From: Mesostigma viride
Lineage: Eukaryota > Streptophyta > Mesostigmatophyceae > Mesostigmatales > Mesostigmataceae
NCBI GenBank assembly: GCA_009746045.1
Contig: RPFO01000392.1
Span: 920,627 to 984,626 of the forward strand
Length of the DNA stretch: 64,000 nt
Reading direction: 5' to 3'
How positions within the stretch are numbered: position 1 is the stretch's first letter; each line of letters starts with the position of its first letter. The notes beneath the pieces are model-generated. The model did not search any database. It was not told the origin of the DNA and worked only from the letters and a program-made list of their open reading frames with translations. The position numbers and the translations under genes are program-made. Shown here one piece after another: positions 1 through 64,000 of the stretch.

Positions 1-774
1 TTACTGCTTACGAGTTACGGGCTACTTATTACGGTAACGCGCTCTCAACAGTCTTAAGATAGACCATATTTACGCAGGTCCAAGCCAGTGAAGGCTGTGA
101 AGCCACCGAGCCAGTGTGTATGTACTCAGTACACTTCGGTAGGTTGGATTAGCAGGTTCTCTATCTAGTAAGCTAATAACGCGTGGGATACAACTAACCA
201 ACTGACTAAGTTAATATAACGCAGATATGTGCCTGCGATGATGTCTGCCTCCGTTTCGATCGATCGAACAAACGCTTGGCAGGCAAGAAAAGATTGAGAT
301 ACGGTTGTCCGGTCGATTCTGTTCACATGTTCCGAGTCAAATTGGGGCAAAGGGGCAGATGTCAAACGAAAAGCTGCCGAGCGTGGCTGGTTCCGCCTCC
401 TGCTCAGCTACTTGGCTCTGATTTCCCTTCTGAAGACGCGCGTGAGCCAAACGGCGTGGTACTTGCTGCACCGGGAATGCCCGCCAACCTCCCATTTTCC
501 GACGCGTCCACGCGCTGGATGGGCTTACCTGTCACCATGGCAAACCACCATGTGCCTTGCTCCCAACGGTTTTGACAAGTTTGTTATGCGGGAGCCAAAC
601 TCGAGGAACGCGAGGCCTGGCACCAACCTATCCTTACGGTCGTGACAGGATTCAAGGCTTTCGGGCAGCTATGGCATAGTAGCGGCGATTTTTAGGACAG
701 CGTAAGAATTTTTCAGGTAATCCAGTAGACTTCTAAATTTCGAACAGCTCGTGTTTTACCGGATATCAGCAACC
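1..774. other. upstream region of the SCAMP gene
   Basis: No coding exon, RNA gene or recognisable repeat could be supported here. Short open frames lack splice continuity or family resemblance. The 5' UTR and promoter of the SCAMP gene must lie here, but no clear TATA box or transcription start was identified. Confidence 0.5.
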
Positions 775-3700
775 ATGCCGCTCTTCGGTGGCTCCAAAGA
801 TAAGAATCCCTACACGGATGATGAGCCTAATCCGTTCGCCGTGAGTACCTTTACTTCTAGAGTCCCTAGCAGTTCAGAGATCTTTACAGCAAAAATGTTT
901 TGCTCGAAGGAATCATCCATGGAGAGTACGCCAAGGACTCGTCCAAGATGGATTATTTCTAAGACGGATTCGGTATTTCCCCCAACTAGAGCCCTAGCTG
1001 CATATATTTAACATGGATGTCGTGCATGGTGTACGTTTTTTTCCTAGCAGGATCCTTCCGTTACCATGCACACAAATGCCCTGGCTGCGACAACACCAGA
1101 AGCCGGGTCATTCGACTCTTATTCGGTAAGTTCTGTATTTTGCCGGTTTATTATGATACGTGTACTGTCCCTGCTTCCCGGCATCCTTGGAAGCCTGATC
1201 CTTCTCCCGGCATCCTAGGAAGCCAACCCGTAGTTGCAAATTTATCTAGATGGATTCCATGCTTTGAATCCCCGGTTCGGGGATATTTCCGAATGCTGAA
1301 GCTGTTGTTCCGATTGATACTTGCGAGAACTTACTCCGTATTATGTGATACTTGGAAAGTACGGCATCTTGTATTCATGTGTAGATCTTCTTCTTATTTT
1401 TTTCTGCGGATCCTGGTAATAGACTGGTTCCTATCATTGTCGATAGTGCTGTTTGTTGTTTATAAAATACCTGTTTTTTTTTTCCTGCTTTTTTGGCCAG
1501 GCAGGTTAACAAGTTGTATCGTGCATAGGCTGTTTCTGTCTGGTGCTGGATGGCATTCTTGCCTTGAGGTCAGGGTGTAGTTTAGATCCTTGTACAGGGT
1601 ATGTTAGGCTGTCTTTCTTGATGTGTATGGTTGAATCTTTTGCACGGGATCAGGACTCCAACTCCCTTCATCATGTCTGCATATGCCGCCCTTGCTGGCC
1701 CAACTTTAATGGCATGCAAAATCGTATCGTGCAGCTCATCACTTTTTAACCTTAACGTGTAGCTCATAACTTTTTCAGCTAATTAGCTTATCATTTATGT
1801 ACTTCTGTTGCCCCTGTGTACTGCAGATGCATGCTGCCCTACATGCTAATGCTAATTCTTACTTCTTGGACCCTTTTTCTTCACGTATTGTTTCCCAGTC
1901 ATAATGATCAAAATGACATTATCTTCATTTTAGTTTCTGCATGCAACATAGCAGTGGGAAACACAGTGGGCCACATATTGACGTGATGATGCACGTCATG
2001 TATGCTTCTGGCTGTGCTGCAGGGTGGCAACCAACAGGTGGCCCCTGTAATTCCTGATGTCCAGATGACGGCCATTAGCCAACAGAGTGCAGCGGAGAAG
2101 GTAAAACCCCGACCGTTGTTGTGCCTCCCATTAGAGCGTGCATAATAGATGCCCCAGTAGCATATCTATCATGGATAGGGATGACAGTTGATTCATGTCA
2201 GGATATAAGGATTGATCAAGGTTATAAAAATGTATACTATCTGGTTGATGATACAGTAGTTTGCTTTGCGGGAATGGGTGGTGGATACAGCATGTTTGAC
2301 AGATATCCGCTATGCATGGACATCAACGAACCGTAGGAACGAACAGCGGGGTTTACTGTGTTGGGTTTAACCTGTCTTTGAGCCAGTGTCAGGAGTATCT
2401 CTGCAATGGCCTCCGATAGGACTGAGTGCAGTCATGGTCCAATCATTCCCAACATCTGAAATTCTAGCCATTTCTAAACCACCGGGTATGTAATCCTAAG
2501 CAGCTCCTGGAAGGCCATGTTAGCAGCATTCACTCTTTTACATGCGATGCTGTGCTGGACAGTTAAGCTGTCCTGCTGCTCGCTGTTCCCATCTATGGTG
2601 CTTCCTTTCCTAGTACAGCCACACGAGATGTCAGCTGTCTACACCAGTGCTTCTGCCAAGGGTTTTTAGGAAGCATCAAAATGTTGACTTTTGCCCTGAC
2701 CCTTCCATCAAAATGTTGAGGATTTGCCCCACGGTTGCGTCAAAGTTTGACGTGTTTGCCCAGGCGTTGAACTGGCGTCCAACAAAATTACTGCTTTTTG
2801 GATGGGGGGCTGGCCAGGGCCTGCCAATGCTGGAAATAGCTTGCTTACAAACAGAAGCGTTGTCGTATTGATAAAGAAGGGCACAGGGGGGTGATGGCCA
2901 CAATAACTTTGCTTTCATTAAGACATCTGAGCCGGCCGACCCTAGTACCGCAGTTTCCGCTGCGGTACCCTCAGGCGCAGGGCTCTTGGTTTCTCAGTGG
3001 CCATTATGTTTTCCTCCACACCAACTGCCTCGTCACGCTGTACCTTCGCCCACTTGGCACGACAGCGCCTACCCTGCTTCTCGTCTGCTAAACTTTGACC
3101 AATATCCACTACATCTTTGTCTGCATCGTCCAAAGCCAGTTCACCCAGTGAGCAAGCTAGCGGCGTAGCAGACTTGACAACCATGTCACATCTTCTTTAG
3201 CCATTCTGCAGCCATTCTGCAGTATTACATGCATGACGCAACTATTGGGCCTATCGCAAGCTGCAACCATAAAATCATCTATTGCCTGCATTTTCCCTCG
3301 GCTGCTGCGTCATTTTCCTGCACGTGAAGAATGTCCAATTATTACTGTCCATTACCTAACCATGCATGGCAAACAAACTTGGCTCACACCGTAGCCTTCA
3401 CCGTACCAGACAGCAAGGGTAGTACGAGCTAGTACCGTAACACGGGTATATTGCAGAAGTAGGAATACTCTGTAGTGGCTGACGCTGTGCCCATACCCTT
3501 CGGTCCAGTTGACGGCTTGACGCTGCGCCCCTGGTGTTCGAAACCCGGTTGACGAACGACCACTTCATGCACGTCAAAACGTTGACAAATCGGCAAATTT
3601 TTTTGGGTCTGCGTGTTGACGTTTTCCCCTAAAGGCGTGTTGACATTTTTGGCGAAGTATAGTTTTTCCATAAACATTTGACGAAATCGTCACGTTAGCA

Positions 3701-6700
3701 GACGCACTGGGTTACACACAACAATTTGACTGCATTGCCCTGCTAGCTCCTTTCCTCTTTCCTCCTACACAATTTGCACATCCTTGTCACAATTGCCACA
3801 CTCTCCCTGCCCCTGCATGTCCCCTCCCCTCCTTGTCCCTTTTTCTTGCCCTGCTTGGTGGGCGCTTGCCTTGTCCTGTGGCCACCAGGCGAAGCTGGCC
3901 AAGATGGAGAAGGAGCTCAGGGATAAGGAAGCCGCGCTCAAGAAGAAGGAAGAGGTGCGGTTCCATGGAGAAAAGGGGTCGTGAGGACAAGGGGGGCTGG
4001 CGTAAGGACAGGCAGGATGGAGAATAATGCACATGCCTGGATGAAGCATTTACATGTGTCTGCAGTCATGTCCATCCGCGTCACTCCTTTGTTACTTGTA
4101 GCCATGACTGCTTGAGAGTTTGTGCAGGGTGGCATCTGCGTTCCACAAGTCCATGTTTCTGACACATCTGTGCTAAGGCTGCTGCTGCTGTACTTAGTCC
4201 TGACAAGTGTGGATGGGGCCCAGAGGCATGTATCATTCGTCGTTGGTGCCTGGCCACTATTGTTGGCCGGGTGGCCCCAAGCAAACAGAATTTCTGGTCA
4301 TGCGACCATCACCTGACAAATTTCGTACATGCCCTTGCGTTGCGTGGTTCTTGGGCATGCAGGAGCTGAAGAAGCGGGAAAAAGCCGTTGTTAAGGGAGG
4401 GAAGGGTAAGTGGGATTTTCTTTTGGTTCACAGACGGGTCGTACATTCTAGCATGCCTCATTCTAGTGAAGTACTTCCACTGCTGACCGCTCCACCCTGA
4501 TGGTGGCACACCCACGTGCAGTATCCACATTTCCCCCCCTCGCATGCTTCCAGTGGTGAATACGTAACAAAAATATGTACATCCAATAAAAGCACAAATC
4601 ACAGCATATGGGAAAAGGGTGTTTAGAGTATTACTTGTTAGTGTTGGTTTGGGAAGACTGTGTGCAAGCATACCAAAACACTAAGCGAGGTTCCTTCAGT
4701 ATGTGAAATTTGCCGTTCCTTTTTTTCCCATCCACAACCAGCTGCCATGGGCTTCCTAAAGAAAATTTTTTATGCTGTCATGCCCATCCTTGAGCTGTGT
4801 CTTGTAGAAGCCGTTTCAATTTTGGAATAGGGTTCATGGTCTTTTGGGGATAGGGTCCTAGCACCAGCATGAAAGCCTAAAGTCTTCTTGTTCACGCAAT
4901 GCTGACGGTTGCTGGTTATCATCATCTGTGGATTGCTCCGTGTCCTCTTTGGCTGGTTGACAGGTGGCGATGAGAAGAACTGGCCTGTGTGCTGGCCATT
5001 GATACACCACGACATCGCAAATGACATCCCGGCGCACCTCCACGGTGCCATCAAGCGCGCCTATTTCTCGCTGATCCGTAAGTTGTTGTGGATGTGTTCT
5101 AGCTTCAATGGATGTATGGGCATAGACACACAAAACGCCTGACCCCTCCATGGGGTTGGTCACGCACTTTGTTAGATAGGCATGGGTAATCGCCCAGGTG
5201 ATGGGCAGTGGGGCATGGTCGAGTGCAGTACGATGTCCGTTGTTGTGCAGACGTGTGTGACACATGATGATGGACTCATCGTTGTCACACACAGTAGTGA
5301 AGCGGGCGCAGCGCCGTCCCTCCATGTGGATGATAAATAGCTGCCTGTGAGAATGGGTGCAAGTGACAAGGGGTGCACATTGGGGGCATGCTTGTTTTGG
5401 TGGTTCGGGTTTTGTGTGTGTGACGGGACACGGTCTTTTCTGCTCAGCACAATGTGCAAGCGGTAGTGTTATTTCCTTGAAAAAGCCTAGGTTGATAAAA
5501 GAGTAGCCCATGCTGAATAACTGTTACGCCTGCTGCGTGCTATCTTTTCTCCTGCCTTGCTTGGTGTGGAATTCCGTCAACTGGCGAATCGAATTACCCA
5601 ACGAATGGTCAACGGAATGCAACGGCTGAACGTGATCCGGTGCCGTCTGCCAGTGGTCTTCTGGTGCTTTGCCTGGAACATGCTGTGCGTGACCATCGGC
5701 ATGTTCACGGGCCACCTGGGTGACAAGGCCGGTATGTCGCAACGCACGCACCATGGCTTATGCGAAAATGCTACGGCAGCTTGGTGCTGACAGCTGTGGC
5801 CCTGGTAGGCAGGCTGTTCGACATTTTCTTGCACTGCAGGCTGTCCATTTCATCATGAAGTTTGCATCCTTTCCTGCTTTTCGTACGCACACCCAATTTG
5901 CCCCTGGGCATGGTCGTTTTCGGCAGGAGCTGTCCATGTAGGTAAACATATAGGTAGCAGGCCCGCTCGATGCTGGGCTATGGTCAAAGTGGGCGACAAG
6001 TTGGCCCTCGTGTATGGACTGGGTCAGTGATTCGATTAAGATTTTCGTTACTAGTGGCGCTAGGCCACTTGTGGCGTTTCGAACTATGAAAGCTTCAGTT
6101 TACTCGGCCAATGTGTGGCTTTAAGCCAATTAAAATTGGGCTTGGCACGGCCACATGTGGCGGGCTGGCTTTTTGGTGCAGCAAATGACCCTGCCGGCAG
6201 CGGGGTCAGCGCGGCGCGGCGCCGTACTGGACCAAAGGCTTCCGGCCAAGCCCGTGCCAGAAGACACACTAGCAATATTTCCTCTCTCCTCCCCTACCTA
6301 CCTGCGGCGGCCCAGGTGGCCTAAACGGCCCAGCGTCTGCCATGGATTTTTCCTACTTGGTAATTTAACAACAACGATTACTAGTGCCGAAAGTCGAAAC
6401 ACATTAGTCAATGCAGTATGGATGGCGAGTGACTTCATAACTGAGGCGCCAGGCCGCCAGCCAGCTGAAGCCTGAAAAGTGAAAATGCACACAAGCTGCA
6501 GTCTGCACAGTGCACTCTGGTCTCTGGCAGCGGGCCACTTGCCACTTGGCACTTGGCCGGGCTCTACGTACATGCACTATGCAGTCAGTAAGTCAGTCAG
6601 TCATAGTAGTACTCATAGTAGTAGTCTAGTACTAGTGAGGCTTGTGGCGGAACGCCGGCCAGAAAACCGGCTGACACCGCCAATGGTGGCGTAACCTGTA

Positions 6701-9700
6701 CTAGAGTGAACTTCAGGCACGGCCACCCTGTGGCGAAACGAAACTACAAAGTAGAACAGCACGGCCAAATTGTGGCTTCTTGGGAGCCCTGTCAAAGTGG
6801 GTGGCACCGCCACAATTTGCCCAAAAAAGTGCCACACCGCCACATTTGGCGGCATATCGCCACTAATCGAAACACTGGACTGGGTTCGCCTGCAACACTT
6901 AGCCATTTAGCTGCTGGATGCTGCTTTACCGTCACCTGCTAGCCGTGCTGTTTCCTGCCGCCATAGATAGCTCCCGGTCACGCGATTTATAACTACATTT
7001 CCGCACACTGGGTGTACCTCTGACATGCCCACACATGGCGCACATGCAACATCCATCCTCTCCCCTCCCTTCCACCACCTTGCCCCTGTGCTACCCTACC
7101 CCTTGGCTACTCTCCACGCAGCGGGCTCCTGGTTCCTGGCGGTCATCTACACCATCACCGGTGTGCCCGGCGCCTACCTGCTGTGGTACAAGCGCCTCTA
7201 CAATGGCATGAGGTGAGCAGTGGAGGGCCCTGTGCCACCCACCACCACCACCCACCACCCCGGCATTCAATGCAACCCTCCCGCATGCATCCTCGTTGAA
7301 GCATTCACATGCCTTTTCTTTCCGCGCTCCATCGGCTAGCCTTGCGCAGCCTGGGCCCGATTTGTGAGCCTGTACATGAGTCCATTATTTTTTGGGAGAG
7401 GTCATTATGGGATTTTGCTGTTGTGGTGCATCCCAGTGCGCTGCACCCGGGGTAACCCAGGTACTATACTGGGCCGTGTGCTGCTCTAGCTGCCATCAAG
7501 GTGGTCGCATGTGCCGGACAGTCCTGTTGGTAGATCCCTTAGACCCAGGCGGGATGCAGCAAGGCAGGAGCATCCCAGCTTGATTGTTAACTTTGCGGTC
7601 CGTCGCCAAGGATGGGCACGGCAAGTGGGTATAGATTCTCGCGCAACAGAGCACTTGCGGTGGCTTGCCTGTGTTGTGGTCACTTTCCCACTCACCTCAC
7701 CGCTCCACATGTCCCAAGTGCATGGGGTGCCGGCGCTCATTGTGGCCTATCGTGGCACTCATCCTTGTGGCTCACGCTTTCGTGCTGTCCCCTGCTGGTC
7801 CGCGTGTTTTTGTGCAGGCATGACAAGGCGCTGCTCTACGGTGGCTTCTTCATGTGCTACCTGGTAAGCAACACAAGCGGCAGCCTCTCTGTTTGCCATA
7901 GTGTTCGATTGCCTGCCCACAACATGACACCCTCTGTTTTGGTAGCCGTACAATGGGTTCATGGACCTGCCATGCATGGTACTTGCCTCTCGTGGCCAGA
8001 TGTCTCAGAAGATGTTGTGAAAGCAAGGTTGTTTGCATGTGCGCCACCAAGTCTAGTGCTGACCTTGTACATCTTGTGTGCACAACGAGCTGGGCGAAGG
8101 ACGACAGCTTCCTGGATGAGCCTGCGCGCAAGGCCATCTCCCGCACTTCCTTGCCTGGGTGAATTGTTGCCCCATGATGGTTTTCGATTACTTGCACTTC
8201 TGGCTGGTGTGTGTCTAAGAGGCGCGAGTGGAGGTTGTAGATGGGGTTATCAGCAATGCACCCCTGTACGCGTGCACTAGCCAAGTCTCCTTAGGCGCTT
8301 GCTTGCCTATGCCTCGTGTTGCATCTCTGTGTCTCACCGTGCCTCACCATACCTTCCCCCTCAATGCCGTGGTGTTGTGGTGGCGCGCAGATCCACATTG
8401 CCTTCTGCATCTACGCCGCCGTGGCTCCCCCCATCTTTGGGGATGGCAAGTCGATGACGTAAGTCCTGACGCACCTGCGCCCGCCTGTAGTTCAACAATC
8501 CCCGCCTGCCTGCTTCCCACTAGACTAACAAAGCGACCCTGATGCGTTAGTCGTACCCCTGGAACATAGCTCTGCGCCTGCTCCTCTGTGGGCCTGGTCA
8601 GCTATGACGGGAGTGTCGAGGAAGAGCCGCCATGCTTCGCTGCGCGATGCTAGCGCGTGTGCATGCCATTGAACACGTTCGTCCAAGGATATCCGTGCAT
8701 TGCCAGTAAAAAGGATTAGCTTGGGCGCGCAAGTCACCGCCAGCGTCTTGGCTGTTCTTCTGCTTTGGGTTCCCTTGCATGCACATTCTGCTCCGGCTTT
8801 CCTTTTTCTCGATTGAGGACTCGTGAAGGAGAAATAATCGCACCCTGGCCATAAGCCCATGCACCGTAATCGATAGGCAGGTCCGCCTGGCTCCCATTGT
8901 TTAAGATAGTTGTGCAATTTTATATATATAATTACTTTATTGGCAGGCTGGCCCTCCTCCCTGTGTGCACCCACCCAGTTTGTCCTGTCTGACATGTGTG
9001 TTACATTTGTCCCTGTGGACACATGCCCTTCTTTGGCACTGTTATGGCTGCTGCTGCTGCTGCTGCTCTTGGTGGCCCCCGTGCATGTGCATGCCTTCTT
9101 GTGGCCATCTGCCTCTGTGCGCGCCACCGGACAATGATCTTACAGTGGCTTCCTCACAATGGTGGACATGCTGTCGGAGGCGGTCTTCCTGGGGGTAAGC
9201 CACACACACAGCATATGGTTGGCCTCCCGTGTGGTTGCGACCACGGTGCCCATCTCCTACTAACGACTAGTCGAGGCCCCTTCACTGCCAGTTGGATTCT
9301 ATCATTCTAGCAGTAGAGCGGATATACGCAGCACACAGGACAGACGTGCAGTTTTAAGCCATGCCATTTGCGATGGCCCGTTCCATTTGCTTGTAAGTGC
9401 GCCCTGTCCCATAATAAGCTTGGCCAGGGCAGACTTCATGTAGCCCTTTGCATTGCTGGTGTAAGGCAATTCATGCGGTTTCAAAAACAGGGTAGCATAC
9501 CCCCCCCACACACACAGGTTTAAGAATCCCAGGTTCATGACCCTGGATTTGACATCTGCTAGTAGTAGAGTCGTAGAACGTAGTATAATCAATTCACATT
9601 AGTAAGATTCCTTAAGATTGTGAGCCCAGGTTTGGTAGGACCCCAATCTTAATCGTGGGTGTGTGGGTGTGGGGGGGGGTTCGGCCGCGAGTACTCTGGC

Positions 9701-10715
9701 TGAGTACTTGGCGTGTTTTCTTCTGCCTAGTGACTGTTGTTGAAGGGCAAGTTCCGAGCAGCTAGCTCCATGATTGTCAGGATGGATGTCAGGGATGGAC
9801 AAGAGAGCATTCTAATGGAGTTGGGGTGGCCTCGCAATCATTTTCTCATTGGCATGGTGCCGTGACGGTCCTCCAATCAACCAGAGCAGACTCGTACTGC
9901 CATGCAGCAACAGTTGGAATTTATTATCTGTTTAAATGTTTTTGCAGGCCTTATGCGTAAGCAATATTATCTTCAATGGGTTTATTGTACACGGGTGCCC
10001 TGTGCATGTACACGGTATTTTTCAGACAAACGGATATGGTGGTTTCTGGCCTGCGCTGGTTGTCTCTTTGATGGTGGTGCTGTCAATTGCGCAATGCCGT
10101 GGGCTTACGTTGTTTCGGTCTGTGCCTAATTGTGGTGTCTTTATCGAGCAGGTTCTGTACGTCATCGGCTTTGCCTCCTGGGCTATTGAGGCTCTTCTCA
10201 GCTTCTGGACCATCCAGGTAAGCACCCCTGCACACTGTGGTTGTCTTTCGCGTTTAATACAGTGCAGCTTTGTGGCTGTCCATGTTTTCATCACCTGAGC
10301 ACTGTCGGTTTTTCTGTACACGTTGCCATGCTACTTGATTAGATAAAGTAGTATATGCTTCTTTTCATCAATTCGAGGATTAATGATCCATGACTACCCA
10401 ATCGGACCGTGTGTAATCAATTCTACTTGTAACCCGACCTTGATACGTGAGTATTTGTCAAAGCCTTGTGCTACGTATCTAGTAGTAGCAAAACAGCCAT
10501 GGTATGTGAACTCTCAGGTGTTTGGTCACGTGGCGCGCTGGCAACCTATTTCTTAGTTCTCTCCCTACTTGTGGTATGTCTCCTCGCATGTGTTGGTTGT
10601 CTCTTTGATATTTGCGCAGTTCGTGTACAGGAAATTCCGCAGCTCAGGTGGCGGGGACCGTCTGAGGACTGAGGGCATGTCAGCAGCCATGCGTGCCGGT
10701 GCCTCCGCTGTATAA
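775..10715 (+). CDS. SCAMP: secretory carrier-associated membrane protein (SCAMP), 13 exons, complete
   Basis: Exons: 775-840, 1052-1126, 2023-2100, 3890-3955, 4363-4405, 4964-5077, 5654-5731, 7122-7212, 7818-7863, 8391-8458, 9146-9194, 10152-10217 and 10620-10715 (TAA). All junctions are GT-AG and in phase, giving 936 bp or 311 aa, close to plant SCAMPs (about 280-290 aa). The start is the first ATG (context AACCATGCC) and opens with MPLFGGSKDKNPY. Visible parts are an NPF endocytic motif at residues 19-21, a charged coiled coil at about 74-105 (KLAKMEKELRDKEAALKKKE), the family signature NWPVCWPLIHHDIANDIP before the first membrane span, and four membrane segments at about 148-170, 176-192, 212-235 and 258-280. 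LLWYKRLYNGMR matches the conserved cytoplasmic loop (E peptide) between spans 2 and 3. SCAMPs cycle between trans-Golgi, endosome and plasma membrane in secretory and endocytic traffic. That role is family knowledge, not seen here. A TGTAA motif at 11053 could be the poly(A) signal. Confidence 0.95.
6031..6885. repeat. cluster of GCCAC/GTGGC inverted words in SCAMP intron 7, possible foldback element
   Basis: Between exons 7 and 8 the words GTGGCG, GCCAC and TTCGATTA/TAATCGAA recur in both orientations. A left cluster (6031-6080) is roughly mirrored by a right cluster (6820-6885). The arrangement resembles a decayed foldback or MITE element. No target-site duplication was identified, so borders are approximate. 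Confidence 0.35.
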
Positions 10716-11130
10716 AGAGTGCAGCGCCAACGTGAAATTCACGCATGGAGGTTGCCTGGACTCTTGAAAGTGAAGTTGCCTATGACAGCTGATCAATATG
10801 CAGTTGATGCAAAAGTTCTTTTGAAGTCTACAGCATACAGAATACTGGTGCAGTTTCACTTTTCCCCTCTATTTGCTGGGATTTTCCTTTGTACCTGAGT
10901 ACAGGGCTGCCCGTTTTTTAATTATAAGTGGTCGCAGGTGCTGGTGTGTGGGCAGGAATAGCCAGCGCTGGATCGAGGAACATGGATTTTCTGCCACAAT
11001 GTCGCATTCAATTTATGGTTTTCTTTTGTGCAGGACAGAGATGTGTTAGTATTGTAAGTGAACTAAGTGAAATGAATCATAACTAAAGGGACATTGAAGA
11101 AATTTCATCCTTAGCAACTACGGTAAGTAG
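10716..11130. other. 3' flank of the SCAMP gene
   Basis: Presumed 3' UTR and downstream flank. No other gene or repeat was recognised. Copies of dispersed retroelement tails begin just after it. Confidence 0.4.
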
Positions 11131-11280
11131 GTACTTGCGTGTCATGCGCATGGGCATGCCACGGAGTACTACACTAATCTCATTAGAAAATAATTACACG
11201 AAAGTTACAAATATCGCCTGCATCATGCCCCAACCATGTAGTCACGCTTGGCTGATTTCGATAGTACCGGCTACGCACCC
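11120..11280 (+). repeat. type-C LINE 3' tail fragment
   Basis: The stretch with GTACTTGCGTGTCATGCGCA, GGCATGCCACGGAGTACT and CTAATCTCATTAGAAAA recurs at about 14908, 15000, 17230 (inverted), 30675 and 37670 (inverted). At several sites it abuts (AAGT)n. It is the 3' end of a LINE subfamily better seen at 14975-15842. Confidence 0.6.
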
Positions 11281-11839
11281 TTCTAATAAAGAAGGTTCCA
11301 GCCGTGTTCAGCCCGTCTCACGTTGCGAGACTGAAAAAGTCTCGCGTGCAGACACGTGTGTAGTACTCCTACACACGTACAGATCTCGAGTGATTTATCT
11401 AGTACCAAATCCGAAAGGCCGCTTGCATCACTCCCCGGAAAGGAGAACTTTTGCGGATGACTGTACGTAGGTGTAAGTTGGCGATGCCCTAGGATCCGGA
11501 GACGTCCGTCCTATAGTCAGCAAAAGTGGGTGCAAGAGGTCCCCAGTTATTCGATTCCGGTCGGATTCATTTGCAGATCGCGTTTTTCCGCGTTTTCCGC
11601 GGACCGGCACTGAACGCAAATGGTTTTCACCTTTGCGGCGTGCCTGATCAGAATGTAGTCACTAGAGGGGGATATAATCCTGCTTTGCTGCAGCAACACG
11701 ATGTTTTCTGGCATACGCAGGCTTTTGGTTCCCGCCGCACATTAATGAAAGTGCAAGCCGTCCTCCGGATTTTTGCCTTTGCACCGTGCATTTGCAGTTC
11801 TTGGACGTTTTGAAACATGGCATGGCTAACGTAATGACG

Positions 11840-12170
11840 GACTCCCCAACGGGAGCACGAGTCTAATTAATTAATTAATTAATTAATGACGGACTAAGCT
11901 CTAGACCTTTTCAGTGGTTTTCCATTTGCGGGTATTTCCTCGTAAACGGTGGGAGATCGAGCGATCGCAGCAATGGTGCTCACCACTAGCTAGACACTCC
12001 CGGCCAGTTAGGCTCGAAACACACACCATGATCAAGCAAGCTGTTTCCGGTCCCACGTACCGTCTAGCTAGCCTATAGATCATCTGGTTGCTCTGTGTAC
12101 GTAAGCCAGCCATAATTTCAATGCACAAGGCTACACATATATTTCCATCTCCATTCATTTTCATCATCCT
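11840..12170. repeat. dispersed repeat shared with 54.1-54.4 kb
   Basis: Begins next to a stem-loop plus (TTAA)n tail at about 11848-11886. The block with TTCAGTGGTTTTCCATTTGC, CACTCCCGGCCAG and ATCAAGCAAGCTGTTTCCGG is repeated in the same orientation at about 54205-54425, with roughly 85-90 percent identity by eye. No coding frame is preserved. The family is unidentified. Confidence 0.6.
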
Positions 12171-12299
12171 GAACGACTCTAATTAAAACGCGGACGAGAT
12201 CACGGCAGGCTCGAGCTACCATTAATTAATTAATAGCTCCGGCCGTGGGGAGCATATGTAACACATAGCCCTGAGCAGGGGCAACTATGAGAATTTGCG

Positions 12300-13850
12300 A
12301 ACACACTGGCGGCCAAGCTAGACGGCACGGTTTATAGGATCGATGCTCCGACAGGTCCTGAAGGTCGGGTTTTCCAAGCGTAGGTCATTAGATCGAGTCT
12401 TTGTATCAGGGCGCGCAGCCTGCTCCCCAGCTTCGAGGTTGATGTGGACCATCGCATCTCCCTCGCCTGGCACGCTTTACGCCAGTACCGGGCCCTGTGG
12501 CGCAAGCCGGCCTGGCAAGATCGAGAAACAGGACCTGTTCAAGGTCCTCGTCCTTCCTGTTCTCACGTATGGGGCCGAGACGTGGACCCTCACCGCCGAC
12601 CTGGCCCGCAAGCTGGACGTCCGGCGCGGTCACCAGCATACTGCGTTCCATTTTCAGAGTAGGATATGCTGCTCATGTCCGCAATGAGGACAGTGTACCA
12701 GGGCATGCCCTATATCACCAGCACCATTAAGCAGCGACGCCTGCAGCTAGTAGGGCACCTAGCTCGCACCAACCAGGTAGACACCTCACGTGGCCCCCCC
12801 GCAGGACTGCGACCAGCCCACTGGGCCTGGCCGGCACCTCCTGACGTGGGCCGGGCCCAGTGATGTTAGACGCCGCAAGGCCCGCACCTTCAAAGAACAG
12901 CTAGTAGAGGACATGGGGGGCCTAGTAGGCCTCTCTGTGATTTGGAAGAAGATGATGGACAAGGCCTAGTGGGCCCAGGTCATAGAGGACAACGAGCCCC
13001 CCCCAGTGGGGAAGCGCCCGCGTGTGCAATCCCGTGGGAGGCACGCCAGACAGCTCCCCTAGTAGGGCAGCGTGCGGCTGTCTAGATAGATGTTGTAGTT
13101 AGAATGCTGTTAGATAGATGTAGTATGTAGCCGAGGTAGATAGATTAGACCGGTAGGACTGACTGTTTGCACCCATCCATCCATCCATCGGGGTTAATGC
13201 TCCGTGACTCCCCAACGGGAGCACGAGTCTAATTAATTAATTAATTAATTAATTAATTAATTAATGCCTCGCATTTCGGACGAGATTAGGCAGCGTAGGA
13301 TAGCATTTGTAGGACATCTTGCTCGCACCAGTCAGGTCGACACCGCCCTTGGTACGTCTGGCCGGCCCCCCGGCAGCGGCTTGGCCAACCAGGGCAGCAC
13401 ATCCTGACCTGGCCTGGCCGGCCCCAAGGACATTCCTAGAAAGCTAGGTAAACCTGCCATGAACAGTCAACATTCAGATGTTGCTGGCCGACCTACTAGT
13501 GGTCCCAGCTCAGTTTGAACACCACATTCACTCCCTCTCTCTTCTTTGGACTGATATGCAAACTTTCTAACAAGAAGAGGTGCATGGCAGAAGCTAGATT
13601 GTCCAGGCTCACACGCCAGCCCAGGCTGTGGGCAAGCCCCCTCCCGCCAAGCGGAAGGGGCGTTTTGCTGAGCTAGTAGGGTAGTTAGGATTTTGATTCT
13701 AGACTAGCTAGCTTAGAGTTAGTTTAGTTCGATTACGCGGCTTCGCCCACCTCCACCCATCCAGCAAGGAGCATGAACGGTGAGACAACTAGTGTGCTAC
13801 ATGATCTCCCAACGGAGTCATGTTATAATTAAATTTAATTTTAATGGCCG
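12300..13850 (+). pseudogene. LINE reverse-transcriptase fragment, interrupted by a second LINE
   Basis: The pieces 12300-12411 and 13263-13850 together match the C-terminal part of the LINE at 32119-33510. The first covers the KLDGT region and 'fSxRRSL' region, the second the (R)RIAFVGHLARTSQVDT region. Between them a second copy (12412-13262) is inserted. The outer copy ends in the stem-loop CTCCCAACGGAG at about 13807 followed by an AT-rich tail. Frames are broken by indels and stops, so the copy is dead. The motifs YGAETWTL and GHLART are typical of the region following the RT fingers-palm in non-LTR elements. Confidence 0.75.
12412..13262 (+). mobile_element. 5'-truncated LINE (RT C-terminus, 3' stem-loop, (TTAA)n tail)
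   Basis: Contains the conserved VLTYGAETWTLTADLA stretch, then GHLARTNQVDTS, then a basic C-terminus (about 12945-13060), a 3' UTR, a stem-loop CTCCCCAACGGGAG at about 13209-13222 and (AATT)n up to 13262. It lies inside another copy of the same LINE family. No target-site duplication is obvious. The 3' end is nearly identical to that of the ORF1-only element at 16069-16955. Confidence 0.75.
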
Positions 13851-14189
13851 GGTTTTTAATGGCAATCTGGGCTACAACCTGCAGGTGGAGGATGTAAACT
13901 GTCGTGAACCTGCTCGGGTAATTGCACGATGTGCACCTGCATTTTGATTCTAGACTAGCTAGCTTAGAGTTAGTTTAGTTCGATTACGCGGCTTCGCCCA
14001 CCTCCACCCATCCAGCAAGGAGCATGAACGGTGAGACAACTAGTGTGCTACATGATCTCCCAACGGAGTCATGTTATAATTAAATTTAATTTTAATGGAC
14101 GGGTTTTTAATGGCAATCTGGGCTGCAACCTGCAGGTGGAGGATGTAAACTGTCGTGAACCTGCTCGGGTTGCACGATGTGCACCTGCA
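13694..14189. repeat. tandem duplication of about 247 bp
   Basis: 13694-13940 and 13941-14189 are near-identical head-to-tail copies containing TTTTGATTCTAGACTAGCTA, the LINE 3' stem-loop CTCCCAACGGAG and the AT-rich tail. The duplication includes a LINE 3' end plus downstream sequence, so it arose after the insertion. Confidence 0.8.
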
Positions 14190-14339
14190 CCACAATTTGA
14201 TGGATCATGCATCCCGATCATGTAGTTGGCTCACTTCATATGCTCGCATGTGGCGGCGACATGGGGAAATGGCGAGCTACCATGGTCCGGATTCTCCCGA
14301 TTTCTGGACTGCGCTGGTTGTCTCCTTGATAATAATCCT

Positions 14340-14790
14340 CATCTGATCTGTCCTCCAGTGTAATTAATGGCACACGATGGAGGCGGTAGTGTAGCGGCTA
14401 TCCTCATGATCAGGGCCGCAATGACCTCCACCTGCGGAAGCTTCTACCCTGCATTCTAGCAATGGGCCGCGGGGCCCGTGGGGATAAAACAGGATCACGC
14501 CCCTCTGGAAGGTGCTTATCGCAGACATGCAGCGCCCGGCCATTTCTCCTTGTCTATCATGCGGGCGCGGATTATTATCGAGTACGTACAGATAGTCCCA
14601 GAAGCCCTGCATCCTCAAGCAACTACGGTGCAGCAGCTCATCAATGGAACCGCTCTCCGGTACACACACGTGTAATTAAGGAGTTTTTCGCAGTTGGGCT
14701 GTAGCTACGGATCAGGAGACCCATATTACTTGTGAGACAACTAGATATAGCAGCGGAATCATGCCAGAGGTCCTACTTGAAAGCCGTGTT
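14340..14790 (-). repeat. type-C LINE C-terminal fragment with flanking dispersed repeat
   Basis: On the minus strand about 14669-14380 matches the C-terminal coding region of the type-C LINE (compare 15370-15109). It is interrupted by stops. About 14640-14790 matches the dispersed repeat at 30258-30520 (words GAGTTTTTCGCAGTTGGGCT and CAGGAGAC). Both are degenerate. Confidence 0.5.
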
Positions 14791-14974
14791 GGAGCTACTC
14801 GAACTTTTGCATATTTTTTCGGGTACGTCCCGGCGGTCGGCAGCATTTGCTGCTTACCTCGACGATAACATTATGCATCGACCGGTGCACAGTCTGCTCT
14901 TGCTGCATCAAGTAAGTACTTGCGTGTCATGCGCAAAGGCATGCCACGGAGTACTATGCTAATCTCATTAGAAA

Positions 14975-15842
14975 AGTAAGTAAGTAAGTAAGTACTTGCG
15001 TGTCATGCGCAAAGGCATGCCAGGGAGTACTATGCTAATCTCATTAGAAAAATAATTACACAAAAGTTTAAACAAATATCGTCTGCATCATCCCCCAACC
15101 GTTAAGCACTAGATGGGGATGTAATCCTCATCCGAGCTGTCCTCTACTGTAATGGCAGACGAGGCGGTACTAGTGTAGCGGCTATCCTCAGGACCAATAA
15201 CCTCCACCTGCGGACTTCTACCCTGCCTGGCTAGCAACGGGCCTCGGGGCCCGTGGGGAGAAAACAGGAGCATACCCCTCGGGGAGGTGCTTATCGCAGA
15301 TGGCAGCCCATTTCTCCTTGTCAATCATGCGGGCGCGGAGTACGGATAGTCCCAGAAGAAGCCCTGCATCTTCAAGCAGTACGTTGTGTCACATAGGTCC
15401 GGGTCGCGCCGCGCCGGTGCCCGGCGCGCGCAAGTTTGCCAGTGGGTTGCGATGGGACAAGGGGACCCTGCCATAGGAGGAGGTGTCTACCTGGTTGGCC
15501 CGTCTTAAGCCCCCCGGCAGGGCCCACATCGGTATTCACCTGGTCTGTGCGGGCAAGATGGCCGGCAAAGAGGAGGCGGCGGTGTCGGATGGTATGGGTG
15601 AAAAGAGGGAGCTCGCAGTAGAGCTCGGCCCGGGTGCGGCGTTCTTGGTAGCGGACGCCGAGGATATGACGGAGCATAATTCGAGTGACGGTGCCGTCAA
15701 GCTGCTGGCTCAGCGCCTGGTCCAGGGTCCACGCCTCGCAGCCATAAAGGAGGATGCTGAGGACAAGGGCCTTGAACATATCATTCATTAGAAAAATAAT
15801 TACACAAAAGTTTAAACAAATATCGTCTGTATCACCCCCCAA
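14975..15842 (-). mobile_element. type-C LINE, 5'-truncated (RT C-terminus, acidic tail, (TTAC)n end)
   Basis: Minus-strand order: RT C-terminal region 15842-15372 (LLYGCEAWTLDQALSQQLDG, then HRRLLFAGHLARTDQVNTD), a region with RMIDKEKWAAICDKHLPEG, an acidic end VEDSSDEDYIPI followed by a stop at about 15109, a 3' UTR, then (TTAC)n ending near 14975. DKEKWAAI corresponds to DKKRWQKI at the end of the LINE at 33.3 kb, so the subfamilies are homologous but have divergent C-termini. At least one frameshift is present. Confidence 0.75.
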
Positions 15843-17031
15843 TCGTTAGGCACTAGATGGGGATGTAATCCTCATTCGAGCTGTCCTCTACTGTAATGGC
15901 AGTGACGAGGCGGTAGCGTAGCGGCTATCCTCAGGACCAATAACCTCCACCTGCGGACTTCTACCCTGGCTAGCGCCTAGCAACGGGCCGCGGGGCCCGT
16001 GGGGAGAAAACAGGAGCATACCCCTCAGGAAGGTGCTTATCGCAGATGGCAGCCCATTTCTCCTTGTCGAGGAGCTGGAGGACCACCGCCAGGCCCAGCA
16101 ACGGGAGGTCACCGACCGCGCTCGCCGCGAGTGCCGAGTGGTGCTACGTCGCTTCCCCCAGAAGCCAGGTGAGACGTCAACCTCTCTTGCTGACGAGCTC
16201 AAGAACCAGCTTCTTACCGCTCATGGGCCTGGTAGGTGAGGTAGAACTGCGTGGGTGCCACCGCCTTCCCCACTCACGGGACAAGGCGGCTCCCCCACCA
16301 GTCCTACTCACCTTCTCCTCCCCTGAGGATAAGCAGCGGTTCCTCTCTCGTCGCAAGCGGTTGCACGACCTCACCTGGACGCTGGATGACGACCTCACCC
16401 CCGCTCAGCAACAGCAGCGATGCGACCTGTGGCCGGAATACCTCCGCCATAAGCAGGACCCCCAGAAGCCAAAGGTGTACTGGAGGGGCGGGGACCTGAT
16501 GATCAACCACAAGATGTGGACGCCCCCAGCGGGCTAGAATAGCAATAGCCCTAGCTTGTAACCATTGGCGTCACTGCCGCTAAGGCAGCCATGCCTAGAA
16601 TGTTGCCTAGCTGTGCCAACACACCTAGTCACGTGCCGCCAACGCACGGTACAACCAGCCATAGCCTTAGCCTAGTCCTAGTACAGCCATGCTACGCCCT
16701 GGCTATGTTCAGATTACTTGCCCACGCTCCTTGCTATGATATGCTCACATGGGTCTTATTGCACCCACAGTTTGCCGGATCGTTAGCCTGTCCTTTTAGC
16801 TAGCCGCGCCCGATTGCAGCTGTGGCATGCCTTTGGCATGAAGGAGACTGGGGGTCTCTGCCCTTTCTCCTGTAGTGCACACACAGGGATTAAAAGCACT
16901 TCGGTGCTCCGTGACTCCCCAACGGGAGCACGAGTTTAATTAATTAATTAATTAATTCTCCTTGTCAATCATGCGGGCGCGGAGTACGGATAGTCCCAGA
17001 AGCCCTGCATCTTCAAATTATATGCTGCATC
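15785..17031 (-). mobile_element. second type-C LINE 3' fragment, split by an ORF1-only insertion
   Basis: 15785-16068 and 16956-17031 join into the same C-terminus and 3' UTR seen at 15040-15370. They are separated by the 887-bp insertion described next. The coding end again reads SSDEDYIPI-like on the minus strand. Confidence 0.75.
16069..16955 (+). mobile_element. 5'-truncated ORF1-only retroelement with target-site duplication
   Basis: Flanked by a perfect 11-bp duplication TTCTCCTTGTC (16058-16068 and 16956-16966). It contains the ORF1 C-terminus in broken frame (DKQRFLSRRKRLHDLTWTLD, then DLTPAQQQQR, then PKVYWRGGDLMINHK, stop at 16537), about 375 bp of 3' UTR, stem-loop CTCCCCAACGGGAG at about 16915 and (TTAA)n directly at the duplication. 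There is no RT between ORF1 and the tail. This is a textbook target-primed insertion that fixes the 3' structure of the family. Confidence 0.85.
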
Positions 17032-17054
17032 AAATTATGCATGCAGTTGACAGC

Positions 17055-17290
17055 ATTCTGCTCGGAGGGTTGCTAGCCAGGGTAGAAGTCCGCAGGTGGA
17101 GGTTATTGGTCCTGAGGATAGCCGCTACACTACCGCCTCGTCCGCCATTACAGTAGAGGACAGTTCGGATGAGGATTACATCCCCATCTAGTGCTTAACG
17201 GTTGGGGGATGATGCAGACGATATATTTGTTTAAACTTTTGTGTAATTTTTTTTCTAATGAGATTAGCATAGTACTCCGTGGCATGCCTT
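17055..17290 (+). repeat. type-C LINE C-terminus and 3' tail
   Basis: Plus-strand copy encoding VEVIGPEDSRYTTAS then SSDEDYIPI and a stop at about 17190, followed by the shared 3' UTR with CTAATGAGATTAGCATAGTA. It abuts the tail of the inverted ORF1-only element that follows. Confidence 0.65.
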
Positions 17291-20200
17291 TGCGCATTGA
17301 ATTGAATTGAATTGTAACATAACTCCGTTGGGAGTATATGTAGCACATAGCCCTTGAGAGGGGGCATATGGCCTATCATACATCCTAAGCTACTTCCTGC
17401 AAGGGTGGGGATGTAAAGGACCCTTGCTCTAGGCCGGTGCACCACGGCACTTGCATCCCCATGATCTTCAAGCTATGCCCAGCGAAGGGGGAGCCTGTCA
17501 TGGGGGGGAAGATCAGCATAGCTATACAAAAGCTAGGGCATGGCGTCTCAGCAGAGAGTTACTCCCTGCATGGGCACAACATAACTAAATAAAGCTAGGC
17601 ATCATCTGGAGTGTGGCTCATCATAGGCACACATGTACATGATTAAAAAAAGCGCATGGCTTAGCTGGGATAGTGCCTCTAGGAGGCGTACATGTACATG
17701 GCCACGGTCTATCTATGCTACACTACTACTGCTGTATTCCCCTAAGCTGGGGCGTCTGGAGTCGCTGGGGCCGCGGGGGTCGCCTGCCAGGGCTTGTGGC
17801 CGACGTAGATGGCCGCCCCCTTCCAGTACACCGGCTGCCCCGCCTTGGTCTGCCGGCCGTGGAGGTAGGTCGGCCATAGCTCCCGTCGCCGTTGTTGCTG
17901 CGCCAGGGTCAAGTCGTCATCAATGGTGAAGAGAGTCTTCTCGAGCCGCTTGCGGCGTCGGAGAAAAGAAATCTTGTCCGCCGGGGTCTTAACCCCTAAA
18001 TGGTCTGGCTGCCGATTTTCCGCCTAAAACTGAGTTACAGCCGACACGTCGGCCCCTTCTCGGGGGACCAAATGCCGCGAAAACTATTGAGAATTAGGAA
18101 AAGTTTAGCTGAGAAGATCGAAAGTTTATAATTTTCCTCACAGCATGGTACTAGGGTTTGCATACTTCTGACAAAGTTATAGAGGTGTTCTGGTCGGTCA
18201 AAGTACAAGGGGTCAGGGTACTTTTTCGCGTACAACGTGCATTCCGGAAAACGACGACCTGGCCATGGCGGCTTGCGCCCACGCATGGCATTTACGTTTG
18301 CGTTCGAATTTTCTGGCCAAACTTAAGATATTGATTTTATACGTCCTAAAGATGATACAGGCCAATTTTTGGTTCGCGGGAATGCCATTTGATAGGTTTC
18401 GGCAGCGTTCTTGCTGGAAAAAACTGCGATCAGGCCGGACGATAGAAACGTTGACAGCAATACCTTTCCGGCGTATTTTAAAGGATATATTGGTTTCTTT
18501 GTACTTTTTATGATACATAGTAGTCGTAAACGTGCAAGGGTGGCCAGAAATCGCCGAATCCAGCGACCATGCTGCACAACTTTGGTGTGCCGAAATGCCC
18601 CATTTTGCGGCCACCGCCTGGGCCAAGGTAACGCCATCCATGCCTGGTAAAGCTTAAGCATCGTTTTCCTATCGATGTTTGACGTTTATATATACGTTCT
18701 AGCTTGTGTAGCACATTCTTTTTGCATTATTCATGCTCTTTCTTGACCCTGGCCTGGCCCCTTTCTAAAACACCCTTCTTAGATGCTTCCATCAGTCAGT
18801 TGACCTGCCACAGGGTGATGGTGATAAGTTTTAGAGGCTGTATGGGTTTGAATACCTCCATATATGTTTGTTATACATTTCCCACACACATATTGCATGA
18901 GTGTGAGGCAGTTGGCTGGTCTCTGTGGCATCATCAAGCATGTAACCGGTGAGTAGAAGCTTCCCATTGTCAGCATGTGCCACCAGGTGTGCTGGCCATC
19001 ACCTGGCAAGCTATAGCAGCTTAGGCCTAGTTTATCCTTGCTAGGGCAAGCTGAAATAGGCTTAAAATCACTAGTTTGTTGGTGGCTGCCTCCTAGAATG
19101 CATGCCTTGCGTAGGGTATCCGTACCACGTTACCTACGTGCATGGACAAGGTGGCACCTGCACATAGGTGCCATGTAAGGGCAGTGTGATGATGCAGTTA
19201 TGTTTCCCCATCATTGTGGAAGGGAAATGTATTGTGTGGCATGGTTGGGGGCCATATTAGTTGGTATTAGTAGGTAGTATGCCCACTCCTACCCCCTTGG
19301 TTGCTTTTTACCAACGGTACCCCTATGGGCTGTACTGGGTGTAACTGCTGGTATACCCACCCAAATGATGACCCCAATGGCTCAAACTGTTCAGCAACTA
19401 ATTTTTTATCATCCCTGAAGTGGTAGGTGCCTAGCTCTTACAACATAATTCAAAATGCACATTCTACCAAAAATGAAAACGCTCGTCTTGACCCCCCTGA
19501 CTTTGACGGCAGTTATACATGGCCTAACCTGCATATATGTAAGGTTGTGATATACCAACCCGAAGGGCAACTCATGGACATGCTTGGCCCCCAAGGACAG
19601 CCATTGGATATGGGTGGGTTGGATGGCATCTGGTTTGCAAAATTGTGAAGTTACAGCCGATGCATCGGCAGTATTTCTGCCCATTTAGGGGTTAAAGGTG
19701 AGAAGGAGCGGGGGCGGCCCCGCCTTACCCCGCGCGCGGGGAAGGCGGTGGGCGACCAGCTCGATCTCGCCAGTAAGGCCCATGCGATCAAGGATTTCTC
19801 TCTCAAAAGCGCGCGCAAGCTTTTCGGAATTCTCACCTTCCTCCATCTTGAGGTTCTTGACAATGACGTTGAGGCTACGCTTGGCGAGCTCGGCCTCCTC
19901 GCGGAGGTCAAGCGTCTGCCGTTGGAGCTGGGCTGCGACGGCGGAGGTGGTGGAGGTGGTGTGTTGCTTAAGCATGTCCGCCCAGGTGGTGATGGGAGGA
20001 GCATCGCCGGCCAGGCCAGCCGGGGCTGGCTTGGCGGCAATGTCCTTCACCGCCTGGGCGGTGAGGCCTGCGGTGTTCTGCAGAACCTCGATAGCAATGG
20101 CGTTGTCCTTAAGACGCTGGTCGATGTCGCGGAGCTGGGCGGTGATGGAGTCGGTGGAGGCGGAGGGGGGGGGGGGCCGGGTGGAGGCGAGGAGGGCGGC

Positions 20201-20343
20201 GGTGGCGGTGGGGATGGTGGGGAGCTCAGCAGCCAGCGTGCCGCCAATTGCCGCCACATCTGCAGCAATGGGCGTCACGTGCTGTGAGAGGGCGGCGTGG
20301 AGGTGGTGGACGAAGGTGGATTCGGTAATGGGGGCGGGGTTGT
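17290..20343 (-). pseudogene. ORF1-only retroelement copy, interrupted by a TTAA element
   Basis: Minus-strand ORF1 runs 20343-19696 and 17988-17740. It is split by the TTAA transposon at 17989-19695. The halves join in frame: LLLTF before the insertion and PADKISFLRRRKRL after it, matching LLTFKSMGDKLAFLKCRKKL in the copy at 28725. The 5' end is lost at 20343. About 400 bp of 3' UTR leads to the stem-loop ACTCCCAACGGAGT at about 17325 and an (AATTC)n tail. Confidence 0.8.
17989..19695 (+). mobile_element. TTAA-target DNA element, copy 1 (non-autonomous, piggyBac-like)
   Basis: Element 17993-19691 (1699 bp) bounded by TTAA on both sides and by inverted repeats CCCCTAAATGG...CCATTTAGGGG. Removing the element and one TTAA restores the ORF1 reading frame around it. 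Subterminal palindromes AGCCGACACGTCGGCC (18039) and CCGATGCATCGG (about 19658) lie about 40 bp from each end. No transposase frame was found. TTAA duplication and ends starting CCC are hallmarks of the piggyBac superfamily; that assignment is inference. Confidence 0.9.
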
Positions 20344-21203
20344 CACGTCCGTGATCATTTACGTCCGTGCACTCAAGAAGTTACGCGATTGCCGTAATCG
20401 GAATCGTTACGTCCGACGTTTGGTTGGTTCCGATTCAGTATAGGCCGCAGGCTTTGTTCCTTGGGCCGGTGTGGAGCGCCGCGCCGGAAAGACCTGAATT
20501 TCTAGAGTGACAGTCTTAGGTGACCTGACTTAGGTTCGGGCGCAAGACTTTGGGGCACAAAGCCTTGGTGGCTTGCGCAATATTCCGGTGCGTGACATTT
20601 GGCAGTTATGAATCTTTTGTATTGTCCAGACGGAATGATGTTCAGTCCATCTGACAAAGCTAGATACGTAGATCGTAGTGTGCGGTGTGCTGGCTCGCAC
20701 GTGGCTGTCGAATAGACTTGCTCTGCATTTTGCTGGCAGTCTAACTGCACGTCAGGCGGCTTGCTGGCAAATGCGACAGCGCATGGATGCCGGGATTTTT
20801 GGAGGTATTTAGGAGCACAGCAGCGGCCATGGTGGTCGTTGTTCGCTCGTTACTCTCCCTCACAACTTGGTGTTGTCGTCAAGGGGTTTAATAGTGGAAC
20901 AATCCGGAGCAGCCCCCGAGAGTGGTTGCAATGAGTAATTGTCATGAGATTGGTTGACGGAAGTGATAACTGTTTGGTTTCGTCAAGATGATGTGTGTAT
21001 TGTGGGCGAGACTCGGGAAGGAACCCGGTCGTCGTTGGCCAGTGAGCCATAGCTGGGGTAAGCGGGATAGGTAGACAGGATAGGGGGCGCTAAAGGACAC
21101 TGCCAGCCGTAAGCCAAGCGGAGCAGTGTGGCGTCACCCGAGGCCTGCTAGGTTATCAAGAACCGCTTAGCCTTATTTGGACAGTGACGCACAAGTACGA
21201 CAT
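20344..21203 (+). repeat. duplicated segment A (empty-site copy)
   Basis: 20344-21097 is a near-identical copy of 21829-22377 plus 24075-24280. It contains the uninterrupted site AAGGGGTTTAATAGTGG at 20881, which is occupied by the TTAA element in the other copy. Its last 106 bp (21098-21203) is the exact reverse complement of 24299-24403 or so in the other copy. No gene is recognised. Confidence 0.85.
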
Positions 21204-21828
21204 TATACGACTAGACAACACTTGTATTCTTGTCGATGTCTTTTGAAATTAAATGTGAATGGTTTGGTTGCTTTCCAAATATATAAAGCATCATGGTTTT
21301 ATTCTACACCTGGCTGGCTACGGAATTGCCTGTCATGAGGTCGGCGGCCAAGTATGTCCGTGACCTGCATCACACTGGATTTTAACGAGCGAACAACCCT
21401 TGGCGGGTTCAGTTCGGCCAGCCTGGGGTTCCTCCTGCTTCACCCAGGGAAGCACAAGGAAGAGGTTATTGCTTAGCCTTCAAAAGCATCTGAAGAGGTT
21501 AGGCTTTTCCCTGTAAAAAGCCATTGAAGGGGTTATTGCTAAGCCTTTAAAAGCATGCATGTTAAGGTTGTTGCTGATCCTGGAAAAGCATCTTTGAGCA
21601 GCTGGATTTTTTTTTTCCCTTTTTGCTGCTGCCTGGAATGACGCCCTCTTTGGGCTTCCTTCGATTGTGTGAGATGCCTTTCTTTCACTTTTTGCTCTCA
21701 AGTTGTTGTGAGCTAAAGAGTGGGGGGGGAGGTGGCATATCACACACATGATTACAGCTGATAGTGGATGCATTCAAGTAGCGGTAATGATCAGTCCAGG
21801 ATATAATGGCACGCAAACGCGACAGCTG
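21204..21828. other. spacer between the two segment-A copies
   Basis: No gene or known element is recognised. Short words such as AAAAGCAT recur between 21480 and 21600. The minus-strand frame 21773-21480 has no supporting features. Confidence 0.4.
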
Positions 21829-24413
21829 TCACGTCCGTGAGATCTCATTTACGTCCGTGCACTCAAGAAGTTACGCGATTGCCGTAATCGGAATCGTTAC
21901 GTCCGACGTTTGGTTGGTTCCGATTCAGTATAGGCCGCAGGCTTTGTTCCTTGGGCCGGTGTGGAGCGCCGCGCCGGAAAGACCTGAATTTCTAGAGTGA
22001 CAGTCTTAGGTGACCTGACTTAGGTTCGGGCGCAAGACTTTGGGGCACAAAGCCTTGGTGGCTTGCGCAATATTCCGGTGCGTGACATTTGGCAGTTATG
22101 AATCTTTTGTATTGTCCAGACGGAATGATGTTCAGTCCATCTGACAAAGCTAGATACGCAGATCGTAGTGTGCGGTGTGCTGGCTCGCACGTGGCTGTCG
22201 AATAGACTTGCTCTGCATTTTGCTGGCAGTCTAACTGCACGTCAGGCGGCTTGCTGGCAAATGCGACAGCGCATGGATGCCGGGATTTTTGGAGGTATTT
22301 AGGAGCACAGCAGCGGCCATGGTGGTCGTTGTTCGCTCGTTACTCTCCCTCACAACTTGGTGTTGTCGTCAAGGGGTTTAACCCCTAAATGGTCTGAGAT
22401 CCTGCCGATAAATCGGCTGGATCTTCACAATTTTGCAAACCAGATGCCATCCAACCTACCCATATCCAATGGCTGTCCTTGGGGGCCAAGCATGTCCATG
22501 AGTTGCCCTTCGGGTTGGTATATCACAACCTCACATATATGCAGGGTAGGCCATATATAACTGCCGTCAAAGTCAGGGGGGTCAAGACGCGCGTTTTCAT
22601 TTTTGGTAGAATGTGCATTTTGAATTATGTTATAAGACCTAGGCACCTACCACTTCAGGGATGATAAACAATTAGTTGCTGAACAGTTTGAGCCATTGGG
22701 GTCATCATTTGGGTGGGTATACCAGCAGTTACACCCAGTACAGCCCATAGGGGTACCGTTGGTAAAAAGCAACCAAGGGGGGAGGGGTGGGCATACTACC
22801 TACTAATATGGCCACCAACCATGCCAAACAATACATTTCCCTTCCACAATGATGGGGAAACATAACTGCATCATCACACTGCCCTTACATGGCACCTATG
22901 TGCAGGTGCCACCTTGTCCATGCACGTAGGTAACGTGGTACGGATACCCTACGCAAGGCATGCATTCTAGGAGGCAGCCACCAACAAACTAGTGATGTTG
23001 AGCCTATATCAGCCTGCCCTAGCAAGGATAAACTAGGCCTAAGCTGCTATAGCTTGCCAGGTGATGGCCAGCACACCTGGTGGCACATGCTGTCAATGGG
23101 AAGCTTTTACTCACCAGTTACGTGCTTCATGATGCCACAGAGACCAGCCAACTGCCTCACACTCATGCAATATGTGTATGGGAAATGTATAACAAACATA
23201 TATGGAGGTATTCAAACCCATACAGCCTCTAAAACTTATCCCCATCACCCTGTGGCAGGTCAACTGACTGAGGGAAGCATCTAAGAAGGGTGTTTTAGAA
23301 AGGGGCCAGGCCAGGGTCAAGAAAGAGCATGAATAGTGCAAAAAGAATGTGCTACACAAGCTAGAACGTATATATAAACGTCAAACATCGATAGGAAAAC
23401 GATGCTTAAGCTTTACCAAGCATGGATGGCGTTACCTTGGCCCAGGCGGTGGCCGCAAAATGGCGCATTTCGGCACACCAAAGTTGTGCAGCATGGTCGC
23501 TGGATTCGGCGATTTCTGGCCACCCTTGCACGTTTGCGACTACTATGTATCATGAAAAGTACAAAGAAACCCATATATCCTTGAAAATACGCCGGAAAGG
23601 TATTGCTATCAACGTTTCTATCGTCCGGCCTGATCGCAGTTTTTTCCAGCAAGAACGCTGCCGACACCTATCAAATGGCATTCCCGCGAACCAAAAATTG
23701 GCCTGTATGATCTTTAGGACGTATAAAATCAACATCCTAAGTTTGGCCAGAAAATTCTAACGCAAACGTCAATGCCATGCGTGGGCGCAAGCCGCCATGG
23801 CCAGGTCGTCGTTTTCCGGAATGCACGTTGTACGTGAAAAAGTACCCTGACCCCTTGTACTTTGACCGGCCAGAACACCTCTATAACTTTGTCAAAAGTA
23901 TGCAAACCCTAGTACCATGCTGTGAAGAATTTTATAAACTTTCGATCTTCTCAGCTAAACTTTTCCTAATTCTCAATAGATTTCGCGGCATCTGGTCCCC
24001 CGAGAAGGGGCCGATGCATCGGCTGGAACTCGATTTTTGGCGGAAAATCGGCAGCAAGACCATTTAGGGGTTAATAGTGGAACAATCCGGAGCAGCCCCC
24101 GAGAGTGGTTGCAATGAGTAATTGTCATGAGATTGGTTGACGGAAGTGATAACTGTTTGGTTTCGTCAAGATGATGTGTGTATTGTGGGCGAGACTCGGG
24201 AAGGAACCCGGTCGTCGTTGGCCAGTGAGCCATAGCTGGGGTAAGCGGGATAGGTAGACAGGATAGGGGGCGCTAAAGGATGGGGGCGTATATATAGGAT
24301 GTCGTACTTGTGCGTCACTGTCCAAATAAGGCTAAGCGGTTCTTGATAACCTAGCAGGCCTCGGGTGACGCCACACTGCTCCGCTTGGCTTACGGCTGGC
24401 AGTCAGTGAACGG
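21829..24413 (+). repeat. duplicated segment A' carrying TTAA element copy 2
   Basis: Second copy of segment A. It starts TGTCACGTCCGTGA like the first, is interrupted at 22378-24074, then continues to 24280. It has an extra 18 bp with TATATATA and then the 105-bp block in the opposite orientation to that in copy A (24299-24413). An LTR begins almost immediately after (24417). Confidence 0.8.
22378..24074 (-). mobile_element. TTAA-target DNA element, copy 2 (inverted)
   Basis: Element 22382-24070 (1689 bp) with flanking TTAA (22378-22381 and 24071-24074) and ends CCCCTAAATGG/CCATTTAGGGG. It is inverted relative to copies 1 and 3 and very similar to them throughout. The empty site is preserved in the sister duplication at 20881. 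Subterminal palindromes are CCGATAAATCGG-like (about 22403) and CCGATGCATCGG (about 24012). Confidence 0.9.
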
Positions 24414-24416
24414 GCA

Positions 24417-25244
24417 TGTGCCGCATGTTTAAGTTCTGTTCCATAAGTGACCCAGTCATTCTGTGACTGACCTTGAACTTTGGTTGTGAATGGTTGGCTT
24501 GAGATCACGTTATGATTGTAACTGCCACACAGTCAGAAAAGAACCGGTTTGGTGTGGCCACGTTGTAGGTAGATCATAACTGCTACCCAGTAGCTGAGCC
24601 TGGAATTGTTTAAAAGGCGAAGCTACGCACCTTGTTTGCTCTCTTAGTACCTCACACCTCACACACTCCTGTGGTGGAACTAGCAGCCGGCCAGCTGCCG
24701 ACTGAGACTTATTTTTATCTGAGTGAAATAAAGTAAAACTTCAGTTTCCCAAGCAGAATGGATATGGCTACGCACTACTATGCTATACGCGATCTGGACC
24801 ATACGCAACGAGACAGTCTTTAAGGTCCGCGAGGAGTATACCCGCGGCGGCGTAGTCCGGCGCTTTATATACCTATGGAATGCGGCTATGCGCCGCTACT
24901 GGCTGTTAGCTCAGGAACAACACAGGGTGTGGGACCCAGGGCCCAATAACGACAAGCCCAGCCCGCTCCAGCTTTTTCATGATCTACTGGGCCGTAATCA
25001 GGTATTCACCAGTATGCCTCATGGCGACATCACTCAGGTCCAATGGCTTCCCTGGTCTAATAACGCGCCCTATTAGCCTTTCACCTGTCACCGCCACACG
25101 TGTGTGTGCCCACCTTCATTAGGATTCGCTGATACTCATTTCCCCTCTCACCTCTTTGGTCCATAATTGGCTAATAAAATATACCCATTTCCCCGAAAAA
25201 TAAAGTAAAACTTTGTTTCAAACATTGTTTTCTCACTCCTAACA
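24417..25244 (+). mobile_element. solo-type LTR, interrupted by a LINE fragment
   Basis: Starts TGAACGGGCATG and ends TCACTCCTAACA, like the 366-bp LTR at 63012-63377. A 456-bp LINE fragment (24742-25197) interrupts it. The bases after the LTR (TACGCGAGC) do not match the primer-binding site at 63378, and no 5-bp duplication was found. It is therefore a solo LTR or a rearranged end. Confidence 0.8.
24742..25197 (+). mobile_element. 5'-truncated L1-like LINE 3' end
   Basis: Flanked by a 16-bp duplication AAATAAAGTAAAACTT (24726-24741 and 25198-25213). The target includes the AATAAA of the LTR. The frame ending at 25076 carries the C-terminal motifs TIRNETVF, RRFIYLWNAAMRRYW, WDPGPNNDKPSPLQLFHDLL and VQWLPWSNNAPY, shared with 61958-62766. 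A 3' UTR of about 120 bp ends CCCCGAAAA with no long poly(A). Confidence 0.88.
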
Positions 25245-25497
25245 TACGCGAGCTGATATTCCGCGGAAAACTCGTAGACCGACGTTGGGATTCACCGGGC
25301 TGGCGTCAGCGATCAGCATATCGCGACGTGGCCGCGTCAGAAGAACGTAAAAGATCCTACTTGCCAGCGAACGCTGACCTTGTTGACGATATTTGGGGTT
25401 TACTTGTGGAATCTTCTACACGTGTATACTTTATTCTCGTTAATTCACTTTCGTTCGTTGCCTGGCTACGGGGAAGGCGCCATATTAATTACGGGTC

Positions 25498-26682
25498 ATG
25501 GCGCTCGTCTTTACCCAGCATGACTATTCCCAGATGGACAGCTCGTTCCTGGGATCTGCGATGTATGGCGAGAGGAACGGTATGGTTCAACTCCCAAGTA
25601 TTAAATTGGCAGAGATGCCACGTGCGGAGAATTTGTGGCGCCAACCCCCAGCCGAGGTCGCCTCGCCTTGTTATCCCTACGACATGCAGGACGTCACCTA
25701 CCTTGAAACTACCGCGTCTCCGACTCGAACAGTACCTTTTGGCGGTTTTGAAGGGCGTAGCGGCAGCCATGGGTCGATGTCAGTGACCCTCATGGAGCCG
25801 TCCCCGCCGAAGCATTGGATTGAGGCTAGGATGAGAAGGTGTGGCGCGAACGAGCCAGCAATATCCCCAGCATGCACACAGGAAGATGCAGCAAGCCCGA
25901 GCACAATCACACCGCTGAAGAATCCGTCTCTCCTGGCAGACACGCGCTCGCCACAGCACTGGATCGACGCCAGAATTTGTTCCCCAAATCGGCGAGGGAA
26001 GGCTCATGGCGCTGGGCTCTCTACCAGCATACGTCGGTCTAAGTCATGCCAAGCATTCACGGAATTCGCTACGGTTTCCCCTGCCAAAGTCTCAAGCCCG
26101 ACGGTTCCCCCTGCCGAAGTCTCAAGCCCGACGGTTACCGCTGCCGAAGGCTCAAGCCCGACGGTTACCCCTGCCGAAGGCTCAAGCCCCACTCCTCAAG
26201 GCTACTCGTGGTGGAAGCTGCGATCCCATACGCGGCGATCGACATCCGGGGGGAGGCCGAGCGGCGATACGGAAGCCGACGTCGCGTCTTCCCGGCCCTG
26301 CGCCGTTCCGGTGAGCGTGGAAGGCATGCTGTTCTTCAGCGAGATTTCCCGGTCCAGCATTCTATGCCCCCAGGCGGCCTCCGCCGCGGCGTCCTGGCAC
26401 ACCGAGGTGCCCCGCGATGACCTCAGCGGGATGCATGTGAAGCCGCCGCCCAAGCCCGAGAACGCCAGCTTTAATACCGGGGATCCCTCCCCGCCGTCAT
26501 CCATCCGCAAGCTTTCCCTCTCGCTGGGCCGCCCGGCCATCAACCTCCTAACAAAAGATTTCCCCGGCAAGCAGCGGCGGCGGTCAACCTCGCTGGCCCT
26601 CTGCGGCACCCAGGGGGTCTCTGAGGGCTACGTGGACGCCAAGCTTCACCCATTCATTAACAAGTTGCCTCAGCTGATCTGA
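25498..26682 (+). CDS. unidentified 394-codon ORF, Ser/Pro/Thr-rich
   Basis: A single long frame from ATG 25498 to TGA, 255 bp after an LTR. The frame also stays open upstream of the ATG in another phase, so extra exons are possible. The predicted protein is rich in Ser, Pro and Arg. It has two copies of an HWI-E/D-AR motif (about residues 106-112 and 152-158) and four to five 10-residue repeats of the type SSPTVTPAEG (about 195-232), encoded by 30-bp DNA repeats. No membrane span or known domain was recognised. Other frames are open over parts of this GC-rich stretch, which lowers confidence that it is a gene. Confidence 0.4.
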   Translation: MALVFTQHDYSQMDSSFLGSAMYGERNGMVQLPSIKLAEMPRAENLWRQPPAEVASPCYPYDMQDVTYLETTASPTRTVPFGGFEGRSGSHGSMSVTLMEPSPPKHWIEARMRRCGANEPAISPACTQEDAASPSTITPLKNPSLLADTRSPQHWIDARICSPNRRGKAHGAGLSTSIRRSKSCQAFTEFATVSPAKVSSPTVPPAEVSSPTVTAAEGSSPTVTPAEGSSPTPQGYSWWKLRSHTRRSTSGGRPSGDTEADVASSRPCAVPVSVEGMLFFSEISRSSILCPQAASAAASWHTEVPRDDLSGMHVKPPPKPENASFNTGDPSPPSSIRKLSLSLGRPAINLLTKDFPGKQRRRSTSLALCGTQGVSEGYVDAKLHPFINKLPQLI

Positions 26683-27670
26683 GGCGCTGAGCTGAGCGTG
26701 GATCTGTTCCACTGACTTGTGGAGCCGCTGATCTGATCTGGGGCGTCATGAGAGCCGGACCAGAGAAACCAAGTGTGGTGCTTTGTATGAAGGGTGTGCG
26801 CTGCCACTAGCGCGGTGGCGGCCCAAAATTCCCTTACTGTATAAATTGAACGCAAGGACGACGCGGGTGGACACGCCCTGGGACATATTTCTAAGGCTCC
26901 TCCTTCATGTACATGAATGAAAACGACACATCTTGTGGGCTTACTCTTAACTTAGCCCAGGCCATGAATATCAATGAGACAACAATATACACATATAGAT
27001 GGGGCGGTGCTGTTCCCCAAAACCCTTATGTTCTTTGCATGCCCCAGCTGGTATATATCAAAGAGACAGCCAGCTCAGGCCAAAAATCTGGAAGAATATA
27101 TATATATATATATATATATACGTGGCAATGTGCCTGCTTCGGATGGTTGTGTATCATGAAACAAACTTAATGAGGACTGTGTGCCTGGATTATTTACATT
27201 GGCACTGGTTCTGTTTCCTGCGCATCCAGCGTGCCGGAATCTCATGTAGGGTCATCTCTTTCCAGCATACCAGCTAGGTCTCCACGGCGGTCCCAGGACG
27301 CCTTAGCCTCCCCTTGGTTATATCTTTACAGCAGCAGTTGGGAGTGTCTTTGGTGCTTTTATTATCAGTGCAGCCGGAAGCGTGGCTTTTAGTTAGAATT
27401 GAATGGGATCACGTAACATCATTTTAGGCAGTATATGATCCGGACGCCTTACGGGTGCTATTGACATTCTGACAGATGGTCGACGTATTGCGATTCGATG
27501 TTTTATTGGTGTGGGGGGGGGGGCAGGATTATGTGCCCCAGTAATTCTTGTGGTGTGCGCCAGCTGATGGCGCTCGCATGCGTGTTCGGCAACGCTGAGG
27601 CTGAGCTCGCATGCAAATCATGCTTGTCAACTGTTATGAGTGCTTACCCGGTGCAAGGGTATACACGTCT
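26683..27670. other. intergenic stretch with (TA)n microsatellite
   Basis: Contains a (TA)n run at about 27097-27120 and a G-run at about 27511-27521. No gene recognised. Confidence 0.5.
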
Positions 27671-27674
27671 GAGG

Positions 27675-28240
27675 ATTAAGAAAATTAAATTATAACAAGA
27701 CTCTGTTGGGAGATCATGTAGCACGTATTCTATTGAGTCTGCGGATACTAGTCGCAATTGACCTCGATCTTACATTGCACATAACAAGTACTTATCGCCA
27801 TTTAAAAAATAAAATTAAATTACAACATGACTCCGTTGGGAGATCATGTAGCACATCTTCCTTGCTGGATGGATAGAGGTGGGCAAAGCCACGGAATCGA
27901 ACTCAGCTAACTCTTAGCTATCTATTTTAGAAAATCCTAACTACGCTACTCAGCAAAGCGCCCCTTCCGCTTGGGGGAAGGGGGCTTGCCCACAGGGGCT
28001 GGCGCCAGGTTCACACGCGTGTGAGCCTGGACAATCTAGCGGTTGATATTAGTTAGTTTCGGCTACGTCCTCTAGGTTTGTACGTCACACTACAACCAGA
28101 TTCCAGCCGTGGTCAACTAGCTGCCTACTTCGGCGATACTAGAATATCGCGTAGGTCCGTGCGTAGTACTCCTGCGCACTTAGTTAGGTCTAGTGGTGAG
28201 TCATCTTCTATCAATTAATTAATTAATTTTCATCTTCTAT
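27675..28240 (-). repeat. stacked LINE 3' ends (minus strand)
   Basis: Two stem-loops of the type CTCCCAACGGAG (inverted, about 27702-27715 and 27829-27843) are each joined to an ATAATTTAATT-type tail. The second is followed by the 3' UTR and basic coding end seen at 33250-33360 (to about 28040). (TTAA)n occurs at 28212-28228. All are 3' remnants of the RT LINE family. Confidence 0.6.
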
Positions 28241-30257
28241 TAATTAATTAATTAAAATCATAGCTCCGTTGGGAGCATATGTAACACATAGCCCTGAGAA
28301 AGGGGCATCTATGGGTTTGTAATACAATCAGGGCTACAACCTGCAGGTGGAGGATGTACAACTATCACCTGCTCTGGGTGCACAAGGTGCACCTGCACCG
28401 CCATGATGGTTCATGCCTCCTTACCAAGCACAGGCACCCAGGGGGGGCTTGAGGAGAGGGCCTAGAAGGCCTGCATGACATATGGGGTGGAAGGTATGTG
28501 GCTAGGCTATAGCTGGTGTACACATGGCATCTCAGCAGAGAGTAACTCCCTGCATAGGCATAGCAGGGCTAAATTCTTAATGCATCATCCATGGGAGGTC
28601 CCATTGTAGGCTGGGCGCGGCTAAATAGTGAAAGCATCATCCATGGGGGCCATTATGGGCGCACATGCGCGTGGCCCACATGCTAGGCTAGGCCTGACTA
28701 ATCTACACTACTGGTATAGGTTCCCTAGTCTGAGGTGGCAGGGGGGGCCTGCCATGGCTTGTGGTCAACCTGGATGACCGCCCCCCTCCAGTACACCGGC
28801 TTCCCCCCTGCGCGCTGCCGGAGCTGAAGGTAGGTCGGCCATAGCTCGCGTCGCCGCTGTTGCTGGGCCAGGGTCAAGTCGTCGTCCAGCGTGAAGCGAG
28901 TCTCCGAGAGCTTCTTGCGGCATTTAAGGAACGCCAGCTTGTCCCCCATGGACTTAAAGGTGAGAAGCACGGGTGCCGGGCCAGCCTTACCCCGCGCGCG
29001 GGGGAGGCGGACAGCCGACATGTCCGGCAGCTCACCAGTGAGTTGCATGGGGGCAAGAATGTCGCGCTTAAGTGCCGTGAGAAGGCTCGTCGGGGTCTCA
29101 CCTGCCGGCTGGTCGAGGTGCTTGACGATGACGTTGTGGCTGCGCTTGTCGATCTCGGCCTCCTCGCGAAGGTCGAGGGCTTGTTGCTTGAGTTGTGCCG
29201 CGATTGTGAAGGTGGTGGAGGTGGTATGATGCTTAAGCAAGTCCGCCCAGGTGGAGGGAACATCACTGGCTGGGCCAGCAGGTGCCGGCTGGGCAGCGAT
29301 TTCCTGCACCGCTTGGGCGGTGAGGCCGGCGGTGTCATGCAAGCTCTCAAGGGCGGTGGCGGTGGCTTGAAGGCGTTGGTCGAGGTCGAGGAGCTGGGCT
29401 TTGATGTCGGCAGTGAAGGCGGAAACGGCGGTGGAGGTGGAGGCGGCGGCGGTGGAAATGTGAGGAAGTTCAGCAGTCAGCGTGCCGCCGATTGCTGAAA
29501 TGTCGGCAGCACTGAGGGGGGTCACGTGCTGCTGGAAGGCTTCCGTCAGGATGGAACGGATTGTGGGGGCGGAGATGGATGGAGCCCAGATCTCGCCATC
29601 GGAGCGCTTGAGGAGGGAATTGAGAAGGGTATGCTGGAGTTCGGGGCGGGTGGTCCCGAAAAGCAGGTGGATGTTAACCCAGCGGATGCCGTTCCGGGGG
29701 TGAGGAGGCGATTGGTGTCGTGGAGATGGAGGCACAGGTCGTAAAGCGAAGCGTAGTCCCCGAAGAAGATGCATGTCATAGCATCGGTCGGGGGCATGTT
29801 GTCCCAGTCGTAATCATCGACCTGGAAAGGCCGGGGCCGAAAGCGCGGTTCTGAGGGGCGTGAAGACCCTCCTGTTTGTCGGGCGCGTTTAGGGTCAGGC
29901 GATGCTGAGGGCGAGGCGTTGAGCCCGGGAGGTTGCTGGGCGACCACCAGTGCACGACTAGTGTCACTGCTGCCTGCCGGACCTGGCGAAGCTGCAGCCT
30001 GAGCTGCAGACGGGTTTTCATGGCCGAGCGCATCCGCCAAACTGCGTTGCGTCGGGGGGCGTTTGCTCGTCATATATTATTGCGTTTTAGATTCGGAAAA
30101 TTATATCAGCATGTGCGTCTTAGAAAGACGAAGCGATAGTGATATTCACGGCTAAATTCGGTGCTCAAACGTGAAAGTTATGAGCTCCGACAGCCATGGC
30201 TACCTCGTGGCCTATGATGTGCCTATGATGTGTTTAGTTAGGGGTTGTGTTTATGGG
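28241..30257 (-). mobile_element. full-length ORF1-only retroelement (HAL1-like)
   Basis: 2017 bp flanked by a perfect 12-bp duplication TTCATCTTCTAT (28229-28240 and 30258-30269). Minus-strand order: 5' UTR of about 180 bp, ORF1 (30073-28725), about 450 bp 3' UTR, stem-loop GCTCCCAACGGAGC (28262-28275) and (TTAA)n touching the duplication. The 5' UTR matches that of the element at 36977-39192, so the 5' end is genuine. No reverse transcriptase or endonuclease is present. Confidence 0.88.
28725..30073 (-). CDS. LINE ORF1-like RNA-binding protein, one frameshift
   Basis: Starts at ATG 30073 (MTSKRPPTQRSLADALGHEN). The first frame covers about 124 aa and the second continues to a stop at 28725 (about 325 aa). 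The shift lies near a G5 run at about 29695-29700, for a total near 450 aa. The N-terminus is Pro/Ser-rich and basic. The middle has a predicted alpha-helical stretch (LLDLDQRLQATATALESL). The C-terminal half resembles the RRM plus C-terminal domain of L1-type ORF1 proteins: NVIVKHLD, RLPRARGKAGPAPVLLTF, DKLAFLKCRKKL, LDDDLTLAQQQRRRELWPTY and GKPVYWRGAVIQVDHKPW. Such proteins coat their RNA as trimeric chaperones (family knowledge). The same ORF occurs in at least five other copies here. The indel may inactivate this one. Confidence 0.8.
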
Positions 30258-30520
30258 TTCATCTTCTATAGATTCAGCAATATCAGACATATTGGCACCC
30301 CTCTCCGGTAAAGAGGTTTTTCGCAGTTGGGCTGTTTCGAAACGTTTTAAAAGTGAGATGCCTTCGGATCAGGAGACTCACCACACAGCCGCGAAATCAT
30401 GCCAAAGATCCTATGTTCGATTCCTTGCTGGTAGCTTCTAGGCTTTCTTACTTTCTGTGTTCCGCGGAATCTCAGATTTGGGCAGCTAGCGTTTTCACGT
30501 TTGTTGCTTTCTGACGACAA
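30258..30520 (+). repeat. dispersed repeat shared with 53.16-53.37 kb
   Basis: The stretch with CCGGTAAAGAGGTTTTTCGC, CTTCGGATCAGGAGACTC and GTGTTCCGCGGAATCTCAGA is present inverted at about 53155-53370, and partly at 14640-14790. It was the target of the ORF1-only insertion above. An internal-promoter-like B box GTTCGATTCC occurs at about 30417, but no tRNA fold is convincing. Confidence 0.55.
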
Positions 30521-30659
30521 TCTTCTGCCACCTCAAGATTCTTGTTCTGCATAGCAGTCCAAGCAAGAGAGAGGGGGAGAATGCGGTGTTCAAACTGAGC
30601 TGGGACCATGCACTAGGTCAGCCAGCAACATCTTATCGCCATGCGTCCAGGCATAGTTG

Positions 30660-30800
30660 TCTCACTTCAACAAGTACTTATGTGTCATGCGCATGGGCAT
30701 GCCACGGAGTACTATCATGCTAATCTCATTAGAAAAATGATTACACGAAAGCTACAAATATCGTCTGCATCATGCCCCAACCATATCTAGTCACTAGTTA
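30660..30800 (+). repeat. type-C LINE 3' tail fragment
   Basis: Carries CAAGTACTTATGTGTCATGC, CGGAGTACT and TCTCATTAGAAAAA, the conserved end of the type-C LINE. It is adjacent to an inverted stem-loop tail CTCCGTTGGGAG at about 30832. Confidence 0.6.
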
Positions 30801-30889
30801 AAAAAAATTAAAATTATTAAATTATAACATGACTCCGTTGGGAGATCATGTAGCACATATCCCTTGCACTCACCAGATAGAGGGGGATA

Positions 30890-31800
30890 TAATCAAGGAC
30901 AACTGCTGGGATCAAGCATGATCCCCGACACCGCCGACGATGTGGACACCCGCATCGGCCTGGCCTGGGCTAGCTAGGCATCGTTCGCTCAATTAAAACC
31001 TACTGGCTGGCACTCAAAGGCCCTCGGCGAGCACCGCAAGCGCATGCTCCTCTTGAAACTGAGGTCCTGGTCCTCACGGTGCTCACCTATGGCGCCGAGG
31101 CATGGGCGCTCATTGGACACTGCACGTTGGCCGCCAAGCTCGACGGCACGGTAACCAGGATGCTCCGTCAGGCCCTGAATGTAGGGTTTTCCACGCATAG
31201 GTCTTTATATAGAATCTTTGTACCAGGGCATGCCTCGCATTTCGGACGAGATTAGACACTGCGTAGGATAGCATTCGTAGGACATCTTGCTCGCACCAGC
31301 CAGGTAGACACCGACCTCGGTACGTCTCGATCGAGACCAGCCCCCATGCAGCGGCTTGGCCGGCCAGCCGGAGGACGGCATATCCTGACCTGGCCTGGCC
31401 CCAAGGACATACCTAGGAAGGTAGGCAAACACTGATGTCATGACCTACCGGCACAGCAGTTACTCACTTACTGGCCGACCTAGTGGTCCCAGCCCCGTTT
31501 GAACATCGCATTCACTCCCTCTCTCTTGCTTGGACTGCTATGCAGAACAAGAAGAGGTGGCAGACGATTGTCCAGGCTCAATCATACGTCAGCCCCTGTG
31601 GGCAAGCCCGCCCCCCCACCCTCGAAGGGGCGCTTTGCTGCATGAGTAGCATAGCTGGGGTTTTCTAGATTAGATTACTAATTACCAGCTTAGAGTTTAT
31701 TTTATTTCGGTTTCGCGGCTGTGCCCACCTCCATGCATCCATCCAGCAAGGGAATATGTGCTACATGATCTCTCAACGGTGTCATGTTATAATTTTATTT
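30890..31800 (+). pseudogene. LINE RT C-terminal fragment with 3' end
   Basis: The plus strand encodes DTADDVDTRIGLAWA, a connecting region, VLTYGAEAWAL, KLDGTVTRMLRQALNVGFST and RRIAFVGHLARTSQVDTDLG. Then come the basic end NKKRWQTIVQAQ (about 31542), a 3' UTR and stem-loop CTCTCAACGGTGTC at about 31772 with an AT tail. Several indels and stops break the frame. It is parallel to 32.4-33.5 kb. Confidence 0.75.
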
Positions 31801-31854
31801 AATTTTTTTTCTAACCAAGGAGACAACCAGCGCAGGCCAGAAATAAAATAAAAT

Positions 31855-32118
31855 AAAATAATATTGTAACATATCTCCGTTGGGAGTACATGTAGCACTG
31901 TCATCATATCCCTGAGAAAGGGGCATATTAATTAACTAATTAATAAAACACGTGCTCCCGTTGGGGAGTCACGGAGCACCGAAGTGCAAGCTTGTAATCC
32001 CTGTGTGTGCACTACAGGAGAATGGGCAGAGACCAGTCTCCTTCATGCCAAAGGCATGCCACAGCTGCATTCGGGCGCGCTAGCTAAGGACAGGCTAACG
32101 ATCCGGCAAACTGTGGGT
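31855..32118 (-). repeat. ORF1-only element 3' UTR and tail, inverted
   Basis: Inverted stem-loop GTGCTCCCGTTGGGGAG at 31952-31968 next to (TTAA)n, followed by 3' UTR sequence also found at 37000-37165 and 16800-16910 (CTTCATGCCAAAGGCATGCC). It is truncated where a plus-strand LINE begins at about 32119. Confidence 0.65.
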
Positions 32119-33510
32119 GCAACAGGGGCATGCAATAGGGCTCTTTGGGCCATCCTAGCTCTGGACCGAGTGCCACCAGCGTTTATTGCTGCCATTCGCC
32201 GACTGTATGAGGGCTCACAGGCAGTAGTGCGGACTGCGGAAGGCACCACCCCACCGGCCATTCCCCCTTCACCACGGGGTGTGGCAAGGTTGTGTCCTGT
32301 CCCCATACCTGTTCATTATTGTCGTGGACCACGTCATGCGCCAGGCACATGCGCGCTTTACTGCTCTTAAGGGGTTCGAGCCAGGCTTGGACATCCTTAA
32401 CGAGCGTGGGCACGGCGGGGTTAGCACGGGTTAGGTACCGCCTGGCTGATCTGTGATTTATGCGGACGACATGCACCACCCTCATCGCGCGCCCCGAGCA
32501 CATTCAGACCTGGCTGGACTGTCTGGGCCTGCATGGAGGCGAGGGCGGCACCTGGGGTTGGAGATTAGTGTCAAAACTGAGGCGATTGTGATTGGGGCCT
32601 CCAGTCGTCCACCGCTGACGCGCCTGCTCGATGGGACGGAGGTCCCATTCCGCGACCGCTTCAAACTATTGGGGAGCATGCTCCCTGACACCGCCGATGA
32701 TGTGGACGTCCGCATTGGCCTGACCTGGGCTAGGCTTCGTTCGCTCAACACCTACTGGCGCTCAAAGGGCCTGGTGGACGAGCACCGCAAGCGCATGCTC
32801 TTCAAGGTCGATCCTCGTCCTCACGGTGCTCACGTATGGCGCCGAGGCGTGGACACTCACGGCAACACTGGCAGCTATAAGCTAGACGGCACGGCCACCA
32901 GGATGCTTCGACAGGTCCTGAACGTCGGGTTTTCTCAGCGTAGGTCATTAGAGTCTTTGTATCACGGTATATGCCTCGCATTTCGGATGAGATTAGGCGC
33001 AGCGTAGGATAGCATTTGTAGGACATCTTGCTCGCACCAGCCAGGTCGACACCGCCCTTGGTCTGGCCGGTCCCCAGCGGCTCGGCTAACCAGGGCGGCA
33101 TATTTTGACCTGCATGGCCTGGCCCCAAGAACATTCCTAAAAGGGTAGGGAAACATGCCATGACCTATTATACCCAGATGTTGCTGGACGACCTAGTGGT
33201 CCCAGCAGCCCAGTTTTAGTACCGCATCCGGCCTCTCTCTTCCTTCTCTGGACTGCCATGCAGGACAAGAAGCGGTGGCAGAAGATTGTCAAGGCCCACA
33301 CGCCAGCCCCTGTGGGCAAGCCGCCTCCCCCCAAGAGGCGGAGCCGTTTTGATGAGTAGCGTAGATAGGCTTTTCTAGACTAGATATAGCTTAGAGTTAG
33401 GTTAGTTCGATTACGCGGCTTCCTCCACTCCACCCATCCCGAACCTGGAATATGTGCTACATGACCTCCCAACGGACAGGCATGTTATAATTTAATTTAA
33501 TTTATTAGGG
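32119..33510 (+). pseudogene. LINE reverse transcriptase (palm and C-terminal region), 5'-truncated
   Basis: Encodes in broken frames LDRVPPAFIAAIRRLYEGSQ, a region equivalent to G-V-RQGCPLSPYLF (about 32275-32330), a YADDM-type catalytic box (about 32457), KTEAIVIGAS, FKLLGSMLPDTADDVDVRI, VLTYGAEAWTL-like and GHLARTSQVDTAL. The basic C-terminus DKKRWQKIVKAHTPAPVGKP stops at 33357. The 3' UTR ends at an inexact stem-loop at about 33467 with a TTTAATTTAATT tail. This is the most informative RT copy in the window. Indels make it inactive. Clade placement (RTE/CR1/L1 side) needs a tree. Confidence 0.8.
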
Positions 33511-33595
33511 GCATAATATGGCCAGGGTACGTCAAGTCGTCGTCTGCATGCTGCATGCAGCGTGTAGGGAAGTCCCCGAGAGGTTCTTGCGGCAT
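33511..33595 (-). pseudogene. ORF1 fragment left of TTAA element copy 3
   Basis: Minus strand resembles the ORF1 stretch LKCRKKLSET, ending at the TTAA insertion. The continuation is at 35400. Confidence 0.55.
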
Positions 33596-35399
33596 TTAAC
33601 CCCTAAATGGTCTGGCTGCCGATTTTCCGCCTAAAACTGAGTTACAGCCGACACGTCGGCCCCTTCTCGGGGGACCAAATGCCGCGAAAACTATTGAGAA
33701 TTAGGAAAAGTTTAGCTGAGAAGATCGAAAGTTTATAATTTTCCTCACAGCATGGTACTAGGGTTTGCATACTTCTGACAAAGTTATAGAGGTGTTCTGG
33801 CCGGTCAAAGTACAAGGGGTCAGGGTACTTTTTCACGTACAACGTGCATTCCGGAAAACGACGACCTGGCCATGGCGGCTTGCGCCCACGCATGGCATTT
33901 ACGTTTGCGTTCGAATTTTCTGACCAAACTCAGGAAATTGATTTTATACGTCCTAAAGATGATACAGGCCAATTTTTGGGTCGCGGGAATGCCATTTGAT
34001 AGGTGTCGGCAGCGTTCTTGCTGGAAAAAACTGCGATCAGGCCGGACGATAGAAACGTTGACAGCAATACCTTTCCGGCGTATTTTAAAGGATATATTGG
34101 TTTCTTTGTACTTTTTATGATACATAGTAGTCGTAAACGTGCAAGGGTGGCCAGAATTCGCCGAATCCAGCGACCATGCTGCACAACTTTGGTGTGCCGA
34201 AATGCGCCATTTTGCGGCCACCGCCTGGGCCAAGGTAACGCAATCTATGCCTGGTAAAGCTTAAGCATCGTTTTCCTATCGATGTTTGACGTTTATATAT
34301 ACGTTCTAGCTTGTGTAGCACATTCTTTTTGCATTATTCATGCTCTTTCTTGACCCTGGCCTGGCCCCTTTCTAAAACACCCTTCTTAGATGCTTCCCTC
34401 AGTCAGTTGACCTGCCACAGGGTGATGGTGATAAGTTTTAGAGGCTGTATGGGTTTGAATACCTCCATATATGTTTGTTATACATTTCCCACACACATAT
34501 TGCATGAGTGTGAGGCAGTTGGCTGGTCTCTGTGGCATCATCAAGCATGTAACCGGTGAGTAGAAGCTTCCCATTGTCAGCATGTGCCACCAGGTGTGCT
34601 GGCCATCACCTGGCAAGCTATAGCAGCTTAGGCCTAGTTTATCCTTGCTAGGGCAAGCTGAAATAGGCTTAAAATCACTAGTTTGTTGGTGGCTGCCTCC
34701 TAGAATGCATGCCTTGCGTAGGGTATCCGTACCACGTTACCTACGTGCATGGACAAGGTGGCACCTGCACATAGGTGCCATGTAAGGGCAGTGTGATGAT
34801 GCAGTTATGTTTCCCCATCATTGTGGAAGGGAAATGTATTGTGTGGCATGGTTGGGGGCCATATTAGTAGGTATTAGTAGGTAGTATGCCCACTCCTACC
34901 CCCTTGGTTGCTTTTTACCAACGGTACCCCTATGGGCTGTACTGGGTGTAACTGCTGGTATACCCACCCAAATGATGACCCCAATGGCTCAAACTGTTCA
35001 GCAACTAATTGTTTATCATCCCTGAAGTGGTAGGTGCCTAGCTCTTACAACATAATTCAAAATGCACATTCTACCAAAAATGAAAACGCTCGTCTTGACC
35101 CCCCTGACTTTGACGGCAGTTATACATGGCCTACCCTGCATATATGTAAGGTTTCTTCAGGGTTATTCTCCCAGTCATCGGTTTTTTCCTTATGTTGCAT
35201 GCCTATCTCACCTTCGTAATCTATCATTCTCAATGAATATATGTAAGGTTGTGATATACCAACCCGAAGGGCAACTCATGGACATGCTTGGCCCCCAAGG
35301 ACAGCCATTGGATATGGGTGGGTTGGATGGCATCTGGTTTGCAAAATTGTGAAGTTACAGCCGATGCATCGGCAGTATTTCTGCCCATTTAGGGGTTAA
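33596..35399 (+). mobile_element. TTAA-target DNA element, copy 3
   Basis: Element 33600-35395 (1796 bp) with TTAA at 33596-33599 and 35396-35399 and ends CCCCTAAATGG/CCATTTAGGGG. It is nearly identical to copy 1 except for an 85-bp insertion at 35152-35236. It is inserted in another ORF1 copy at GCGGCATTTAA, a site different from that of copy 1. The intact equivalent (GCGGCATTTAAGGAACGCC) is visible at about 28917. Confidence 0.9.
35152..35236. mobile_element. 85-bp micro-insertion inside TTAA element copy 3
   Basis: Flanked by a perfect 12-bp duplication ATATATGTAAGG (35140-35151 and 35237-35248). It is absent from copies 1 and 2. Its size and duplication fit a severely 5'-truncated LINE or SINE. 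Its family is not otherwise seen here. Confidence 0.75.
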
Positions 35400-36344
35400 A
35401 CAACAGCAGCTTATCCGCCATGTACTTAAAAGTTAAAGGTGAGGAGCACGGCCGGGCCGGGCCGGGCCAGCCTTACCCCACGCGCGGGGAACGTGGACGC
35501 AGCCGATCGACATCCGCGCGCAGCTCACCAGCTAGCTAGTGAGTTGCATGGGGGCCAGCAAGATTGTCGCGCTTAAACGCTATATATGGCAAGAGACTCC
35601 GAGTTCTCACCTGCCGGCTTGTCAAAGTGCTTGACGATGACATTGTTGTGGCTGCGCTGGGTGAGGCCAGAAATAGAGGTGGATATGATGCTCAGTCATC
35701 TGAGCTGTCCTCTACTGAAATGGCCCAGACAATGCGGTAGTGTAGCGGCGCTCCGTATCTAGCTCAGGGGTGAATAATAACCTCCACCGGACTAATTCTA
35801 CCCTCCATGCTAGCAATGGGCCGTGGGGCCTGTGGGGATAAAACAGGAGCATGCCCCTCAGGAAGGTGCATATCGCAGACGGCAGCCCATTTCTCCTAAT
35901 TGTCTCATCATGCGGGCGCGGATATAGTCCCAGAAGGCAGAAGCCCGGCCTGCATCCTTTGAAAGCAGTTGTGTCACATATAGGTCCGGGTCGCACTGCG
36001 TCGGTACATGGCGCGCGAGAAAGTTTGCCAGTGGGTTGCATGCGACTGTCCAGATGAGGGGAACCGTTCTGCCAATTAAAGGAGGAGGTGTCTACCTGGT
36101 TGGCCCACCCGTCCTCCCGCCGGCAGGCGGGGCCGGCCCACAACATCAGTATCACGTCAATCCGGCCGGCTTCGCTCCAAAGTGTCCGCGGAAATTCCAG
36201 GGAAATTTTGACGAAATTCGGTGCGCGCGGGAGTCGGGAGATGTTGAGTGCACATTGCATTGCGAAGGCTATTGAATTGAATTGCATTGGAACATAATAA
36301 CTCCGTTGCCCAGAGTATATAGTAGCACATATCCCTGAGAACAT
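35400..36344 (-). pseudogene. decayed ORF1 and type-C LINE fragments
   Basis: 35400-35690 keeps ORF1 words on the minus strand, with CCCCGCGCGTGGGG- and CACTTTGACAAGCCGGCAGG-type sequence. 35690-36120 matches the type-C LINE C-terminus and RT end seen at 15100-15500. About 36275-36330 contains an (AATTC)n-like tail and stem-loop. Frames are heavily broken. Confidence 0.5.
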
Positions 36345-36976
36345 ACCCCTCGACCACCGCGGCCCCAGCGACTCCAGAAGCCCCAGCCTATAGGGGAATA
36401 CAGCAGCAGTAGTGTAGATCTAGAATAGTTAGACAGTGGCCTTGTACATGCCCGCCTACTACAGGCACTAGCTATACCAGCTGAGGCCTAGCCTTTTTAG
36501 TCATGTACATGTGTGCCTATGATGAGCCACCCTCCAGCTAGATGATGCCTAGCTTTATTTAATTATGCAGTGCCCATGCAGGGAGTCACTCTCTGCTGAC
36601 AAGCCATGCCCTAGCTCTTGTATAGCTATCTATGCTGATCTTCCCCACCTACTGATGACGGGCTCCCCTTAGCTGGGTGTTGCCCGAGACTCTGGGTGGT
36701 GCAGGTGCCCTAGTACACCTAGAGCAAGTGTTGTTTACATTCCCACCCTTGCAGGAAGTAGCTTAGAATGTATTATATAGGCCATATGCCCCTTCTCTGG
36801 GCTATGTGCTACAGATACTCCCAACGGAGTTATGTTCCTAATTAATTAATCAACTAATCCCCAGGTGAGAAGGGGCAAATGGCTTTTAACGCACTCTGGG
36901 CTACTTCCTGCAAGAATAGGGTGTAATGTAAACTACACCTGCTCTGGGTGCACAAAGTGCACCTGCACGCCACTAT
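36340..36976. repeat. ORF1-only 3' UTR remnants, tail-to-tail
   Basis: 36370-36850 is an inverted match to the 3' UTR at 17340-17740, ending in ATACTCCCAACGGAGTTATG (about 36822) and (TTAA)n. From 36862 the 3' UTR of the outer element (39193-41480) runs in the other direction. The two tails abut. Confidence 0.55.
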
Positions 36977-39192
36977 TAATTAATTATAATTAATTAAACA
37001 CGTGCTCCCGTTGGGGAGTCACGGAGCACCGAAGTGCTTTTAATCCCTGTGTGTGCACAACAGGAGAAAGGGCAGAGACCCCCAGTCTCCTTCATGCCTA
37101 AGGCATGCCACATGCAGCTGCATTCGGGCACGCTAGCTATAAACAGACACGCTAACGATTCGGCAATCTGTGGGTGCAATAAGACGTACCCATGTGAGTA
37201 TGGCATAACAGGGAGCGTGGGCAAGTAATCTGATCATAGCCAGGGGCGTAGCATGGCTGTACAAGGACTATAAGCTAAGGCTATGGCTGCATGGTTGTGT
37301 ACCGTGCGTGAGCGGCGCACGTGACTAGGTATGTTGGCACAGCTAGGCAAACATTCTAAGCATGGCTGCCATAGCGGCAGTGACTACCTATGGATACAAG
37401 CTAGGGCTATTAGGCAAGCTATTCTATAGCCCGCTGGGGGCGTCCACATGCATCGATTGTGGTTGATCATCAGGTCCCCGCCGGCCCCTCCAGTACACCT
37501 TGGGCTTCTGGGGGTCCTGCTTGTGGCGGAGGTATTACGGCCACAGGTCGCGTCGCTGCATGCTGCTGCTGAGCGGGGGTCAGGTCGTCGTCCAGCGTCC
37601 AGGTGAGGTCGTGCAACCGCTTGCGACGAGAGAGGAACCGCTGCTTGTCCTCACGCCCGAGTTTTTCTAATGAGATTAGCATAGTACTCCGTGACATGCC
37701 GTTTGCGCATGACACGCAAGTACTTACTTACTTACTTACCTCACGGGAGGGCCGGGAACTGAGGTGAGCAGGACTGGTGGGGGAGCCGCCTTATCCCGTG
37801 AGTGGGGAAGGCGGTGGTGACCCATGCAGTTCTACCTCACCGACCAGGCCGGCCCATGAGGGTAAGGAGCTGGTCCTTATATAAGCTCGTCCGGGCAACC
37901 TTGGGAGGTTGACGTCTCACCGGCCTGGCTTAATTCTGGGGGAAACGACGCAGCACCACCCGGCAGTCGCGGCGGGCGCGGTCGGTGGCCTCCCGTTGTT
38001 GTGCCTGGCGCCAGAAGGTCTTCAAGCTCCTGGAGCTTCGTAGCGATGGCGTCGGTGGTGGAGGTGGTCGCTGCCCGGCCGGCCGCAGCAGGTCCGCGTA
38101 ACGGAGAGGGGCGGGAGGTCACCATGCATCCAGCCGGGGTGGCTGGGATGCGATGGTGGCCGTCTGCTCCGCTATCTTTAATTGCATGGGACCTGTGAGG
38201 CCAGGGCCTCGGTGTGGGCGGTGATGGCTTCAAGCTTCTTCATGAGCTAGCACGCCGCACTTGCCCTCCACCTGGTTTAGGCCGAGAGACAAGTGCAGCG
38301 TGTGTCTCAGATGCCTGCGCCGCAGTGTGCAGGGCCGTGAACTGGGGTTGGATCGAGCTTGTGGACGACCTTGGTTTCCACATATTGGAGACCCGGGCCT
38401 CGGCCACCGTGTTGAGCGTCGTGTTCAGCGAGGTCAGCTTCTCGGCCAACGGCCAGGTCACGTGCTCCTCCAGCACTGCTCGGGTGTCCTCCTTGCAGAG
38501 GGAGGAAGCCGAGGTGGCGCTGTCGGCCGCGCAGGCTGGGCTGGCCGGCCGGTGCGGAGCTGAGCGATGATGGCGGCTTCAGTGAGCTGGAATTTTGGCT
38601 GCACAGGATAGCGAGGCGCAGGGTATGCACGTCGTGGAGGATGGGCCCGCCGTGCCCCATGAGCTTGCCTTAAGTTGCTAAGAACTTGACTATTTCGGAG
38701 CAGTCGTCCTTCGTCAGGGCCAGCCAGGCGCTGAAAGAAAAGAAGTCGTGGCTTGGGAGGTGGTGGCTCCATTTGTTTTCGTGGCAGCCTGGTTTCTTGG
38801 GCTCTGGTGAGGCGCTTGGCGATGGGTTTCCTGGCGGTGGGTTTGTGCCGGGCCCAGTCGGCTGGGCAACGACGATATCGATGGCGAGTGCAGGTTGGGC
38901 TGCATGGGAGCCGCCGGAAAGCTCCTTTTCCAAACTCGATCCGTTAATTTTGCTTTTTGGGTCGTCATAGCTGCTTGTCACGTGAGTAACTTTGTTTGGC
39001 ATGCAATACTGCGTTTCAGCCGTAACCGATTATACTGGCGTGTGCGTTTGAAAAAAACGCATCGAATGCAAGTGGTCTGACCGAATTTGGGGCTCAGACG
39101 CAAAAGACCTGAGCTCCGCCGTCAGCCATAATATGATACTGCCGTCAGCCATTTTCGTTGTTTTGGCCCTCAGCTGGATTGATGGATACACA
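36977..39192 (-). mobile_element. ORF1-only retroelement, apparently full length, nested
   Basis: 2216 bp flanked by TGCACGCCACTAT (36964-36976) and TGCACACCACTAT (39193-39205), a 13-bp duplication with one mismatch. Minus-strand order: 5' UTR matching 30100-30200, decayed ORF1 (39002 to about 37470, start MPNKVTHVTSSYDD, end with LSRRKRLHDLTWTLD and DLTPAQQQ), 3' UTR, stem-loop CTCCCCAACGGGAG (about 37008) and an AT tail. A type-C tail is inserted at about 37660-37745. The insertion lies in the 3' UTR of another element of the same family. Confidence 0.75.
37660..37745 (-). mobile_element. type-C LINE tail micro-insertion in ORF1
   Basis: About 75 bp comprising CTAATGAGATTAGCATAGTA, TCCGTGACATGCC and (ACTT)n, set between two CCTCACG words that form a probable 7-bp duplication. 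It splits the ORF1 segment at DKQRFLSRRKRL. Confidence 0.65.
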
Positions 39193-41480
39193 TGCACACC
39201 ACTATATGACTATCCTATAGCACCTACCGAAAGGCGCTGGCATAGGGGGGGGAGATCATCATGGCTATGCAAAGGCTAGTAGGGCATGGCCTCTCATCAG
39301 AGAGTGACTCGAGATCTGTAGTACTTATTAGGCAGGGCTGAGCTAAATTCTTAATGCATCATCCATGAGGGTCCCACCATTGTATATAGGCAGGGCATGG
39401 CTACATTCTTAATGCATCATCCATGGGGGCCATGTTATGGGCGCACAAGCGCTCGTGTGGGCCACGTGGTATAGGCTAATAAGCCTTACCGTACACTACT
39501 GCACTAGATTCCCTAGACTGGGGCATGGCAGGGGGCCGGTGCCTGCCAGGGCTTGTGGTCGACGTGGATGACGTCCCCCCGCCAGTATACCGGTTTCCCC
39601 CCTGCATGATGCGCTGTGCCGGAGCTGGAGGTAGGTCGGCCATCTGATATAGCTTGCGTCGCCGTTGTTGCTGGGCCAGGGTCAGGTCCTCGTCCAGCGT
39701 GTACATAGCGCGAGTCCTCCTCGAGAGCTTATTGCGGTTTTTAAGAAACAACAGCTTGTCCGCCATATATACTTAATGATTGGATTGCTCTTTTCGCGGA
39801 CCTCAACGCCCAGGGACGTGCGTGGCTGTTCTCGCTTTCCTTGCGGAGTGTGGGCTCGGCGTACCTTCGTGCTCTTCCCATGGCCCCCCCATTCGCCTTG
39901 GCTCCCAGCCACTACTCGGTGGCGCTGCGGCACCAGCTATTTGCCCCGCAGCCTCTTGTTCCGGCCGGGCGGCCTTGTGGTAGCTGTGGGCAGCCGCTGG
40001 ATCCCACGGGAACTCACTACCTTTCCTGCATGGGGGGCCAACAGAATCAGAATTGGTATTTGTATTTGCACACTGTCCTCCTGACGGTGGTGCTCGCCAT
40101 GATTCGGTCGGTTTTCCCCCACGCGAACATCCGGTCCGAGGATGCGGATGGCGCTGCCTTCTATTCCCCCAACCACCGGCCTGACATCGTGGTGCTGGAC
40201 TTTGAGGGGGGTGGCCGGCATCTGCTTATCGACGTTTCGGTGGCGCGGCCCTTGGCTCTTAGCCACGTGGCTGGGGCCTCCCTCACGGCAGGTTACACGG
40301 CGGACCGGGCGGAGCGGGCCAAGCTCCTGCATGGCCTACGGCGACGTCGGGCACCATCGTGTGGTGCCCTTTGTCCTGGAGGAGTTTGGGGCCATGGGGC
40401 CCCTGACCTCCGCCTTCTTCAAGGAGTGTTGCCGGCTCCGGGAGGACCGGCTGGACCTGGAGGGCCAGCGGGCCTCATGGTCGGCGCGGACCTGGACGTC
40501 ATATTGGCGTCAGCGCTTGTCGGTGGCGCTGACTCGGGCCATGGCTGACATCATGCTCCGCCGTACGCGGGCTGATTTTGCGGTGCAGCAGGGCTATTAG
40601 GTTCCTCCCGTTAGGCGTTTCCATTGGTCTTATCGTAGTATAGAGATTTGACATGGCTCTGTATAGAGGTTTATAGCTGGGCGTTTGCTTTGGTTTGAGT
40701 GATTTCACTCTGCTGTAAGTAATTATATTATTAATATATACTTAAAGGTGAGGAGCAGGGGAGCCGGGCCAGCCTTACCCCGCGCGCGGGGACTAGGCGG
40801 GCAGCCGACATCGATCCGCAGCTCACTGAGACTGTGATGTGCATGGGGGCAAGAATGTAGCGCTTAAATGCCGTGAGAAGAGTCGCCCATCGAGGTCTCA
40901 TCTGCCAGCCGGTCCAAGTGCTTGACGATGACATTGTGGAGCCCTGCGCTCACTGGGTGCGGTCTGGGCCTCCTCGCGGAGGTCGAGGGCTTGTTGCTTG
41001 AGCTGTGCCGCGATGGTGGAGGTGGTGGTGGTGGAGTGGTGCTTGAGCAGGTCCGCCCAGGTCTGGGTGCATGGGAGGAGCATCGCTGGCCGGGCCAGCA
41101 GATGCCGGCTGGGCAGCGATGTCCTTCACCGCCTGGGTGGTGATGCCTGCGGCCCGCGCGGTGTTTTGCAAGCATTCGATGGCGATTGATGGCGTGGTCG
41201 TGGAGGCGCTGGTCGATGTCGTGGAGCTGGGTTTTCAATGTCGGCGGTGGAGGTGGAGGCGGCAGTGGAGGTGGAGGCGAGGAGGGTACGTGGAGGTGGA
41301 GGTGACGGTGGTGGAAATGTGAGGGAGCTCAGTAGCCAACGTGCCGGCCCATTGCTGCCACATCTGCGGCAAGGTGGGTCGCGTGCTGCTGGAGGGCCTC
41401 CGTACTGAGGATGGAGTGGAGTGTAGGTGCGGCCGGAGATGGATGGAGCCCAGATCTCGCCGTCAGACGTACTTTGTGAG
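39193..41480 (-). pseudogene. ORF1-only retroelement copy, interrupted by an R2-like LINE
   Basis: Minus-strand ORF1 pieces are 41480-40746 (AAQLKQQALDLREEAQ region, decayed) and 39776-39510 (MADKLLFLKNRNKLSRR, then YTLDEDLTLAQQQRRRKLYQ, then 3' UTR). They are separated by the insertion 39777-40733. Multiple indels are present. Confidence 0.7.
39777..40733 (+). mobile_element. 5'-truncated LINE with CCHC finger and restriction-like endonuclease domain
   Basis: Flanked by a perfect 12-bp duplication ATATATACTTAA (39765-39776 and 40734-40745). The main frame (about 39810-40345) encodes CGSCGQPLDPTGTHYLSC, a C-x2-C-x10-H-x4-C finger. It then encodes RPDIVVLDFEGGGRHLLIDV, matching the R/K-PD-x(n)-D core of PD-(D/E)XK nucleases found after the RT in R2/R4/CRE-type LINEs. 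One frameshift near 40335 leads to a second frame (VVPFVLEEFGAMGPLTSAFF, then WRQRLSVAL) ending at 40600. The 3' UTR is about 130 bp without poly(A). Confidence 0.8.
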
Positions 41481-42420
41481 GAGGGAGCAGAGAATCAGGC
41501 CGGTGCTGAAGGTCGGTGCGAAGGCTATGGTAGCCGGTGAAATTTACTGTGGCACGGATTACGTAGCCATTTCGTACGGGAATTCGCTATAGCACTTGTT
41601 CGATCCGCATGGATGTTAGAAAGTTTATTCTGCAAAAAAAAACGTTTGGAAACATTTTGTGTGTGTGTGTGTATGAGGGCAAACACGCAGCAGACTGTGG
41701 CCAGTTTCGCACGACGCGCGCAGCCTGCCCGCCGTCCGTCTTCCAGGTAAAAAATAGGACGGAGAAAACACGTCTCGTCGTATCCCCGTGGACACCATCT
41801 AATGATTCCTAACAACGTTTCGAAGAAACCCAGCAGATGAATTTCCTTATAATTTTGCGTTTCCATGTTGGACGCAATTTTCCCGAACAAGTCAGATTTA
41901 TAGGAGCGCTGACAGGGGCAACTATGCATGTCGTGGATTTCATCGCTTTTTTTACGCCATTGCTTGCAGCTTTATGACTTCCCTTGGGCGGAGCAGTACA
42001 TTGTCGACTGCATGAACTGCGGGCGCGGCTCGCTGCCGGCGTCTTAATTAGGTGTGCCCGAGGTGCGGGAGAGCCAACATCTACTGGTTCCAATCGTCGT
42101 AACCCGCTTTTTTATCGTCATAAACCGGCGTATTCAAGTGGATTAAGCGTCCCGCGACGGGCGAAAAGAATTCTCACCATGACGCCATGGCCTGAGGAGG
42201 CACTCCGAGAAGGACTTGGGCGGGCGGGCAAAGTAACACGCGACAATGCCAGGTACCCCGCCGGCGCACCCCCGCGTACAAGACAACGCGCACCGTTTCC
42301 CCGCTGGGCCCATCGCTGCCATTGCCGGGCGGCACATTGGGGAGGCGGCTACTTCTCCCTTTTTTGGTGCCTGTTGCACCATTTTGAACCCGTGACTTTC
42401 CCAACGGAGGAATGTTAATG
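41481..42420. other. region between retroelements and purine tract
   Basis: No gene confirmed. One candidate plus-strand terminal exon (41970-42047) follows a good acceptor (TTGCTTGCAG). It encodes 25 residues with a CMNC motif, then TAA. GC-rich sequence at 42140-42400 is open on the minus strand but matches no family. The missing 3' exons of the channel gene could be here, but no cyclic-nucleotide-binding motif was seen. Confidence 0.35.
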
Positions 42421-42477
42421 AATGAGTGGATGCATGCATGCATGCATGAATGAATGAACGGATGTATGAATTCAATG

Positions 42478-43829
42478 GCGGGTGGGCGGGAGGGAGGGAG
42501 GGAGGGAGGGAGGGAGGGAGGGAGGGAGGGAGGGAGGGAGGGAGGGAGGGAGGGAGGGAGGAGGGAGGGAGGATCGAGGGAGGGAGGGAGGGAGGGAGGG
42601 AGGGAGGGAGGGAGGGAGGGAGGGAGGAGGGAGGGAGGGAGGGAGGAGGAGGGAGGGAGGGAGGGAGGGAGGGAGGGAGGGAGGGAGGGAGGGAGGGAGG
42701 GAGGGAGGGAGGGAGGGAGGGAGGGAGGGAGGGAGGGAGGGAGGGAGGGAGGGAGGGAGGGAGGGAGGGAGGAGGGAGGGAGGGAGGGAGGGAGGGAGGA
42801 GGGAGGGAGGGAGGGAGGGAGGGAGGGAGGGAGGGAGGGAGGGAGGGAGGGAGGGAGGGAGGGAGGAGGGAGGGAGGGAGGGAGGGAGGGAGGGAGGGAG
42901 GGAGGGAGGAGGGAGGGAGGGAGGGAGGGAGGGAGGAGGAGGGAGGGAGGAGGGAGGGAGGAGGGAGGGAGGGAGGGAGGGAGGGAGGGAGGGAGGGAGG
43001 AGGGAGGGAGGGAGGGAGGGAGGGAGGAGGGAGGAGGGGAGGGAGGGAGGGAGGGAGGGAGGGGAGGGGAGGGAGGGGAGGGAGGGGAGGGGGAGGGGAG
43101 GGAGGGGAGGGGAGGGGAGGGAGGGGAGGGGAGGGAGGGGAGGGAGGGGAGGGGAGGGGAGAGGGAGGGAGGGGAGGGGAGGGAGGGAGGGAGGGGAGGG
43201 AGGGAGGGGAGGGGAGGGGAGGGGAGGGGAGGGAGGGAGGGAGGGGAGGGAGGGGAGGGGAGGGAGGGGAGGGGAGGGGAGGGAGGGGAGGGAGGGGAGG
43301 GGAGGGGAGGGGAGAGGGAGGGAGGGGAGGGAGGGGAGGGGAGGGGAGGGGAGGGGAGGGGAGGGGAGGGAGGGGAGGGGAGGGGAGGGGAGGGAGGAGG
43401 GAGGGGAGGGAGGGGAGGGAGGGAGGGGAGGGGAGGGGAGGGGAGGGAGGGGAGGGAGGGGAGGGGAGGGGAGGGAGGGGAGGGGAGGGAGGGGAGGGAG
43501 GGGAGGGGAGGGAGGGGAGGGGAGGAGGGGAGGGGAGAGGGAGGGAGGGGAGGGGAGGGAGGGGAGGGGAGGGAGGGGAGGGGAGGGGAGGGGAGGGGAG
43601 GGGAGGGGAGGGAGGGGAGGGAGGGAGGGAGGGGAGGGAGGGGAGGGAGGGAGGAGGGGAGGGAGGGGAGGGGAGGGAGGGAGGAGGGGAGGGAGGGAGG
43701 GAGGGAGGGGAGGGGAGGGGAGGGGAGGGGAGGGGAGGGAGGGGAGGGAGAGGGAGGAGGGAGGGAGGGGAGGGAGGGGAGGGAGGGGAGGGGAGGGGAG
43801 GGGAGGGGAGGGGAGGGGAAAGCGGTAAG
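42478..43829. repeat. 1.35-kb pure-purine tract, (GGGA)n and (GGGGA)n
   Basis: About 1.35 kb of G and A on the plus strand with almost no pyrimidine. The first half is mostly GGGA with GGA interruptions. The second half, from about 43035, is a mixture of GGGGA and GGGA. Such DNA can form triplex or G-quadruplex structures. The very long frames on both strands are composition artefacts. Confidence 0.97.
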
Positions 43830-44289
43830 TTGAGAAGCAACAGAGAAGGGGGGGGGAAGGGAAGGAACGGAGAGGGGTAAGAGAAGGGGTTGTTGGGAGG
43901 GCGCGCGCATTGCTGTCTGCACGTCCTCGGGTTTGCGTCCTATGCTCACGCGCCAAGTGGGTGGCCCGCCGGATAGTGCTCAAAATATGTATATATTTCA
44001 ATACTTCTATGTATGCTATATATATCACAAGTATATCTTACAATATATATAGCACCCACCGTTCCATGCATACCTTGTCTGCAATTGTGCGTGTCGGCGG
44101 CATCACACAAGTGCCAGTGCACGCCAACACGCACATTGCCCGCTCCCAGTCAGGGAACGCGCGCTCCCACCACAGATTGGCCAACACCCATATACACATT
44201 CCAGCACCGAATATTGTTTTCAGCACCCACGCACAGGCACCAGCAGCCATCACAGTTGCAAGCGTTCACGTACGGACGCCAGCACCCAC
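43830..44289. other. region between purine tract and last recognised channel exon
   Basis: AT-rich stretch with ATATAT at 43980-44050, then ACGC/CACC-rich sequence with GCACCCACGC-type words. No exon is supported. Probably channel intron. Confidence 0.4.
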
Positions 44290-47200
44290 CTCGCGCAGCC
44301 GCACCATCATCATGCCCAGGAACTGGGGGCTGCATCTCCCAAACAAGAAGGAGGCCTTGGACAGCAGCTGCTGGTACTGGAAGCGGGCCACCCGGGTCAA
44401 TATCGTGCTGGGGAGCCCCTTGACAACGCTCGCGTGCTGCTCGCCGTTCTTGTGATACTGTTGCACGTCGCGATGGGGTGAAACAGCATTGCAGACAGTG
44501 TCATTGGTCCACTGGGTACTGTTGTTGCTGCTATGGGGTTCATGGCTACCTGGTGTGCTGCTCGCTGTTCTTGTAATACAGTTGGACTTTTTGCGACCGG
44601 GGGGGCAGCGTTAGAAGTATACAGAGCGACCGACAATCACGTGGTGGCGTCGGGCGTTCTTTACTCTTTGCTCACTATTCAGGTGTTGCTCGCTATTCAT
44701 GTGGTAGTGGCGCCCATCACAACAGGTGAAGCGATGGAGAAATACTAGGAGGCCACTGGGTATGGTTGTTCGTGGCTAACTTGGACGCTCTTGTCACTCT
44801 TTTGTTAGTGTCGGATGTCACAGTAAGCACAGTAGCTATTTCAATACTACTAAACGTCACATTATCCATGGCAGTGGGTGCACTGGCCTTTACTGGGGCG
44901 ACGATCCTGTTATCTCTTCCTTCCTTCACTTCCCAGCACACCCACCTGGAACTCGAAGTACCGCGACACGCTGTCCCTGAGCCGCTGCGGTAACTGCCGC
45001 GTGTGACAGTAGTGATCCACCGCACGCATGCGCATGCGGTGAGCCTCCTCGTGGGGGTCCTTCTTGACCAGGTAGTGGAAGATGGTACCCAGGATGTAAC
45101 TGTACAGGACGACCTGCAGGAAGATGACAATGATGCTGCAAAGGCGGTTGCAAGAACAAAAAAGAGAGAGAGGGAAAACGAAAAAAGGAACAAAAATGAG
45201 TTGGCTGCCAGAATTAAAAGATAGGATGTGGCAGTGGGGTGCAGCGGGTGGATTAAGGAGAGGGGGAAGGGGAGGGAAGAGGGAGAAGAGGAGACGGGGA
45301 GGGGTGTGGGGTGGGTAAGAGTGGACAGGGGGAAAATGCATAGAGTGGACATGTTACCATCAGAAAAAAATCACGTTACGTCACCTTACTCTCAGGAGAA
45401 TAATTCAGCTCAGAATGGACATGTTACCATCAGAAAACTGCTCAATGCGAAGTAGTTAGTGACTATCTGCAAATTATAGGACGGCCAATTATAGAATGGG
45501 CATGCACCTATCAGTAAACATTGCTATCCTCATACTAGCGAAAGGTAATGATGCACCAAGCGCCAGACCGAAGCATAGCATGCAGTATGGTGTTTATCAT
45601 ACAGAGTGTAGGTTAGTAACGCATGACCAGATGATGGCATGCAGTATGGTGTTTATCATACAGAGTGTAGGCCAGTAATGCATGACCAGGTGATGGCATG
45701 CAGTATGGTCTTTATCATACAGAGTGTAGGCTAGTAATGCATGACCAGATGATGGCATGCAGTATGGTCTTTATCATACAGAGTGTAGGCTAGTAATGCA
45801 TGACCAGATGATAGCATAGCGTACTACTGTTGTATATATACATATCTTATATACATAGTGTAGGATAATAATGCACAACCAGATGACAGCATAACTGGCG
45901 AGCGCACTCTTGATCCACTCGGTCTGCTCACCCGAGGACATCAAATAGAACAAACATGTAGACATCCAATCCTTTGAACAGACTGCATCCTGGACGCGTT
46001 ATCTGGCGTGCAAATCAACCCACTCGGTGTGCACACCCATGTTCATGGACACTGTAAAGTGTATCCACATGACACTTCTTGAAAAATAAGTAGACGCGTT
46101 TTCTGGCGAGTAACTTGATCCCCTCCTGGACACCGATGTAATGAATACAGCACCATTATTGCAGATGCGATTGACAGATAAGAGGGCAGTACCTTGCGAG
46201 CATCTCGACCCACTCGGTATGCACGATGATCTCGAACCCGAGGTTGCTGACTGCGTTGAAGCCCTTGTAGATGATGAGGACGTACTTCTCCAAGTTATCT
46301 GCAGTGTCCTCCTCATACCCGGTCCGGCCGATGCGCTCCCATTGGCCGATCCATGTGCTACGATTGAAGCCGTTCAGCCGCGCCAGCAGGTAGTAGAGGC
46401 AGCCGACCCAGTGGGCCGCGCCTGCCGTGGGGGAAGGCAGGGCGTGCAGGAGATGTCTAAAAATATATCAGCAATGCTGTGGAGAATACTCGAAAACTCC
46501 TAGAGCTGTTTAATTTGAAATTTTCGAGTGGGCCGCTCGCATCTTGAATGAGGTAGAAAACTGATACATTGACATATATTTTGATAATATGCGACTATGC
46601 GTGAAAGCTTGCACGCATGCAAGAAGGCATGTCATGGCAGGAAGATGCTTGGGGGGCACCTAGGCTGCTGTCTTAGCCTTCAATTTTCTTCTGGCCCCTA
46701 GGGTCTAGAAGGTACCTTTACCAGCCTCAGACACTTTGGGTGGTTATGATTGACTACAGGAAAATTTATACAAGGGCAGCAACATAGCGACGGTAGTAGT
46801 GAGAGCAGAACATGGCACATAGCGAAAATTCCCTTAACTGTGGAAGCCCATGCAGGCTTCCATGTATCTCTCAGTTCCCCTACCCGTTCTGCTGTACTGT
46901 GGCGGGCATTGGTAAAGACATGCATAACCCGAGGAGGAGGAGGAGGAGGAGGAGGAGGAGGAGGAGGAGGAGGAGGAGGAGGAGGAGGAGGAGGAGGAGG
47001 AGGAGGAGGAGGAGGAGGAGGAGGAGGAGGAGGAGGAGGAGGAGGAGGAGGAGGAGGAGGAGGAGGAGGAGGAGGAGGAGGAGGAGGAGGAGGAGGAGGA
47101 GGAGGAGGAGGAGGAGGAGGAGGAGGAGGAGGTAAAAACAGAAACCCTAACTGCTACTTAACCATCGGTTGAGACTTGGGTAAACCCATGCTGTTCACAA

Positions 47201-50200
47201 CCCCCCAGCTGTTATTAATGGTCTAACGAACTAGTTAACGTTGGGGTGGCCGAGTAGCCAATGTCCCGGGGGCGTGTCTGTAAAAGCTGATATCCGGGGA
47301 GGTATGAAGATATACTATGATATGAGACTATACGAGATAAAACTACTACTACTACTATGTAAATAGCTTACTTCATGGGGTTTCTCATGCAGCGGTGGGT
47401 GTCATGGAACCACGCCTTAGTTAACGCAGTCATGGAGGGGTGCCTGAGTAGTCAACATCATGGACAACTGCATGATAAGCTGCTTACACTAGCAGATATG
47501 ACATAAAGACATCCCCTTCCCCTTTCATGTGTGTGCAACATGACGGACAGGGCTCGCCTGGCAAAGCTAGAGCATGGAGCCCACTGGTCACTATGCTGGC
47601 TACTATAACTGTTGGGCGGTTGCCGTGCAAAGCCGTAGTGCATCGCCACCGATCGGTGTGGTGCTCATCGCGATCGCGTACCGTAGACGAGCAGCGTGAA
47701 CTTGTAGAGTGCCAGGTGGCGCACCTGCGGGGAGGCAATGCAAGGATGGAGGCCGAAGGTACGGCGGGGGGCATCAAAGTGAGGGCTAAATAGATAGGAG
47801 GGGGGGGCATTAACATGGGGCTTAATCAGGAGGGGGCCTTTCACAGGGGGCTAAGTCAGGGGGAGCATTGAACAGGGGGCTACATCAGGGGGCGGGGGGG
47901 GGGGCATGGACAGGTGAGCAGGCCATGGTTTGAAGTGGGAACGTGACAAAAAAGCTAGGATCGTTAGATAAGAGGTGAGCTTCTTTTTGCTCACAGAGGC
48001 GAATCAAAGGATGTGGACAAGGCTATTGCAATTCATGAACGAACTGTGGTGCTGTAAAAAAGACTAAATGTAGGTGATTTGTGCATCCTCTAAGGCTTTC
48101 TTGGATGTGTCATGCAGGGTTTATGAATAAACAGATTAAGAGATGTGGATGGTACAGCACAATGAGGACGATCAAAGCAGTCATCATAAAAATAATAGCT
48201 AACCTAGCGTGCCAAGTTGCTTGCTGCAGTTGATGTCTTTGCATCCGAGACGACCCGTGCTCCGCCACATGCTGCCTACATACCACGGAGACAACCAGGC
48301 AAATAGTCACATTCAGCATGGACGTCACAGTCCATCGCACGGGGGCATACCAACACCGCTTGGATACCCTGCACATAGTCTATACACAGACTAGTTTATA
48401 TTGCTCACATGCAAACGAGTATTCATAGCCAGAATGATCGCCCATAGAGCCCATACATAGAGAAATCCAGCCCATATATAGCACACAAGTAGCCTGCGTG
48501 TGCTTCTATATGTTTGCACTCACATTGACGTGGACATCACGCTCCATCATGCGGAAGAAGCCTGCGCGAACGGCACGACGAAAACCAAGGGAGTTGGAAC
48601 AGGAGCAGGAAGATGCATGAGATATAGAGAAGGGCTGTGAGGAAGGGATAAGTGGAATAGGAGCAGGCAGATACAAAATACATAGGGAATAGGATGGAGG
48701 GATATGTTAATTCCTTGATATTTCATAATAAACGAACGCAGTTTCCCACCTCGCAGCTGGTATAGTACGGCACAGGCCCCTACCTTTGCTATCTACTAAT
48801 CATTCGTCTACCTTGCAGCTGGATTCGTTCCATGAAGGTCCCTACCTTTTCTATCTATAATAATAAGCGGTCTACCATGCAGCTGGCTTAGTACCACCCA
48901 GGTTCCTATCATTGCAGGCATACCAACAACTTCCGAGCCTCGTCGTCAGCCGGATGATCCATCGCACGCCTTTTATTGCCGGCACATGATCAACGAGCAG
49001 GCCTCGTACCTTGCAGGCGGATGATCCGGGACAGCCGCGGCAGGGTGATCAGGGTGTACGCCAGGGGCCCCACGCCAGCGGCATACGCGATGTACATGGG
49101 GACGAGGGCCAGCATGTCGGCGTAGAACTGGCCCCGGATGCGGTTTGCTGAGATCCACTCGACCGAGGGTGCCATATACCGCCGGCTGCCAGGTGTCGTG
49201 CCAGGACAGATTGAAAAAGAGATAGGGGCCAGATCCAAGACATGTCAGGAAAGTGGGAAGTCATCCCTCAAAAGGACCCAAAACAGGTCCATTGGGATGG
49301 TATGAGGAGCTTGCTTGACTTAGTATGGTGAGAGTGCTTGGCACAGAGAGTGGAGGGTGATTTGGATCATTAGTGGAGGGTGCGTAAGATAGTTAGTGCA
49401 GGATGCTTGGGATAGTAAGTGGAGAGTGCTTGGGATAGTGACAAACGCTAGACCTTTCCACCAAAACTTTGCACAAAACCTTTGCACGAATAGATGACCT
49501 CAGCCAGCACCGCCGACGACATCACCCCACTTACCAGATACCTCTTTGAATTCTTCGTGAGCACTCGCCCCATGTCTCTGAGAATAGTAGAATAAAAATT
49601 TGGCGTACACCATATTTCCCTTGATTCCATTCTCCCTTATTCTAATTAGCGCTTGCCCTATGTCTCCGGAAACCTACCAAACATCACTCACCAGATGTCC
49701 CTGTGCTTGTTCATGAGCACGCCAAACTCGTTGTAGTAGGCCGTGTTGCACAGGATGAGCATGTCCACCAAGAACAGCGCATCGACCGCCGCCTCAATCG
49801 GCATGGACGTGGACGCGTAGCGACCGAGCGCCACGCGGAAGGGGAACGCCTGCGCGACGCCAGGTGGCAGGTGACAGGTGGCAGGTGGTGGGTGGCAGGT
49901 GACAGATGTCAGCAAACGGGCGCGGTGGTGCCATCAGCAGCGCCGTGAAGTCATGGGTGCTTAGGCTTGGGGTTGTCTATCCCTGCGCCACAGGGGTCAT
50001 ATTCTTCACTAGCTCTAGGCAGTCATGGTTATCCCTTGGGAAGGGATGGCAGTAGGTAGTTTCCATTCCATTAGTTGAACTCAAGCTCGTAGCTGAGTAA
50101 CCTACACCTTGGCAAGGCAAGGCACGGGGGTTGAGCTGTGAAAATGTTGACGGGGTGCCGATGAAGGACCCATGGGGTTTACTTCATGGTGATGTCGTCA

Positions 50201-51474
50201 GCAGAAAGTTGCAGCAAGTCCAAGTGGCGATAGAATAAATTAGACACATCAACAATAAATACCGGAGCCGTGACTGGGTGGCAACCGAGTCCATGGGCAC
50301 AACGATGCTGTCCACGCTCCATGCCGTGCGGTAATATCGTCACTAGGGCACTTACTATTACTAGGCTTCACGAGGGTTACTAATACTGGGCTTGAGATCC
50401 CTCTTGACAAGGTGAGACGCCTTGAGGAGTGAGATCCCTCGTGTGAAGGGTGTAAGCGGGTTGGGTTGTGAAAACGTTGGTCGAGTTTCCGATGGCTCCA
50501 TTACAAGCCCTGCGGCAGTACGCGCAAGCCACCTGCCCCCGTCAGGTGCTACGTAAACCCCGTGTCCTGACCGAAGACGATTATTGGTAAGAACATCTAG
50601 TCTAGCTTGTTCCTCTCTGAGGAGGAACTGGAATGTGGTTGCGTTGAGTATGGCAGTAGTTACGAAAGTAGTCGTTAACCCAAACATAGCATATAATGTT
50701 CAGAGAAAAAACAAAGTAGTTAGGTTAGTATTCTCAGAGCATCCTCTGGGCGGACTACACCATGGTTGCCTGCGCGGTGCAGTTAACTCATGGCCATGGT
50801 AGACGCCACCAGGTCTCGTGGGGACATTGTCTCCCAAGGTGTCCGGAGGTAAAGGATTTCTTTCAAGGTGTGGGGGGGTAGGGATGCTGCCCCATTATGA
50901 GGTCTCTGATGGCACTGTGACTTGTGCAGCGAAGTTATTATGAATTGAATAGTTGACGATATCATCATATGCGGGAAAGCTACTCATCATTGACTCCCTC
51001 CCTTTATTCAGAATGTCATGGCCCTCATGACCACAGCACAAGTATGTAAACAAGTTGTAAGGAGGCCGCAGCAACTTGACTCAAGGTTGACATAGTAACG
51101 CCTTGCCCTCTAGCATGCTATGTGGCTCTCCCAATGGAGGTGCGTGAATGAATAACAGCATGCCATGTGGCATACGGCACGGCACTTACCCACGTCTCGT
51201 GTGTCAGCATCAGCAGCACGAACATCGACCAGCGCTTGGCGAACGGGGAATCCTGAGGGATGTGACAGGCATGATTAAGTCGTGGGGGTGCCAGGTGTGA
51301 CAATGATGATCAGGAGAAGGAGGAGGAGGAGGAGGAGGAGGAGGAGGAGGAGGGAGGAGGAGGAGGAGGAGGAGGAGGAGGAGGAGGAGGAGGAGGAGGA
51401 GGAGGAGGAGGAGGAGGAGGAGGAGGAGGAGGAGGAGGAGGAGGAGGAGGAGGAGGAGGAGAAGGAGGGGGGGG

Positions 51475-51509
<35 letters not shown>

Positions 51510-51528
51510 GAGAAGGAGGGGGGGGGGG

Positions 51529-51563
<35 letters not shown>

Positions 51564-54500
51564 GAGGAGGAGGAGGAGGAGGAGGAGGAGGAGGAGGAGG
51601 AGGAGGAGAGGAGGAGGAGGAGGAGGAGGAGGAGAGGAGGAGGAGGAGGAGGAGGAGGAGGAGGAGGAGGAGGAGGAGGAGGAGGAGGAGGAGGGGGGAG
51701 GGGGGGGGGGGGGGGGTAAGAGGAGGAGGAGGGGTCACCGGAGGTATGCGTAGGACTTCAAACAACCATAGCCAAGTACTATTTGCTATTACATTTCCCT
51801 TGTTCATGTTACTATCACCATATTGGGTATAACCTGCCATTACTCCTTATTATTAGCGCACGTGACCGCATCGCGCGGGTACCAATAAAGAGACTTTTAC
51901 ACCCTTCACACCCGAGATAGCAAATATACACCAGTGCAGCTAACGGTCCGAATCCCCCCCCACCTTAGCAGAAACACTGGTACACACTAGATAACGCCCA
52001 TGGGGAAATCAATCAGATCGCACGACCGCGTTCCGCGGGGGTACAAATAGAGGAACCATCAACACCCTGTACACATCGGAAAGGAGGGAGGGCGCCCTCT
52101 TAGTAGCTCGCTAGCCACGGGGTACAAAGTTTTGAGTACACTAGGAACTCGGCTTTGAGAATGGGTGAGAAATGGTGAGAAAAAGGGTGAGAAAGGTGAG
52201 AAAAAGGGTGAGAAATGGGTGAGAATGGGTGAGAAAGGTGAGAAAAAAGGGTGAGAATGGGGTGAGAATGGGTGAGAAAACACGTTTCTCACCCGGGTGA
52301 GATTGCCCCAAAAAGGTGAAAAAAGGGGAAAAACGTGAGAAAAATCTCAAAAAACAGGACGTGAGATAAGTGAGAAAAACGGGAGGTGTGAAACGTGAGA
52401 AAAGTGAGAAAATCAGGACGTGAGAAAAGTGAGAAAAGTGAGAAAAACAGGACGTGAGAAAAGTGAGAAAAGTGAGAAAACACAGCGCTGAAAAACACAC
52501 CCATAATGCAATATGCTGGCAGCAGACACATGCATGCAGTGCCAGTAACAACCGCTGTTCAAAACAGCACGAACAATAATGATTTTTTCATTAAATGTTT
52601 GAATAATTTTAATGTTTACAGCTGCAAGAACCCATTGATTCAACTATTCAACACTGTTATGGCGTTATGTACATCTTCGGCATTCAAATATGCCTTTTCA
52701 ACACAGTCTGTTATGGCGTTATGACATCTTCGGCATTCAATGCCTGTTCAACACAGTCTGTTATGGCGTTATGACATCTTCCGCATTCAATGCCTATCAT
52801 CAAATACTATATGGTAGCTAGCTAACAAAGCGGGCCGGTCGACAGGGCGTCACATGCTGACTTGAAAGTGGAACCGCTTGCATTTTACTCTCGTGGTCCC
52901 TGCAAGAAATAAAGCAAACCGACACAATATACGCAAGAGGAAAAGAAATCAGATCCTTGACATAGATGTAAGCGTTCTACAAGGAAGAGCTCACCAGCAC
53001 CTAACGGTCCATGCAGCAAATGTGTAGAACCCAACACTCACTCTTATGGCAAAGCAGCCCCATGTGGCAAGGCAGCACCATACACATGAATCACACCATG
53101 CGCCAGATGTCACACGAGCAAGGCACAACGTTGTCGTCGGATCAGAAAGCAACAAGCGTGAAAACGCTAGCGGCCCAAATCTGAGATTCCGCGGAACACA
53201 GAAAATAAGAAAGCTCAGAAGCTACCAGCAAGGGATCGAACATATGACCTTTGGCATGATTTCGCGGCTGTGTGAGTCTCCTGATCCGAAGGCATCTCAC
53301 GTAATGAACGTTTCGAAACAGCCAAACTGCGGAAAATCTCTTACCGGAGAGAGTTGCCAATATCAAGGAGACAACCAGCGCAGGCCAGAAATCGGGAGAA
53401 TCCGGACCATGGTAGCTCGAGCCTGCCGTTATCTTGTCCGCGTTTTCGAGTCGTGCAGGATTATGAATATGAATGGAGATGGAAATGTGTAGCCTTGTGC
53501 ATTGAAATTACGGCTGGCTGACGTGAAGAGCGACTACATGACCTACTCGGTGGGTCCGGAAACGGCTTGCTTGATTGTGTTTCATCGTGGGCAACGAGTC
53601 CAACAACTACTTTCTCTGGGCGGCAAACTGCGGCAAATTGAACGCAAACCTCATCATGAAATCTTGACCGTCGAAATGTAACAATCCGACGACGTATGCA
53701 GTATGCCGCGTTATTTTCTGTTGCGGGAGAGCCGTTGGGCCGGTTCCCGACGCGGGCGACCAGTGGTTTGCGTTAAGTTAACTTAGCTGAAGTTCCCCAA
53801 GCCGCATGATGGCTCTCATCGACGGCCTCAGTCTATTGACGCGTCGGCCCGATTTTGGCGGCACCCAATTTGACCCCAACGGCACCTACCGACAAAGGGC
53901 ATACGTACGTTTCACGCGCACCACGACCTTCGAGCTCTGCTATGGCGGTGGTGCCGTGGGGCCCGCATCAGACTGCGGGCCCTTATCTGCTTTGGCGGTG
54001 CTGCCGTTGGGCCCGCATCAGAATTCAGGCCCTTTATGCATGCGGGCCATTAATGCATGTTACTTTTTTAGTCTTCTGCATACAAATATGAAGCAATGAG
54101 GTCGTGTCCTCTGGATTTTTGCACTGCAAATGGCATTTGCACCGTGTGCAGTTCCTGGACGTTTGGAAACATGCATGATGGCATGTGGCTAATGTAATGA
54201 CTGACTAGCTAGACCGTTTCAGTGGTTTTTCATTTGCGGGTATTTCCTCGTAAATGGTGGGAAAGCGATCGCAGCAATGGTTCTCACCACTAGACACTCC
54301 CGGCCAGTGAAGCTCGAAAAACACGCCCTGATCAAGCAAGCTGTTTCCGGCCCCACTGTATAGGTCATCTTACAGTCGCTCTTTGCGTAAGCCAGCCATA
54401 ATTTCAATGAACAAGGCTACACATTTGCATACTCTTTGCTTGGTTATCGGTGTGCCTTTGTTTGGATGCAGGGGGGATCGCTGTGCTGACACAACGCGCC

Positions 54501-57500
54501 GCAAGGGATTTGCTGGGAGAAGATGCCCTTCCCAAGGCTGATTACAGCGACCCTGCGAATGGCGACGAGGCCTACTGGTGAGCCTTGTTTTTTGCAAATG
54601 CTACTTACGCCGTCTGCTTTGGTTATTTTAATTCAGTCCTATTGAAAGGCGCCTTGGGATTAGCCATGCAATCATGTTTTACTGTCACAAAGCCAGCCCT
54701 AGTAATTAATATCTAGTTTGTTTGGTTTTACCCATCCGGGTGCCATGATCTTGCCGCCAGTAAAAGCGTCCTGTGTTGTATCCGTTCTATTTTTTTTAAT
54801 AACCAATACTTAATAATAATACTCTTTGCTGGGTTATCGGTGTGCGTTTGTTTGAATGCAGGCGAGATCGCTGTGCTGACACAACGTTCAACGTGATTGC
54901 ATGGGCATCATTAAACCTGACGCCGCTTGTGCCGCAAGGCATTGTAGCGGCGTGTGGGGGCGTGAAGCGCTACGCGGATTCTTTCCACAAAGTCAGGATA
55001 CACGGGTTCAACTACCGCACAGAGGCTGCGGACCAATCCCTGGGAAAGCGGCACAAGAATGCGGGAGTTGCGGTGCATGGCCCGGGCGGTGTAGACTTTG
55101 GTTTCATCACACACATTCTGAAGGCCAGGTTAGAGTACCCACGAGGGGGCTGGGAATGGCAGCTGTTGTTGAAGGTGGAGCTTTTTGATCGCCTTCATGT
55201 CGCTCACCTGCCCCACGAGAGGTTGGTGGTCATCAGCAGCGCACAGGCCCCCAGGTCGTCGCGCCTTGTGTTGCCAGGTGCAGTGAGCTCAGTTGGGTAT
55301 GTCGTCGATGAATGCTATGCTCCCGAAATGGTGGTAATCCCTGCCAAACTGCCATGGAGCATGGCACACCAGGCGCAATCTTCCCTCAGTAACCATGTGT
55401 ATCACAGCGTGGCAGCAGATTTCCCCACCATGCCGCAGTTTGAAGTGATTGAGGAGGGTGAGCCGATGCCACCGCCTAGTGGCAAGAAGAAAGGCAAGAA
55501 GAAGGGGTCCAAGAAGAAGAAGAAGGTGGCAGCGGCAGACGTAGGTGATGGCGACGTGGTGCGCCGCGCTGGCAAGGCACCTGCTCGAGGGCGCAGCCGC
55601 AAGCGTGGTGCTCCCACAGATGCTGGACCTAGCCAGCCCACCGTTGTAATTGAGGAGGTCCCTATGGCAAAGAGGGCCAGTGGAAGGCAGCGTAAAGCTG
55701 TGAACTATTGCGACACTAGTGGGGATGACACTATGTCATCAGAAGATGATGTTGATGCAAGCAACCCCTCGGACAGCAGTTCTGAAGAAGATGACTTTTG
55801 ATTTAATTTGGGCATGACAGCATTGTTTATGGAATGATGTGCTGTTTTATATTGTATGACAACCCTATATTGCACCTTTGTGCACCCTACAATGCATATC
55901 AAAGTGGTGTTGAGTTTTTTTTTCACGTTAAGGACTTAATGAAATAAAGCTCATGATTTTTCTCGTGTTACACTCTTGGTGAGAAATTTCTCACCACGTT
56001 GACTTGTGATTTTTCTCGTGTTAGTGATTTTTCTCGTGTTGGTGAGAAACTTCTCAATTTTCTCAATTTTCTCAATCTTTCTGCCTTTTTCTCACCCATT
56101 CTCACCTTTTTTCTCACTTTAGGGTTTTTTCTCACCCCAATCTCACCAAAACGCCCTTTTTCTCACCAAAATCTCACCCTGGTGAGATTTTTTGCCTAGC
56201 GTTTGCGGAAAAAAATTGAGATTTTTCTCAATTTTCTCAAAAAATTCTCACAAAAGGTGAGAAAATTGAGGGTTTTGAGAATTTTCTCAGAAATTGAGTT
56301 CCTAGTGTAGGAGGGTGTGCCGTAGCTTCTCTTACTGCCTCGAGCGGGCAGGCCACAGATGACTCTCTGTGCCATCACACATTCTTACTTACTTATAGGT
56401 ATGCTTATCGCCATTACTTATAGCCACTACTTATCGCCATTATGCACACTTACCGGGTGAATCGTGTGCAACCGCGCCAGCACCCGATGAAAGGCGCCCT
56501 CCTCCTTGAGGTTAAAGCGCACGACCGCGCCCTTTCGCTTCTTCTTGCCCCTGGCGGCTCCCCCCTGTCCCGCCGCCCCCCGCCATGACGCCGCTTTCGT
56601 GACGATTGCCGGCGGTTTCCTCGCTGCCCCGCCCCCCGCCGCCGCCGCCACCCCTGCGCCTACCGTTGCACCCTTGTCACTTCCCCCGTCCATCCATGTG
56701 TTCACACGGAGCGGGCCCGCCGTGCCGCCCAGGGTCCCTGGGTACCCCCCGGGGCTGGAATCACTGCTACCGTCCGCCCCCGCCTTGGCCAGGTTGCTCC
56801 ACACATTAGTCGCTGCGGCCTTTGCAGCGGCTTTGGACCAGGCTTTCCCCGCCCAGGACTTGCTGGGGGGGGAGCCTGGGCCTTCAGGGAATGCCAGAAG
56901 ACCCGCGTCCGCAAGCTCGGTGGTGTCATTGGCAGAATCACCGTTCTGCGCGTTACTGCTGTTGTAATTGGCGCCAAAGACACCATCACGTGCGCCAGAA
57001 TTACCATCGATACTATAACCTTTCTCATTCTTCCCATCCCTCCATTCGCTGCCCTTGCTCCCTCCTCCCACTCGATCGCGTGTTTCCCCACCCGGGAGAT
57101 GCAATGTGTTCACCGCATCTCTGGCGTCCGCCCCCGTCACATGGCCGAGCGACACCTGGCGCCCGTAACGGTCAAACCCAGCGGCGCCCATGCGCTGCCC
57201 AGTACTGGACAAAGTGCCAGCGTGACCATCCACATGGCCACGATCCCAGGGAGGCGGGCACACGCTGCCGAGCGGTTCGCCCAAAGTCCCCATGTTGGTG
57301 TTGGTGTTGGTGTTGTTGTTGGCGGTGGTGATGGTGGTGGTGGAGGTGATCCTCTGTAAGGAAGATCCCTGCATGGAGACGCGAGGGAGAGCCGACGCAT
57401 GGCCCTGCTCGGCAAGGGCCAACGCGGCACCGTCCCCTTGGACATGACCCACCGTTGCAACGCTCCGATACCCACGACCACCCAGACCTGCATCCAGGCT

Positions 57501-57577
57501 ATGCTTCCTGCCGCCACCCTGGTGCGGTGGCCGCACGTGGCCACCACCCACGGGATCAAACTCAGCCCCACTATCTT
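44290..57577 (-). CDS. six-transmembrane voltage-gated/CNG-type cation channel, partial, ten exons
   Basis: Exons in transcript order: 57577-56454, 51252-51190, 49849-49692, 49185-49010, 48561-48524, 48358-48284, 47724-47682, 46421-46193, 45135-44946 and 44448-44290. All are GT-AG and in phase, covering 751 codons. The N-terminus is about 350 residues of Gly/Ala/Ser-rich sequence ending FNLKEEGAFHRVLARLHTIH. Then come S1 (KRWSMFVLLML), S2 (AAVDALFLVDMLI, AYYNEFGVL), S3, a short S4 with Arg every third residue (LPRLSRIIRLQ), linker FFRMMERDVHVN, S5 (LYKFTLLVYGAAHWVGCLYY), pore loop YKGFNAVSNLGFEIIVHTEW, S6 (IIVIFLQVVLYSYILGTIF) and a C-linker (RQLPQRLRDSVSRYFEFQ, LPSTILTRVARFQ). This layout is that of AKT/HCN/CNG channels at the plasma membrane. 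TVGYGD is replaced by SNLGFEI. The first exon and the nucleotide-binding domain were not found. Confidence 0.88.
45575..45825. repeat. 59-bp minisatellite, about four copies
   Basis: Unit with GGCATGCAGTATGG, TTTATCATACAGAGTGTAGG and AGTAATGCATGACCAG. The word ACAGAG recurs at 45601, 45660, 45719 and 45778, an exact 59-bp period. A degenerate further copy is at 45858-45896. It lies in the intron between the pore and S6 exons. Confidence 0.9.
45890..46150 (-). repeat. three degenerate copies of the pore-exon end inside the next intron
   Basis: On the minus strand the true exon end ACCGAGTGGGTC...GCTCGCAAG (46227-46193) is echoed at about 46138-46106, 46045-46010 and 45935-45896. Each ends in GCCAG where the true exon ends in GCAAG. 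None of the three is followed by GT, so none has a usable donor. Two share the downstream word AACGCGTC, showing duplication of a longer unit of about 95 bp. Confidence 0.65.
46931..47132. repeat. (GGA)n microsatellite, about 67 units
   Basis: Uninterrupted GAG/GGA triplets in a channel intron, purine on the plus strand. Long frames over it are artefacts. Confidence 0.98.
51311..51731. repeat. (AGG)n tract with poly-G segments
   Basis: 420 bp of purine in a channel intron. It is mainly AGG triplets broken by three G-runs of about 16-22 bases (near 51468-51486, 51518-51540 and 51694-51716). The purine strand is again the plus strand. Confidence 0.97.
53155..53370 (-). repeat. inverted copy of the 30.26-30.50 kb dispersed repeat
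   Basis: Shares CTGAGATTCCGCGGAACACA, CCAGCAAGGGATCGAACATA and GAGTCTCCTGATCCGAAGGC (inverted) with 30258-30500. It is embedded in the CACTA-like element. Confidence 0.7.
53485..54427. repeat. inverted-repeat element with about 90-bp arms
   Basis: The left arm 53485-53575 (ATGTGTAGCCTTGTGCATTG to GGAAACGGCTTGCTTGAT) is the reverse complement, with some mismatches, of 54331-54427. The region next to the right arm (54205-54330) also matches 11900-12060. It could be a foldback or MITE insertion nested in the CACTA-like element. No clear target duplication was found. Confidence 0.6.
54472..55801 (+). CDS. CACTA transposase C-terminal exons (TNP2-like)
   Basis: Two exons in phase: 54472-54577 (ends DPANGDEAYW across the junction) and 54862-55801 (starts RDRCADTTFNVIAWASLNL). 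The second exon encodes KVRIHGFNYRTEAADQS and KNAGVAVHGPGGVDFGFITH, followed by a hydrophobic strand and LLLKVELFDR. This order matches the region of plant TNP2 proteins with 'V-RLHG-KY-T', 'QNSGV' and 'YGVLTDII...VLFKCDWFD' (DUF4216). A Lys-rich segment (KKKGKKKGSKKKKK) and an acidic Ser/Asp tail follow to a stop at 55801. Upstream exons with the catalytic core were not recognised. About 65 bp of intron end plus exon start is duplicated (54427-54500 and 54818-54885). Confidence 0.7.
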
Positions 57578-58250
57578 CTGCAGCGGGTCGAGTCAGCCCC
57601 TCTCGACCCCCCCCCCCGCAAGAAGCGCATCTGCCACTGCCTCATTGCCCAACAGCCTCTCGTAGGAGCACGAGCCATGAGCTTGACCAGACAGGCTACC
57701 CCCAGGCAGGCTGAGCTTGCGAAGCGTCCCCATGGCAGTTGGCGGGCCAGGCCGCCCGCGGTGGGCTCGGGTTCCACTTGGTCACCGTCCAGGGACCCCT
57801 GGGGAAGGTGCCGATCGGGTCCCTGGGGACCCTGGCCGCGGCCGCCGGGGCCCGCACCGGGCAGCAGGGGGTCGCCCACACTTGAGGACGAGGGATGGCA
57901 ACGGCTCGGCCTGTCGGCAGGCGTTCCGAACGTGGCAGCCGGCAGCGCGGGAGGCAGCAGTAGCTGGGTGCTCTCATTATTGGCCCCAGGTGGTCCTGTG
58001 GGTGGGCCTTGGCCTTCGGGGGGGCGGCTGTCTCGTGGTTGGGATATCATCCCGGACGGGACGGGCTTGTTCTGGTTTATGGGGGGCTTGGATCCATGGG
58101 GTTCACGGCGGACACCCGGCGCGGCGCTCCACGGCGCATCTATGCATGGTGTCGCGGCGAGGAATCTGTTGAAGGTTCGAGTCTCAGGATGCCTGGCGTC
58201 GGCGTTCAATGCTGGTAGGTGGGCGGCCGGAATGGCGACATGTGCATTGT
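57578..58250 (-). other. GC-rich region upstream of the channel N-terminal exon
   Basis: The 57577 boundary follows a GCTGCAG acceptor. The exon needs one base from an upstream exon. Both strands stay open over much of this region (minus 58209-57571, plus 57455-58393). The first coding exon or promoter probably lies here, but no in-phase donor was found. Confidence 0.35.
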
Positions 58251-59217
58251 CTTACAGCCCACGGGGAAAGTCACACTATTTTAATTTTGGCATAGGCGGC
58301 AACCAGTCTTCGTCCCTGGACCGGAAACGCGGCAAAACTACTCATAGGCACGCTCGTGCTTCCACATGTCTACAATGGCAAAACAGCACGTGACTTGGAA
58401 GGTCAGGCAGGTTCCTGAACGGCCCTGGTGCGACTCTACTAGATTTTCGTTGTGCACGTTCATTGTGCCGATACAAAAATCGGCACATTGCGTCGCATCA
58501 TCTCCGCGCATGTCCGCGCGTCATAACCAGAGTTAAGACAGCGCTCAAACCTAAAAAAAAGGAACAGTCGCCAAGTTAGAATGCATCTTCCAAAAAATTT
58601 TGGTTAACTCGCTAAGATTTCGGCATGACGTGCTTTTCGGCCATTTTAGGTGCAGCTCGGTAAGTTATCCCGGGGTGGAGCGAGATGCAGGAAAGTGCTG
58701 AAGGATCAAGCCAAAAACAAAATTATTGCCACCGACAGTTTTGCATACATCATTCCGTGATTGAAAGGTTACACTTAGCAAGGAAATATACAGCGTGGTC
58801 ATTTTTTATCCGTGCAAAGCGTGCAGGTACTCCCAAACGTGGAGCTCACCAAGGGGGTGCGAAGGGGCGCGAGTCATGCCTTGTCGATAATACCGGTATT
58901 TCACGCGTGGTACAGTACAAAAACCTAGCGTGGGAGACTGCCACGTGCCCTAAGGAGTATGCGCCAAAAAAGTGATTAGGTATTTACACGTGGCGATCAT
59001 TGGTGTAATGAAAGGCCCATGTTGGGACTTGGGAGTCCAGACTACAGACTTCGATACTGTAGCCTGTACACTGTACGATTTCGCCACCCCCATACAGTAA
59101 GGTCGGACCAGCCTACTGTATGGATCCACCCTGGATCCACTGTTCAATAACCCTGTAGGACCACCGGCGCGGGAATAAACTCCTCTCCACTCAACCCAAC
59201 TCAACAACCCTGTCATG
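58251..59217. other. intergenic, no recognised gene
   Basis: No exon, RNA or repeat could be supported. The 96-codon frame 58685-58975 has no supporting features. Confidence 0.4.
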
Positions 59218-60535
59218 ACTCATGACGCAGGCTGGATAGCAACGAAAACTTACTCGCCCACCTTCCCGGCAAGAAGCATTGCGCAAATAAAGTGGGAGTT
59301 TTTACTGGTCGTTCCGTCGGATCCGGAAGTCCCCAGTTCAAACCCGCGCAGGGGCTAGCGGTCCTAAGTTTTCTGCATGTTCCCATCAGCTGCTATCTAC
59401 AGTGCCGTAAGCGGAACCGCCCACACTCCCTTATAGGAACCCACCTCGGCTGGATAGCAACGAAAACTTACTCGCCCACCTTCCCGGCAAGAAGCATTGC
59501 GCAAATAAAGTGGGAGTTTTTACTGGTCGTTCCGTCGGATCCGGAAGTCCCCAGTTCAAACCCGCGCAGGGGCTAGCGGTCCTAAGTTTTCTGCATGTTC
59601 CCATCAGCTGCTATCTACAGTGCCGTAAGCGGAACCGCCCACACCGCTCCCTTATAGGAACCCACCTCGGCTGGATAGCAACGAAAACTTACTCGCCCAC
59701 CTTCCCGGCAAGAAGCATTGCGCAAATAAAGTGGGAGTTTTTACTGGTCGTTCCGTCGGATCCGGAAGTCCCCAGTTCAAACCCGCGCAGGGGCTAGCGG
59801 TCCTAAGTTTTCTGCAGTGTTCCCATCAGCTGCTATCTACAGTGCCGTAAGCGGAACCGCCCACACTCCCTTATAGGAACCCACCTCGGCTGGATAGCAA
59901 CGAAAACTTACTCGCCCACCTTCCCGGCAAGAAGCATTGCGCAAATAAAGTGGGAGTTTTTACTGGTCGTTCCGTCGGATCCGGAAGTCCCCAGTTCAAA
60001 CCCGCGCAGGGGCTATAGCGGTCCTAAGTTTTCTGCATGTTCCCATCAGCTGCTATCTACAGTGCCGTAAGCGGAACCGCCCACACTCCCTTATAGGAAC
60101 CCACCTCGGCTGGATAGCAACGAAAACTTACTCGCCCACCTTCCCGGCAAGAAGCATTGCGCAAATAAAGTGGGAGTTTTTACTGGTCGTTCCGTCGGAT
60201 CCGGAAGTCCCCAGTTCAAACCCGCGCAGGGGCTAGCGGTCCTAAGTTTTCTGCATGTTCCCATCAGCTGCTATCTACAGTGCCGTAAGCGGAACCGCCC
60301 ACACTCCCTTATAGGAACCCACCTCGGCTGGATAGCAACGAAAACTTACTCGCCCACCTTCCCGGCAAGAAGCATTGCGCAAATAAAGTGGGAGTTTTTA
60401 CTGGTCGTTCCGTCGGATCCGGAAGTCCCCAGTTCAAACCCGCGCAGGGGCTAGCGGTCCTAAGTTTTCTGCATGTTCCCATCAGCTGCTATCTACAGTG
60501 CCGTAAGCGGAACCGCCCACACTCATGACGCAGGC
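59218..60535 (+). repeat. 219-bp tandem array, six units, inside a 15-bp duplication
   Basis: Units start (GGCTGGATAGCAACGAAAAC) at 59230, 59448, 59669, 59888, 60108 and 60326, with only a few indels between units. The last lacks its final part. The array is bordered by ACTCATGACGCAGGC at 59218-59232 and 60521-60535, which has the form of a target-site duplication. Each unit contains AGTTCAAACCC, a fair match to the pol III B box. Repeated 94-codon frames are products of the repeat, not evidence of a gene. Confidence 0.92.
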
Positions 60536-60810
60536 CGTCGCTTCGGAAAAGTCCGTGAATCGTGATCGGGAAAGCGGATTCCTCGGGGACTACAGTACAG
60601 TACAGTAGAACAGTAGTGTCGCCACTCGCCACTCGCCAGGGTGTCGCAAGCAAATTGCTGCAGATATTTTGAGTGCCAGCTTCCACGATGATGCAAGGAT
60701 CTTCTGTTGTTCGGCTAGATCTACCTTTTAGTTCTGTTCAGATATCGATGACCCTTTTATCGGATGCTGTACTACATATCCTCGATGGCGCGATCTGTTA
60801 TGGTTACAGT
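60536..60810. other. spacer
   Basis: No feature recognised apart from short ACAGTACAGTA runs at about 60593-60606. Confidence 0.4.
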
Positions 60811-60872
60811 TGTTGTTGTTGTTGTTGTGTCCCACGCCGCCCAAGGACAGCAGAGAATCTATGGTGGTGATC
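60811..60872 (-). mobile_element. 62-bp SINE-like insertion with (CAA)n tail
   Basis: Duplication TATGGTTACAGT at 60799-60810 and 60873-60884. On the minus strand it is a short body with CAGATTCTCTGCTGTCC-like sequence and GGCGGCGTGGGACACAA, followed by (CAA)n at the 3' end. Sister copies are at 61426-61460 and 61730-61807. Confidence 0.8.
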
Positions 60873-60987
60873 TATGGTTACAGTAGAGAATCCTCAGCAC
60901 CTCAGTGACCTCACGAACTCACGTGAAGTCACCCCGGGACTACTAAAGTTGCAACATCAATGACCGAGTTGAGTTGAGTTGAGTTAA

Positions 60988-61068
60988 GGCACTGAGATAC
61001 TCATTTCCCCTCTCACCTCTTTGGTCCATAATTGGCTATAATAAAAAATATAACCATAAATCCCCGAA
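60988..61068 (+). mobile_element. 81-bp LINE 3'-tail insertion
   Basis: Matches the last 80 bp of the LINE at 24742-25197 (GATACTCATTTCCCCTCTCA, then CTCTTTGGTCCATAATTGGC, ending CCCCGAA). Duplication AGTTGAGTTAA at 60977-60987 and 61069-61079. Confidence 0.85.
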
Positions 61069-61379
61069 AGTTGAGTTAATAAGGCAACGTAGCTCAATTT
61101 GATGAATCTTCTTATTCAAAAGCACTTTTATTTTTATCTGATGGATCCAACGTGCCGGCTGGATGTGAACCAGGACCAGTGCTGTCAGAAACCAGTGCTG
61201 TGAGTGGATCGGGATATCGGAGATCCATCTCTATTTGGCAACATTAATTACGTACTGTTGCCTGCGCTGATCTCAAAGAGGAAAGTGGATCGAACGATGT
61301 GCTTTTGGAGCACGCATCACGCCCGGCTCACGTGACGCAGTTACGTGTAAACTTTTAAATAATTAATTAAACATTTAAA

Positions 61380-61465
61380 TAATTAATTAATCAAGCCCGG
61401 CATGCTTTGTCATTGTTGCAAGCTGTTGTTGTGTCCCACCACGTGGGCAGCAGAGAATCTATAGT
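61380..61465 (-). repeat. SINE-like (CAA)n-tail copy, partial
   Basis: 61427-61462 carries TTGTTGTGTCCCACCACGTG, then GCAGCAGAGAATCTATAGTG, the same body as at 60811 and 61730. Borders are unclear. Confidence 0.6.
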
Positions 61466-61477
61466 GATTTTACTGTA

Positions 61478-61545
61478 GGATTCGCTGATACTCATTTCCC
61501 ATTTCATCTCTCTGGTCTATTATTGGATAATAAATATACCCGAAA
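61478..61545 (+). mobile_element. 68-bp LINE 3'-tail insertion
   Basis: Matches the same LINE 3' end (TTCGCTGATACTCATTTCCC, ending ATACCCGAAA). Duplication ATTTTACTGTA at 61467-61477 and 61546-61556. Confidence 0.85.
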
Positions 61546-61728
61546 ATTTTACTGTACTAGTCAGTACTGTTATTAGTTAGTTAGTTGAATCCCACGCTGC
61601 ACTGTACTGTACTGTAGTGTAGTGGTTGTGCCCAACGTTGAGATCCCGAGGTCCCAGGGTCCCGAGTTTTTACTGTACGGCCTTTGTCCCTTGAGATTTT
61701 TATGTTGTTTTTCTTTTGAGATCGCACG

Positions 61729-61729
<1 letters not shown>

Positions 61730-61768
<39 letters not shown>

Positions 61769-61807
61769 GTCCCACGCCGCCCAAGGGCAACAGAGAATCT
61801 GTAGTGG
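61730..61807 (-). mobile_element. 78-bp SINE-like insertion with (CAA)n tail
   Basis: Duplication GAGATCGCACGT at 61718-61729 and 61808-61819. On the minus strand the body CCACTACAGATTCTCTG... GGACACAA is followed by about 12 CAA triplets. It is a sister of 60811-60872. Confidence 0.85.
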
Positions 61808-61957
61808 GAGATCGCACGTGCAGTCGTGCACGGCGTGGGATACAACTTCAACTCGCTAACTAACGTGCATGGCAACAGTAATTGGTGTAGACTGCTCAGC
61901 CGGGCCGTTTGATTGGCCCCGAGTCCAGCATTTTTTTTTTAAAGCAGGCCGCAAGTC

Positions 61958-62766
61958 TACACAATGCTCCGGCATAAAAACCATCAATTCCACCCCGGAC
62001 GGACACGCTGGGGCGCTACTGAGTGGCCTGGCCACACCTGGGTCCGCAACATCACCCTCGCCGTTGACCACCCGTTGATTGATCGCCGCGCGACCGACGT
62101 ACAACACCTCTTGATGCACCGGTCCATCGGGGTAGGGGAGATCCTTCACCGGCGATTTCACCACCCTGCTACTTGTTTATGTACCAACCCCACTGAAACT
62201 GTGGAACACCGATTTTTATGGTGTAACCTCCAGGGAGTTTGGACCTGGTTGATTGGTTTATGGGCAGCCTGGACATCTGAGCCTATCATACCGGTGTCTA
62301 CCCGCTCAATTATCTTTGGCATCACTGGCACCCCTGGCCTTGAGCTCACCTTTTCACAACAAGCGTGGATATGGCTCCGCACATGCATGTTATATACAAT
62401 CTGGACGGTGCGAAACGATGTGGTGTTCAATAGGCGCACAGTTTTCGACAAAGCTGGGGTTCTCTCACGCTTCATTTACCTATGGAACTCCGGCATGCGA
62501 CGCTACTGGATGGTTGCAAATGAACAAAACAAAATCTGGGACCCTGGCGCGGACCAGGATAAGCCCAGCCCACTTGAGATCTTTCATGACCTCATGGGCA
62601 AAAACAGGATCTTTACCCACATGCCCAATGACAACCCCTTAGAAGTCCAGTGGCTTCCGTGGTCTAGTAAGGCTCCGTTTTAGCCACTGACATCTTGATA
62701 CCCTAGGCTTAGCAGGGATTAACTACTGGCTATATTTGGAATAAACGTACACCTATTTACCTGGAA
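61958..62766 (+). mobile_element. 5'-truncated L1-like LINE with zinc-binding RT end
   Basis: 809 bp flanked by a perfect 17-bp duplication AAAGCAGGCCGCAAGTC (61941-61957 and 62767-62783). The insertion point follows a T10 run, so TTTT/AAA fits an L1-type endonuclease. The frame to a stop at 62683 has a zf-RVT-like finger (TCLCTNPTETVEHRFLWC), then TVRNDVVF, SRFIYLWNSGMRRYW, WDPGADQDKPSPLEIFHDLM and VQWLPWSSKAPF. It ends ACCTGGAA without poly(A). It is the longest copy of the family also seen at 24742, 60988 and 61478. Confidence 0.9.
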
Positions 62767-62783
62767 AAAGCAGGCCGCAAGTC

Positions 62784-63011
62784 CGCAACCGGGCGTTGAT
62801 GAATGATCGCAAGCGAGGCATCCAGGTTGTCCACATGTTGTCCTCAGACTCATTTCCCTTCTTGCCGTTGGTCTGGGAACAACGCGAACTGTCGTCACGA
62901 ACGGAAATATCCGAAGAATCCCGACGTATGATGATACAAGTACGCTGTCAGAAGTATCGACACACCTGCCTGAAACTAGTACTTATAGTTTAGTGCTAGC
63001 TCTGGACTACA
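62784..63011. other. spacer before the LTR retrotransposon
   Basis: No gene recognised. It is the continuation of the sequence into which the LINE at 61958 inserted. Confidence 0.4.
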
Positions 63012-64000
63012 TGAACGGGCATGTGCCGCATGTTTAAGTTCTGTTCCATAAGTGACCCAGTCATTCTGTGACTGACCTTGAACTTTGGTTGTGAATGGTT
63101 GGCTTGAGATCACGTTATGATTGTAACTGCCACACAGTCAGAAAAGAACCGGTTTGGTGTGGCCACGTTGTAGGTAGATCATAACTGCTACCCAGTAGCT
63201 GAGCCTGGAATTGTTTAAAAGGCGAAGCTACGCACCTTGTTTGCTCTCTTAGTACCTCACACCTCACACACTCCTGTGGTGGAACTAGCAGCCGGCCAGC
63301 TGCCGACTGAGACTTATTTTTATCTGAGTGAAATAAAGTAAAACTTTGTGGCAAACATTGTTTTCTCACTCCTAACATGGCATCGGAGTGCGGTTCGCAC
63401 GCCTTTCGACCTGCTTACCGCTGGTAAAAGTCGTTTCCCGAGGCTCTGCTCGCGGTTGACTTTAGATTTGTGTATTTCGGCGAGATTTGCATGACGACAG
63501 CGTAGGCGGAGGTTTGATTCCCGTCTGGCGCGTGATACGAAAGGTGCTTGGTTCGATTCCTGGCCGGAATCTATTGGCGAACGTTACCTTTTTTTCCGGA
63601 GTTTTTTGCTGTTTTTTTGCTGGAATGGCTTCCGGCACTCGCAGCCAGGTCGCTTCCGCGGGTCGCGCTGCTGGCAGTAACGATTTTGATGCCGATGACG
63701 CTGCCGGTCTGGCCGCTTTGACTGCATCATCCGTAACTCTTACCGATTCGGGTCTCCCAGGCGAAGTATTTTTTGACGCAGCAGCTGGGCTGGCTGCCCT
63801 GGCTTTGCACCCGCCAGGTGGTGACGAGGACGCCGCCCACGGTGCTCCCGACGGTGAGAATCCGGCGGTTGACGGTGGTGGTTTGAGCCGCGGTACGGCG
63901 GGGGGGGGCCCCGCCCGAGCCTCCTTTGTGGCTTGCAAGGAGCTTTTGAAGGATGTTCGTGGGGTCAAGGTTTTTACCGGCTCAGATTGGACGCTGTGGA
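63012..64000 (+). mobile_element. LTR retrotransposon, 5' end (continues past window)
   Basis: The 5' LTR 63012-63377 (366 bp) starts TGAACGGG and ends CTAACA. It has TTTAAAAGG (63213), a TATA-like box, and AATAAA (63332), a poly(A) signal. A putative primer-binding site, TGGCATCGGAGTGC, begins directly at 63378. It is similar to the TGGTATCAGAGC site of tRNA-Met-primed elements. A second LTR of the family is at 24417-25244. The superfamily cannot be decided because the pol region is outside the window. Confidence 0.85.
63625..64000 (+). CDS. gag-like ORF, N-terminal 125 residues, cut by window edge
   Basis: ATG 63625 opens MASGTRSQVASAGRAAGSND and stays open to the last base. The product is Ala/Gly/Asp-rich, and its last visible residues (ASFVACKELLKDVRGVKVFT, then GSDWTLW) look like the start of a folded domain. 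Its position about 250 bp after the LTR and primer site indicates gag. No zinc knuckle is visible yet. Confidence 0.7.
   Translation, partial: MASGTRSQVASAGRAAGSNDFDADDAAGLAALTASSVTLTDSGLPGEVFFDAAAGLAALALHPPGGDEDAAHGAPDGENPAVDGGGLSRGTAGGGPARASFVACKELLKDVRGVKVFTGSDWTLW

Follow-up and report, generated by a model that had tools for sequence, protein, structure and literature searches.

HAL1, the half-LINE of mammals, has a poly(A) tail and an ORF1 protein (ORF1p) of the coiled-coil/RRM/CTD type. A different kind of partnership is represented by UnaL2, a stringent-type LINE with a SINE partner that has the same 3′ stem-loop. HAL1 has been described as non-autonomous and as encoding ORF1p alone (PMC5753468), and in the guinea pig, the coding capacity of its ORF1 is reported to have been long retained, which was read as the combination of an ORF1p acting in cis and an ORF2p acting in trans (PMC3627910). 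Across the titles and abstract openings of the literature searched, HAL1 is the named half-LINE, and no ORF1-only LINE is described outside mammals.

Here, we describe a retroelement of ~1.97 kb on the minus strand of the window, i.e., the whole 64,000-nucleotide stretch of Mesostigma viride DNA that was analyzed (GC ~53%). The element at 28241–30257 consists of a 5′ UTR, a single ORF1, and a 3′ UTR that is followed by a hairpin and a (TTAA)n tail (Table 1). We assign a probability of about 0.75 to the reading of this unit as a non-LTR retrotransposon that is non-autonomous, codes for ORF1 alone, and is copied in trans by a separate LINE. Both the perfect 12-bp target duplication and the layout with one ORF1 that the original prediction had read from this locus were recovered, but the frame of the window copy is not intact, as it is broken by a frameshift.

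Table 1 Positions of the element, its ORF1-only relatives, and the RT-bearing LINE in the window
Feature	Position	Strand	Remarks
Target-site duplication, 3′ side of the element	28229..28240		TTCATCTTCTAT, identical to 30258–30269
(TTAA)n tail	28241..28255	-	
3′ hairpin	28259..28281	-	CATATGCTCC-CAAC-GGAGCTATG, one bulged base
3′ UTR, ~440 nt	28282..28724	-	Abuts ORF1; contiguous with ORF1 in 32/32 places examined
ORF1	28725..30073	-	Start 30073, stop 28725; frameshifted here (ORFs 30073–29546 and 29774–28725)
Common 5′ UTR	30074..30212	-	Present in 22 near-full-length copies
Private 45-nt leader, from target duplication to common 5′ end	30213..30257	-	5′ end of the element at ~30257; other near-full-length matches begin at query 46–47
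Target-site duplication, 5′ side of the element	30258..30269		TTCATCTTCTAT, exact 12 bp
Family C, near-full-length copy, 2.2 kb	36977..39192	-	Target duplication TGCAC[G/A]CCACTAT at 36965–36977 and 39194–39206
Family C, 5′-truncated copy	16069..16955	+	11-bp target duplication TTCTCCTTGTC
Family B copy	17297..20380 (limits approximate)	-	Split by nested 1.7-kb repeat; hairpin 437 nt past ORF1; (AATTC)n tail
RT-bearing LINE fragment	32140..33505 (5′ limit set by hand)	+	RT C-terminus with YADD, 3′ UTR, hairpin, (AATTT)n-like tail

Directly beside the element's tail, the target sequence occurs once more at 28202–28240 (TCATCTTCTAT), with (AATT)n separating both copies, and this looks like a tail-only insertion into the same target. 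A repeat of ~1.7–1.8 kb is present at 33596–35400, 17989–19696, and 22377–24074 (93–99% identical); the copy at 33600–35395 has TTAA flanks and inverted ends (CCCCTAAATGG/CCATTTAGGGG), and both this copy and the one at 17989 sit within an ORF1. The repeat resembles a non-autonomous DNA transposon of the piggyBac type. The long GAGG-type low-complexity tract at 42450–43940 (GC 0.70) contains spurious long frames on both strands.

The genome (440 Mb in 2243 contigs) was searched with the whole element, and the best 40 of 8464 first-look candidates were scored. These included at least 22 near-full-length copies with both ends alike (query ≤47 to ≥2010), 20 of them with identities of 92–100% and two with 84%, so the unit is more than a chance arrangement. 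The predicted conserved 5′ end was likewise found across copies, except that the first 45 nt (30257–30213) are the window copy's own, since the alignments of the remaining 21 near-full-length copies begin at query positions 46–47. In 11 of the 30 loci that were fetched, ORF1 is open over ≥440 aa (447–454 aa).

The copies carry the marks of non-LTR retrotransposition, with a constant 3′ end and a simple tail, scattered 5′ truncation, and no LTRs. Exact target duplications flank 15 of 20 full-length loci (in one case within an ATCC repeat), and their variable length of 9–16 bp is that expected of non-LTR retrotransposons mobilized by target-primed reverse transcription. Four of the 20 (L005, L011, L018, and L020) lack a clear duplication, and L021 lies in a simple repeat. 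The closest pair of copies, L021 and L022, have bodies that are 99.75% identical at different sites, and the next pair is 99.7% identical; the family has thus moved recently and is a young element.

An RT between ORF1 and the 3′ UTR, which was absent from the window copy in the original prediction, was looked for genome-wide with a query of the 3′ UTR only, chosen so as not to favor RT-less copies. The best 40 of 3728 candidates were scored, and 32 of these 40 places were examined, 12 via whole-element alignments that cross the border between ORF1 and 3′ UTR and 20 via the newly fetched upstream kilobase. In every one of the 32, ORF1 lay directly upstream of the 3′ UTR, with no RT in between. 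The outcome that would have refuted the original prediction, an RT ORF in most copies, was thus not observed among these 32. In each of the 20 newly fetched loci, the match extends beyond the 3′ UTR into the terminal part of ORF1 (just ~70 nt in the two shortest); in seven, it spans all or nearly all of the fetched kilobase, and in 13, it stops at scattered points within ORF1, as expected from 5′ truncation.

Searches for a parent LINE with both ORF1 and RT found none among the best-scored 40–150 candidates per search, in loci that end short of the 5′ half of the RT LINE. A match of ORF1 from a further family (D, see below) in a 1936-aa open frame of contig C2022 was considered as an ORF1-RT fusion and rejected, as the next 201 bases are the usual stop and 3′ UTR and hold no fusion on that side. 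When the genome itself was searched for RVT_1 (150 matches listed, 30 loci fetched), none of the 30 loci matched the element by BLAST, and of the 12 in which frames were read, ten were Ty3/Gypsy-like and two group II intron-like; this search therefore did not show the helper. Two RTs on contig C2011 (L031 and L032) resemble bacterial group II intron proteins, and C2011 may be a bacterial contaminant in the assembly.

The layout of ORF1 followed directly by a 3′ UTR is not restricted to the given family. The near-full-length unit at 36977–39192 had been taken for a second copy with the same 5′ UTR; it is 0.37–0.72 identical to the window element per 100-nt block along its length and belongs to a distinct related family, C, in which ORF1 again precedes the 3′ UTR and which has its own 13-bp target duplication with one mismatch in this copy. 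The unit at 16069–16955 is indeed a clean truncated ORF1-only copy, with a duplication that was read from its flanks, yet it also belongs to family C rather than to the given family. Family B has a hairpin 435–444 nt downstream of ORF1 in three loci, and a further relative in L011 has one 481 nt downstream. Altogether, 21 diverged or broken ORF1 ends were checked for a downstream hairpin with the CAAC pattern, which was present in 10. The 11 ends without it comprise seven with <1 kb of sequence, two of family D (L004 and L029), and the ORF1 fragments L012 and L026, where no such hairpin was found within 2.5 kb downstream.

Family D (L029, L004, L085, and L086) has 3′ ends that could be read at two loci, which are identical over 412 bp and consist of ORF1 and a 3′ UTR that is followed by a perfect hairpin of its own and a tail of the TTAA type. 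The hairpin (CACGTGAC-GCA-GTCACGTG) is unlike the CAAC hairpin in sequence, so the latter is not needed by all families. A search with the ORF1 of family D gave 15,179 first-look candidates, of which the best 150 are 95–100% identical, with a 487-aa frame in ~40 of these 150 scored places (counted by eye). Where 3′ ends are readable, the ORF1-only layout is thus found in the given family and three diverged families, two of them in the window, and probably in a fourth.

The recurrence of this layout in diverged families bears on the alternative that the copies arose recently by internal deletion from an autonomous LINE that still exists, with the same ORF1 followed by EN/RT and the same 3′ UTR. 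Precedent exists in HAL1 itself, which is described as an L1 derivative that has arisen several times (PMC5753468), and a rare parent could be missed, since only the best 40–150 candidates were scored. The same layout in several families speaks, however, against simple recent deletions, as does the lack of an RT in all 32 places examined among the best 40 of 3728. A third argument comes from two loci in which an ORF1 of family D and the RT LINE occupy the same strand, with ORF1 433 nt upstream. In the one that was read, L085, a complete family D 3′ end with its tail is followed by a short filler and then by a 5′-truncated RT LINE, which makes these two elements in a row and not one LINE with ORF1 and RT. 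We therefore regard internal deletion as unlikely, and the reading of the copies as ORF1-only half-LINEs is supported both by the 32 RT-free places and by the layout common to diverged families. The junctions themselves (L085 400–460 and C1106:1601683–1602116) could possibly have formed by a template jump between two RNAs or by adjacent insertions, and the same 433-nt spacing in two contigs means that they may be one event.

The RT-bearing LINE is the likely helper that supplies the enzyme, to judge from its abundance and its 3′ end. Its RT matches PF00078 (E 6.7e-18) as well as, by sequence, the structures of R2 and L1 ORF2. In a DNA search, the best 40 of 6080 candidates were scored, and in a protein search the best 113 of 27,441, which (the query's own copy aside) are 96–97% identical to the query. 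A frame of 605 or 615 aa is present in 75 of these 113 copies by hand count, although the copy at C102:323399–325762 extends further upstream. One copy shows a 12-bp target duplication and plain 5′ truncation. Upstream of the RT in L084, the motifs LDYVVV and SDHRLV, which we take to be LINE-endonuclease-like, accompany a sub-threshold Pfam endonuclease match (E=0.24) and mark a candidate endonuclease C-terminus; a stop in L081 separates the RT frame from the upstream frame, and endonuclease and RT may therefore be encoded by two ORFs.

Some loci of the RT LINE are composite. Short 3′ fragments of the half-element are present in L081. In L082 (reverse complement 4453–5577) and L084 (1–1112), two RT LINE copies break off at different points and meet one common border (...CCCCAATATGCT) of a sequence that is at least 1.1 kb long and 96% identical. 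These junctions look like template-jump or splice chimeras. Elsewhere in the window, 61943–62683 has a weak zf-RVT match (E 0.035) and is 59% identical to 24741–25073; the two may be fragments of another LINE type.

When the 3′ ends of the RT LINE and the half-element are compared by BLAST, they are similar only in the last 30–50 nt, and the tail unit differs, being (AATTT)n-like in the RT LINE vs (TTAA)n in the half-element. With up to two mismatches, CTCCCAACGGAG occurs 15 times in the window vs 5.5 expected, and most occurrences lie at the 3′ ends of several families, including that of the RT-bearing LINE at 32140–33505. The hairpin stem is partly broken in this copy and better preserved in L081–L083. 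For a comparison across copies, 24 sequences were picked by hand from 44 distinct segments in all loci, leaving out near-duplicates and those with broken or odd flanks, and fitted to a model with a 9-pair stem, one bulged base, and a CAAC loop; the structure was defined after inspection of these 24 segments, and the selection favors structure.

In this set, 95.8% of cells were paired vs 82.3% in shuffles, 36 cells were changed on both sides vs 11.2 in shuffles and 1–6 in slid versions, and the covariation score was 0.469 vs 0.203 in shuffles and far lower values in the slid controls. The other two of the five measures were at shuffle level, namely double-change pairs (5 vs 4.2) and further pair types (13 vs 12.6). 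Single-fold z-scores were −1.4 for the given family, slightly better than shuffles, and −2.2, −2.2, and −3.1 for the others. An Rfam search of the window gave no match. Judged from the aligned sequences, a hairpin with compensatory changes is common to the ORF1-only families and the RT-bearing LINE, with a 3′ hairpin like that of the LINE in the given family and families B and C and not in family D.

From this 3′ hairpin, we infer that the half-elements are mobilized in trans by the RT LINE. The endonuclease and reverse transcriptase of this separate LINE would copy the RNA of the half-element, most likely recognizing the 3′-terminal hairpin of common shape (bulged base, CAAC loop) and then the short repeat tail. 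Target-primed reverse transcription would produce the 9–16-bp duplications, and the ORF1 protein, made in cis, probably packages its own RNA.

The same two partners could also be halves of a bipartite LINE, with ORF1 and EN/RT on separate, mutually dependent elements and an RT element that has no ORF1 of its own. Both look abundant and young, as judged from the best-scored copies of family D and of the RT LINE, and three 7.4-kb loci of the RT LINE gave no ORF1 match better than E=0.26. However, the RT copies that were read look 5′-truncated or chimeric, and many LINEs function without an ORF1 of this type. We consider such mutual dependence hardly probable.

Between families, dN/dS of ORF1 was 0.22–0.51 in all comparisons but one (0.76), values that are rough owing to strong divergence at synonymous sites (pS up to 0.67), and three comparisons within families gave 0.35, 0.97, and no changes at all; ORF1 looks to be under constraint between families. 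In the given family's pair L018 and L022, 27 of the 28 amino-acid differences fall within a block of ORF1 at approximately residues 75–150 and pN/pS is 1.95, above 1, as if this block had been exchanged by recombination between otherwise near-identical copies.

The description of ORF1 as L1-type found no backing at the sequence level. Pfam gave no match (best E 0.1, and none for the C-terminal part up to E=10), and neither did a PDB profile search (best E 0.38); no ORF1 was found in viral contigs. What likeness there is comes from the predicted order of secondary structure. The C-terminal 164 residues, modeled from window sequences alone, form a helix, a beta-alpha-beta-beta-alpha-beta unit, and then alpha-beta-beta (mean pLDDT 70), and a longer model places long helices ahead of this part (mean pLDDT 52), an order that we take to be that of L1 ORF1p. 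The models are suggestive of an ORF1p with an RRM-type fold and L1 ORF1p-like order, and the product is probably an RNA-binding protein. Although a constrained ORF that is the only one of its unit might also be that of a domesticated host gene family dispersed as processed retrocopies, this is very improbable given the common 5′ UTR, a 3′ UTR ending in a hairpin and tetranucleotide tail without poly(A), and the many sites at which full-length copies lie between target duplications.

The half-elements have a further feature at their 5′ junctions. Where full-length loci have a duplication (15 loci), 17–45 nt separate it from the common 5′ end. The last bases of these leaders recur as (G)AATTCC or GAGCCAC units, and the remainder is copy-specific, except that L009 has only GAGCCAC units and L004 an ATCC repeat. 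Among four 5′-truncated copies with a duplication, L014, L028, and L029 have it right at the break, with 0 to at most 2 extra bases, and in L013 (8-bp duplication), telomere-like CCCTAAA (TTTAGGG-type) repeats fill the 5′ junction (L013 1478–1501). A leader is thus present in 15/15 full-length vs 1/4 truncated copies (Fisher's p=0.004, from a small, hand-made table in which GAGCCAC was counted as leader).

Inheritance of the leader from the source copy was rejected, as copies that are 99.6–99.75% identical carry different leaders, which therefore seem to be gained at each insertion. An exact search of the whole genome with the 22-nt leader of L007 found only its own locus, and templating from the local target was not significant (permutation p=0.15, 12 leaders); part of the L015 leader corresponds to antisense sequence from the 3′ UTR of family D. 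In published cell assays, direct joining predominated among full-length inserts of human L1 (76%) and zebrafish Nimb-2 (82%), but those of ZfL2-1 always had extra nucleotides or microhomology, with several extra nucleotides also in about half of the genomic ZfL2-2 copies (PMC4245944). As extra nucleotides are known at LINE 5′ junctions, the leaders may represent a familiar feature in an unusually long version, and they could show how the 5′ ends of LINE cDNA get joined. A bolder picture, which we hold to be quite doubtful, is that of a LINE split within one genome into an ORF1-only radiation and an ORF1-less EN/RT element, tied by the common 3′ hairpin and with a private leader of ~10–45 nt at each insertion; if it is true, a new leader per insertion would mean that foreign sequence is routinely captured at the 5′ end of the RNA.

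For the preferred reading of a half-element copied in trans, the combination of several families, ORF1 constraint, and covariation in the 3′ hairpin would identify ORF1 by itself as a selectable cargo. Two old questions become testable, namely why a passenger retains ORF1 (cis packaging) and what a LINE enzyme recognizes in its RNA.

Compared with known systems, the half-elements resemble R2 and the R2/R1 internal-deletion elements (PMC3414825) in being RT-less LINE derivatives, but R2 is site-specific in 28S rRNA genes, whereas the half-elements insert at many sites and keep a constrained ORF. With stringent-type LINE/SINE pairs (PMC5135761), they have in common a 3′ hairpin similar to the one in an RT-bearing LINE and then a short repeat tail; here, in contrast, the passenger is protein-coding (ORF1), 2 kb long, and has its own 5′ UTR. 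The likeness to HAL1 is that the half-element encodes ORF1 alone, with no RT ahead of the 3′ UTR in the 32 places examined among the best 40 of 3728. Unlike HAL1, with its poly(A), it ends in a 3′ hairpin and (TTAA)n, its ORF1 is not recognizable as L1 ORF1p by sequence, no parent L1 was found among the best-scored candidates, and four, probably five, ORF1-only families are present in one genome. As the tail differs, we do not claim membership in HAL1, and the comparison supports a half-element that works like HAL1.
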